From Mytilus galloprovincialis (taxonomy: Eukaryota > Mollusca > Bivalvia > Mytilida > Mytilidae): a stretch of DNA of 64,000 bases. Both the position numbers and the translations under genes were made by a program. The notes below the pieces were generated by a model that did no database searches, was not told the DNA's origin, and saw nothing but the letters and a program-made list of their open reading frames with translations. The DNA is taken from positions 61,337,793 to 61,401,792 of the forward strand of contig NC_134840.1 of assembly GCF_965363235.1 (NCBI RefSeq). The letters run 5' to 3'. Below are positions 1 to 64,000 of this stretch, piece by piece. Every line of letters starts with the position of its first letter. The first letter of the stretch is position 1.

Positions 1-90
1 ATTTTTACATAATTGACACAAATATATAATATAGAAAAGATTAAAATCAAATTGAGTAATCCAATTATTTTTTCATAATTTTGTTTAATT

Positions 91-240
91 GCATATATGA
101 TTGCCAATGAGACAACTGTCCATAAGAGACCAAAATGACACAGAAATTAACAACTATAGATCACCGTACGGCCTTCAACAATGAGCAAAGCCCATACCGC
201 ATAGTGGGCTATAAAAGGCCCCGAAATGACAATGTAAACT
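91..240 (+). repeat. Mussel dispersed repeat (GATTGCCAATGAGACAACT family), copy 1
   Basis: It shares GATTGCCAATGAGACAACT, TACGGCCTTCAACAATGAGC and CTATAAAAGGCCCCGAAATG with copies near 6.9, 17.0, 20.5, 29.9 (inverted) and 44.9 kb. The 5' part is shorter than in the 20.5-kb copy. It is non-coding. Confidence 0.85.
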
Positions 241-509
241 TTCACAAACTTTCCTCTATACCTGTACTCTGCAATATTTCTGTATGATACAAATGATTTT
301 CTTCTTTAAACAATGTTGTTTTCTCTGTCTCATTCTAGTCCGTGCTTTGGTCCCCTCTTTAATATGTTGTAATAAAGCTTTGTCTGGTTCCTTGCCCAGC
401 TTTGGTTGGATAGGTTTTGGACTTTGGAATATATTTTGAACTCGTGTATCACTGAAGTGACACTTATTGTCGAAATGCGCATCATCTGCATGGTGCAGTT
501 AAATTCCTT

Positions 510-956
510 TAGAATGAAATTCAAAACAGTGTGGCTGTGGCCATTGATTGACATATTAAATTCATCCATTGACTGGGACAATTTAGGTGAACGTTTGTAT
601 GTAACGACCACTGCTCACTATGTACTTTTTAAAGACACTTAAACTATGGGGTCACCAAAGGTTCTCAACACCCTAATAAAGTAATTCGAAAAATTAATCA
701 GAAATAACACGATGTTTTGATTTATATCAATTATATAAATCAAAACATAAAGGTTATTCCTGATTAATTTTTCGAATTATTTTATAATTAAAGGCGTTAA
801 GAAACCTTCGGTGACCCCGCAGTTTAAAGGTCTATTGTAGGTACGTCGTGAACAGTGGTCGTTACAGACAAACGTTCACGTAAATTGTCCCAGTCAGTGG
901 ATGAATTTAATGTGTCAATCAATGGCCACAGCCACACTGTTTTGAATTTCATTCTA
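510..956. mobile_element. Palindromic (foldback) MITE-like element, 447 bp
   Basis: The two halves are near-perfect reverse complements about an axis near 733. The outer ends read TAGAATGAAATTC and GAATTTCATTCTA. Inside, GGCCATTGATTGACA pairs with TGTCAATCAATGGCC and GGGGTCACC with GGTGACCCC. There is no credible ORF; the small reading frames here mirror each other across the palindrome. Confidence 0.8.
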
Positions 957-3900
957 TATTGCATACATATATATAGAATTACACACATTTATCTTACTCT
1001 TTTTTCCTCTCTCAAGAGGTTCGTTTGGGAATGAGTGAATATGCTCAAATATCAAGTAGGAAAGTGGACATTATCAATTGGCTTAAGTTTCATTTGACAT
1101 ATTGCCACGGACAATACAACAAATGTCACGTATCTTAATTTTTGTGTTGGGTTGTCCTTTGGCTTAAGTGTTCGGTATAATTGTACGCTCTTTTTGAAAA
1201 ACTGACTCAACACATTGCAAAAAGAATACATGTCAATGGTCTGCTCTATGGAGTTATAGAAGGATGCATATTATGTATTTAGCTATAGCCAGCAATACAG
1301 AATAAACAGGAAAATATCACTCATGATGTTGAATCATTTGTAGCATTTCCCGCTTATAAGTATATACATACTATAATTACTTCCACTATATAATATATAT
1401 ATACGTTATCTACTTCTGCGATCTAACTTGAAGCGAGGATTGTCACATTTCTATTATGTAAACAAGGTAGTATTCTGACCTTCAGATGTCTTTCGATTTT
1501 ATAGTCGTTCAATTGCTGTCTCATTTCATTCATGAATGTGACTTATGATATTACTGGAAGCAACGCAAAATGACAAAATATATACCGAGTTCAATGACAT
1601 CCTTTAAGAAGGGGCTGTCCGATGTCTTTTCAAATTAAAAAGAAAAAGTTTTTTTTTCTGACAAAGACGATTATTAGCAATCGCATTGGGACGTTGTGAC
1701 CTTAAAGAACAGAAAACACAAAATATACACTGAGTTTAGTGACAACAACTTTTAAGGGACTGTCCTTTGTTTTTTTCAAATAAAAAAAATGTTTTTTTTT
1801 CTGACAAAGACCCTCATTAGCAATCGAAATGGTACGTTGTGACCTTAAAGAAGGATTGTTCTAACATATCTCTGCACTGAACCTATTATGATGATTGAAT
1901 TCGGACACAGTCCCTAAATACTATTACCTTGGATGTGTTAAAGTAATCACCATCTTGTGGTTTTCAGCTACCGCAGACTGTTAGAGATTCTTTGAACTGT
2001 GACTCAGGGAGTTCGGGCCAGTCTGACACATATCTGATTTATCATTCAACTCTGGGTATGAAATTATATAAAAGAAAGATTATTTCATATCCATGAATCT
2101 ACAACGATGACACACATTAAAAAGAAACCGCATGTTTCCGCATCGATGATGTGTAAAGCAGGAAGAAAATATGTATCTGTTTGTTTACAAACACTGCTAT
2201 GATATACATTAACAAATGAACCGTGAATTTGAAACCACAGAATGATTTCATAAAAATGGATAACGATTCATTATATCTTTAGATAATATTGATTTATACA
2301 ATAAGAAATACTTGATTAAATACATATTTTCCCATTATTCAGTGCTTAATTATTTCTACCTTAAAAGGTAAATGTTTTAAATAAATATACTGCAATCAGC
2401 TTATTTAAATCACTTATTCCTTCATATAACCAAATAAATCAGTCAAGATATCTTTATCTAATATACGAATCAAGAGATAGAGACTATTTTACCTGATTTT
2501 AAATAACAGAAAGACAATCTTAAAAAGGTTTTTAATCCGGCATTGCTAAAATTCACAGTATCATAGTTTTATGTGTATTTAATGATCTCTCAATATTATG
2601 TCATTTTCAACATGTAACAAGATCATAAATGCAGAACTGTTGTTGGAAACCGCAATGTTGATAAATATAACCAAATTTAAATACGTAAACCCTCAATTTT
2701 TTGATCGGGGGAAAAGGGGGGGGGGGGGGGGTGTTCCAAACAATAACTAAAATATTGTCCGTCGAAATAAAGAATATGTATTAATTTTTGTATATAATAT
2801 AATCCATTATCATAATGGTTCTTCTTTCCATTCTAAGCAAAAGCAGTAGCTGATTCAAGTGGGGCATTCATCCTATTACTTTTCGGGAGAGAATATCGGG
2901 TGTTAACGTGCGGTTACAGTTACGCCCCCTGTCTTTCCTCGAACTGTGGCTCTGTCCATGAAAATTGCATTTATACAAAGAAAACGTCGATTGAACCGTA
3001 TGGAATGTTTACAGTCATTATTTTCATCAGCGATCCTATTTTGAACATCTGAAACAGCAAAGCAATTATTTCATATATATGTGTCCCTATAGACATGAGC
3101 TGTTGCTGTATAGAAGTGAGATCATCTGGTTTTCAATGAGTTTCAGACAACACACTTACCAATATCGTCCGTCTAAATAAGATGCAAGTATACACAGGGA
3201 AGTTATAAGGGTAAATATATTAAGTTAACCGACAAAATATCCCAAATGTTCAAATTTCTAAACCAACTTCCTTAACATTTCTTTAAATAACTTAAGAACT
3301 AGAAAAATGCAGAAATATGTCTAGAAATATGTCTGATACTTTGTTGTTATTATATGCATAACCAGCTACTTAAAAATTTAACAAAAATCTTCCGGTTGTC
3401 GAAAGGTTTTGAAAATGCACGTCTGTGAGTGCGTGCATGGTTACTGCCTGTGTAGGGTATGGGAAAGATAATCTAATTTCAAAACAAGCATGCTTTTGGG
3501 ACATTTGAATTTCCTTAACTAACCCATAGTGATAAAATTTCAATTTTTTTTGTGTTTAGTAGCTCCCAATGTTTCGTCCCGAAAACGTCTAAACAACTAC
3601 CGTTCCGAAATGTATTATCAGGTCATGTAGTGTAGTTGTGAAATGCGTCTTTTATACGTAGTTAGTTAACATCGAATTATATTATATATTTCAGAAAACT
3701 AAAAGTATTTGTTACTTGCAATTGAAATTTTCATTGGCATGAAAGATGGGTTGTTTTTACAGCACGGCTCGAGACTTTCATTTTTGAAATTTTCCAAAAA
3801 CTGTAATACAGCGGTCGATGTTGTAGTCTATAAAGGCACAGGATTCTTTATCAGCAAATTCCTTTATCCACAAATTATAACTTGGTTTAGCTTTACAGGA

Positions 3901-6900
3901 ATCTTCTGTTTTGTCCTCTAGTCTTTGTATTCCTATTGATAATTGTTTTTTTTTCTGAATTTATTTTTAATGTGTACTATTCTTTACATCGTTTGCTATT
4001 CCAGAGACACACACGAAAGGGATGGGGAGCGGACCCAAATATACTTGCTGATATATATATATCTTATAGATCTTTGGAAGTCTTTGTTTAATTGATTTAC
4101 AATTTGTTTTGAATCCAGATGATTAAGAGCTTGACATCAGAGACACTTGACACTATTGTTTTAACGTCTTGGTGTCTTTTATTTGATTGTATTGTTAGAT
4201 TAATGTTTTATAATATTGACGTACAACCAACATCTCTTTTTTGAAGCATTGCATTTAAACGTCACTTTCTAAAAATATCGTATTTAGGATCCACCTCAAT
4301 GTGTAAGATTCCTGTACACACAACTTATCATGGTTAAAATTTTGATTCATTAAATTTTCTGAATGAAATTTACATGAAACTGACATTTCTCTAGCATTTT
4401 TCATATCACCTCCAGCTGGGTTGATTGCATTTTGTGGCAACTTGCACAACTTACGCCTAGACGGGTGCACCTACTTCTGAGGTTAGAAAACAGCTGGATT
4501 CTGTAAAAGCTCTAAAGATATTTTTAGGTTTTAATGATAACAGAAGATTTGAAAGCAGTTTATATTTTATTTTGACGTCATCATTTTATAACGTTATTTA
4601 TATCAGAATCAGATTTATCACTGATTAAAGGTAGATAATTTATATCATTTTGAATCTATCATTTTTTATGAATATCATCATATAGATAGTAATTAAGCTT
4701 TACACTTTCCATGTATCTATTCTTTCTCTTAGATTTCAAACAAACGAAAACTTTGTTAAGCAGTAAATGTAATCGCTTGCTTGATCAGTGCTTACAAAAA
4801 GAAACGCATAAAATTTCTGCGATAAAATTGGCTTTTTATGCCTCTTGATTGAATTCATAAGAATTTTCATAAAAGTTTTGCTTTAAACCTTATTTCAATT
4901 TTTGTTACGAATCGAAACAACAAAATATGTTAAACAGATTTGTATAATAATATCAAAGGGTATATGTGTAAATATTGTTTGAAATTTTTAATTGGAAAAA
5001 AAAATATATTTAAATTCGGTAATACTATACACTTGATTAATGAACAAAAAATGTCATATTTATAAAATTTATTGGCTTATTCAGTGAAATAAAGTTAAAG
5101 ATGTTTCCCAAGGCAGTTAAGCTATGACTCAGTAACAACAAAACACCAAACATTGTATAGTCCTTGGCTATAGGGCATTGTCCATTTTAACTGTAGCCTT
5201 TGTGGTCAATATTTTATTGTAATGGGAACAAGGATCAAATGACCCATCAATTTGTCGAAATATTAATTGAGATATGATTGAAATATTTTACTAATGAATA
5301 AAAAAAATATCAAATTATTCACCTGTAAAAAGGTATGAAAAAGAATTCGGTTGACCTTGCAGAATACTAACTACTTAACAATACGAAAAATGACTCACTT
5401 CTTTTTCTTTCAAGTTCAAATATTTTTTTAATACGAAAAACAACTTTAATCAGATTTTAAAGATATCATTAGCATGTTAAGTAAAGTAACATGAAATGTA
5501 ATTAATATTAAAATACAATTTTAAGTCTACCTGTAGTCAACATGTAAAGGCGTGTCAAGAAATTCTTCACAATACATTATTACAGATACTTGTGGTTAAG
5601 TTGATTCACGTAACATTCAAATCTAAATTTATGAATAAAACAAATATGTATAATATATATATGTTTGAGATATATTTTCGAAAATGTATACACAAAACAC
5701 AACGTTTTAAATTGCAATTGTGCAGATGTGCAGCAATTTACCGATTTCCGGAGATTTGATTAGAATATCAGAATCCTTTTTAAAACATCATGTGGTTAAA
5801 CTTATAAAGACTTGTATATATTTATTGTATATCAATTGTGTATATACGCTTCTTAAACCAATATAAACAATAAACAAACAATAAAACCAACGAGACAGAC
5901 ACCCAACAATTAAGAGCAATCAGAAATGAACAATATTATAAGAAGTATGACCAACGAGTTTTGGTTTTTGAACACTCAACAGGAAATAACTTATATACAT
6001 TCCAAATAATTATAAACTGGTTTTGTGCATCTTATCTTTATTTTATTTCCTTATCACAAGGTTTTTGCATATCTTTAAATTGTAGAAACGCCCCATTTCT
6101 AATTAATCTTAGCTAAAATAGTATTTAGTTCAAAATTAAAGTTTGAAACGCGATAGGTTCTAAGGTTTTTATTTCGTTTTTTGATGTTGTCTTTTATCAC
6201 AGTCAGTTTGTTCGTCAACAAAAAATATTTTGAACATGATTCATTTGTCCACTGTATGTTTAATGCTCGTTAGAAGAAAGCGCATGTTGTTCTTGCAAAA
6301 ACAGTGATTTAGGGATGCAATGAATACATCTAGTAAGAAAAGTTCGCAAAATTTTGTAGGAACCGCAGTTGGTCACTTGCAACTGCATGTGCTATATAAA
6401 TGTTATGCAGGTTTTCTATTTTTTTCTTTCTTTAGTGACCATTGCAAAATATTCTTTTAATATCAAGCCGTCAAATAATTGTAATTTCAATTCAAAACTA
6501 TATTGTCATTAACTTAAATTAACCTATATGTGTTTTGACAAAATACAAATAACAATATAACTAAGACGTATAAATGACAAAAAGATAGCATGTTTGCATA
6601 ACTAATGAAAGATAATATTTCAATCACAAATCGCCTATATATCAATATAACAAACGACTGTTTTTTTTATAAGAATCTATGTTTTCAATCATACTTTGTG
6701 TTGTTGAACAGAGAATACATTTCATTGTTACATTATCCTCTAAGTCATTTAACTTCTAAAAGTCGAAATTGGTCATTTTGCATAATTTGTTTAATTCAAT
6801 TGTTATTTTTAAATGTCCACTATATGACAATGACTGGAATCAGTTTGACTACGCTAATTCATAGTCACACTATGGTTAGTCACATTTGACCACGTATGAT

Positions 6901-6930
6901 GCTTATTGGGACCATATATATATATAGAAA
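957..6930. other. Gene-free AT-rich DNA
   Basis: I see no exon with convincing coding content. Landmarks are a tandem duplication of about 165 bp at 1560-1860 (two copies of CTGACAAAGAC followed by TTAGCAATCG), an 18-base run of G near 2715-2733, and many A/T homopolymers. The short open frames are uninterrupted AT-rich sequence without homology that I can recognise. Confidence 0.5.
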
Positions 6931-7085
6931 AAAAGAAGATGTGGTATGATTGCCAATGAGACAACTCTCCCCAAGAGACCAAAAGACACAGACATTAACA
7001 ACCATAGGTCATCGTACGGCCTTCAACAATGAGCAAACCCCATATCGGATAGTCAGCTATAAAAGGCCCCGAAATGACAATATAC
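6931..7085 (+). repeat. Mussel dispersed repeat, copy 2
   Basis: It begins with an A-rich stretch and GAAGATGTGGTATGATTGCC and ends near GAAATGACAATATAC. It is close to full length for the short form of the family. Confidence 0.85.
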
Positions 7086-9360
7086 ATGCTAGTTAGGAAG
7101 TAGGAATGACTACTGTAGTATATTTTATAGTCATAAGGACTCATGTTATTAGTCAAATGGACAATGCCTATAATGTTTCTTCCATTGTTTTTATTTTGTG
7201 TTTATTTTTTCTTCATTTTTATCTGATTGACAAATAAATCTGGATTTAATGTCACACAGGTATAACGCAAATAACATCAAAATAAACAATTGGCCCAAAG
7301 ACATGTGCATAACGTTAAAATTATCCCGCCAATTTCAGGAATAGGAACACACAATCATTAATTTCTTGAAATAAGATTGTTCCTTGGCTGGCGATTAAAT
7401 ACTTGCTTTTAGTTCTTTTCACGTGATGCTACAAAAAAATGTTCTTCTTTCTTTAAAATTAAATAAGACAAAACATTGTTTAAGTTGGCATGTGTTTTCA
7501 ATGATGAGTGACAACTTCTGTAGTCTAAAAAGGAAAAAAAGAAAATCGATTTATATAAAGACACTAATCAAGGATACTCAAAAAATGATGTATAAGCCCA
7601 CTAAAAAATGCGAGTTCAAACCGGTACTCAAAACCAAGAGGTTTATTTAGTTTGTATTTTTAGAATCCAGCTAACATGAGCTTCCGTTGCAATTTATTTT
7701 ACATATGTAAACCATGTTTAACATCCTGACACGTCAAGAGTTTGTACAAGAATGGATTCACAAAGTTACATTAAAGTTATGATGTTTGTAATAACTTTTG
7801 ATCTTTATTTTCATTTATTTTCATTTCCAAAGGATAACAACACTATTCTGTTCTCGTTGCCAAATCTAAGACATTTTTTTCTAGTTTTCTTGAATAAATT
7901 TACCAAAAAATATCAAATAAAGTTTTTCAGAACAAGATGCAAGTCCGATCAAATAATCAATATCTTTATGGGATTCGCTTGCACTATGTGTGGCCCTATA
8001 GGAAGTTAAAGAATCTCCGGCCTTTGTTATTCTTATATGCTTTTCATTTATTTGTTTCGGACTTTAGAGTGATTGTTTATTTGTTACATGAAATCTTTTC
8101 GCAAGCCTTCAAAGTTTTGATACTTGGTATAAAAAAGGGTATTGATTAATTGGTTGGTTGATTGGTTGTTGTGTTTACCACTTTTTTCAGCACTAGTATA
8201 TAAAGTGATGACGAATGAATTAAACCGGAACGTCTGTTACAGCGATAGACTGCTTTTATACTTTGTTTTATTAACTGCATATATTTCCATTTCACTGATC
8301 AATAAAAATAAGAGGAGGGTATTGATTGATTGATTGATTGGTTGGATGGTTGAATGGATGGTCGATTGGTTGCCGTGTTTACCGCCATTTACAACACTAA
8401 GATAAAGTGATGACAAATAACTTATTCCCAAAAATGTGTATGCGCTTGACTCTAGTTAGTTACCACGTTTATAAGTGGTTTATAGTCACAAACCTCGTTA
8501 ATGGATGTTTTCATTTATATCTTGTCCATTTCTTCTTCTTGTAATGTCTATTAAATAATTGTCTCCGTTTTATTTGTAGGTTACTGGATTAAATTCATTG
8601 AAATTTACAGCTTGAAATATTGTATAAACCCATTAGTATTTGACCTTGAGATGCATTTTGGGTTTTCTGTGGTTTGGAGTTATTGTTTTATTGGCATTAA
8701 TCCTGCTCCTTCTTTAACACATGCATGTATATGAATACCAGTGTGTACTGTATTAAAACCAAAACTGAAATTTTGAACGTGCTACATGAACCTTCATGCA
8801 TGAGAAGCCCACAAAAAGACTCAGGAACATTATTCGGATTTTGAGTCGATTAGCTTTTTATTTTACTATTAGATACCAATCAGAAACTTTGTCAGATTTA
8901 AAGTCTGAAGTTCGAACCAACGATGATCAAAGATACTAAAACCGAATCGCTGCAACAAGACAACGGTGGGTGTCTCCTTTGCAGTGTTTTTGACGATTGG
9001 CAAAGCTCCTTTTCTTTATGCAATCATCAAAATATGTATTCCACTTAATTCGTGCCACGACAAATGCTCTGTTTATGGAAGGAAAATCCATATCAACAAA
9101 GAAAATTGTATGTTTTAATAATAGAGACCACCATATTCTTCTCTGTATGAAAGAGTCTTATGAATCTTGCAAAGTCTACGGTTTTCTAATCCGATTATGT
9201 TTGTAAATCCTTAACTTATTTCGAAATGATGGTTGTAAATCATTCAATATATTTAGGTTGACGTTGATGCTATATTTGTATTTTTTAATACCGCAGTTTA
9301 TACAGCCTGTAATGATTATAATATGGCTTGAACAATTCGTAAAAAAGATTGCATGAAACG
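7086..9360. other. Gene-free DNA with a diverged tandem duplication
   Basis: Two diverged units of about 175 bp start at about 8138 and 8316. Both begin AGGGTATTGATT, carry a run of (TTGA/TTGG)n and then GTGTTTACC and AAAGTGATGAC. Otherwise nothing recognisable. The last few hundred bases are the upstream region of the gene that starts at 9525. Confidence 0.5.
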
Positions 9361-9437
9361 AACTTCTACAGTTACGCCTCCCATTCCGAACGTCACTATG
9401 TCCTATAACGCCACTAACGTTGCGCTTGGAAATGTAA

Positions 9438-9445
9438 TCACGTGA
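9438..9445. promoter_or_regulatory. Palindromic E-box TCACGTGA upstream of the 399-aa gene
   Basis: A perfect TCACGTGA palindrome lies about 80 bp before the ATG, in a short stretch (about 9360-9500) that is more GC-rich than its surroundings. Such sites bind bHLH-ZIP factors of the USF/MITF type. The role as promoter is inferred from position only; no TATA box is obvious. Confidence 0.3.
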
Positions 9446-9524
9446 CGATCTCACATTTGCACAGCGCTGTATGACTACGCTCTGCAAACATCCACGCTTT
9501 CGTTAATCTCAGAAGACAAACAAC

Positions 9525-12251
9525 ATGCCGACATCTAGTCAAGCCTTGATAGTTATCACAGATGAAGGGGAAGATCCTAGGGTACCGAGAAGACATTATC
9601 CAGCAACAGCCTCCAGTTATCCTGTGCTGAATATTGGATATTCCGATAGAACTTCTAGCAAGGTAAGAATTTTTTACATGTATGTACAGTATAAGATAAG
9701 ATAAGATGATCTTTTCCTAAATTATATCAGACTCCAATTATATTTATATAAATTAAAGATGTATCTATAAGACTGTAAATATTCTGTCTAAACAGTATAC
9801 AACGATAAATATTTACAGTATTTATTTGAGTAAAAAATTAGATATAACTCATGATACCACATTCTTACAATGTTTGAGAGTACAATCAATCAATTTGCTG
9901 ATGTTTTTAAGCTATTACGAAAAACATATTACTATATTATCCATATTGATAACCTATTATTATAATAATATATAACGAACCACTTCATACGATTTTTATC
10001 TCATGAATATAAACATTTTTCTTCTGGTGTACTTTTATATCAGTTTCATCAGATTTTACTGAGTCAGTTACTCTCTAAGGTTCTATTTGGGAATTAATAA
10101 CGAAGGTAAAAACATATTCTAAGTACTATAATGATGAAATTGTTTGCTTTGAATTAAAAATGTTAATTACTACACATGGTTCAAGGAAGAAATTATAATC
10201 TCGTGTTTATATTACTGTTTTTATTTGTTCTGAAATTTATTTAAAAAAACTTTTATTTTTAACAGAGCAAGCTACCAGGATTGAAAAACACAACCAAAAA
10301 ATCAGGTTTTCAGAATCTAGTCGATGTTAAAGGTTATCGCGGAACCATATCATATGATGCAACAACTAAAGCTCTTCGTTGGTTGGTTGCTGCACAACAG
10401 ACTCGTGGCAATGTTCCACTGGCTCCTAATGGCAATGTTCCACTGGCTCCTAATAGCAATGTTCCACTGATTCCTAATGCCCAGACTATAACTGGTACCG
10501 ACAAAGCAGCACTACCTTGCTATATAGATCACACTGATCAATGGACGACTTCTAGGAGCAACAATACTTTAGAATATCAAGGTAAACAGCAAAGTAAATT
10601 TTGAAACTTTTACATTACTCATTTCCTTAACTTAAAATTTCCAAGGATGCATGATTGTCCAATATATATATATATTTAACTTTAAAACGCAAATCATTCA
10701 TTTTCAATTGAGTTTAAAATCTCCATTTTATACCAAAATCTTACTATGATTCAGAATATCAAGATTTCATAATCTTTGTAAAAAAAGATTCAGATTTAAA
10801 ATGCTGCAAACACACTGTTTGTGAATGGTGCGTGCCTGTACGGCTATGGTATCTTAAAGACAAATTTTAAAAGATATTTTACCCAAATGATGCATAACAA
10901 GCAATTTACATGTCTTACAAATCATTAAATATAAATTTACATTTATATACTGTTTACAAAAAAAATATGTAACAGTTCAAATGATTTGTTTACTCAACTG
11001 AGTGATGTTTGTTAACTTGCCTTCATGGACTCTGTTTTAGTTTTCTTAAACAATTTGTATAAAAAAAACTGTACTTTATTAGCTTCAGAAAAACGACGAG
11101 CACAGTTGGAAACGCTTGGAGTTAGAAAGAGAACATCAGGACTTGTAGCAGGACAGAGTTCAAGAGATATAATTTCATGCTCTTCAACTGTACTTCCAAA
11201 AGGTGCCAAATTTATGCCATCCCCTCCTGGTCAGAAGCCACGCCCGATACCAGTGGGAAACTATAGTCGAGACAACGTTGGGGATATGTGTGCTCCAACT
11301 GCTGTAAATGATAGGTATGCTTACTCTAAAATACTTTAGCGTAACCGCTAATGACCTTCAAAATGATTAATCAATTTATCTTTTCTCAAAAAGACAACAA
11401 TATTTACCAAAAATGTAATGAACAGCACAACACACCACAAAAACAAAAACCGAATAAACACAACACAAACAGTAACGAATAAGCACATGGAAAAGATAAC
11501 ATGACTTGGAACAAGCATAAAATGGGGTGGGGTTCGATCAGTTTTCTGCGCACACACACCCCTTTGTCTATCTCAAAAGTAAAACATACAATTGTAAATC
11601 CTCGAATCATGTAGTTGAATGTTCTTGCATAAATAAAGTTATATCTTTCACACACAAAAACAAATCAAAATTTACTTTTCAATCTATTTTGCATACAATA
11701 ACAGACGCAATTTAACCAAATACTTTGTATCTTTTAGACTGGTTCCGAAAGAAAAAAAGAAGTCTCTACTTGATGAATTAAAAGAAGCAGTTTCATACGA
11801 CAAGAGATTGTTTCCGTCTATGCACATGCGCAATTCTCTGCCTGCTCCAAGTCCCAACAGCGTTTGTTTCAGTCTAAGGAGCAATGAGGAATACACACAC
11901 AAAGAAATAATTGACTTGGTCAAGAATAAAACTGGTTTCAAACCACGCACTATCCAGTATGATCCAGTTGATGTTCGAGCAGGAAATTCAGAGGTTCCAA
12001 GTAGATGGGTTGTTGAATTTGGATCTGCCGCAGAAACAAAAAGCTTTCTGCTAAATGGACTTGAAATCTGTGGAGAAAAAGTAATTGTAAAGTTACTAGA
12101 TGACGTACATAAAATGGAATTCACAGCCTACAAACTGAAGCAAGAAGAATTGAGAAAACTTGCTGAAAGACAAGCAATGGCTTATGTCTCTCGAAAATCT
12201 CACCGAAGTCGCACAAACACAACACAGAAAAGTGAACGATGCAGGATTTGA
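9525..12251 (+). CDS. Uncharacterised protein with RRM-like C-terminal fold, 4 exons, 399 aa
   Basis: Exons: 9525-9662, 10266-10581, 11083-11314 (acceptor could also be 11089) and 11738-12251. All introns are GT-AG and the phases 0, 1 and 2 close to exactly 400 codons including TGA. The ATG has A at -3 (ACAACATGC). Residues 1-230 look largely disordered, basic and proline-rich, and include three 8-residue GNVPLAPN-type repeats. Residues about 270-350 alternate strand and helix as in an RRM fold: SVCFSLRS, THKEIIDLVKNKTGF, RTIQYDPVD, RWVVEFGSAAE, KSFLLNGLEI and EKVIVKLL. A charged helix (KQEELRKLAERQ) and a basic tail follow. The family is not firmly recognised. A relative of the vertebrate C19orf81-type proteins is possible but rests on memory only. 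The RRM call is an inference from the strand pattern; no clear RNP1 or RNP2 aromatic residues are visible. Confidence 0.8.
10407..10478 (+). repeat. Coding 24-bp minisatellite, 3 units
   Basis: Three in-frame 24-bp units encode GNVPLAPN, GNVPLAPN and SNVPLIPN inside exon 2 of the 399-aa gene. Units 1 and 2 are identical; unit 3 has a few substitutions. This suggests local slippage, and copy number may vary between alleles. Confidence 0.85.
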
Positions 12252-12324
12252 ACATTGAACCGTTTAAGATATATAGAAGAGGATTGTTTATGTTTATGTT
12301 TTTGTTTGTTTCAATTTTATTATC

Positions 12325-12330
12325 AATAAA
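12325..12330 (+). terminator. AATAAA polyadenylation signal of the 399-aa gene
   Basis: The first AATAAA after the stop codon lies about 75 bp downstream and is followed by a TG-rich stretch (TTGTGTTTGC), as expected for a cleavage site. Confidence 0.55.
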
Positions 12331-13794
12331 TTTAATTTCTTGTTCCATTGTGTTTGCATTTTTAGTATGCTTTTGTTTTTGTTAAGTTTTTACAGGGGTG
12401 GTATTGGTAAATTATTCAGTTGCTTAACTCTTTTAGTGGCTTGTTATGCATAATTTCTAGATTTGCAACTGTTTGTCCTATTGCGATATTAACGTAACAT
12501 CTTTTACTTAGGTATCACTATGGGAACAGAAATAATCAAAGATCTGTCATTATCGCCCATTTTTTCAAATAACGAACAACATTAAAAAAAATTAAAACTA
12601 TGTTCTTACATAGGACATTCACATGACACTGTGTTTAGGGTTTAAGTATTATTTAGGTCTCAACACTCAGCCAATACGTGTTTTGATCTATTGAAGACAC
12701 TGAATGTATGATTGTCTTGATATTTCAAATTTGAGTAGTATACTTAAGTCAACTTCAAATATGTTAGCCAGTCATGGTTAAATCAAGAGAAAGAATTGGA
12801 ATGAGACTAATGTCTGAACAGGGAATCAACAAAATCCATGGAAATAAGCGTCAACCATGACACAGCATTCGCTTTAAACCATATGAATTTACAAATAATT
12901 GTTTTAAAAATCTTTTTAGCTTACAACTTAAGTTGAAGGTGAAAAAGGTATATATAACAGGGTCACAAGCTAAATTGTTGGCGCTAAGGCGGGTTGCATA
13001 TCCTTAGTAAATTCAAGATTTCATTGAAATAGTCTCTCGTTGTCTCAAAATAGATCCAATTTTTCATATAAAATCAGTTTGCATATTTTTTAATTCAATA
13101 TACAAATTCGTTCACTGTTTATTCAGATTTTCAATGAAGGTGTGACAAATTCTATTGGTAGATTAAATATTTTGTCTAAGAGTCGTTATACGAAATCATA
13201 CACACATAGAATACATTCCCTAGCTTTTAATACGGATAATAATTAAATCATTAAAATTAAATACATGTGAACTAAGCTTGTTGATAGGTATACATTAATA
13301 AAAACATGGTTTAAATTGTGATTATTACGTATATTTCAAAAACAAAAATAAGGTAAGAAACTGATTGACCTTTCGATGTTTTTTCCACGTTCTTAATTTT
13401 TTTATTTGTTCGAACTGTTTGTGATCAGAATATGAATCTTTATCTTCGTGTTTTTAACAGTTGAGATTGAACCTAAGGGGGCCGCGAAAGGGTTAGATTA
13501 AAGCACGCTCTCTATGTAAGGCAAGTACACTAAATGATTTGTTTGCCGGAAATGCCGACTTAAACTTTACGGTCATCCCCCACCTCATGTATATTGCAAT
13601 GCTTATATTCTTAAAGCACAAAGCCATAAACTAGTTCTATAATGATAATCAATTCTAGTTTTGTCCAGTTTTATTAAGGATCTGATGGATAAATTTCAAC
13701 CTTGCCTCAATTCAATCGTTTGAAACATATTTCCTCTTAGAACTATCCTTCAGTTAAGTACAAATAGAAAATCAAATCGACATGCATTCTGAAT
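12331..13794. other. Intergenic DNA, nothing recognised
   Basis: AT-rich sequence between the 399-aa gene and the repeats at 13.8 kb. I looked here for BTB/BACK coding sequence belonging to the downstream Kelch gene and found none. Confidence 0.5.
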
Positions 13795-14040
13795 ATAGCT
13801 GTAAAGTTTTTTCAGTGGTTGTCGTTTGCTCCTGTCACAGTGTGTATCATATATTGTTCTGTACATTAGTTTTCTCGTATGAATGTTTTACTTTTGACAT
13901 TGTTGGGCCTTGTATAGCTTGCTACATGTGGTATTAGTTAATTCATTATCGAAGGCCGTATGGTGAACTTTAGATACACACTTCGACGGTTTTTGGTCTT
14001 TGGTGCAGATTTGTCTCATTGGCAATCCACATCTCCTTAT
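13795..14040 (-). repeat. Diverged inverted copy of the mussel dispersed repeat
   Basis: It contains CAGTGGTTGTCGTTTG, TTAGTTTTCTCGT, GAAGGCCGTATGGTGAAC and TTTGTCTCATTGGCAATCC, matching the longer copy at 29.6-30.0 kb with many substitutions. Confidence 0.75.
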
Positions 14041-15305
14041 TAGCTCACCTGGCCCAAAGGGCCAAGTGAGCTTTTCTCATCACTTGACGTCCGTCGTCTG
14101 TCGTCTGTCGTCTGTCGTCGTTAACTTTTTACATTTTGAACTTCTTCTAGAGAACCACTGAATGGAATGAAACCAAACATAGCATGAATGTTCCTTATAA
14201 GGTGCTGACCAAGTGTTGTTACTTTGTAGCTGATCCATCATCCAAGATGGCCGCCAGCGGGGGACTTAGTTTAACATAGGACCCTATGGGAAATGCATAC
14301 AAATGACTTCTTCTAGAGAACCACTGAATGGAATGAAACCAAACATGGCATGAATGTTCCTTATGAGGTGCTGACCAAGTGTTGTTACTTCTGTAGCCGA
14401 TCCATCGTCCAAGATGGCCGCCAGCGGGGGACTTAGTTTAACATAGGACATATGGGAAATGCATACAAATGACTTCTTCTAGAGAATCCCTGAATGGAAT
14501 GAAACCAAACATGGCATGAATGTTCCTTGTGAGGTGCTGACCAAGTGTTGTTACTTTGTAGCCGATCCATCATCCAAGATGGCCGCCAGCGGGGGACTTA
14601 TTCTAACAGGAGATATAGGAAATGCATATGACTTCTTCTAGAGAACCACAGAATGGAATGAAACCAAACATGGCATGAATTTTCCTTATGAGGTGCTGAC
14701 CAAGTGTTATTACTTTGTAGCCGATCCATTATCCAAGATGGCCGCCAGCGGGGGACTTAATTTAACATAGGACCCTATGGGAAATGCATACAAATGACTT
14801 CTTCTAGAAAACCACTGAATGGAATGAAACCAAACATAATATGAATGTTCCTTATGAGGTGCTGACCAAGTGTTGTTACTTTGTAGCCAATCCATCATAC
14901 AAGATGGCCGCCAGCGGGGGGACTTAGTTTAACATAGGACCCTATGGGAAATGCATACAAATGACTTCTTCTAGATAACCACTGAATGGAATGAAACCAA
15001 ACATGACATGAATGTTCCTTATGAGGTGCTGACTAAGTGTTGTTACTTTGTAGCCGATCCATCATCCAAGATGGCCGCATGTGGGGGACTAAGTTTAACA
15101 TAGGACCCTATGGGAAATGCATACAAAAGTCTTCTTCTAGAGAACCATGGAATCGAATGAAATCAAACATAGCATGAATAGTCCTTTCTTTATGAGGTGC
15201 TGGCCAAGTGTTGTTACTTTGTAGCCAAATTTTATCTGTTTTTATATAATTTCAAAAACCCAAGTAGAGTCAGGTAAACGATACAGGCTCTTGAGAGCCT
15301 CTAGT
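14041..15305. mobile_element. TIR-type element with a core array of 166-bp repeats
   Basis: The left end carries the palindrome CTCACCTGGCCCAAAGGGCC and a (CGTCTGT)n run. The right end is AGGCTCTTGAGAGCCTCTAG. Between them seven units of about 166 bp begin near 14139, 14305, 14471, 14630, 14796, 14963 and 15129 (GACTTCTTCTAGAGAACCAC), each with CCAAGATGGCCGCCAGCGGG; the last is decayed. The layout resembles the tandem-repeat-containing non-autonomous elements (pearl or satellite-MITE type) known in bivalves. No coding capacity. Confidence 0.8.
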
Positions 15306-15544
15306 ATTGTTTTTATGATGTTGATTAAAAGTAAGGTTGATCACACAGGTAACTGTATGTACATATCAATAATCTTAAGCCCATTGTTTCAATTGTATAG
15401 CAATGTTTAATTGTACACTACATATATTTTATAATGCTCGACTTTATCATTTTCATCGTACATATAAAACAGAAAGTCACTACCAGACTGTAATCCGCCT
15501 TGATCTATACTCGAGACAAAAAAGATATCAACATCACCTTAACC

Positions 15545-15650
15545 TTATAAGAAATTGAGAATGGGAATTTGGGAATGTGTCAGAGACAAAAGCCCGATCA
15601 AATAGCAGAAAACACAAATTCACGATAAAATATTCAAACGAAGTGTCGCC
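15545..15650 (-). repeat. Inverted fragment of the CCATTCTCAATTT retroelement tail
   Basis: It reads AATTGAGAATGGGAATTTGG then AATGTGTCAGAGACA and CCCGATC, the reverse complement of the tail at 35.8 and 59.6 kb. Confidence 0.6.
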
Positions 15651-16489
15651 GCTACAACAAATAGTTTCCTTCAATATGTATAGGTATCCCTTTACATCAA
15701 ATGGTCCATACTGTCTTTTCATTAGAATTTACAGGAAATAACTTCAGTTCAAGATTGCAATTGCCGATGTTAAATAGATATTTATCTAAACTTTTCACAA
15801 AATACATAGCAATATCCTTTGTGGTAATCTAGAGGCATATACAGCGCCAACCTCTCGTATTATATTAACAGTCTCCTCGTCAAGAGGATCCAATATGTCA
15901 ACGTGTAAATAAAAACAAAACACATCATTCAATGCATGACATCTTCAACATCCATGCGAATGTATTTATACAGAATATTTGTCAACAATGAACTAATAAC
16001 TTTGAACCATAGATAGTTTGCTTTCACCAATATTTCAGTTAAACACCATTCGAAGACAAGAAAATAAATAAAACGAAAAAGAAAATTTGCTGTTATCATG
16101 TTCATCGTTGTGTTTGTCGCATAACTTACGATCACTTACGGGAATGTAGTATAAAAATTTTGTAGACATGTATATCGAGTTTTGTATATTCATTAATGCT
16201 GTCAGAGACATTTAATACAATTGTATTATATGTCTCTGATGCTGTGTATAGCATTCAGAAAAGACGAGACTTATGGATGATTTGCTAAAACAATGAGCTC
16301 GACAGTTAACAGAATGTGAATTGGCACTGACGATGAATGGAAGACGTTCATATGAAAACAAAATTTATTATACATTACTTGCAGGGAATACTAACTTTAA
16401 ATCATTGACATTGTTGTAAACCAAGGAGTACAATTTGATTTTGTATGTAGCTTTATATGCCATTTATTCAAACTTTGTTTCTATTTTAG

Positions 16490-16872
16490 AATGTCGTCTA
16501 TAGCACCACACAGTAGTATTGATGATACCAATATCGGTATGAAATCATTCGAGTTTGTCTTCATGTTTAACAAGAGTACAGGAAGCCCGAAAGTTTTCTA
16601 TTTAATGGTGGACCCTATCGGAAAATGTAAACTTTTCCCTAAAACGAACACGGTTCTTTTCCCAAAGTTGAAAAATCTTGTGAACTTTCGAGCAGTTGTC
16701 TTAGATGATTGTTTATATGTGATTGGCGGTAAAGACTGGGAAACTGGAGAACATATAGATAAAACATGGAGGTACGATCCCGCAAACAGTCGTTGGAGTC
16801 AAAGAGCTAATTTGATCAATGCAAGATGCCGTCATACAGCAACAGTACTAAATGGATGTATTTACGTTACGG
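16490..16872 (+). CDS. First visible coding exon of the Kelch gene
   Basis: The reading frame stays open upstream through the acceptor, so the ATG at 16491 (AGAATGT) is a candidate start and not a proven one. The first about 60 residues resemble the degenerate first blade that follows BACK in KLHL proteins. The donor is ACGG|GTTTGTAT; joined to the exon at 22005 it restores IYVTGGEVIGG. Confidence 0.75.
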
Positions 16873-19800
16873 GTTTGTATTTACCTCTTTATCCGTCTTT
16901 TGTTGAGTTTTTGTGTCGTTTGGTAGCTCTCTCATTAAAATGTATTAAACATTTCTTATTCACTTCAAATCTGAATAACAATACAGAAAAGAAGATGTGG
17001 TATGCTTGTCAATGAAACAACTCTTCACAATTTAAGAGACAAAAATGACACAGAAATTAACAACTATAGGTCATCGTACAGCCATCAACAATGAGCAAAA
17101 CCCATACCGCATAGTCAGCCATAACTGAAACGCCCCAAGAATGTCCACCTCACTCTTAAATGGTTAAATTTGCTTAATTTTAGTGAACAACTGAGGAAAA
17201 GGTAAGAAACCGATACCTATGCAAAAGTTTGGAAAAATATCAAATATGGCTTCTGGTACATATAAATAATATTTTTCTTATCAAGAATACACCCGGTCCA
17301 AGAATATGATATTATGCTTTAGTCTTATTAACGACAAGACCCTAGAAATAAAAAAAATATGAATAGATAATGTTGAATCAATTTAAATAAAAATTGAAGA
17401 AATAAATGTGAATAAATAAAGTTCTATTTGAAGTAAACTACAATTAAGTATGAGCATACGCATACACAATTCTATTTAGGGGCAAGATGTAGACCACATC
17501 CGGGTTCGGGATTTTCTCGCTGATGAGTTGAAGACCCATTGGTGGCTTTCGCCTGTTGTCTGCTCCGGCTTTGTTCGGGTTGTTGTCTCGTCGACATCAT
17601 CCCCATTCTCATTCTCATTTTTAGAGTTGAATAATACCCTTAGTCTATATAAAACAGACAAACTGCATAAATGAGTGAAACGATAGGCGGAATTCAAACA
17701 GAGTGACAAAGGAGAAACCGATACAATGAAAATAATCACTATCATATACTTATAGGTTCCTGGGTTCGGACAGACACAAAGTCATAATTTATAAAGGTTA
17801 GGATGAGTTAATTAATTTGAAGATTTTCCGGTCTCTAAAATATCTAAAATTAAAGATAAACGGAAAGCATTATCATAGGTTGCATGATAAAAATATGTTT
17901 ACGGCCATGCAAAAGGTTTTCCATTAAAGAAAAAATGCCTCATTATTTAAAGCAATTTAGATCTTTTGATAATCATTTGGCGTTTGCTGAAAGCCACAAA
18001 GTTACTATAGTTATTGGAGAATAGTGTTCCTTTAAAATCTAAATGATTCCTATTACATGTATTTTACTTCAGGTTTTAAAATGCAAGTTTATAAGTATAA
18101 ATATTGGATACAATCCTCATGGTAATTAAGTCCTTCATATAATAATGAATTAGAAAATGTGAGGTTTAGATTGAAAAAAAAATATATATATTAAAACAGA
18201 CAAGTGAAGGTCTATCAACAAATTAAAATTGAGAATGGAAATGGGGAATGTGTCAAAGAGACAACAACCCGACGAAAGAGCAGATAACAGTCGAAGGCCA
18301 CAAATGCCAACATTTCAAAGAACTATTTAAACAAAAATTAGTGTTATTCTTTGGTAATCTCCAATAACAGTGGTAACTATGACAAAAATTTGAAACCGTT
18401 TATTAAATCATTTTTTTCTCAAGATTTTGCAGCGAATTTTGCTATAAACTGCATCTAAAAGTTATATTGCAAAATCTTTAAAAAATATTTTATAGTTTGA
18501 TAATTTTTTTTTAAAACGTGAAAATTTGTACATACAGTCAATATAATTACATTATTTTAAATCTCTACAATAATTTTGTGCGTAATGATTTATAGTATAT
18601 ATAATCCTGCTAAATTAATTACTAAAACATCTATTTCCATCAAAGAAAATTGTTTAAAAATGTGAGTCATGCCACTTTTCAAATAATTAATTTCCAGAAT
18701 GAATCATGCACAGATTAATAACCAAATACAGCAAACGACCAATTATTTTCGCTGTTTCTAATACATATTAATTAATTAATATGATACTGCACAGGAATCC
18801 ACCAATAAACAACCTGACGCGCTGTATCAGCTGCAAGATTGAGCCAATCAAACACGTGCTTTACTGATGTGCAAGTTTCATTTGAAATCAACACGATCCA
18901 AGTCTGTCAATTCCATGCTGAATTAAGCAGCATCGTGTTTCCTTCTTTCGACGATATTAAATGTAACGGAATTTTTCCAAAGAAAACGTTGTTAGCGCGA
19001 CTCATCTTAATTTAATAATCTGAGCACACTGAAAAGATCGACAGGATTGTTTTCCAATGATCAAATTACAAGTTTATTCTTCAATCTTCATTAGCAGGCG
19101 TAAATTATTTATGAACATTTATCTTTTTTTCCTATTGTCGCCTTAACCAAATAATTGATACGTGATCGGCCTCTAATGAGAATGGGAGAGTGAAATATAC
19201 GCCTTGATTTGACAGTTATGACAAATTAGAAACGACCTTTTAACGAAGAATCGCCATCTGTAATTATTTAGTCCTTGTGTATTGTGGGGCTTTTTTCGGT
19301 ATTATTTCATCTTATTAATGAAAACAAAAAGAGCAAAAGAAAAATGTTTCCTCTGTTTTTAAATTTAATATTACCATGAATAGAATAATCCCTCTTCACC
19401 GCCTTACATTTTATTTTACTGGACATATGTAATTGATCTTCAGAAAACATTGCTTTAAGAAATTAAAGAATTGTTTTTAACAAAATGTTTAATAAGGATA
19501 GTTCGTTGTATCTTTTAGACTATAATTGAATGTAAAATAATTTGAATTTGAAATGGATCTTTTATTTGCGACCTGGTACAATAAGCGTTTGGTTGCATGT
19601 GTTTTTGTTCTCCCTATATCATGTTTACATATCCATCCTCTCAAAACCATGAAAAGTTCCGAGACTGTTCTGCACCTGCTAATAACACATGTCTTTCATT
19701 TTATTTTTTCACAATGTTCCAACGATATAGTAGAGAAACCTCGGCTGTTCCTATAATTTTGAGTCATGCTTAGTACAAGAACTATTAATAGTATGAAAGA

Positions 19801-22800
19801 AGCGACTGTTCTGCTATACTTGAGATGTCCTAGGCTACTAATTTTTCATAATTTAAAAACAATCGTTTATTTGTTATTTGGATTTATTCTACTGAACTTA
19901 TAGAACAAGAGGTTCCACAGATACATCTATACCTGGAAAGTTTCAGTGATCGATTTACGCTAACCGATTGGCTGTTTTATAGATTTTAATTTGCCTTATT
20001 CACATATTTGTTAATGTCAAATGACCCCTCTTAAAAGCTTTTTGCAAGGACGCAAACATATAGTATAGGTGGCAAACTTTTTAACTAGAGAATTTAAGAC
20101 GATTGAATTTCTATCACAATTTTTTTTTTTATAATTTTAATTGAAAGAAAAACATAATTTATTGTAGTATTTCACCCTAAGCAATGCGGCAAATAAAATC
20201 ATGCTGTCGCGTTATCTTCGATAATTGGTGGTTTTGGGAATTATCAGCCTTTCAAAATGAAATGAGGATTATTTGAAGCAATCACCGTGTCGCAGTCTTA
20301 GTCGGAAAAAAACAGAAGTTATACTGGAAAACCGGGTCACTCTAGTGCAGTATTTATATATTGCTTAATCTGCAGAACTTTTTCGTCTTACCCTATTGCG
20401 TATTCCTTTGGATGTTTATTTGTTATTATGTCTGCAATTGTTCGTTATTCTAAAAGTTCAGTATATATAAAAAAAAAAAAAAAAAAAGAAGATGTGGTAT
20501 GATTACCAATGAGACAACTCTCCACAAGAGACCAAAATGACACAGAAATTAACAACTATAGGTCACCGTACGACCTTCAACAATGAGCAAATCCCATACC
20601 GCAAAGTCAGCTATAAAAGGCCCCGAAATGACAATGTAAAACAATTCAAAAGAGAAAACTATGGTTATTTTGGTTCAGTATATACGTTATTATTAATTCT
20701 GTATAGATATTATTAAAATGGCATATGAAGTCATTTTGTCAACTGATGAAAACGCAAAATGAACAAGGCACACAATTTCGGAAACTATGGCCGACTGCCA
20801 TGCAAAAATAAAACAACTTATGCGCCGAGTTACTAACAACTGTACAACCATATGCATTCTCATCTCTTGTTATTTATTCATGGTCTTTTGAAAAATGCGA
20901 TTAGTGTCCAGACACCACCTTTATTCAGATTTAAAAAGGTCATTTTTCTGAGTTTCTCCCATTTTACGACGTATAGGATAATACAACACCGAAACCAGAG
21001 TGTGATAATTTCCGAAACTAACTTAGATATTTAGAGAATAGCAGTTGGAAATTCAAATCTGTCGAATAACTGCTAGTAAATCAATTCTTGTTAGTTTGTT
21101 CAGAATTCTTAAAAATATTAGAACATGCAATTTCTAAAAACCTTTCTACTTAGAAATTCTCGATTATTTGAGCAACATATTTCGGATATGTGCAACTCAG
21201 CATGAACTTGTAAATGGATTTACACACTGTTCAAGTACCTATCAGTTTTCAAGGTTTAACTCTTTGATTTTAGTTCTATAGTTGGAGCTAACTACTAAGA
21301 ATTTTCTTAGAATCATTTTCATAACAGCGTAGACATCCGCGATACTTATGTTGGTATTACTACTGAATCATTTTACCAGTCAATTGATAACCCGAGCGCA
21401 CCAAGAAATAGTCTTGTCCTCGCTGTTATGAAAATGATTAAGGTTGTGTTGAATTAATGAATGAATGAATGAATGAATGAATGAATACTTTTTTGTAAGT
21501 AGCATATACATGCTATAGCAAACGAAAATATATACAATATGTGAAAAACAAAAGACAGCAGAGAACAGTAGTTAAAGAGTATACAATAATATTATCCCAA
21601 TATATATGTGATCAAATTTTCCAAGCTGCATTTAAAAAATTGCATAGTTTTACTGGTAGAGATTTAGAATGAGTTTGTAATAAATTATCTAACTTGTGCC
21701 GATTTGGCCAAAAACAATAGAAAAAAGGTAAAAAATCTATACGCACAGATCTATATACGCTTGACATGATAAAACAAAATGATATTCGTCCTCTGAAACA
21801 TTCATATTGCAACATATACAAATTCTATTTTCTCTTTGAGTATTTAGATAACGACCAACTTCAACATTTAATCTAAGTGTGCCGCTACGCAATTTTGTTA
21901 ATATAGACACATTACAATGATTAACTAACAGCTATAGGTAAATTTTGTTTTATTGCCTATTTTTATTATTTTCAAATCTGAATTTGCGATTAAATACATT
22001 TCAGGGGGAGAAGTTATTGGAGGAAGAGTTACAGAAAGTTGTGAATGTTATGACCCAGTAAAAGACAAATGGACAGAAATCTTAGATCTACCCAGGCCAA
22101 GGGCTGATCATGCTGCCTGTGCGAATGGGCTGAACTTGTATGCTTCCGGTGGAATCAGTAATTTGAAGCATCAATGTTCTAACGTATTTTGGTAAGTATA
22201 GGTCAGATATTATTTCACCTGAATAATCTATTGCATATATTTTTTAGAATATGAAATTTCAGACACATTATATTTACGCAGACACTTGAAGTTTCCTTTT
22301 CATTTTTACCGCTTTTATAATACTAATAAACAGTCTTGGCTTTCAAATATTTGGCTTTGAACGTTCACCAAAAAGGTTAATCCAGAGAGGTGCTTCGGAT
22401 GCATGCAGAACATTTAACCACATTTATTAAGTGTTAGTTTTTTAATAGAATGTGATCCTTACATCAAAAATAAACAAATTCAATACCTGACAGTGATTTT
22501 TAAGACATTTGTAAATTACAGCTTTTTTTTCAAAACGAATGACGTAGACGTACTCTTTTCTTTACTTAAATTCAAAGATTTTAATGTTCTTCCCTATATT
22601 ATTAAGACAGAGATGTTTCAGATGTGAGCAAGTTAACCAGGCAAACATGAAAACATTCAAAATGATCTATAGAAATACTTGATCCTCATTTTCCCCATTT
22701 GCAAGACCTGTGATCTTTGATTTGGTTTTATGCACAAACGTACTATTTGTACCAATTATATTTATGCAGAAACATCAAACAATCATCTATTTGTCAAGAG

Positions 22801-25800
22801 ACTTTCGTTAACTTTTTCCTCTCTCTATAAATGGTCGGCTACAATGTGACTCACACTATAGGAAGACATCAAGTCGGCATCTCTTAAAGAAATGGTCAGG
22901 ATGCGTCGATTTTTTTTACAGATGTGGAAAAAAAGCTTTCGTCATTAGTTTAATCGTTACATCATGGTAGTGATTCATAAAGTCAGTAGAATAATTAGAG
23001 TGAAATAAAGCCAAGCAGTATTTGTTTCGAACATGAATAGTTAATTATACTATCTAATAACAATTTTACCAATTTGTAAATAAAACATTTTTACGAAAAC
23101 ATCTGTTCCTGTATATATTGGAAAACTTCATTATCCTATTTATAGGTAGTAACATGGAGCTTTATTTCTTTTCTTTGGTTTACATTTTTGATATATTGAA
23201 AAATAGAATTAGCAATATGTGCATTATCAAAAATATTTCCCAGCTGTGCTCGCTAGAGTGCATTAGAAATGTATATATAAAAAAAATGTCTAAATTATTG
23301 AAATATGCATCTTAATTTAAATTTCAATTAGAACAATATGGTTAAAACATTTAGTTTGTCCAGCTGAGAGAAGATATTGTGTTGATATTGCTAGTTATTT
23401 ATCAAATAAGAAATGAGAATGCATTTCACTTGAATATTATTTAGCTCATTATTATTCCATGGTCCAATAAAGGAGTCGGTGCCTAAAAAAACTGATAAAT
23501 TTTACGTTTTTTTCGATTTATTTTCCGACAAAATAGAAGTAAAATTTCTGCATTTTCAACAGAAATATCTCTAGGCGTTTAATTTATCCCACTAATAGAA
23601 GAATAATATATACTTTTTTTTATTTCAAAGAAATATGAGTATAATTTCCAATTATATGATAGTTAACTTCTGTATTAATATTTAATATGCATCAAGTTGT
23701 TCTATACAATAATGATTACTGCGCATAGAGGCTGCACGTTAGTGATAGCTATTGGCTAAGTTTCCAGTACAACAAAATAATTACGAAGCCAGTTTTGCAA
23801 AAACCATTCGATGTCTTGATTTGTAGGGTTCACATATGTTTGAAGTTCATCAGGTCACATGATATGTTGAGTCAGGTATGCGTCGTGATGATAAGAATCA
23901 TGCCGTAAAATTTTGTAAAGATGACATCATGTTTTTTAATAAGCTTGCATTAATTTGCTTATATTAAAAATTTAATTATTAAACATATGCGTTTTTCAAA
24001 ATGACAATGTTATATCTGTGCAATTTTTGCATTAAATTTTGACAGTTTATCAGATTGCAATAAGTCGTACAACTCGGTTATCTGGGTGGTGTTTTCAGGA
24101 TTAGAATTATATTCAATTAAATCATTGCATTTTATGTGAATAAAAATATAAGCTGTAAGAGGAATTTTGCAGACACCTTTTGTCCATGTATAGGACATTT
24201 TACAAAAATAAAGTAAAATCATTTGAAAATGCAAAATTATGTTTTCTGCAATAAACATCTCTATCGTCTTGAATTGCAAGGAAATATCAACTAGTTTTTG
24301 TGTGTTTTTTAAACTTATGATTCACATTTTATTCAAATATTTAAGTTCGGATTTTTTTTATAGAATTGTTTAAACTAATTAAATATAAACTGTTATCACA
24401 GTGATGTGTCTCGCCTTTTTGTAATTTTGATTACTAGTATGCAAATGTTGAAATCAAAATAGCAATACTTATTACCAATACATCTTACACAAGTTATTGA
24501 AATATTCAAGGTCAATGAACCATGACTGAGTTACATGGCTCAACAATCTCCATGTAAATGAGATGCTAATACAAATTATGCATACCAAATACCATTGACT
24601 TATTATAAGTCGTTAACAAACCTAAATACTAACATTAACTTGCAAACTATTAAAAGTTTCAAAGTCAATAAACCATGAAGAGAGAGTGGGGCTATATAAT
24701 CTCATTGGAAACGATACTTGCAAATGCCAATAAATATGCATACCAAATATCATTGACTTAACATTAGCATTCATCTGAAAGTGATCTAATCACAAATTAA
24801 TACATATAAACTAAGATAAGTTTCAAAGTTATTAGACTGTGACTGAGGGGCGAGGCCAAATATTCTTCATGGAAATGAGATGTGCCAATGCTTATACAAC
24901 TGAATACCAATTAACATTGACTTACCACTAATGGTTCCCGTTGAACTGACCTAATCACAAACTAATTCACGATAACTTTGAAAAAATTTCAAAGTCAACA
25001 GACCATGACTGAGGGGGCGGAGCCAAATTATCTCCATGGAAATGAGATATGCCAATGCATATACAACTGCATATCAAATATCATTGACCTACCACTTGCG
25101 GTTCCCCATAAACTGACCTAATCACAAACTAATACATGTAAAATAAGCAAACGTTTCGAAGTCAATAGCCCATGACTACAGGGGCAGGTCCAAATTATCT
25201 CCATGGAAATGAGATATGCCAATGCATATACAACTGCGTACCAAATATCATTGACCTACCACTTGCGGTTCCCCATAACCTGACCTAATCACAAACTAAT
25301 ACATGTAAAATAAGCAAACGTTTCGAAGTCAATAGCCCATGACTAAAGGGGCAGGGCCAAATTATCTCCATGGAAATGAGATATGCCAATGCATATACAA
25401 CTGCATACCAAATATCATTGACCTACCACTTGCGGTTCCCCATAAACTGACCTAATCACAAACTAATACATGTAAAATAAGCAAACGTTTCGAAGTCAAT
25501 AGACCATGACTAAGGGGACAGAGCCAAATAATCTCCATGGAAATGAGATATGCCAATGCTTATACAACTGCATACCAAATATGACTGACCTACGACTTGT
25601 GGTTCACCATAAACTAGACCTAATCACAAACTAATACATATAAAATAAGCAAACGTTTCGAAGTCAATAGACCATGACTAAGGGGACAGAGCCAAATAAT
25701 CTCCATGGAAATGAGATATGCCAATGCTTATACAACTGCATACCAAATATGACTGACCTACGACTTGTGGTTCACCATAAACTAGACCTAATCACAAACT

Positions 25801-28800
25801 AATACATTGTTGACGCCGTCCCCGACGCCGGAAACAGCATACTTATGTCTCGCTTTTTGACTCCGTCAAGGCGAGACAAATACGATCACGATGTAATGGT
25901 TGCTTAAGGTATATTTCAGAGAAATTACAGTACGAAATTGCACTGTTCTAGTTGGATCACAAATACTAAGACATGTTTTCGTCAAATCTATATTTTAGAA
26001 TGTAATTTTGGTGTCATCAAGCACGCGGGAACTTTATCAATAAGTATGATTTATAAACATGGAATTAGCCTTTTACATGAGTTCGGAGATTTTTTAAACT
26101 TATTACTTATTACTTGTCAAATTTTCTATTTGAACGTATCTATCCCATCGAACTTGAAATAAAGGATACCGTTGAAAAGAAACATTTAAGTCTGCTTCGT
26201 ATCTTGACTTCCATTTATAAATAGGCAATTCATAGGGACGGTTGAGAACAAAACTTTACGATTAAAGAGGCAATTTCAGCTTCACAATTGTGAAATTTCC
26301 ATTATTATGTAGCATTATAGCGATATTCCAGAGCTTTCATTTCAATCTTGATAGAGGGTTGCTCAAGTATAACCTAAGTAGTTAGACTAATAATCGGGTT
26401 TGTACTGCGACCAATAGCAACACGACGGGTGTTAAATGTACAGCAGGATCTGCTTACCCTTTCGGAGCACCTGATGTCAATCCCGGTTGTTGATGCGGTT
26501 CGTGTTTTCAGTCTTTATGTTGTGTTTTGTGTTTTATTGTTTTCCTGTTGATCTTTTCTTAGCTATGACGTTGTAAGTTTATTTTCGACTTATGAGTTTG
26601 AAAGCCCTTTGATATCTTTCGCCTCCCTTCTGTAATTGTTTGAAAATCTAGTTAGATATTAGGATCTTACAAAACCAACCAACATTCATCTTTTATTTGG
26701 TATTTCAATGTTCAAAAATCAATCAATGTATTATGCATGTCCATGTATACGTGCATTTGCATAATGTCTATTTTTATCTGACGCAGCTCAATTGTCTATG
26801 CAAAAAGATCAAACATTAAGCAATACATAATCAAACTAGAATCACTGAATGTAAATGTTGTCAACTAGCGATTATTGCAATTATTGCTGTTTACGGTAAG
26901 CAAACGAAAATTGAAATTACCAGCACTGTAAATTATAAACTTATGCATTCTCACGATCTTTCAGAAAAGATCAGAATATATGCATATAAATGAATTTGGA
27001 AATTATCCCATCGTTGTAGTTATATCACTTTTTTTCAATTACAAAACGAAACTACAATGCAGTTCCTTTTTGCTATTAACAGTTCATTATTATGTTTTAA
27101 TTAAAATTCAATAACATTTAATGATAGGAAATTGTTTGTTTAACTGTACCACACAAACCCCTTTTACAAGTCGAAACCACAAATTAATTACTTGAAATAG
27201 TAAAACGTGTGTTTCTTGACGGTCAATTTACCCCTGCACAATACGCTAACAAGTCAATCAGAGTTTATTTGACGCACTTCATTACAGAATATGGTAATAT
27301 ACTGATCGGCACTAGATGCTGGCAGGTTATTGGTAAACTATGTGAAAAGATGTCTGAAAATAAAGATTTATAAAGTATTGCTCATATCACTTTTTCGTAA
27401 ATAATTTTAATTGCTTATAAGTTGAAAGCACATTTATCCTTGATAAAAAATTAAACTAATCGGCTAATCCATGATGGTTAAAAAGGAAAAATGCTTAGCT
27501 TCAAGGTTTTGCTCTCTCAGTCTGGTATGGAAATAAAATGTTTTGGAATAATTCACTAAGAAAATGGTTTTATAATGTGTCATTTGTAAAAGAAAAATTT
27601 GATATTATACGGAGAACTATATATGATTACTATTGGACAATTATAAGCATTATTCATCCAAGTTTTAACTGTTTGCTTTTGATATAATTACTAAGCATTA
27701 ATGTGCTTTATCATATGATTTTGAGAGCTGATAAGTTTGCCAAATACTTGTTTTATTGTAAAATTAGATAATTGTTTCTCGTCCATAAAACAGTAAATGT
27801 TTCTGAAGGATGTTGATAGCAGTTAAGTATTGACCTTAGCCACAGTTAACGGTTTCCAGTACACAAAATTATGGTCCATTAAATTTATCCCCATCGCCAA
27901 GACAGTAAATTGGTCTTATCGTCGATAAATTCAGATGAATTATTTATCCTGTTATCAAATTTAAGCAACAGCCAATGCGTCATCTTACGTTCATTTACCT
28001 CTTGGGGAACGCTTATTTTTTTTGTAAGTTGAAGCATATTACAAATTGCAAACAAATTGCTATCACGTGATCAATGTGGAGTTTTAACTTATTATACCTA
28101 TTATATCTGATTGTTGAATACGTTTGATACATTAAAAAGTTATTTTTTTTATTCTAAAACATCATTTTGGTTTTTCCAGCGTTAGTTGTAGGATACCGTC
28201 ACATTGCTTATGTACATAAACCGTGTCATGCGGTTATATATAATAATACATCAAACAAACAAAATAACAGAAAATTATCAATCTATGACATGTATTGGGA
28301 ATTAAGAATTATGCGTCACTGGATTAAAGCAAATTATTATCAGTCAATCAGAGAGAGAGAAAAAAATGTTTTAAATAATTTGATATTGAGCATCCATGGA
28401 GTATTATTTATCGAAGTGTGCATGAAAAATGAATATCATTCAAGTTTATAAAAATTAGAAGATGGGTTGTGATTTCCAAAGACATTACTATCCACCAGAG
28501 ACCACTTGATGTAGATTTAAGCAAGTACAGTGCATAGGTCACTGTTGGGGTCTAGCAGGAAAACAAAAGAACCAACCATAAGAATCAGTTGAAATAGGCT
28601 CGCCACAAAGCTCAAAATGCAACTAACAAAACTTAGTTTTCACATGACCAAAAGTGATTTGTTTTGTTTTTCTCAGGGAAAGTGAACGAAACAAACTGAC
28701 TGTCGCATATGAATCAATGCAAACAAAAATGACAAGAATATGATATTTTCAAACAAATACGTTATTATTATCTTAAGATGATCTCCGTGTCATCTAGAGG

Positions 28801-31800
28801 GATTGACACCTTACAGGTTCATTGGACTTCCTACTGCCAGGAAAATGGACAGTTGTGCTGTCCAACCAATGTCCAACAATCGAACTAATGAGCATTTATT
28901 GAACTGACCATGTCTAGTTGTCATATTTCATTAAAATATGATTGATTTTGAAAAAGACAATAGCGTGAGTCATGGTGGAGATTGACTCGTAATCTCCGAT
29001 TTAATCACCGGTCAGTCTCCGTAATTATGACCATTTTACCAAATGATAATAGCTAGTTTTATAATAGATGGTTCTTATGTGCTTCTAGCTTAATTAAATG
29101 TTTAAGTCGTTGTCTTCTTAGTTAATTTTATAGTAATATAGTTCCTTCGTGGTGAGATCAGTGGTGGCTATATAATGTTAATTCGCAAGCTTGTACCATG
29201 ATTCAGACATTAACGGCAATTAACACATGCCATTGCAAAAGACATGCCTATATTTGTATCCATTTTATTTGTTATTCGTTGCAGATTTGACGAAAAATAT
29301 CGAATGCACTGCGGCTGTCAATGTGTTTTCCCAACTCAACTCAAGGGCTTAAAATTCACGGTGGTCTGAATTTGATTCTTTTTTTTTCAATTTCAACTTC
29401 ATCTTCAATAGTTGTCTGTTAAAGGAGCTCTAGCTACGAGATATTTAACAAATCTAAAGTATGATTTTTGCTGTTGTTGTTCAATCATTAATGTAAGTAA
29501 TATAATGAAGTTATAATTCGCTTTTAGCAGCCAGTAAGGCTTAATTTTGTTATTGGGATGTACAAGTACCGAGCCACGTCCACTTTTATTTTAATCCATC
29601 TGATGAGTTAAGCCTTTTCCGACTGAGTTTTATAGTTCGTTCTTATGTTGTACTGTTATACCACTGTCCCAGGTTAGGCGGAGGGTTGGGATCCCGCTAA
29701 CATGCTTAATTAACCCCGCCACATTCTATATGTATGTGCCTGTCCCAAGTCAGGAGCCTGTAATTCAGTGGTTGTCGTTTGTTTATGTGTTACATATTTG
29801 TTTTCGTTCATTTTTGTACATAAATAAGGCTGTTAGTTTTCTCGTTTGATTTTTTTTACATTGTCATTGCAGGGCCTTTTATAACTGACTGTGCGGAATG
29901 GGCTTTGCTCATTGTTGAAGGCCGTACGGTGACCTATAGTTGTTAATTTCTGTGTCATTTTGGTCTCTTGTGGAGAGTTGTCTCATTGGCGATCATACCA
30001 CATCTACTTTTTTTATAGTTAGCTAGTATGAATAGTCACTGTATAGTCGCTGTTCTGAAAACTATGGTGCCGCTCAAAGCTATTTATTATATTTATTATC
30101 TCAGAAAATCAGTAAATCTTATTAGAAATTAGGGGGAGGGGCAGACATCCCGCCCCCTTATGGAGCTACATTTATGGTTAATCTAGATGGTTTACTTATT
30201 CCACTCCAAGCTGTGTCTAAGTTGCAATAACTTCTTTCTCAATCCACTATTAAATAAATAAATATAATTAAACTAAACTGTAAAAAGTACAAGGGCCCCC
30301 CTTTTCAAAATCCTGATTTCGCATCTGGCATAACTGTATCTTACATTAATGAAATGAACTGAAATAGCTGTTAATTTTGTTTAAAATACTAGTAATACCC
30401 CAAAAACACCAATTTCATTAGAAAACTATCGTTGGTTTAATCTTTCTGTGTTGCTAGTAATCCTCGTTAAAAAAAGAGGCATTATTTATTTCAAAATAAA
30501 CAAACTATTAACTGCATCAATACCTTACTAAATAAAGTTAACACTACACATTTTCTGCTTGAATTTCTTTTCAATATTTAACAGATATTTATTTCATAAA
30601 CGGTCTTTAACAAATGATAAAATCTAAATTATAGACATCTGTCATAATATTTTTTTATTATTTGGGTCATTATCCTAGGAAATTGGACATTAGAATTTTT
30701 TTATAAACGTGCCAGTATTAAAAAAAATCATTAATTAACTCAAAATGAGTCACAAGTCAATGCGAGCGAGGTCGTTTTCCTCTGGCTTTTTAATTAGCCG
30801 CTTGTGTATTTGCCAAGAGCAACGTCCGAGAAATTTATTTGTGTCAGACGAACTAGAATGAAAAGTCAAACTTTTTCTTTCATTTCAACAAATAAAATAA
30901 AAAATCATTTACACTAACCCTTATCTCATTTACACTAACCTTTATTTTTTAACACGTTTATTTTTGATAAATCATAATATTATCAACATATTAAACCATC
31001 CAATTTATTCATGAATAAAAATTGCTCTCGTTTTACTGAATTATCTTGAAAAGAACAAAAATCCTTTTAAACTAATAATAATAATATTATACAGAGCCTT
31101 ATAATTATTTTTTATGAATAATAAATTTGACAAATATATGTTATAATAACATAGCAAACAATAATATATAGAGAATTACAATCATTTTTGATAAATAGAT
31201 ACTATAGAATAATACCTTTTTGGAAAAAATATTGACAAACATTATTTTATTTTGAAATTATCTATTGAAAATAACTATTTATTCTATTTCATGCATTTAC
31301 TTGAAATCGTTTATATTCAATAGAAAACTAGCAACATCTTGTCTAGTGGTGAGAGGTAAAACCATAATGTGACTCACACTTTTTTATAAAAGGAAAACAA
31401 TGAATTATTATAACGCTTTGTCTTTTCCCTTATTCTATCAATAAAATATGAAAAAAGTACAATTAACATAAAAAAAATCGAACAAATTGCATTGTCTAAA
31501 GCAAGAATCAACTGTTTCCAAAATGCGTTAAAACACCTGAAAATTGAAAAATTATAATGAGTGATTCATACCATTCTATGAGTCAGGTGAAATAATGAAA
31601 GAATTAAAACAGAGAGTGAAACGCTTTGAAATTTTATACGTTAAAATCATTCTTGTTGACAGTTTGTTCGTTTGTACCCATTCTGTCGTGTTTAAACAAA
31701 TTTGTTAATAATTGAATGTTTTTGTTCCGTGTGATGGACAATAACTTTACTGACTTTGTTTATTTTAATTTCTTTTTAATAAGTAATTATCGCAGAAACA

Positions 31801-34011
31801 AAGGAGGTTCTATTAAAAAAAACCTCTTCAATATTACATTATACTATACTTTTGTATTGTATACCCTGAACTATGGAAAAGAGTGAGCAACCTATTTTAT
31901 ATAAATAAGCGTTTATTGTTTATAAGTTTTTTAATAACTATTTAAAATAAAATATAAGGGAAATCAGTACAGTTCTGGTTAGAATTACAAATCTACGTAA
32001 ATTTTATTATTTTAGTTTATTATCATAATTTTATACGTGTGAATAGATTTTTTGCAACTATAATGATGAAAATATGAAACGATTATAGTAATTAATTTGG
32101 GTCGCTTTTGTTTTTGTTTCCAAACAAATACTCATATACTAAAGCTATATACCAAAAAGCACACACAGAAGAACAACAGGTACTCCTTCCTGTACAGTGT
32201 GTCATACGGGCGGTATCAAATTTGATTGAAAGGAAAAATGAAAATGTAGGAATATTGTTAAACTCTAATGATACAACACAGACCCTCTCTGGATACCATC
32301 ATATCATACAAAGTAGAATAACACTACCAAAAAGATAAAACTCAAATGTTGTTATTATTTTTTCTTTTACTTTTAGGACATACGACCCCATCACTAATGA
32401 GTGGACAGAGCCTCTACCTGGAGTTATTCTCCCGCATGAAAGAGAAAAACATAATATGATCTCAGTTGGAAAACGAGTGGTAGTTATAGGAGGTTTGTAT
32501 CTTTCACACACTAAATCTTGAATTAAAAGATTTTCAAAGATGAACAATACTGCATGGACATTGGTATTAGGAACAAAGTTCATCAAATACACACTTGCAT
32601 CTGAATATTCAATTCTAGTATAGGAAATGTTTTTTTATTAGCCCTGTTGACAATATCAAGGATTTGTTACCATAATAACTTGACCAAAGTGGGTTTTTTA
32701 GGGGGGAGGGGTGACAGATTCATTGGTTAAAGAAAATTCAGTTTTATATAAAAGTTAGTTGAAATAAGATGTTGTGCTTTGATTCATTAAAAGATGGCCA
32801 TGCAAACGATGCGAAAAGTCAAGTAAGAATTAAGTTTATGGATTAGGCAGTTTCGTTTTAAAACAAATATAACTTGTGAATTTACATGTTGCCGTTTCAA
32901 AATCTGTTGGAAAATTTCAAACTTGTCAATTGTTTTGATATACTGTATATAGTTAAAGGTTCGAGAGTAACTACTCCTCGGAGGGGACTGAATCGTAACC
33001 ATTGGCTACCAAAGATGCTGAATTGCTATATTGTGATAATTTCTAATGATAATTTGACTGTCCCTCTGGTATCTTTCTTCCCTCTTTTACATTTTTTTCA
33101 TTTTACATCCATGAAATAAAACATCACACATAGAGCTTATTTGAACTCTTGTTCGGTTTCCCCGCCAAAAATGGGTTAGAGATATGTACAACTGCACTGA
33201 ATGAATCGTTGTTATAATATTTGATGATATTGTCATATATAATTCATCTCATCTTATTTTTAGGACGAGGATTTGATCAAGAAACCTTCTCAGAAAAAGA
33301 CGAGGGAGCCGTTTGTAGTTATAACACACATACGAAAGGCAATGCGAGAAAAGACGGGATTTGGGATATATTCCATCCTAATGTTTTCAATCCAAGAGGA
33401 AATGCTGGTGTTGTACTGTTGGGTGAGTTTTCTTGTCACTGAAAACTTTTGTTATATAGGGTAGCTTTACATTTTACACTTGGTGTTACCACTAATTGGG
33501 CTCTACTTCAACCGTTATTAATTAACAGGAAAATGTCCATCACACAAACCACATCAATAAATAACAATATACATAACAAAATTAACGAACTTTTAAATTG
33601 GTTATTATTTTGCAGTCGAGACTGGATTGATTTATTTGTCAAACATGTCCTAAGCAAAACCAGGAACATACATATATTTGTTAGATATACTGTTCCCAGG
33701 CAAACCTTAAAAAGACCAATGAACACTAAATATTCGTCGCAAAACCATGGGTATGTCATTCAAAGCGGAATAACTCTTTATTTTTAGGAAGAAATTTGTA
33801 CCTTATAGGCGGTAAAAGTTACCAAAAGGACTGTGATGTCAGGATGGTTGAATGCTATAACACAAAGAGACGGAAGATTAGAGAATCGTTTCAACTACCA
33901 GACAGTTTTAGCTATGTCAACGTTGATTGTGTTGTCCTCAAAGTGCCTATCACAAATACAGATATTAATTTTGATGATATATTATTGTATGACAAATACA
34001 TAATGTGGTAG
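16490..34011 (+). CDS. Kelch-repeat protein, 5 exons, 355 aa, no BTB domain found
   Basis: Exons: 16490-16872 (ATG at 16491), 22005-22191, 32377-32492, 33264-33422 and 33788-34011. Phases 1, 2, 1 and 1 close to 356 codons including TAG. Kelch blades are clear: LYVIGGKD with WRYDPANSRW, IYVTGG with ECYDPVKDKWTEI, LYASGG with TYDPITNEWTEP, VVVIGG, and LYLIGG with VECYNTKRRK. Several carry the GG doublet with Tyr and Trp spaced as in kelch motifs. Most introns fall just at the GG doublet or at the Trp. Kelch propellers bind protein partners, often as substrate receptors for CUL3 ligases when a BTB-BACK module is present. Here the first exon is preceded by a good acceptor (TTTCTATTTTAG), so at least one more 5' exon, coding or untranslated, should exist. 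No BTB/BACK sequence is visible between 12.3 and 16.5 kb. Confidence 0.85.
16986..17130 (+). repeat. Mussel dispersed repeat, diverged copy in the Kelch intron
   Basis: AAAAGAAGATGTGGTATGCTTG followed by TGACACAGAAATTAACAACT and CATACCGCATAGTCAGC. It starts about 110 bp after the exon 1 donor of the Kelch gene. Confidence 0.8.
17480..17640 (+). repeat. Diverged retroelement tail fragment
   Basis: It contains TCCGGGTTCGGGATTTTCTC, TGAAGACCCATTGGTGG and GGGTTGTTGTCTCGTCGAC and ends in a run of CATTCTCATTCTCATTTTT. It matches the tail near 59.56-59.69 kb with many differences. Confidence 0.65.
18225..18300 (-). repeat. Inverted retroelement tail end
   Basis: AAATTGAGAATGGAAATGGG and AATGTGTCAAAGAGACAACA are the exact reverse complement of the tail terminus at 59.64-59.69 kb. 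Only the last about 75 bp of the element are present. Confidence 0.7.
18765..19310. promoter_or_regulatory. Candidate intronic regulatory island in the Kelch gene
   Basis: A repeat-free stretch of higher complexity than the surrounding intron. It carries homeodomain-like TAATTAATTAAT, AGCCAATCA and CACGTG (within AACACGTGC), with several short GC-richer blocks. It has no open frame. The regulatory reading is inferred from composition only. Confidence 0.25.
20466..20650 (+). repeat. Mussel dispersed repeat, well preserved copy
   Basis: A run of about 20 A precedes GAAGATGTGGTATGATTACC; the copy ends at CCCCGAAATGACAATGTAAA. It is the best preserved short copy in the window. Confidence 0.85.
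21311..21439. mobile_element. 129-bp MITE with 19-bp perfect terminal inverted repeats
   Basis: The ends AATCATTTTCATAACAGCG and CGCTGTTATGAAAATGATT are exact reverse complements. No clear target duplication was found. It lies directly beside the LINE fragment that starts at 21453. Confidence 0.7.
21453..21925 (-). pseudogene. 3' fragment of a non-LTR retrotransposon (LINE) with GAAT microsatellite tail
   Basis: On the minus strand the segment 21780-21925 reads LRLNVEVGRYLNTQRENRI, then CICCNMNVSEDEYHFVLSC. This is the Cys-rich carboxyl end typical of these reverse transcriptases, and it parallels the end of the LINE at 57.1-57.4 kb. A stop follows soon after, then the 3' region and a (GAAT)n tract at 21456-21487. 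That tract is the 3' tail of the element. Only the last about 470 bp remain, inside the first Kelch intron. Confidence 0.75.
22192..24400. other. Start of the 10.2-kb Kelch intron, nothing recognised
   Basis: AT-rich intron DNA following donor GTAAGT at 22192. I see no repeat family shared with the rest of the window and no exon. Confidence 0.5.
24407..25878. mobile_element. TIR element with a core array of 167-bp repeats
   Basis: The termini TGTCTCGCCTT and AAGGCGAGACA are exact reverse complements. The interior holds about eight units; GAGATATGCCAATGC recurs at 25044, 25211, 25378, 25545 and 25713 (spacing 167-168), with older, more diverged units at 24878, 24710 and 24559. The rightmost two units are almost identical and the leftmost are the oldest. 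A decayed relative lies near 47.1-47.27 kb. It is in the second Kelch intron and has no coding capacity. Confidence 0.85.
26394..26640 (+). repeat. Mussel dispersed retroelement 3' fragment
   Basis: It contains CAGCAGGATCTGCTTACCC, TCGGAGCACCTGATGTCAA and TTATTTTCGACTTATGAGTT, then CCCTTTGATATCTTTCGCC. I recognise this as a common repeat 3' end in mussel DNA. A short piece of the same end (TTTGACTGTCCCTCTGGTAT) occurs at 33054-33090. Confidence 0.6.
26641..29639. other. Repeat-poor part of the Kelch intron
   Basis: About 3 kb with little recognisable repeat content. The sub-regions 27855-28010 and 28780-29000 are more complex than their surroundings and could be regulatory; that is inference only. 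The open frame at 28167-28451 has an acceptor-like TTTTTCCAG before it. It is not needed for the Kelch frame. Confidence 0.4.
29640..30010 (-). repeat. Long inverted copy of the mussel dispersed repeat
   Basis: It extends beyond the short copies. It begins CCACTGTCCCAGGTTAGG, includes CTGTCCCAAGTCAGGAGCC and CAGTGGTTGTCGTTTG, and ends GAGTTGTCTCATTGGCGATC then ACCACATC. It shows what the full element looks like and lies in the second Kelch intron. Confidence 0.85.
30720..30870. promoter_or_regulatory. Candidate intronic regulatory island
   Basis: About 150 bp of high-complexity sequence in an otherwise very AT-rich intron. It contains CATTAATTAACTC, TGAGTCA (AP-1 like) and TTTTTAATTAGCCGC (homeodomain-like). 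There is no open frame and no other copy in the window. Confidence 0.25.
30871..32376. other. Very AT-rich end of the Kelch intron
   Basis: Mostly low-complexity A/T sequence. A direct repeat of CATTTACACTAACC occurs at about 30907-30942. Nothing else recognised before the acceptor at 32376. Confidence 0.45.
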
Positions 34012-34232
34012 AATTTTACACTAGTCAATTATGTCACTGTCTTGCCTGAAATTATACTTTTTAGTCAGTTTAAAACTGTACCTCGAAAATATGAGAGTTA
34101 AAAGTATCTGTTTTGGTCTAAGAAAAGACGTCACAACAAAATACGGCCAATTATAGATGCAACCAAGGACGTATAACTAACATATACGTCCTTGATGCAA
34201 CTTATTTTTTTTATGCAAGTGCTAACGATTCT

Positions 34233-34238
34233 AATAAA
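34233..34238 (+). terminator. AATAAA polyadenylation signal of the Kelch gene
   Basis: AATAAA lies about 220 bp after the TAG stop, in AT-rich DNA. It follows a hairpin made of GGACGTATA and its complement at about 34168-34193. Confidence 0.45.
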
Positions 34239-35284
34239 TATAAGTTATTTGTGTAAGCTTTCACTTCTTTCATTCATTTTGAAACTGAAATGCAAATATG
34301 AAATCACAACAGCATTACCCGTATCAATGGTTTAATATAAATCCCACCAGGAAACTTGAAAACATAAATTTGAACAAAAGAAAAAATCAAGTCAGTCGAG
34401 GTGCATCAATACAATTTAAAAAATCGTACCACATACCAACGGTGTAATGTGTGTATACTTTTCATAAATGCACCAAATAAGAATTCCACCTATGTCTTGA
34501 GGCAATATTTCATGCATATTCAAGTCGAATACAAATTACCAACATACAATAGAATGATAATCTTCTTTAAGTGAAGCGAGCATGACACCTTTCACATAGC
34601 ATCGGATTATATAAGTGACCTCATTTCGACCGGTCGTGGCTACATATTTTTAAATCAATATACCGCCAAACGAGGGCGAGAACCAAAAGACACTGATGCT
34701 AATACAATACCATACTATAAATCAATGACATATCATGAAAAATTCCTCTGATATACAAGTCCCTGGTCAACGACGAAAAGAAGGTCAATCTGTACAATAG
34801 TTATAATCAAGCAGGAATTGAAGAAAAAAACTATATCCGATCTCAGCTCTAACCTCATACAATTTGGCATATATGTGTTATTACTTTGATATTTTACTTT
34901 ACCCTAACCCTGATGAATCATGTTTAATATGAGTTCAAGAGAGACGTGTTAATACAAACAAACTGTGGATAAGAGAACACAAGTACACACCCGTGATATC
35001 GCGGGTCCGTGACTGAATTAAAGTATATAACTATGCCTAAGCCTTAATTTAGTAATTGGTATTGTCATCTGATAAAGTCATGTCGATTATAAGATACACA
35101 GTTTTCTCTGCTTTCAAATCTTTCTGTTTGAACCCGTCGACCTGGAACTTATCAATTATAGGAAATATTAATTATTTGGAAAACAAAAGGTCCAGGCTAT
35201 CCAGGAATAGGGTATTTTTTAATCAACAGCATTGTCCTATATTAGTTATCTTAGAAAGTCTTGCTGATTGCTGAATGAAGGTAC

Positions 35285-35960
35285 AATAGGGAAAAATTTG
35301 ACAATGATTGAATTTAGTAGTGTCAGCCCTTTGATTATGACCCGTGTATATAGCAAAATCCTAAATACATCGTTTGGTGGTGCGCCTGTCAAATGCGGAA
35401 CGTACAGATAAGGTAATAGCTAACAGGTGAATATACTATTGGTATCGGTATCGGATTAGACCCGGAACTTGTTAATTATTGGCAATATTAATTACGTGGA
35501 AAACAAAAGGGTCTGGAGTGGTGTAATTTTTAATCTACACCATTGTCCTATATTAGTTATATATAGAGTGGTATAGGGGGAGGGTTGAGATCTCACAAAC
35601 ATGTTTAACCCCGCCGCATTTATGCGCCTGTCCCAAGTCAGGAGCCTCTGGCCTTTGTTAGTCTTGTATTATTTTAATTTTAGTTTCTTGTGTACAATTT
35701 GGAAATTAGTATGGCGTTCATTATCACTGGACTAGTATATATTTGTTTATGGGCCAGCTGAGGGACGCCTCCGGGTGCGGGAATTTCTCGCTACATTGAA
35801 GACCTGTTGGTGACCCTCTGCTGTTGTGTTTTTTATTTGGTCGGGTTGTTGTCTCTTTGACACATTCCCCATTTCCATTCTCAATTTTATTGATTTCTTT
35901 GATTTGTCGTTTTTACCCGATGACGGCTGACAAATTGGACCTCGTAATTTTAGTATTATA
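35285..35960 (-). mobile_element. Dispersed element interrupted by a retroelement tail
   Basis: The flanks 35285-35560 and 35895-35960 are reverse complements of parts of 53368-53690: they share GGTCCAATTTGTCAGCCGTC (as its complement), TTCCACGTAATTAATATTGC and CACGGGTCATAATCA. In this copy the sequence is split at TTAGTTATATA by the tail at 35565-35895. A third, partial copy lies at 35140-35265. Confidence 0.65.
35565..35895 (+). repeat. Retroelement 3' tail, inserted copy
   Basis: TATAGGGGGAGGGTTGAGAT, CTGTCCCAAGTCAGGAGCC and GAAGACCTGTTGGTGACC, ending CCATTTCCATTCTCAATTTT. It is the same tail that follows the retroelement ORF remnant at 58.76 kb, here truncated at its 5' side. Confidence 0.8.
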
Positions 35961-36159
35961 GATGTGCTTGAAAACATCCTGGTGTTGACAGACAGTGCCA
36001 ACATCACACACCAAACTCAAACAGCTGCACAGAGCATAGAGAAATCGTGGACGGCCAGTTAAAGATAAATCATAAGCACTAACTCTTCAAAGGAAAAAAA
36101 ACCAACAAGATAAAAGCATTTAACAACTGTAGATGCTATAGACTACGGTCAAAAGATAT

Positions 36160-36440
36160 AATAAGATGTGGTATGCGTCCCAAAATGAGACAGCTCTCTA
36201 TCTAAGTCACAATATGTAAAAGTAAACAATTATAAAGGTCAAAGTATGGTCTTAAACACGGAGTCTTGGTTCACACCGAACAGCAAGCTATAAAGAGCTC
36301 CAACCTGTGAAAAGTGTAAAACAACTCAAACAAGAAAACTAACGGTTTTACGTATAAAAAAATGATAAACGAGAAACATATATGAACCACATCAACAAAC
36401 GACAACTACTGAACAACGGTTTCCTGATTTAGAACAGGTT
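36160..36440 (+). repeat. Diverged long copy of the mussel dispersed repeat
   Basis: TAAGATGTGGTATGCGTCCC, then TGAGACAGCTCTC, AACACGGAGTCTTGG and CAAACGACAACTACTGAAC. It differs from the short family by insertions and many substitutions and resembles the copy at 44.9 kb (ACACGGAGCCTTGG). Confidence 0.75.
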
Positions 36441-37350
36441 TAGTTTAAACATATTTATTTATTGTGGATTGGGAAACTAGATATTACAACTTATAGTAAT
36501 CCCTTTCCACTTTGCTGGTGCGAGTGCTGCCTTGTAACGACAGGGGCACATTTACCCTAATACATTTATTTTCGGGATCAACCAAATCTCACTCCTTTAA
36601 TTTCAATCACTGGAACTTTAAAACTTACATAGAAAAACGTAAAAGATAGTAAAACAAGACGTCCAGAAAAAAACTCGGATCACCATGTGTGCAAAATGAT
36701 ATATTTTAGATGTATTAACTACAGAAACATGTAAGAATATAAGCCAGACGATGTCTCAAAATTGAACTTGATGAAACTCCGTGAATTATTAAATTAGAGT
36801 CTTGCAATACAGCAAGCTTTACGGTGCAAATGATAAGATGCTATAATGAAAGTGACTCACTTGACACATGAAGATCACATATGCTTCATTATTGCATCAA
36901 ATCTGGGAATACAGTTTTATATATTAATAGTAATGTGCAAGATTAAATGCAGAGGCTGTCATATCCCATAGCAGTCATTTGACTACTAAATTTTGTTGTA
37001 ATTGTCAAATGTAATAATGTTAAAAGGTAGGAACCTACGAAGAACAGAGCTGAGAGCTCCTCGTTTTTTTTTTTATCACCAAACAAGATATATATAGGTA
37101 ATGATGATTAGTTATGGAAATATAATTGTGTTTCATACTTGAAATAATGAAGCAGCTATGCACTTTATATTGTTCATCAATTTAACATAAGTGCTTACTA
37201 TATTTTCGTTGTTTCTTTTTTATTTAGACCCGTTTTCCCATGTCACACCGTGTTCACCTTGCTTTATTCAAGATATATGTAAGTAGTTGGTTCAATGGCA
37301 TTACTATTTATTTTGTCAGCTTTACTTTTCAGTATCGTTTGTAAAAAGTT
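36441..37350. other. Intergenic DNA, nothing recognised
   Basis: Between the Kelch gene and ARMC5, which are transcribed toward each other. No exon or repeat family recognised. Confidence 0.45.
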
Positions 37351-37356
37351 CATTTT

Positions 37357-37408
37357 TGTCGAGCCTTCGACTTTAGTCGAAAAAGCGAGACTAAGCGATC
37401 CTACATTC

Positions 37409-37440
<32 letters not shown>

Positions 37441-38215
37441 ACAAATATTCACTCTGTGGTTAAAGTTTTTGAAATTTTAATAACTTTCTTAAACTATACT
37501 GAATTTCTACCAAACTTGGAAAGAAGCTTGTTTATGATCACAAGAAAGTATCCAGAAGTAAATTTTGTAAAAATAAAATTCCATTTTTTCCGTATTTTAC
37601 TTATAAATGGACTTAGTTTTTCTGCGAGGAAACATTACATTCACTCTGTGGTTAAAGTTTTTAAAATTTTAATAACTTTCATAAACTATCCTTGATTTGT
37701 ACCAAACTTGGACAGAAGCTTGTTTATGATCATAAGATAGTATCAAGAAGAAAATTTTGTAAAAATAAATTTCCACTTTTCCGTATTTTACTTATAAATG
37801 GACTTAGTTTTTTTGCCAGAAACAAAACATTCGCTCTGTGGTTTAAGTTTTTAAAATGTTTATAATGTTCTTAAACTATCCTGGATTTCTACCAAACTTA
37901 GACAAAAGCTTGTTTCTGATCATAAGATATTATTCAGAAGTAAATTTTGCAAAAAAAAAAAATCACTTTTTCCGTATTTTACTTATAAATGGACTTAGTT
38001 TTTCTTCCAGTTAACATTACATACAGTCTGCAGTTAAAGTTTATAAAACATTTATTAGATTCATAAACTATCCTGGATTTTTTACCAAACTTGGAAACTT
38101 CTTTCAATCAAAAGACAGTATCGAGAGGGAAATTTTTATTGATGTTTTTCCTCATTTTTGTTGAGTCTGCGATTAACAGCAAAATAGGCGAGACACTGGG
38201 TTCCGTGGAACCCTT
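37357..38215. mobile_element. Element with a core array of 190-bp repeats
   Basis: The left end GTCGAGCCTTCGACTTTAGT leads into a CGTCGTCGTCGG/CGG trinucleotide run (37408-37436). Units then begin near 37451, 37642, 37832 and about 38023 (CACTCTGTGGTTAAAG), each with CTTGTTTATGATCA and TACTTATAAATGGACTTAG. The right end is AGGCGAGACACTGGGTTCC then GTGGAACCC. The trinucleotide run produces poly-Arg frames on both strands that are not genes. Confidence 0.8.
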
Positions 38216-40363
38216 ACGAATTTTTTTTTATCATCTACAAGAAGAACATCAAGAAACTCAGTTCCTTTGCTTGTTTGTCTCTTTAGTTGTGCATTTACTA
38301 CTTTTGTGCATGAATGGACACCCCATATCCTTTCTTTTCTATTAAGACATGTTCTACTTGCCAAAAACTGCAGTTGTATGTTTTTTTTTAGAAAACAACT
38401 TTCACATATCAGAGACCAAAGACTAGAATATAGAGTTTGAAAACATTCATGCCATCTTTCATTGTGTAGCTGAACATGACTAGTAGGTAGCTTCCATTTT
38501 CACAATAGATGGAGACACAATTTGTAAACTTAAGACAATGTGGCTGCTCCAGCTAACACGTAAACACACAAGCTACACAAATCCCTGCTGTGAATCAAAT
38601 TTGGTAAATAAATGGACAGTGATGTGGAAAATAAGTTGAGTAAGCAATTGTATTTCAAACTGGGGCCATCGTTTACTAGAAGTAAGTTGTGAACTTTTGG
38701 CAACTATTGAGGGATATCTCATGAAGCTAAGATGAGGAGCAGCAGTAAAAGTACTTTTTCCTTAGTTTTTGGTTTTCTTTTGGTTTGTTTAAGATTTTTG
38801 TTGTGAATTCATACACCATGTTCATCCTTTATCATTAAGATAAAACTTTAAGCAAGCATCATGCATGAAATATTTTAAAAGTTTCCTTATAAAAGTGTCC
38901 TGAACAAATGTTACTGCAAGCAACCACCACCTGTTTGAGAGCTGCACAACAATCCACTTGGCTAAATGTAATAGCCAGCTCATCAGCATGTCAGTAGTCA
39001 AAAGAAAAAGGCAAATCTTATTTGTGTCCAGATTTCATTTTTTTAATAAACAATGCATGTAACAATAAAATAAAATATCACAATTGTATTCAAGCATAAA
39101 CATTATTCAAACAACAATAACAACAAAGTAAAGCTAAGGACATATAAAATGATGTCCTTAAAAATTTCAAGTCCTCGGCAAAAGCCCCAAATTTTTCTAT
39201 TTTTTTTTATTATACAATTATAGGATCTTATTCCTTACATATCCACATTTATGATGATCATAATTATGCATACATCATATTACAAAGTGCAGTTTTTCAA
39301 AAATTAATTTAAAATGTATAAGTTTGTATTAAATTAATATATCAATGGTCCCAAATTATAAACTCAATTTTACAAGTCCAATCATGATCAGTGCTTAAAA
39401 TAATTGAACTCTGTTGTAGGGAAAATTCAATTTGTCGATATATTGATCAGCAATAAGATTTGAGACTTTGTATACATGTATATGTATGTATTCTTTTTCT
39501 AAATAAAGATACATTTATTCTACAACGTATTAGTAAAAATTTCATTCATTTGAATTAAGTACTCCAATTCTTTTATGGAAGTCATCATTGTATATCCAAA
39601 GATGATACTAAAGCAATCATTGATAATCTATTGGACTTGGTCCTTTAAAATTCACTATTATGAAATTTCTGGCCTTTCAAAAATATATGAGTGCAATCAT
39701 AAAATTAAGGCCTAGAAAATCAATAAACAAACTTAACTTTATATCAAGAAATTATGGATTATTTCAATAAGACATGACTAAAATCACAAAAATTAAAACT
39801 CATATTTTATTTTTATTCAAAATATGAATTTTGAACCATAACTCCAACATTGTTTGTTTTGAGTAATCAACAACATAATTTATTCTGTGTTAATTTCAGT
39901 GGTTGAAGAAACACAATAGCAAAGGTACATAAAAATTCCTAACTTTTTAATACATGTACTGTAATTAAAAGAGTAGGGAAGGGGAGGAGGGGGAGGGGGC
40001 ATTAAGGCATGGTTTAATTTTGGCCTCAGAAAATAAAATGTTTCATTACTATTTCAAATTAGCACATTATGTTTAGAAATGCATAGGGTAAAAAAAAATC
40101 ATGAAAAACAAAGATTTTTATCTGATGAAATTACGTTACTATATGTACTATTTAAATGTTCCATCTTTATTTCTGTTGTGGAAACATCATGGGCAGTCAA
40201 GAAACAACAAAATAATTTAACAGAAGCTCTTTTCTTAGGTGCGCACATACTTTTCCAATCCAAAAAATACTTAGAATTTGATGAAAAACAAGGAAAATCA
40301 AGAAATTTTCCAAATTTGGTCATGATTTGTTGCCATGGAATCTCGTTCAATGTGAAATTTGTT
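38216..40363. other. Region downstream of ARMC5, nothing recognised
   Basis: AT-rich DNA with a purine run (GGGAAGGGGAGGAGGGGGAG at about 39975). No exon or repeat family recognised; part of it may be ARMC5 3' UTR. Confidence 0.4.
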
Positions 40364-40369
40364 TTTATT
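40364..40369 (-). terminator. ARMC5: Candidate ARMC5 polyadenylation signal
   Basis: An AATAAA on the minus strand lies about 410 nt after the ARMC5 stop. Other AT-rich candidates lie further downstream, so the choice is tentative. Confidence 0.25.
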
Positions 40370-40777
40370 TTCTGAATACCTTGTACCTTAGTCAAGTTTT
40401 AAGCTATTTTTAAGAATATGTATGATAACTTTTTAATTAGCAGTAATATTTGGGCAAAATAACGGCCTTTTTGCCCCATCTCCTTTGAGAAATCTGACTA
40501 TAAATACCTCATAAATGTTTTCTCAGACTAATATTGTCATCACAAAATTAAAAATGTCAATTCATTGTTATTTGTGGTTACCAACTTTTGTTAATTTTGT
40601 GGATTGCAGCAAACCACAAATTCTAATGTTCAATGAAGCACAAATTTTCTATAGGCTTAAATGCAGACTTTGGCAAAATCATAAAATGAAATAAAAATAT
40701 AAATTTTCCTCAAACCACAAAAGTTGCACCCACAAAAAAAATGAATTTATGGTGCAAAAACATAAATGCAGAAAACT

Positions 40778-41630
40778 CTAGAAAGAACTTGTGAATAAAT
40801 CTTTAAGAGTCACCAGAAAAGCTTCTTTATTTTGTCCATATATAAACTTATAAAGTCCTTTCATTCTTTCCAGATTACTTCCCCTTTTTGTGACACAAAT
40901 AACACTGTCGTCTGCTAAATCAGAAAAATCATGCAAAAGTGCAAAGTCAAAGACATGACAACAGGATTCAGCTGTCATCAAATGCTTGGATAAAACTTGT
41001 AGAAGGAATGTTTGTAGTCTATATACCAGGTATTTAATAGCCAATGAGAAGACTTCTAAACAATGATAGACATTTTCAATAGATTTATCACAGACCAAAA
41101 AGTGACCTGTAACATGACATTTGTCAGTACATTTATACAAGTAATGTACCAAATAACGAAAGGCGTAAAATGTTGTATCTTCTATAACTATTTCTTTTTT
41201 ATTGGCCTCTGAAAATTTCCCATGAAGCATAGCGGTGAACAAAGGTGACGATTCTGATAGTAAGTTTCTACAGCATATTAGTTTCTGGTTTTCAACTAAA
41301 AATACAACTTTGTGTGACACCTCAGCGCCATCAAATTTACATGCCTTAAATTCCTTGCTGATATCCATCTCAAATCCATTTAGACAATCTTCTGATTCAG
41401 GTACAATATCAACTATATCTAGACAATCTTCAGGTTCGTGAACAACATACTCCATTCTAAAACTTTTATCTTCACATTTCATCTGGAAATTGATCATCTT
41501 CCCAAGAAAAACCAAACCCTGAAGTGCTGATTGGTATTTAGGAGTATTAACTTTTTTATTCTGTAGAATATCGAAAATTTTTGTCAAAAAATGCATTTGT
41601 CTGAAGTAGTGTCCATGCATGCCTCTCAAC
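40778..41630 (-). CDS. ARMC5: BTB-domain terminal exon of ARMC5
   Basis: After TTTACAG the frame gives LRGMHGHYFRQMHFL. The BTB fold begins near VSHKVVFLVENQKL and shows the typical LLSESSPLFTAML, FSEANKKEIVIED and FRYLVHYLY segments. A helical extension runs to the stop, as in human ARMC5, where this domain binds CUL3. No domain is missing. Confidence 0.9.
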
Positions 41631-44600
41631 CTGTAAAGTATGAAATTTTCTTAAACAAAATATACAAAATTGTAAAATATTTATAACATAAAAAAATTAA
41701 ATATTAGTTTTTTCAATAAAACTCAAATTGGTGAAAACAAGAAAGATCCTACTTGATACATTGAACGACAGGTACTAAATATTGCTGATTTTTTTTTCTG
41801 GCACTCCAAGCTGTGTCATCAAAATTATTCAATACATGCAAGGACGTATATGTCCTTGATATATGGAAATGAATTAAAATGAAATTATGCTTATTGAAGT
41901 AGCCCTTTGTGTAGTACATTTTTATTACATTTACATGTCAAATTTTCACAAAAAAAGTTTTTTTTTTACAATTATATATAAATATAAGGAACATATATTC
42001 ATGTCTCATGCATGTATTGCTGAGTGTTTGTTTATTCTACATTGACTAGAGGTATAGGAAGTGAGGTGAGATCTCACAAAACATGTTTAACCCCCAACAT
42101 TTTTGCACCTGTCCTAAGTCAGGAGCCTCTGACCTTTGTTATGTCCTGTATGTTTTTTTTTAAATTTTGGTTCATTTGTGTGTTTCAGAGTTGAGTGTAA
42201 CATCCATTTTTGCTGATCTAGTGAACATTTTTGTTTATGGCCAACTGAAGCACATTTCTGGCTGTGTGATTTTTTGCTGTGTTGTAGACTCATCATAAAC
42301 CTGTCACTTTTTTAGCAATATTCAAAACATCGCAATAATTTCTGAATTTAAGTAATTGAAATTAGCAGTACCCTAAAAATCTTACCATAAAATATACAGC
42401 ACATCTACAGCTAACCATTCTCTAATTATGTCTGGATGTCTGTACACCAAACATTCAACTTCACCTCTACCAAAATGGCTGTCTGCCTGGATACACAGAT
42501 CTTGTAATAAAGTCAATCCAACTTGTGCATTAAAATAGGACTTTTCCTCAGTTGATGTCATGGTATTTTTCTCTCTGTCTGCAGCAGATCTTTTCCTTTC
42601 ATTTTTATCACTTGGAATGTTTTCAGAAGTGGAAAGTTTAGTTAGTGTATCAAGAAAAGAAAACTGTGAATTATTTCTGTAGCCATAGTGATCAGATCCT
42701 GATAATTTTCTTCTGTCAGTACATATCTTTACGTTTGATGTTTGAAGGATGCAGTTTTCAGTTTTAGAGAGCTTATTTATTTCATCTTCATATTGGTACA
42801 GGCATAACTTGTAATAAATCAACATAATAAATTTCATTTTCAGTAATTTCTCAAAGCACAGAGGGTTTTTGGCAAGTCTGGAGAGAATTCTGGCTGCTCT
42901 TGGTTGTGGATTATCAACTTTGTGTAAATAATCTAATAAGCAACAGACAGTTTCTATGGTAACCATGTGTTGACTAGGATCATTCATTTGTGATACACGT
43001 GACAACAATATTAATATTTGATTTTCAATTTCTTTAACATGTTTGGACGATCTCAGATCAGCCTCAAATGATACAAGCTTTCTTCTTTTTGAAGGGTTTT
43101 CTACATCAATGTCACTTTCATCATTTGACATCATACTCCTTTTTGTCCCAGTCTCAAAATCCTTTGTATCTGTATGGCTTATACTATCTCCATCTGTCAT
43201 TGGTTCCATAGTTGTCTCCCTTTTTGGCTTCTCTAATGTTTGATTAATTTTATCAACAGTGTGTTTGATTTCATTCATATCTAAAGTTTCTTCCATCTTT
43301 TTTTGTGTAATATTATCTGATAACAGAACATTGCATTGTCTTTTCTCTGATTTGTCATTTCTATCTTTAGAATTCTCATCTTCTATTTCATCATCTTCAG
43401 ATTCGCAACTTGAAAATTCTGCCTCATCTTGGTGAAATGGTACAGGTGATGACTCCATAGGACTTTCACATTTTTCTGGACTTCCACAGGAGTATGGAAT
43501 ACTACAAACCATGCCATAGTTTGGATCTTTATTAACAGTTGAAACAGAAAACCAATTTTCTGGAGTGCTTTCACAAACACTCCATGATGAACAACCAGGG
43601 CTACTAAATGAGAATTTGGAGGGACTTAAAGAATACTGATTAGAATTTGTGGGACTTTCTCCACTACTTTCAGAGTTACTTTTTGGTGAATTATATGAAA
43701 CAGTACTTAGGGGACTATATTGTGATGATTCTGTATCATTCTTCACAAATACCTGTTTACATTTTTCACCTTTGGTATATTGGTCAATGTCCCATGAGGA
43801 ATGTGGAATGTATGATGGACTGTCAATGCTGTAAACAACAGATTTTCGTTCTTTTTCTTTCTTTTCTTCCACCTTGTCTTCCTGACCCATTGTTTTCTTT
43901 TCTTTTACATTTCCCTTACATCTGTAGTCAACCTGATGTGGAAACTGATACAATTTTTTAAACATTTCTTGCTCTTTTAAAATTTCGTCATCCATTTTGT
44001 CTTTACTGATGAAAGTTGGAATCAGATCTTCTGCTTGGCAGACGTCACTTTTAAAATTGGCAACTCTTTGCAAATGACTGACCAGAACTTTAATCAAACC
44101 ATGATCGAGTAAAACTGTAATACCTGAATCGTCATATAGAAAACATTGTAAAGCACTGATGACTTTATCGTGTAGCCTACTGTATTCATCCTTGTTAAGA
44201 CATTCCAAAAATAATTGCAAAATTTCATTGTCACGTATTTTTATTCTGTTGACACCATCTTTACAACATATGCAAAGAATATTTAGCAATGTGGTTTTAT
44301 CAATACTATTATCTACATCATGAAAAATATCGAGAATTGTTTTGATTCCTCCAGCTGATCCCAAGCCAGCTCGAAAATTAGGCAGGTTTGACAGTCTGTT
44401 TATCACTGTAATGGACTGGTTGATTATTGCACTATCACTGTGAAGCATTAGGGACAGTATTTCTGGCAGGGCACCAGAACTAACAATTTGACTGGCAAAA
44501 CCTACAGAACAGCTGGAAAAGAAAATATACTGTTTTTAAATTATTTTCATGGGAAGTATATTTCAAAGCATATTTAGATAGTCACTCACTTTCATTTCTG

Positions 44601-47600
44601 TTAATTGGTGTGTTGATGCAAGTGAGTACCTCTTTTTTTAGAGAAGGTCTTTTATTTATTCGATAGAGGAATCCGACTGATTAAAAACAATAGTTATTGG
44701 ATTTTTTTCTTTATATAATGACTATGTTGTAGCAGATGTATACCAATCTGATGGGGAAAAAAGGATGTTGAACTTTATAATGAGGCAATATATGTGTGCT
44801 ATCTTGTTCATAAAAAAAAAAACTGCACTACAGATGAAGTTTCTGTGTTTAAAAATTTGACAACCACAGGCACTTTTAGAATTCCTAGTGTGAGACGAGA
44901 CATAAAATTTGTAAACAGATATAGGAAGATGTGGTGTGAGTGCCAATGAGACAACTCTCCATCCAAATAACAATTTAAAAAAAGTAAACCATTATAGGTC
45001 AATGTACGGCCTTCAACACGGAGCCTTGGCTCACACCGAACAACAAGCTATAAAGAGCCCCAAAATTACTAGTGTAAAAGCTCTTTTTTAGTAGCTAGTA
45101 CTGTTACTTCATCAGTCTATTGGAACCTTACCTTACACCAGAAATCTCATGAATAGTTCTTAATATAGAAAGCTTAACTTCTTCCTCTGAATCACTGAGG
45201 TGTTTAGCTAGATACCGAACAACATCATCCAATAGAATCTTCTCCATCTGTCTGTTGTTACTAACAAGCAACCTTAAATTCAGATAAAAACACATTTACT
45301 CATTTTTTTTCTTTTTTAAGCAGAATAAAATCTATGTGAATGTAGTTGACTTTGTATATATAATTCAGTCTTTTTTTCTGACATTATATGGACAAAAAAA
45401 CACTAAAAAAAAAGACAGTTTGTTGATAGGACACCATGCCCCACTAGCACATTCAAATTTACATGTTAAGTATAAAGTGCCTTTATAATTGGATCAAAAT
45501 GGAATTTGGCATACCACTTTCAGCACTGATGGCTATATTGTGTTGGCCAATTATTATATATAGTGTCTGACAGGGAGCATTTTTGGCCCTGTCCCATTTC
45601 AAGAGCCTCTGACATCTGACAGACAGACAGACAGCTTATAATATAATATTGAAGTGCTAATGGACAGACATACATGCAGACATACAGACTTATTTCTATA
45701 ATCCTAGTTTGTGGCACACCTAGAAATATATTTATTGTATCCATTATTATACCTTACTGTTCTGCTGTATGTCAGAATATTTTCTTTGGTTTTTGTAGAT
45801 TCTAGTAGTTTTCCAAGGGTTTCTGCAACATCTGCTTTAAGAATGGTTACAATATTTTCCTTTGTTAAAGCCAAGTTTGCCAGGGTCCTGGAACATCTAT
45901 TTTGTATACTCTCGGTCTTTGATTCAGCAAAAACATGTGCTATAAAAGAGAAGTAAAAGGAATTCCATTGCATATTCATTGTAAATAGTTATTTTGAGAA
46001 TAGTCCAAACTTCTGTGAACTGATAGAAACGCAATACTGTAAATTTAGAAATTATTGTGTGAATTTTTTTATTGCAATTTTTAGTTTTGTGATATTGAGA
46101 AAAAAATCTGTTTAATTCATATAAAAAATTTCAAAATGCGAGTTTAAATTATTGCGATTATAACCCTGTCGCATTTTTCGCTATAATAAAAACATCACAT
46201 AATTTCTGAATTTACAGTCCTCAAAAAACAAAACCAGCAGTGTTCTTACTCTAAAGCATACAATGATACATGCCATCTTTTTTTGTATACTCAAAATGGT
46301 ACAATCTTGGGCATTCCAAAACCTTCACTTACAGGTCGAAAAATTACATGTTTTCAATGATTCACCACCAAGAAAAAAAAAATCAAAGTTAAAAAAAATT
46401 GTAGATATTCTGTAGGATTGGCATATATGCTTCAGATTGGTGTTTGTAAACAATAGATATGAGTTTCAAAATATGCACATCATTACCAAGACTTAATTAG
46501 ATATTCTTCTAGTTTGAGTTTCAATTCAAAATGCCATGACAGATGGGGCTTGGCCAAACAATCTCTGGAATTAGTAACTCTAATAAGTGCCAATGGTAAT
46601 ACATGTACAATGTACATAGAGATTAATACATGACCTTTTCCATATCTGCCCAGGTATCATCCCGAGACCCCATATCAGCCTGAGACGAAATATACTATAA
46701 CATCACTACCTCCATATATATTTATCATAACATAGATCCGGTAGATCCTGTAAATTCATGATAAACTAGCATAATTTTAAAAATCTCTATCATTAGATTT
46801 AGTCATGTTTACATATTTTTTTTCAATAACAGCTGGTTCTGTATAAACAGATTTACCACTGGATCCAATACATCTTATTGTTTTTTTCCCGCTGCCAATG
46901 GACTTCATAAAAGTTCCCGTAAAATGTGACATCATAATAAAAAAAACTGACGCCACAATGGAAAAGTAAACAAATGATACCGGAAATAACTTGCATGAGA
47001 AGCAGATATGAGTTTTGTGCACAAGATGCCCCTGATATGGGTTATCAGCCTGGGTGGAAAATTATGGTTGTTTACTTCCGTTCATTACACATATGCAAAA
47101 GCTATCATATCAATGCTAAGTATATGATAAAACTACATATTAAATATCCTTGACTTATCATAAGTCATAATAGACTGATATAATGAAAACTTCAACTGTT
47201 GACACAGCTGCTGGAAACAGCATGTCTGATTTCACCTCTCCACTTTAAGGCAAGACATTTTTTCAATTTAACTTATGCACAATATTTCACATTGGACTAA
47301 ATTTACTTGTTTTACACAATGTTTAAGGTAACCTACTACATCACATACAAGCAAAAATATATGTATATCATCAGATTAATTTCTCAAATCATGCAAATCC
47401 ATACCTATTATTTCTATGCCACTTGATCTTCTTACCTGAATAAGAAAAAAAATACATTACATGTTTTTGCCTTTACAAGAAACATAGAAAGTCAACATCA
47501 TAGTACCACTATCATAGTACCACTTCAAGACCTTTGCTTCTTACCCTTATATACAAATTTTGTAGCATGTTCCTATGAATAATGGTACATGTATGAGAAA

Positions 47601-49418
47601 AAAAACATAAATATGTTTTCTTTTTAGTTCATACATGTATACAGTATTTGAGTGGCTTTTTTTGGTTCTGTGTTTGATTTGTTATATCATTTCTAATATG
47701 GTAATAATTATTAGCTTAAGGCTGTGAATGGCTTTATAAAATATCAGTAATTGTGTTTTAACATGTTTGATGGAGCATTAAGCTGGTGTAGGTGTTCATG
47801 GTATTACAAGTTGTCTATCATATATGTAACACAATTGATGTTCTGGTAGTAATTGCAAATGTATGTAGGTGCTTGTCACTTCTGTGATATCTAGTAACTA
47901 TTTCTTATTATGTAGTACCCAGGTACCAGTATGTATAAAATTGAGAATTGAAACAGGCAATGTGTCAAAGAGAAGACAACACAACCAAAACAACCAGGTA
48001 AGTCAAGTATATAAATCAAGACAAAAATATCATATGGTGTTCATGGTATTTTATGTGTGTTTTTTAGGACTCCTATAATCTTTGTCGAGGGTGGTAAAGG
48101 GTTATTTTCGTGCAACGTGATCGCCGTTTTTTATTTCACGTTCAACGTGTTTTTACTTTTTTATTTGACGTTCAGTCGTGCAAGACGGGTGCCTCGTTCA
48201 ACGTGTTCTGCTTTTTTAATTTTACGTGCATCGTGATTTTCAAAGTCTTATTTTGCGTGCTCGGTATTTTTCAAATAAAATTCAAACACTAGGCAGGGAT
48301 CGTCAAGAAATACTTTTTTAAAAGCCGTAAACCAATTATATCATAAATGTGTATACTAAATCGGGAATATCAAGTAAAACAAATAGTTAATATATACAAG
48401 AAGGCAGTGACTCAGTCACAAAAGGTTCAAATAAAAGTATTTATTTTTCGTGCAACGTTCATTACAGAAATTATTTCACGTTCAATGTGAAATTATGTCT
48501 TATTTCACGTTTTTTTTGTGCAAGGACCCCCCCTTTACCACCCTCTTTGTCTGTAAGGTGGTGAAGACACCAACTGACTGCTCAATACACAGGGGCTCGT
48601 ATCATAGATATTTTCAGGTGGAAATATATATGCAAGTCTACTGGTGTGCATTATACATTGTGTTAATGGCAGACAGGGGTGTGTATCATAGCTATATATA
48701 GATGTATACTAAATTATCCAGGTGGAAATATATGCCAGTTGACTAGTATGCATTATAAATTGTGTTAATAGCAGAAAGGGGCGTGTATCATAGATGTTTT
48801 CGGGTGGAAATAATATATGCCAGTCGACTTGTATACATTGTGTTAATAGCAGACAGGGTTGTGTATCACACAATGTCTCTCAAAGTTATCAATCTCAGTA
48901 TGTCTTTAAGAGTACTGTAGATGTTTTGGGGTGGAAATATATATCAGTCGACTGGTATGTGTTATATATTGTTGGTATGTGTTATATATTGTTAACTAAT
49001 AGCGGTATCATAGATGTTTTGGGTGGAAATATATGCCATACCAGTTGACTGGCATATAATTCAGCTCAAAAAAATCTATGATAGAATTCACGCCCTGTGT
49101 TTTACATGCTTAATATCTGTCATATGAAATAACCCCACTGCACAGAGGGTATTTTACCATATTTCTGGCATCATTGTCCATACATAAATTTCCCAATGTA
49201 CTTAAAATGACATCTACACTCTTGCTATCAGTATCACTTTTCTGTAATATTTGTAAAATCTTCGGGATACCTCCGTTTTTCAACAGATAGCTTATCCCTT
49301 CTTTGGTTTTCAGCACTTTTTTACGGATTTCAACAAGACAGTTGAATGTTTCTTTCTCTGAAGAATTGTCTAGTTTCAAAATGAGTTTCTGAATAGTTTT
49401 TCTTGCTTTTTGGTCCAT
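40778..49418 (-). CDS. ARMC5: ARMC5: armadillo repeat-containing protein 5, 6 exons, 1199 aa
   Basis: Minus-strand exons in order: 49158-49418, 47405-47435, 45753-45939, 45132-45272, 42386-44512 and 40778-41630. They sum to 3600 nt, exactly 1200 codons with the TAG stop. Residues 1 to about 330 are helical armadillo repeats (for example GGIPKILQIL, LSTLGNLCMD, RTLANLALT, GGIKTILDIF). The middle is a Ser/Lys-rich linker with an NLS-like SKRRKL. The end is a BTB domain (about residues 1020-1090). This order, ARM then C-terminal BTB, is diagnostic of ARMC5, which in vertebrates is the CUL3 adaptor that ubiquitinates RPB1. Human ARMC5 is about 935 aa, so the linker is longer here. The start is the first ATG (GGCATGG) after an in-frame TGA that lies beyond the inserted element at 49513. 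Confidence 0.92.
42045..42300 (+). repeat. Old retroelement tail copy in ARMC5 intron 5
   Basis: TTGACTAGAGGTATAGGAAG, CTGTCCTAAGTCAGGAGCC and TTGTTTATGGCCAACTGAAG match the tail family with many substitutions; the terminal CATTCTCAATTTT is lost. Confidence 0.7.
42386..44512 (-). CDS. ARMC5: Large central exon of ARMC5 (ARM end and disordered linker)
   Basis: 2127 nt without a stop. It starts in an armadillo repeat (SSGALPEILSLML). A Lys/Glu block (about 43845-43920) and a Ser/Pro-rich region with many SP sites (about 43400-43800) follow, then an acidic run, an NLS-like SKRRKL, and a second helical ARM-like part (about 42400-43040) that ends at ILW. The donor ATG|GTAAGA lies at 42385. The SP-rich linker suggests regulation by proline-directed kinases; this is inferred. 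Confidence 0.9.
44925..45085 (+). repeat. Mussel dispersed repeat in ARMC5 intron 4
   Basis: AGGAAGATGTGGTGTGAGTG, ATGTACGGCCTTCAACACGG and ACAAGCTATAAAGAGCCCC. It lies about 50 bp beyond exon 4, inside the intron. Confidence 0.8.
46036..46218. mobile_element. 183-bp MITE in ARMC5 intron 2
   Basis: The ends ACTGTAAATTTAGAAATTAT and ATAATTTCTGAATTTACAGT are reverse complements with one mismatch. A partial end of the same family (CGCAATAATTTCTGAATTTA) is at 42331-42351. Confidence 0.75.
47405..47435 (-). CDS. ARMC5: 31-nt microexon of ARMC5
   Basis: It is flanked by TTCTTATTCAG and GTATGG on the minus strand. It encodes VRRSSGIEII plus the first base of an Ala codon. It joins ARNM (exon 1) to AHVFAES (exon 3) and completes an armadillo repeat. 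Without it exons 1 and 3 are out of frame. Confidence 0.8.
47938..47995 (-). repeat. Inverted end of the retroelement tail in ARMC5 intron 1
   Basis: AAATTGAGAATTGAAACAGG and AATGTGTCAAAGAGA are the complement of the tail terminus with several substitutions. Confidence 0.55.
48087..48545. mobile_element. 459-bp TIR element with TTTGTC target duplication
   Basis: The termini GAGGGTGGTAAAGGG and CCCTTTACCACCCTC are perfect 15-bp inverted repeats. Both are flanked by TTTGTC (48081-48086 and 48546-48551), which fits a 6-bp target duplication. The interior repeats CGTTCAACGTG-type palindromes (TTTCACGTTCAACGTG, CGTGCAACGT). No ORF of note. It sits in ARMC5 intron 1. Confidence 0.8.
48585..49060. 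repeat. Degenerate tandem minisatellite, about 5 units of about 100 bp
   Basis: The block GGTGGAAATATAT, CAGT(C/T)GACT, TGTGTTAATAGCAGA and GTATCATAGATGTTTT recurs about five times with indels, within ARMC5 intron 1 close to exon 1. Confidence 0.7.
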
Positions 49419-49503
49419 GCCTATTGTAAAATTGTCAAATAGGGAGGATATTTCATGAGGCAGCAGTTTTTTGTTGATATTCGGTTTTCCGTGGATTATC
49501 TCC

Positions 49504-49512
49504 CTTACCAAG
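49504..49512. repeat. Left target-site duplication of the 3.25-kb foldback
   Basis: CTTACCAAG, repeated exactly at 52759-52767. It lies about 90 bp upstream of the ARMC5 start codon. Confidence 0.85.
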
Positions 49513-52500
49513 GGGAAGGTCTATTAACAGGACAGATAAAACCAGGACAGTTATTTTCGATACGTTTTTATCTGTAACGTTTGTTTTACCCAACATATTG
49601 TTGAAATTTAAATTGTATAATAAAGAACATGGTATTTACTTATATTATTTGTAAAAAAATTAAAAATGAATAATAATTAAGTTAAAAAAATCTGCCAGGA
49701 CAGTTTAATTTTATGAAATAAATGGCTGAAATTGCCGAGAAAAGTTTACTTATAATTGAAATATTTTCTCCAAAACAACTGTCTGGCATTATATTTTTGT
49801 ACAATTATAAAGATTATGAAATATTCATTCTAAAAATCTATGATTTAATATTTTTTTCAGCTTTTAAAGGTAAAAAAAACTGCCAGGACAGTAGCCTTTC
49901 ACGTTGGAAATTTTGTTGAAATTATTTCAAAATACAAATACAAAGTTAAATATCTTCTTCAAAATAAATGTCTGGTAAACAAATGTTAGTTCATTGGAAA
50001 GTTTAGAATATAAGCTTTATGAAAATATAAAATTATATGACTTTTTATGTCATTAACACCCAAAAAATCTGCCAGGACAGTAGCCTACTCCGCTAAATTT
50101 TAAGGAAAAAATGGCTGAAATTGTCGAGAAGAGTTTACCTATAATTGTTATATTTTCTTCAGTACAACTGTCTGGCATACTATTTTTGTATGATTTTAAA
50201 GATTATGGAATAATCTTTCTAAAAACCTATGATTTAATATTTTTTTCGTCTTTTAAAGGTAAAAAAATCTGCCAGGACAGAAGCCTTTTACGTTAGAAAT
50301 TTTGTTGAAATTTGTTCAAAATCAAAATATAAAGTTTAATATCTTCTTTAAAATAAAAGTCTGGTAAACAAATTTTAGTTCATTTAAAAGTTTGAAATAT
50401 AAGCTTTATGAAAATATAGAATAATATGGACATTTATTTCCTTAACGCCAAAAAAAATTGCCAGGACAGTAGCCTACTCCGTTAAATTTCTGAATTAATT
50501 GCAAAAATTAACAACGCAATTATTTTTTTTAAATATAATATTGGAATAGTTTCTTTTTTGCGATTGTCTAAAGTACAATTTTGATACTACCATTAAGTAA
50601 AAGCTAGACCCAATCATAAAATTAAAAAAAAAAAGTGAATAAAAAAATTTGCCAGGACAGTTACTTATTATGTCTCAACTTGTGGACAAATTTGTTTCAA
50701 ATCAAAATCGAAAGTTGAATAGATTATTACTTTATGTTGTTATAATTCGTTGTTAAGTTTTAGCATTAAATTTTGGGAAAAGATAAAAATATTCATTCGA
50801 TAATAGATGAATTTCATAAAAAGTGTCCCATGAGTCGTCCTATAGCTAAATATTTAGTTGGCACGTGCTAAACTTAACGATCTGTTATCGAATCTGTGTA
50901 TTTGTATATTCTGTCACGTCAACCGTAAAGTGAGTGTGTGGTAATGAAGATATTTAGCTTTAATTTTAGGAAAACTAATTGATTTTATATTTAAAGATAA
51001 AATTTAATGCAATAGATTGTGGGATATTCGCAATTGCAAATGCTCTATAATTTTGTTTTTACAAGTTTTTCATGTTGGGTACATGTAGAACAACTAGAAC
51101 TAGTATAGATTATCTCGTGATTTTTTTTTTTTTTTTTTGAAAAAGGTTAACTAGTGTTGTGGAATGTACTGAATTGTGACTGTGCATGGCAAATTTGATT
51201 CATTAGAAAACATGTAAAGGTGTAAATTGCAAAAAGAAGTTAAAAAATGCAACATTTGGAAACTCTTCAGTTTTATGTAAGAGGATAAAAAAGTGACACT
51301 TTCCTGTGCTCTAAACACATTACTTATTAGTGAATAAACACCTTTTGAGTATTTGACACCAATCAGTGACTTTGAAGTTTTTATTACTGTCAAAACATAA
51401 TTCCGATATATATCTTCTGCCTTTGATACAATGAATAGAAATCGAATTAAATCAACAAATAGTGTTTTAATAACCACACCAATATAATTATGTTTTCTAG
51501 AAATATTCACTTTAATGACTATCACGGATAAATTTCAAACTGAAAACTTTGAATAGAATAAAAAAAATCTTTGAGAATTCTTCATTTCTTCCTATGTAAT
51601 AGTACTGTCCTGGCAAATTTGTTTTTAATTTGTAGTTTTATTTTTAATGATTTAGTCCTAATTATCATTTTAAAAAAAGCCAGATAAGTTAATAAATATA
51701 CTATTTTATTTATGATAAAAAATAATGTTTATTTCTGCCATTTATAAAACATGTAGCATATTAGGCTAATGTCCAGCTGATAATTTAAACGGAGTAGGCT
51801 ACTGTCCTGGCAGATTTTTTTGTCGTTAATGAATTAAATGCCCATATCATTTTGTATTTTCTCAAAGCTTATATTCTAAACTTTTAAATGAACTAAAATT
51901 TGTTTACCAGACTTTTATTTTAAAGAAGATATTAAACTTTATATTTTGATTTTGAACAAATTTCAACAAAATTTCTAACGTAAAAGGCTTCTGTCCTGGC
52001 AGATTTTTTTACCTTTAAAAGACGAAAAAAATATTAAATCATAGGTTTTTAGAAAGATTATTCCATAATCTTTAAAATCATACAAAAATAGTATGCCAGA
52101 CAGTTGTACTGAAGAAAATATAACAATTATAGGTAAACTCTTCTCGACAATTTCAGCCATTTTTTTCTTAAAATTTAGCGGAGTAGGCTACTGTCCTGGC
52201 AGATTTTTTGGGTGTTAATGACATAAAAGGTCATATAATTTTATATTTTCATAAAGCTTATATTCTAAACTTTCCAATGAACTAACATTTGTTTACCAGA
52301 CATTTATTTTGAAGAAGATATTTAACTTTGTATTTGTATTTTGAAATAATTTCAACAAAATTTCCAACGTGAAAGGCTACTGTCCTGGCAGTTTTTTTTA
52401 CCTTTAAAAGCTGAAAAAAATATTAAATTATAGATTTTTAGAATGAATATTTCATAATCTTTATAATTGTACAAAAATATAATGCCAGACAGTTGTTTTG

Positions 52501-52758
52501 GAGAAAATATTTCAATTATAAGTAAACTTTTCTCGGCAATTTCAGCCATTTATTTCATAAAATTAAACTGTCCTGGCAGATTTTTTTAACTTAATTATTA
52601 TTCATTTTTAATTTTTTTACAAATAATATAAGTAAATACCATGTTCTTTATTATACAATTTAAATTTCAACAATATGTTGGGTAAAACAAAAGTTACAGA
52701 TAAAAACGTATCGAAAATAACTGTCCTGGTTTTATCTGTCCTCTTTTTAGACCTTCCC
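49513..52758. mobile_element. 3.25-kb foldback element at the 5' end of ARMC5
   Basis: The ends are GGGAAGGTCTATTAACAGG and the complement of GGGAAGGTCTAAAAAGAGG. A 9-bp duplication, CTTACCAAG, flanks both sides (49504-49512 and 52759-52767). The arms (about 49513-50490 and 51780-52758) are nearly identical and in exact mirror register: every matched pair of landmarks sums to 102271, as do the two outer ends, so there are no net indels between the arms. Each arm repeats CTGCCAGGACAG about every 190 bp. The 1.3-kb spacer has no recognised gene. TIR and 9-bp duplication suggest a Mutator-like or hAT-like non-autonomous element; the boundary could shift by one base. Confidence 0.9.
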
Positions 52759-52767
52759 CTTACCAAG
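52759..52767. repeat. Right target-site duplication of the 3.25-kb foldback
   Basis: CTTACCAAG, the second copy. The 38 bp that follow, before the next element's duplication begins at 52797, are original flanking DNA and hold the in-frame TGA that precedes the ARMC5 start. Confidence 0.85.
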
Positions 52768-52805
52768 ATCTGACTGAAGCCCCCAAAATAGTCTCACTTA
52801 TTAGC

Positions 52806-54002
52806 GGGAGGGTCTAAAACGCGGAAGTGGAAAACGCGGAAGTAAAAATTGGGTCTACTATAACTAATATCTCTGGAACCTCTAAAGCTAGATTGACAAA
52901 TAAAACTGATTTTGAAAGCTAATATAATAGACTATTAGATCAAATTAAAACATAATATATTTAGATATGCTTTTTTACCGAAAAGTTGACCGGAAGTCTT
53001 TCTTAGCGTGACTCTGGCAACACATTTTTGAACATTAAAACTTAATTTCCTGAAAAATCATATAACCCGGTCAAAATCTGTAAATTGATTGTTAAAGAAA
53101 ATTTAGTGAATAATAATATGATATAAAGAAAAATATGAATACATTACGTAAAAAGGGTAAAAAGTTGACCGGAAGTCACCCTTGTATAGAAATGATGAAG
53201 TAAAATTTTCAACTTTGAACTAAAATTCACAAAAAAATAAAGAGGCCGGTCAAAATCAAGAACATGATTCTGAAAGACAATTTAATGACAAATAATATGA
53301 TATAAAGAAAAATATAAATACATTACGTAAAAAGGGTAAAAAATTGACCGGAAGTCACCCTAGTATCTATAATACTAAAATTACGAGGTCCAATTTGTCA
53401 GCCGTCATCACGTAAAAACGACGAATCAAAGAATTCAAATTTATATATAACTAATATAGTACAAAGGTGTAGATTAAAAATTACACCACTCCAGGCCCTT
53501 TTGTTTTCCACGTAATTAATATTGCCAATAATTAAGAAGTTCCGGGTCGAGTCCGATACCAATACCAATAGTATTCAGGATTAATATGCTATATAGTATT
53601 ACACGGGTCATAATCACAGGGTTGACACTACTTAATTGTCAAATTGTTACTTATTGTAGTATTTTAATCAGTTAGACTTTCTAAGATAACAATACGAATA
53701 ATAAAATCTGGACTAAAATAAGGCGTATAGGTACAGTTTTCAATTTGTTAGCGAGTTATATGCTTTTTCGTGAATTTAAGTTTTAATATTCAAAAATGTG
53801 TTGCCAGAGTCGCACTAAGAAAGACTTCCGGTCAACTTTTCGGTAAAATAACATATTCAAATATATATTTTAAATGTTATCTTATAGACTATTATATAAG
53901 CTTTCAAAATCAGTTTTATTTATTAATTTAGCTTTAGCGGTTCCAGAGATATTAGTTATTTTTCACTTCCGCGTTTTCCACTTCCGCGTTTTAGACCTTC
54001 CC
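52806..54002. mobile_element. 1.2-kb sister foldback element
   Basis: The ends GGGAGGGTCTAAAACGCGG and CCGCGTTTTAGACCTTCCC share the terminus of the neighbouring 3.25-kb element. The flanking duplication is CTTATTAGC (52797-52805 and 54003-54011). The arms are about 250 bp, with GCGGAAGTGGAAAACGCGG near each end. Inside, GTTGACCGGAAGTC recurs at 52985, 53164 and 53343 (spacing 179 bp). A separate repeat is nested at about 53368-53690. No gene. Confidence 0.88.
53368..53690 (+). mobile_element. Dispersed repeat nested in the 1.2-kb foldback
   Basis: It begins TATCTATAATACTAAAATTA, includes GGTCCAATTTGTCAGCCGTC and TTCCACGTAATTAATATTGC and ends CTTTCTAAGATAAC. The same sequence, inverted and interrupted, is at 35.29-35.96 kb. 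Its position between arm and arm shows that it entered after, or travelled within, the foldback. Confidence 0.7.
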
Positions 54003-54008
54003 CTTATT

Positions 54009-54062
54009 AGCGACAAGAAGAAACATATTAGCGACAAGAATCTATTTAGCGACAAGAAAACA
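54009..54062 (+). repeat. Short direct repeats AGCGACAAGAA
   Basis: TTAGCGACAAGAA occurs three times with spacings of about 22 and 18 bp, immediately beside the right target duplication of the 1.2-kb foldback. A diverged unit (AACGACAAGAA) lies at about 54139. Confidence 0.6.
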
Positions 54063-54799
54063 TTTTTTTCTTTTATATTAGAATTACTTATTCCAAATAA
54101 TTTAAAATATTAAAAAAATATGCAAAAGAAAACAATTTCAACGACAAGAAAGTTAATATTCATAGAAAAAAAATGAAACAGATCTAATTCAGTTACTACA
54201 TGTATTTACATGATATTTTATTATGTATAACTGAGACTACTATAACACATATAGTAGTCTCAGTGTATAACCAGAATATATGTCTCTGGTATAACACAGC
54301 AAGTTTTACGTTTACCCTGTCGTATTATCATGATATTACTTTTACTTGCGTTTTAGAACAATAACTGTATTTATCTTATAATTTGTTTTTAAAACTATCT
54401 TTCAGTTTGTACAATCTAAACAAACTTGCAAAATGCATTATTTGTGCATCATTGTCCAGAAAATACATACACAAATTGTGAAATACAAAGAACTGAAATC
54501 AAACAAGAGGAAAACATAACTAAAATGTGAATATTTGTCATCATTTAACGATATTTATCATGTTTATGCATATTTGTCGATTGAAGATTAAAGAAAATCA
54601 ATGACAATCTTGAGTTTTCAACTGGTGTTCGCTATTTATACTGATTGTATATTCTGGCGCATGTTATTGTATAGTCTGACGCGTGTACAAAGTTGAAGGT
54701 GTTAATTGGATGTTATTGCAGCAATAAAACAAGGGGCACGCGCCTAGTTAATCTCATTTGATGTTCTACATATTGTATTACCTTAGGGTGAAGCCACAA

Positions 54800-54841
54800 C
54801 TAACGTTGGTCCTATCTGGAAAAAATAATTGTACAGTTAGA
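54800..54841 (+). repeat. Left 42-bp direct repeat bracketing the LINE
   Basis: CTAACGTTGGTCCTATCTGG followed by A-rich sequence and TAATTGTACAGTTAGA. The partner at 60316-60357 differs at two positions. The pair fits a long target duplication made by the minus-strand LINE. Confidence 0.6.
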
Positions 54842-54865
54842 CAATAGACAATACTGTATTAATAA

Positions 54866-56963
54866 CACGGCCGACACTCGGCTAACCGTGAGATTGGTCG
54901 GTTAATCTATATTGAGTATACGGCTATATGGGCGACTGGTCTGTTAATCGGGTTGGTTATACGTCTGTTAAGAGTAAAACGCTTAATTTAATGTTAAACT
55001 CTATTAAATATGCAGATTTTTGGCATGTTATAAGAACCAAATCAAAAAAAGAAAAGTGTCTGACAAAATGATATCTATCATAGAACATTTTGCACTTGTA
55101 AAAACATTTCTTAGTCTGCACAGTTTTCAATAAAACTAAAAGGCGTCGCGCAAGTATGTAGTATTTATGCTTATACACATAGCAATTTTTTTAATAAAAG
55201 GCGAAACAAACAAATTTAGATATCATTTAAAGGACAAACAATAGTACTGTGGTTCTAAAAAATAAATTGACATTAGTAAATATTTCATAATTGTTAAAAA
55301 AAACGTGAATAATACCACGTTTTAGTGAAAATTATGGGAATAAAGTCTGTTAATGGGTTGGACAATTGAAATTGTGTCAGTTAAGAGTTATTTAGCCACG
55401 ACAATAATTTTGCTACCTTTATATTTTCCCCTTGAAAAATTTAGGAATGAGATGTTCCTGAGTAAACAAAAATGACAATACGGTGCCACAGTATCCTAGA
55501 AAGAGCATTTTATTTTGACTTTCTTTGCATTTTATTGAAGGGTGTGTCACTTCAATATAGCGTGATATGGATTGGCCTCTGGAATATGCATGAATTTTTT
55601 ATTGACGTTTTCAATCAGCCTTAATTTTTGTGTCTGTACGAAGTAGCACGTTCTCAATTCCGACTGAAAGTGTCTTTCTAATACAACACAGCGTACATAT
55701 AACGTGTTCTCGTTCACATATGAACATGATATTTGTCACTGGACGTTAAACCCTAATTCGTCAGCATCATCCAATTGGTTCTTTTCTTCTATTACTTAAT
55801 CATATGTTGTTTACAAATCTCTCTAAAGAAGTAATTGGAAAGGAGCGAATGCAGCTACATTTGGTTATTTTAAGTTTCAAAACATTTTATTCCGTTAGTT
55901 CCTTTCTACATAAGTGCAGAGGAGAACTACAGTTGACTATGGTGGCCGGTGAAGTCCATATCGCGTTTTCGCGGTTTCGCCTTTCATATTCTATAGGGCG
56001 AAAACGTGAAATCGCGAAAAAGCGAAATCGCGAAGTCGAAAACGCGGAAACGCAAAGTCGAAAACGAGAAATCGGTTTCGCGTTTTCGCGTTTTCGACTT
56101 CGCAATTTGGCGTTTTCGCCATATAACATATGTAAGGTGAAAACGCTAAAACGCAAAATGGCATTAACCTGCCACCATAGTTGTCCGCATGTAAACTTCT
56201 AGAATTTGTCACCAATATAAGTACATCGCAATCCGTTACTGTTTCAACAGCCATCGGTGTTTCATGTGTGTATTATTAAACAAGTATTATTTTTCTATCG
56301 TTTTTAGCAATGTATCACTCTCTACTGTCCTTATATATTATTCTATATTCTGCGTTTCCATCCAGATTCTCGTGTATACCATGAGGATCCGGATTGGGGT
56401 TATTGTTTATTTCTGTATTCTTTAAATTGTTATGTAATTTTTTTCTACATGTTTCATTGCTCATGTGTTGTTTTCGTATATTTTAGCCGCTCGTCTTGAG
56501 CCTACTCATTTGATCCGATAACACCCCATATAGCAATAAAATTATACTTTTATTGCCATTCATAATTCTTAACAGACCAATTAACAGACCGGGTTGTATA
56601 CATCCGACCCATTAACAGACCAGGTTTTAAACAAAGATTGATTAATGTCACCAAAATACAGATTTTCGTGTAGATATTCACACAATGATATCAATATGGT
56701 TAACAAACATAATGCCTTTCTTTTTTCGATGTTCAAAATATTGAATGCAAGTAAATTTAAACAATGTGTCATTTTGTGTACATTTTATGTGTGTAAAATG
56801 TGTATAAATTTATTGATGAGTAACCCGCCTTTTCAATTTATAGATCGATAACACCTGATTAACAGACTTTAGCCAACCCGATTAACAGACCAACCGCCGA
56901 TATAGCCGCATATTCAATATAGATTAACCGACCAATCTCTCGGTTAGCCGAGTGTCGGCCGTG
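54866..56963. mobile_element. 2.1-kb TIR element with about 95-bp terminal inverted repeats
   Basis: The ends CACGGCCGACACTCGGCTAA and TTAGCCGAGTGTCGGCCGTG continue as inverted repeats for about 95 bp with scattered mismatches (TTGGTCGGTTAATCTATATT, GGTCTGTTAATCGGGTTGG). AATAA flanks both sides (54861-54865 and 56964-56968). The interior has no transposase that I can recognise. A GCGAAAACG-rich element is nested at 55936-56181. It sits near the 3' end of the minus-strand LINE. Confidence 0.85.
55936..56181. repeat. CGCGAAAACG-rich palindromic element
   Basis: It is bounded by ACTATGGTGGC and GCCACCATAGT. The interior is almost entirely built from GCGAAAACG, CGCGTTTTCG and TTTCGCG words in both orientations, so reading frames are open on both strands. 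These frames are composition artefacts. Its CpG density is far above the surroundings. Confidence 0.75.
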
Positions 56964-57129
56964 AATAAACCTCAGACACATAGGTGTACAAGAGGACATC
57001 ATATATACAAGTATACACATGTTTATGCTCAATATATTTACACTAAACAGAATAATGCATGCATACATGGTAACATATAGCAAAATGTCAATTTACACAT
57101 TACCATAATATTCAACTAAAAAAGACAAA

Positions 57130-60100
57130 CATAAATCATAAGTATCGTGTAAGTATTTTTAAAAATATTGCTAAGTTTTTGTAAAGTTCTACATGACAGA
57201 ATGTTAAAAGCTGTATAAATTTGTACTCCGTTGGATTTGCAGTATAATATTGTGGCATATATTTATTTCTAAGCAGTTTTATTTCCTGTTTTTGACATTT
57301 GAAAAGATAATGAAATTCATCTCCTATACCATTTCAACAGAAATGACAAATTCGCGCATTTTTTGGTATTCCAGACCATCTTCCAGTTTCTACAGGAAAT
57401 TCCTGTTTGTAATCTGAATAAAATGAACCTCTTGAAGAGTTATTCATTTGTGAAAACCAATGTTGGATAAATTGATCCTTCAGTTTTTGTGAAATAATGT
57501 TCTTTAAACCCAATTTATCCAATGGAAGTTGATTTTGCCAAATAAAACTAATTCCATTTTCGTCAAATATGGATTTAACGTACGTAATCCATTTAAATTT
57601 TGTGGGGTATTGAAAATGTAATTTGAGTATTAATTTATACATAATTGAAGATAACTTGTTATTCTCCAATAATAAACTATTCCAAAAACAACACCATTTT
57701 ACGTTTAACAATAGTTTCCAAAGGGAATCTTCCGAGTTCCCCATACACCATATAATTTGGTGTACTGCTTCTTAATTTTAAGATGTTTTTGCAAAATTGA
57801 AAGTGTATTTTCTCTAGGCTATCTTTACTTTCAAATCCCCATACCTCTGAAGCATATAATAAAACAGGACTAACCAATGAGTCAAAAAGTTTTAGCTGCA
57901 AATCGATGGGAATACATATATTTTTTATTTTTCGGTATAAAGCATACAAGGATTTCTGTGCTTGATCATGATTTTTTTTCGTGCAGTACAAAAGCTACCG
58001 TTGTAATTGAAAAGTAACCAAAGGTAGAAGTAGGAATCAACTATTTCAATGTTTTCTCCATATATCATAAAATTCGGATTTCTTTTTACTAAAAATCACT
58101 GCTTTAGTTTTGCTTGTGTTAATCTTAAATTTCCATTTTTTACAATATTCTTCAAAACATACAAGGGTTTTTTGTAATCCTTCTGCACTTTCAGACAATA
58201 GCACAGTATCATCTGCGTACAATATAAGAAACAATTTAACATACATTTGTAATGATTCCAAGCACATATTTGAAATATTATCTAGACTTTCTATATTATT
58301 TTCAACAAAATAACTTTCTAGATCATTTAGGAACAAAGAAAATAAAAAAGGTGATAAATTTTCACCTTGTTTTACTCCTATGTGAGATATAAAAAATTCG
58401 GAAAATTCATTTCCTTTCTTGACACATGTTTTTATATTTTGGTACATATTATATATCACATTAAATATTTTACCTTTAATGTTTGATTTTTGCATTTTTT
58501 GCCACAATCCTGATCTCCATACAGTGTCAAAAGCGCTTTTAAAGTCTATAAAAGTGCAAATTAGCTTTTTAACAAATGAAAAATATATAGTAATTAAAGA
58601 GTACAATACAAATATATTATCAACAGTAGAGAAGTTTTACTAAAGCATGCATTCAATGTGATTCCTCTGTACATTTCGAGATCAATTCTTGATCCTTTAT
58701 TTTTAAATATAGTAATCATGATTCTTTATATATTCATTTAAAATTTCATCACTGCCTGAAGCTTTGCCATTTTTTAAATTCGTAACAACCTTTATAAAAA
58801 CATTTACTAAATTTTATCATCGGTATAAGGACATCATTCGTAAATATAGCTCAACAGACAGACTTCTTATACGTTCAGCTATTTCACATCCAATTTTTTA
58901 TGGAAATATTCTTTATAAAGCACAAAGGTGTCAGTATTCACCTCAAAAATTAACAAAACCTTTGAATAGACTTATTAAGAAGGGATATAGTTACGATACT
59001 GTTGTCAGGTCATTAAAGATTGCATATTTTAGCGTTAATATTGCTTCACTTATAGGGTCTTTGCATCGGAACTAAACACATAACACGGGTTATGTTCTTC
59101 TCATATATGTTACATGATGGTATGATACTAAACCCCTAACGGGAAGGATTGTGCCTGATGTTCATATGATGAAATCATAATCTTTTAGTCAATTTAATTG
59201 AAGTCTGGAGCTGGCATTCAGTTAACTGCTAGTAGTCTGTTGTTATTTATGTATTATTGTCATTTTGTTTATTTTCTTTGGTTACATCTACTGACATCAG
59301 ACTCGGACTTCTCTTGAACTGAATTGTAATGTGCGTATTGTTATGCGTTTACTTTTCTACATTGGCTAGAGGTATAGGGGAAGGGTTGAGATCTCACAAA
59401 CATGTTTAACCCCGCCGCATCTTTGCGTCTGTCCCAAGTCAGGAGCCTCTGGCCTTTGTTAGTCTTGTATTATTTTAATTTTAGTTTCTTGTGTACAATT
59501 TGGAAATTAGTATGGCGTTCATTATCACTGAACTAGTATATATTTGTTTAGGGTTCAGCTGAAGGACCTCTCCGGGTGAGGGAATTTCTCGCTACATTGA
59601 AGACCTGTTGGTGACCTTCTGCTGTTGTTTTTTTCTATGGTCGGGTTGTTGTCTCTTTGGCACATTCCCCATTTCCATTCTCAATTTTATTTATAATTTC
59701 ATCTTCGGTTACTGGACAATTTAAAAATAACTCAACATCATCTGATAAGGTATCAAAGTCAAAATCTTGTTCGAAGCCATTTTCTGGCTCGACATTTTCA
59801 TTTAGGATTTTAAAATGATCATACAATGCTTTTAGAGATATATCGTCATGGACATCCTTTTTTTTTTACTATCATTTAGATTATTAAGGATTTTCCATAG
59901 AGCTTTTGTATCCTTTTTAGAAATGTTACGTAACTCATCAGCAGCCTTCTGTTGATAGTTTGTAAAAGCTTTATTTAATGTTATTTTATGTTCTTTACTA
60001 GCTTGTCTCATTTTACGTCTGTTTTCAGCTTTTTTCAAAAAACTATAACTCTTTCGAGCTTTATGAAATTTTTTTCTACTCATCGAGCATTTTCTATTAA

Positions 60101-60315
60101 ACCAAGGTTTAGAATTTTCATGTTTGTAAAAATGTTTATGCTTTTTAGTTTTCCCAAAAGTTTTTGCGACCGCATTTTAAAATTTTTTGCTGATATCTAA
60201 AACTATATTGTTTATATCATTTTGAGTTGCATCATTATTTACGGACAATTCGTCCAGTTTATTCATAACAGTGGCCAAAATACCTTCGGGATCACTATGA
60301 ATTCGATCCACGTAT
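57130..60315 (-). pseudogene. 5'-truncated, interrupted non-LTR retrotransposon (LINE) reverse transcriptase
   Basis: Read on the minus strand. 59640-60180 carries the linker before the polymerase (KPWFNRKC-like start, then LWKILNNLND, CPVTEDEIINKI). After an insertion it resumes with GKASGSDEILNEY (about 58765), TFIDFKSAFDTVW, the motif GVKQGENLSPFLFSLFLND and the catalytic LYADD (about 58200). The thumb-like part VSPVLLYASEVWG (about 57850) and GELGRFPLE follow. It closes at 57350-57130 with RICHFC, one stop, and GDEFHYLFKCQ. Several frameshifts and stops are visible, so it is dead. No endonuclease domain is present; the copy is truncated at 60315. Confidence 0.88.
58777..59690 (+). mobile_element. 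Plus-strand retroelement fragment inserted in the LINE
   Basis: An open frame from 58764 to 59075 ends a polymerase-like C-terminus (FYHRYKDIIRKYSSTDRLLI, ISHPIFYGNILYKA, LIKKGYSYDTVVRSLK). The family is not firmly recognised. About 300 bp of 3' DNA and the dispersed tail (59350-59690, ending CCATTTCCATTCTCAATTTT) follow. Removing the insert restores the LINE frame from INKI to NGKASGSDE. The fragment shows which kind of element the short tail copies come from. Confidence 0.7.
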
Positions 60316-60357
60316 CTAACATTGGTCCTATCTGGAAAAATTAATTGTACAGTTAGA
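60316..60357 (+). repeat. Right 42-bp direct repeat bracketing the LINE
   Basis: CTAACATTGGTCCTATCTGG and TTAATTGTACAGTTAGA, the second copy. It lies at the 5'-truncation point of the LINE. Confidence 0.6.
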
Positions 60358-60981
60358 AAGGAAATATTTCCATGTTTTTGTTATAAAATATCTATATTAA
60401 ACCATCGAGAGGACGGACTGGTTAAAAACATTTTTCAAAGCTGTCGTCTCAAAGTTCATATTGATTATATATTGAAGTGTTTAGGCTTTTTTTAATGCTA
60501 GTTTAATGCTTGCAGAAGACTACATTGCATGTCAAAATTTGCCCTGTACACAGTTTGAGGTGTGGTGATGCTTATTGCAATAATTTCATGATTTTGTCCT
60601 GTAACATCAAGACTATTTACAAACCTTATGGTGACTGATTCGAAACAGTGTTTTGTAACTGCAGAGATAAAATTGGGTATATCATTTATATTTTGTTGAT
60701 GTACACCTGGGCCTCTTTTGCTATAAGATATTCTCTAATTCAATGGAAATTTAACCCTTTCCGAACCCATTGTATAAAAAAGTTTAATCAACGTGTGGTT
60801 GCCGGTGATCTCAAAAGATCATTGGATGATTATAAGGGTCATAACCTATTTAGCTAACTGGATGAATCAAAATATGCTAACAGGTGTTAATGGAATTGAT
60901 AACTTCGTGGAATGTGAAAGGCACTCGAAGGGGATTTTCGTTTAACAAAAAAAGAAAATTCGTTTTTTAATCATTAGAGAA
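60358..60981. other. Short spacer, nothing recognised
   Basis: Between the LINE and the MITE at 60982. A small frame at 60648-60857 ends KKFNQRVVAGDLKRSLDDYK. I cannot assign it and treat it as chance or an old mobile fragment. Confidence 0.4.
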
Positions 60982-61127
60982 ACAGATTCTTACATAGATA
61001 CTCGCGGATTATCGGATTTATCCAATCTCAATAGCTAAATTATAGGCTCGGACTTTAAATTTGATAATTTAACTATCTCGATTGGATAAATCAGATAATC
61101 CACTGGTACCAATGTTAGAATCTATAT
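60982..61127. mobile_element. About 146-bp MITE with about 45-bp inverted ends
   Basis: GGATTATCGGATTTATCCAA (61006) pairs with TTGGATAAATCAGATAATCC (61082) with one mismatch. The pairing continues outward more weakly to CAGATTCT and AGAATCT. Confidence 0.7.
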
Positions 61128-61269
61128 TTGTAGCTGAAGCACTCTTGTTTTATCTCATCTACAAACATTGTTCTTCAGAAAATATTTCTCTCTATTATTT
61201 AAGAAAATAAGGAAATATTTCAAAGGCAAATAATATATATTTGACATAAAAAAAAAAAAACTTTCTAGC

Positions 61270-64000
61270 AAGAATAAATGATAATTAAAAACCAATTGTT
61301 CAGAGAACAATTGAAAGTCTTTCCACACCAAAGAAATTTGATAAGAAGATAGTTTCTTCATACTGATGAGATAAATAATGGTTTATTTATGTTTTTGAGT
61401 GATAAAAGGGAGATAATATGCTACTTCCGGTGAAATAAATGTCACTTCCGGTCTCATATGATAGCTTATTTCACACTGATTCCAAAAATATATAGTTTCT
61501 ATATACTATTGTATGTAGAAGGGGAAATAATTGGCCACTTCCGGTTTGTTGGAAGTCATGTTTCGTCTCCAGTAATCAGTGTATGTATCTATATGACAAA
61601 ATATATTGATTCTGGGTACTTTGAGATGAAAAAATTGCAAAAAAGGCTACTTCCGGTTTTCTCAAGGTCACTTCCGGTAGTCATTTTTCAAGGTCATTTG
61701 TCATCTAATCTTTTGTACAAGGTCAAATGCCTTTCTTATGAACTTAGTTGAAGTAATAATCAAATAACCTCATATCAAGACATTTGAGGGGCAATAACTC
61801 CTATAAGATGCCATTAAATTTTATAAGACTAAATGTAGCATATCTTCATTACAGTAAAGCTGACATTTTGCACTTGTTCTTTAGTATGTATCTTTCAAAG
61901 TGTCGGAGAAAATGCTAAAACAAGCAAAAGTCACAATTGAGAACTTGACCTTGACCTTTGACCTTGACCTCATTTTCTAAGTTAGGACTTAGGGGACTCA
62001 AATAAAAACATTCCAGGGTTATACGGTTAACTGTTTATGAGATAAATGAACATACTGACAAATTTATTTTGTAAAGGTAGATAACTCCTATAAAATTTCA
62101 TCGAATCGCTTCGATCCAAATTAGCCAAAAATTCCTGAGGATGTAACGAACAGTTTGTAAAAAGAATTTTGTTGCTATCTTTTTTTGTTACGAAGAAGAT
62201 GCACACAGATCGTAAACAGTGAATAGGGAGATAACTCTTACAAAGAAAATGGTTCGCCTTAGCAGGGTGAAATTTAAAAGCGCATAAACTATACGATACC
62301 GTATAAGAAATATCTAAGCGACATATTGCGAAACAAACATTTATCGCAAGAACAAAATGTGGCGGAAAAAAAAAAAATAATAATTAAAAACCAATTGTTC
62401 AGAGAACAATTGAAAGTCTTTCCACACCAAAGTAATTTTGATAAGAAGATAGTTTCTTCATACTGATGTGATTAATCATGGATTATTGATATTTTTGAGT
62501 GATATAAGGGAGATAATATGCTACTTCCGGTGAAATGAATGTCACTTCCAGTCTCATATGATAGCTTTTTTCACACTGATTCCAAAAATATATAGTTTCT
62601 ATATACTTTTGTATGTAGAATGGGAGAGAATTGGCCACTTCCGGTTTGTTTGGAGTCATTTGTAGTCTTCAGTAATCCGTGTATGCATCTTTATGACAAA
62701 ATATATGGATTCTGAGTACTTTTATATGAAAAAATTGCAAAAAAGGCTATTTCCGGTTTTCTCAAGGTCACTTCCGGTAGTCAATTTTCAAGGTCATTTG
62801 TCATCTAACCTTTTGTACAAGGTCAAATGCCTTTATAATGAACTTTGTTGAAGTTATAATCAAATAACCTCATATCAAGATATTTCAGGTGCACCAACTC
62901 CTATAAGATGACATTAAATTGTATCAGACTAAATGTAATATATCTTCATTACAATAAGGTGGACATTTTGCACTTGTTCTTTTATATGTATCTTTCAAAG
63001 TGTCAGAGAAAATGCAAAAACAAGCAAAAGTCACAATTGAGAACTTGACCTTGACCTTTGACCTTGACCTCATTTTCTAAGTTAGGACCTAGGGGCCTCA
63101 AATAAAATATTTCCAGGGTTATACGGTAAACTGTTTATGAGTTAAAAAAACATACCGACAAATTTATTTTGTAAGGGTAGATAACTCCTATAAAATGACA
63201 TCGAATCGCTTCGATCCAAATTATCCAAAAATTCCTGAGGATATAACGAACAATTTGTAAAAGGAATTTTGTCGATATCTTTTTTTGTTACGAAGGAGAT
63301 GCACACAGATGACAAACAGTGAATAGGGAGATAACTCTTACAAAGAAAATGGTTCGCCTAAGCAGGGTGAAATTTAAAAGCGCATAAATTATACGATACC
63401 ATATGAGAAATATCTAAGCGACATATTGCGAAACAAACATTTATCGCAAGAACAAAATTTGGCGGAAAAAAAAAAAAATAATAATTAAAAACCAATTGTT
63501 CAGAGAACAATTGAAAGTCTTTCCAAACTAAAGTAATTTGGATAAGAAGGTAGTTTCTTTATACTGATGCGATAAATGATGGTTTAATTATATTTTTGAG
63601 TGATATAAGGGAGATAATATGCTACTTCCGGTGAAATTAATGTCACATCCAGTCTCATATGATAGCTTCTTTCACACTGATTCCAAAAATATATAGTTTC
63701 TATATACTTTTGTATGTAGAATGGGAGATAATTGGCCACTTCCGGTTTGTTGGAAGTCATTTTTAGTCTTCAGTAATCTGTTAATGTATCTATATGACAA
63801 AATATATGGATTCTGGGTACTTTTAGGTGAAAGAAATTGCTAAAATAGCTACTTCCGGTTTTCTAAAGGTCACTTCCGGTAGCCATTTTTCAAGGTCATT
63901 AGTCGCTTAACCTTTTGTATGAGGTCAAATGTCTTTATAATGAACTTAATTGAAGTTATAATCAAATAACTTCATATCAAGACATTTCAGGGGCACCAAC
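61270..64000 (+). repeat. Tandem array of a 1.1-kb unit, continuing past the window
   Basis: ATAATTAAAAACCAATTGTT recurs at 61281, 62380 and 63481 (spacing 1099 and 1101 bp). At least two full units and half of a third are present, about 90-95% alike by eye, with only small indels. Each unit has four or five ACTTCCGG motifs in its first half and a block of TGACCT half-sites in its middle (about 61955-61972 and 63045-63071). GGGAGATAACTC and GGGGCAATAACTCC-type phrases also recur. No long ORF is conserved between units. Confidence 0.9.

Follow-up and report, generated by a model that had tools for sequence, protein, structure and literature searches.

Two foldback transposons, which we call e1 and e2, lie side by side upstream of the ARMC5 start codon in the 64,000-nucleotide stretch of mussel DNA analysed here (the window). 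The larger, e1, spans positions 49513–52758 (3246 bp), and the smaller, e2, spans positions 52806–54002 (1197 bp). They are probably non-autonomous members of one lineage, moved in trans by a transposase that most likely belongs to a Mutator-like element (MULE). Such elements are a normal kind of mobile DNA, and we could not assign the pair to a named family. The initial annotation had described e1 as a foldback-type DNA transposon inserted upstream of ARMC5, and we agree: the ATG is 94 bases from the element. It had covered e1 and made no mention of e2, of the monomers in the arms or of the motif repeats.

The element e1 consists of a left arm (49513–50488, plus strand) and a right arm (51783–52758, minus strand), each of 976 bp, around a spacer of 1294 bases (50489–51782). 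The arms align over 976 bases with 22 mismatches and no gap. The resulting identity of 97.7% is not below the mark of about 90% named in the initial annotation, which had called the arms mirror-perfect. That term holds for register and length (the outer ends, 49513 and 52758, add up to 102271, with no indel in the alignment) but not for sequence. Three mismatches lie at arm positions 1–16, four at 17–881 and 15 at 882–976, so that identity is near-complete in the outer part and falls off inward. Past position 976, about 60 bases near a sixth monomer can still be aligned arm to arm (local score 55; mean 26 and maximum 44 in 300 mononucleotide shuffles), which suggests that the arms formerly extended to about 1.16 kb. 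Among the 17 inverted-repeat pairs of the window (at least 40 nt, arms at most 9 kb apart), that of e1 is the longest. The G+C content of e1 is 25.7% vs 31.8% for the window.

On both sides e1 is flanked by identical copies of the 9-mer CTTACCAAG (49504–49512 and 52759–52767), the clean duplication that had been proposed for it. A boundary at 49510–52761, which would lengthen the arms by 3 bases at the expense of the duplication, was rejected: the 9-bp repeat is then lost, and e2 independently ends in GGG. Very long inverted repeats with internal tandem repeats, as expected of foldback elements, are present in e1 (976-bp arms, 389-bp units), and the expected flanking duplication of fixed length is found at e1 and e2 alike, perfect at 9 bp.

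The arms are built from repeated units. The left arm opens with an 11-bp end, GGGAAGGTCTA, continues with a twin AGGACAG (element positions 17–23 and 32–38) and then runs into monomers of about 190 bp headed by TGCCAGGACAG. Two 389-bp tandem units, 87% alike (49707–50489, plus strand; mirror copy at 51782–52568), each comprise two such monomers. Monomer heads are located at element positions 181, 369, 558, 758, 947 and 1138 in the left half and at 181, 369, 558, 758, 947 and 1144 in the right half. All 12 heads carry the exact 11-mer TGCCAGGACAG, the string by which they were located. Among eight monomer rows, six of them from the left half and two from the right (pairwise identity 42–88%), it is the longest invariant run, with 11 columns; none of 10,000 column permutations reached 11, the maximum being 6. 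This supports constraint on TGCCAGGACAG, with an invariance that is partly built in because the monomers were located by the exact motif and the rows anchored on it. Non-circular support comes from the 389-bp period, since the sites fit it and it was found independently. The shorter GGACAG occurs at eight places in each half of e1 (16 in total), and CCAGGACAG has 14 copies in e1 and none in the rest of the window.

A scan of the window with the end of e1 revealed e2, 47 bp to the right of e1. The new element has arms of about 282 bp that are 84% alike, and it is flanked by its own perfect 9-bp duplication, CTTATTAGC (52797–52805 and 54003–54011). The 11-bp end GGGAAGGTCTA is common to both elements, with one mismatch at the left end of e2. 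Because e2 has the same end and a 9-bp duplication of its own, the ends and the duplication length of e1 are independently supported. The same two features suggest that a single transposase mobilised both elements. We also considered e1 and e2 as one larger composite. This was rejected, as e1 and e2 are each flanked by a separate duplication, with 29 unique bases between the two duplications.

The lenient scan, with the end of e1 as query, allowed at most three mismatches per end and at most one in the 9-bp flanking repeat. Among 275 end pairs in range it returned two, e1 (by construction) and e2, compared with a mean of 0.06 and a maximum of one pair in 200 dinucleotide shuffles. The strict form (at most one mismatch, exact repeat) gave two pairs in the window, e1 again by construction, and none in 200 dinucleotide shuffles. 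Within the window, e2 is the one relative found.

Beyond the outermost bases the likeness is limited. At their right ends, the two elements are identical in the first 14 bases and at 26 of 38 overall. Over all four end comparisons 22–26 of 38 positions agree, followed by 18–26 of 62 at positions 39–100. The right ends agree at 15 of the 27 positions 12–38, a modest value that was reached in 265 of 20,000 shuffles; the left end of e1 agrees with e2 at 12 of these 27. What is common to both is the layout. The motif CGGAAGT stands in e2 at element positions 17–23 and 32–38, the very positions of AGGACAG in e1, and it recurs on the left side of e2 at 179-bp spacing. Three GACCGGAAGTC sites (52988–53356, plus strand) are spaced in this way, with GGAAGT at element positions 187, 366 and 545; one further GACCGGAAGTC site is found in the right arm. 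In all, GGAAGT occurs at five places on the left of e2 and at three on the right. We regard the 7-bp motifs at 17–23 and 32–38, which recur in the arms of both elements, as candidate transposase-binding sites. The model for this role is Galileo, two of whose arm repeats are reported to contain further transposase-binding sites (PMC3688188).

Other repeats of the window touch on these features. The interior of e2 (53365–53574) matches two pieces within 35433–35963 at about 95%; the pieces are adjacent in e2 and about 325 bp apart near 35 kb, suggesting an insertion at 35 kb. The 8-mer CCGGAAGT, the repeated motif of e2, also belongs to a tandem repeat of about 1100 bp at 61280–64000 (motif at 61423, 62523 and 63624) which continues past the window end. 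Apart from those in e2, the window has 12 CCGGAAGT sites; all lie in this repeat, on the minus strand, and the repeat also contains TTGACCTTGACCT. A further tandem array (24900–25697, scanned at 24900–25700) has a 167-bp unit in 4.8 copies at 91% and may run further. An inverted-repeat element at 54866–56963 has arms of 94 nt at 93%, ends in CACGGCCGACACTCGGCTAA and is flanked by AATAA on either side, a possible 5-bp duplication. Its CAC ends and the 5 bp are reminiscent of Transib-like elements. At 510–956 there is an inverted repeat with arms of 154 nt at 89% that lacks a convincing target-site duplication. When flanking repeats of 4–10 bp were examined at these last two loci, neither had a 9-bp duplication.

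Neither e1 nor e2 has recognised coding capacity. Thirty-two ORFs of at least 40 aa overlap them, one of which is an ARMC5 exon and was set aside. The other 31 gave no Pfam match above the curated cutoff; two weak matches fell below it (DUF7733, E 0.072; SPO24, E 0.039). The longest ORF of the e1 spacer (51151–51534, minus strand, 127 aa) is longer than that in 498 of 500 mononucleotide shuffles and had no match in Pfam, NCBIfam or PDB. A gene in the arms of e1 was also considered. ORFs of 65–70 aa are repeated there in both tandem units, and the idea was rejected because dN between the copies (0.130) is close to dS (0.134), that is, without coding constraint.

No transposase family, MULE and Merlin/IS1595-type included, was detected among the 38 ORFs of at least 90 aa in the window (seven scanned at E 0.1, 31 at E 0.01). 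A sub-cutoff match of the first ARMC5 exon to the TnsA C-terminal domain (E 0.076) was taken as chance. Reverse transcriptase (58046–58636, PF00078, E 4.3e-26) was found within LINE-like ORF pieces at 57334–60176 on the minus strand. The window contains no RNA family at gathering thresholds. Patterns derived from e1 and e2 had no match in viral (three patterns) or prokaryote contigs (two patterns), where a mollusc element is hardly expected; a pattern for another window repeat likewise had none in viral contigs. A search of the open-licence literature for ‘foldback’ together with ‘Mytilus’ found no mussel foldback element among the papers listed, judged by title and start of abstract, although one may be catalogued elsewhere. 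With element strings of e1 and e2 as text queries in the same literature, no transposon paper was among the matches listed, judged by title, and strings of the other window repeats had no match.

The initial annotation had offered a young insertion, or arms kept alike by conversion, as explanations of the arm likeness. Youth could not be established from it; the second explanation has gained ground, because arm-to-arm identity (97.7%) exceeds that between the 389-bp tandem units within each arm (87%). At positions 17–881 the contrast is stronger still, with four mismatches in 865 bases between the arms against 87% between the units. This points to copying or conversion of the arms, which could have occurred before or after insertion; an exchange of arm sequences between copies has been proposed for Galileo (PMC3573991). 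Arm likeness is therefore no clock: e1 arms exceed their own tandem units in likeness, and e2 combines a perfect 9-bp duplication with arms that are only about 84% alike. The perfect duplications are compatible with recent insertion and are no proof of it. The comparison of e1 with e2 thus warns against dating such insertions by the identity of their arms.

We propose the following course of events. The transposase, most likely that of a MULE, would be encoded at another place in the genome and would recognise GGGAAGGTCTA together with subterminal motifs, AGGACAG in e1 and CGGAAGT in e2. Each element would have been cut and pasted into a 9-bp staggered cut, giving rise to the 9-bp duplications, in two separate insertions upstream of ARMC5. 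Tandem duplication of the ~190-bp monomers, each with a putative binding site, would have enlarged the e1 arms, whose outer ~880 bases may later have been equalised by copying or conversion.

As to the superfamily, MULEs are described as making duplications of 8–11 bp and as commonly having long arms (PMC6446971). The duplications of e1 and e2 are 9 bp, and their terminal inverted repeats measure 976 and about 282 bp, long repeats being usual, not universal, in MULEs. The Muta elements of mosquitoes are reported to have a short terminal motif, duplications of 8–9 bp and a preference for genic regions, and most of their long-arm families have subterminal tandem repeats of 9–15 bp (PMC5225508). 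A MULE is favoured because the 9-bp duplications, the long arms and the combination of terminal motif and subterminal repeats match, above all with Muta. In a survey of mollusc genomes, MULEs were recorded in all genomes covered, and the curated consensus elements included 39 MULEs vs three Merlin elements (PMC10294476).

That another or an undescribed DDE superfamily makes the 9-bp duplications, the foldback form being convergent as in Galileo of the P superfamily, we consider unlikely. Foldback-like structure is known from unrelated superfamilies according to the reports on these elements (PMC3169594, PMC3573991), and the lack of a transposase among the 38 longer ORFs of the window fits this explanation too. 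The choice is narrowed by the duplications of 9 bp at both e1 and e2. Galileo and P elements make duplications of 7–8 bp (7 bp in Galileo). Mobilisation of the same foldback elements by a Merlin-type transposase is a weaker rival to the Mutator-like reading, and decidedly unlikely. Merlin elements are described with 8- or 9-bp duplications, a conserved terminal 5'-GG and arms of 24–462 bp (PMC8101967). Both mussel elements begin with GGG and have 9-bp duplications, and the e2 arms lie within the reported range, but those of e1, at 976 bp, exceed it. Moreover, the mollusc survey contains few Merlin elements and, in its automatic annotation, has them almost only in cephalopods (PMC10294476), and a terminal motif followed by short subterminal repeats is described for the Muta MULEs (PMC5225508).

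Two further explanations would deny e1 and e2 the status of ordinary insertions. It is highly improbable that the sequence is no passive insertion but has been retained as a regulatory or structural component of the ARMC5 promoter. The two elements are found no more than 4.6 kb upstream of the ARMC5 ATG, and the GACCGGAAGTC sites of e2 resemble the ETS-factor consensus; the dN and dS of the arm ORF pair, which indicate freedom from coding constraint, argue against function at the protein level and are silent on regulation. An assembly artefact, in which a palindrome was joined falsely or haplotypes were collapsed, is hardly credible at all. Misassembly is a common hazard with long inverted arms that are nearly identical, but exact 9-bp duplications on either side of e1 and a distinct spacer between its arms would not be expected from such an error, nor would the occurrence of the same ends at e2, an independent neighbour that has a duplication too.

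Of the published cases that we found, the Tetris/DAIBAM pair of the Drosophila virilis group comes closest, likened here by its description (PMC4079207). Like e1, Tetris is reported as a non-autonomous foldback element with 8–10 bp duplications, arm tandem repeats of about 220 bp with 87% likeness inside complete copies, and a transposase that was not found, and DAIBAM is a smaller element with the same ends, as e2 is to e1. The differences, besides the host, are the repeat unit (about 220 bp vs ~190-bp monomers in 389-bp units) and the degree of kinship: most of the length of DAIBAM is 95% alike to Tetris (PMC4079207), while between e1 and e2 only the outermost 11–14 bp and the motif layout are shared.

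Among elements with an assigned superfamily, the MULEs Muta1 and Muta5 of Aedes aegypti resemble e1 and e2 in the short terminal motif, the subterminal tandem repeats (12 and 15 bp), the 8–9 bp duplications, the preference for genic insertion and the many non-autonomous derivatives with unrelated interiors (PMC5225508). Unlike these, the mussel elements have two end copies of the motif 15 bp apart and then one per ~180–200 bp, and no transposase was found for them. Tm1 of root-knot nematodes also has composite foldback arms, mostly 9-bp duplications and MITE-like members, and one member is reported to encode a Phantom-type MULE transposase; its end motifs are asymmetric, 7 bp long and outside the repeat, with repeats of about 14 bp (PMC3169594), whereas the 11-bp ends of e1 and e2 are symmetric. 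Galileo resembles e1 in that its arms are long and contain tandem repeats (of ~210 bp in one subfamily), and is unlike the presumed mover of e1 and e2 in that its transposase is of the P type (PMC3688188, PMC3573991).

The gene next to e1 was identified by its domains. ARM_ARMC5 (PF24768) matched three of the four gene ORFs tested, all on the minus strand: 42382–44535 (E 4.6e-42, the sole one above the cutoff), 45704–45988 (E 1.4e-15) and 49110–49520 (E 8.2e-07). The latter two stayed under the whole-protein cutoff, as expected because single exons were scored against it. The fourth ORF contains a BTB domain (40778–41650, minus strand), after the ARM_ARMC5 ORFs. A PDB search with two of the gene's ORFs gave no ARMC5 chain; one matched an engineered protein and the other had no match. 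The first exon (49158–49418, minus strand) begins with an in-frame ATG at 49416–49418 and presumably ends at a GTAAAA donor.

Read on the gene strand, both flanking copies of CTTACCAAG give CTTG/GTAAG, a donor-like sequence that ranks 58th among 6844 GT sites when scored with human weights. Together with an acceptor-like ACAATAG before the ATG, the copy next to the gene (CTTG/GTAAGG) would delimit a candidate 5'-UTR intron of 88 nt (49421–49508, minus strand). The AG that immediately precedes the ATG has an unremarkable pyrimidine tract, with 26% of all AG sites being equal or better. An effect of e1 on the transcription or splicing of ARMC5 is conceivable. One hypothesis holds that e1 duplicated a 5'-UTR donor, so that the whole element could be spliced out and the insertion be harmless. 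A transposase preference for CTTA, which both duplications would fit, would explain the donor-like site too.

A more far-reaching proposal, to which we give little credence, is that of a foldback lineage with modular ends, in which a fixed cleavage motif of 11–14 bp is combined with an exchangeable binding module and e1 was inserted exactly into the 5'-UTR donor and is spliced out. If true, the modules AGGACAG and CGGAAGT at positions 17–23 and 32–38 would have been re-amplified at 179–200 bp, roughly nucleosome length, and different foldback families would have exchanged their binding modules but retained a common cutting site. For the non-autonomous lineage that we prefer, confirmation of the e1/e2 pair genome-wide would establish a bivalve foldback lineage for which the ends, the length of the duplication and candidate binding sites are defined, and would offer a way to find its transposase.
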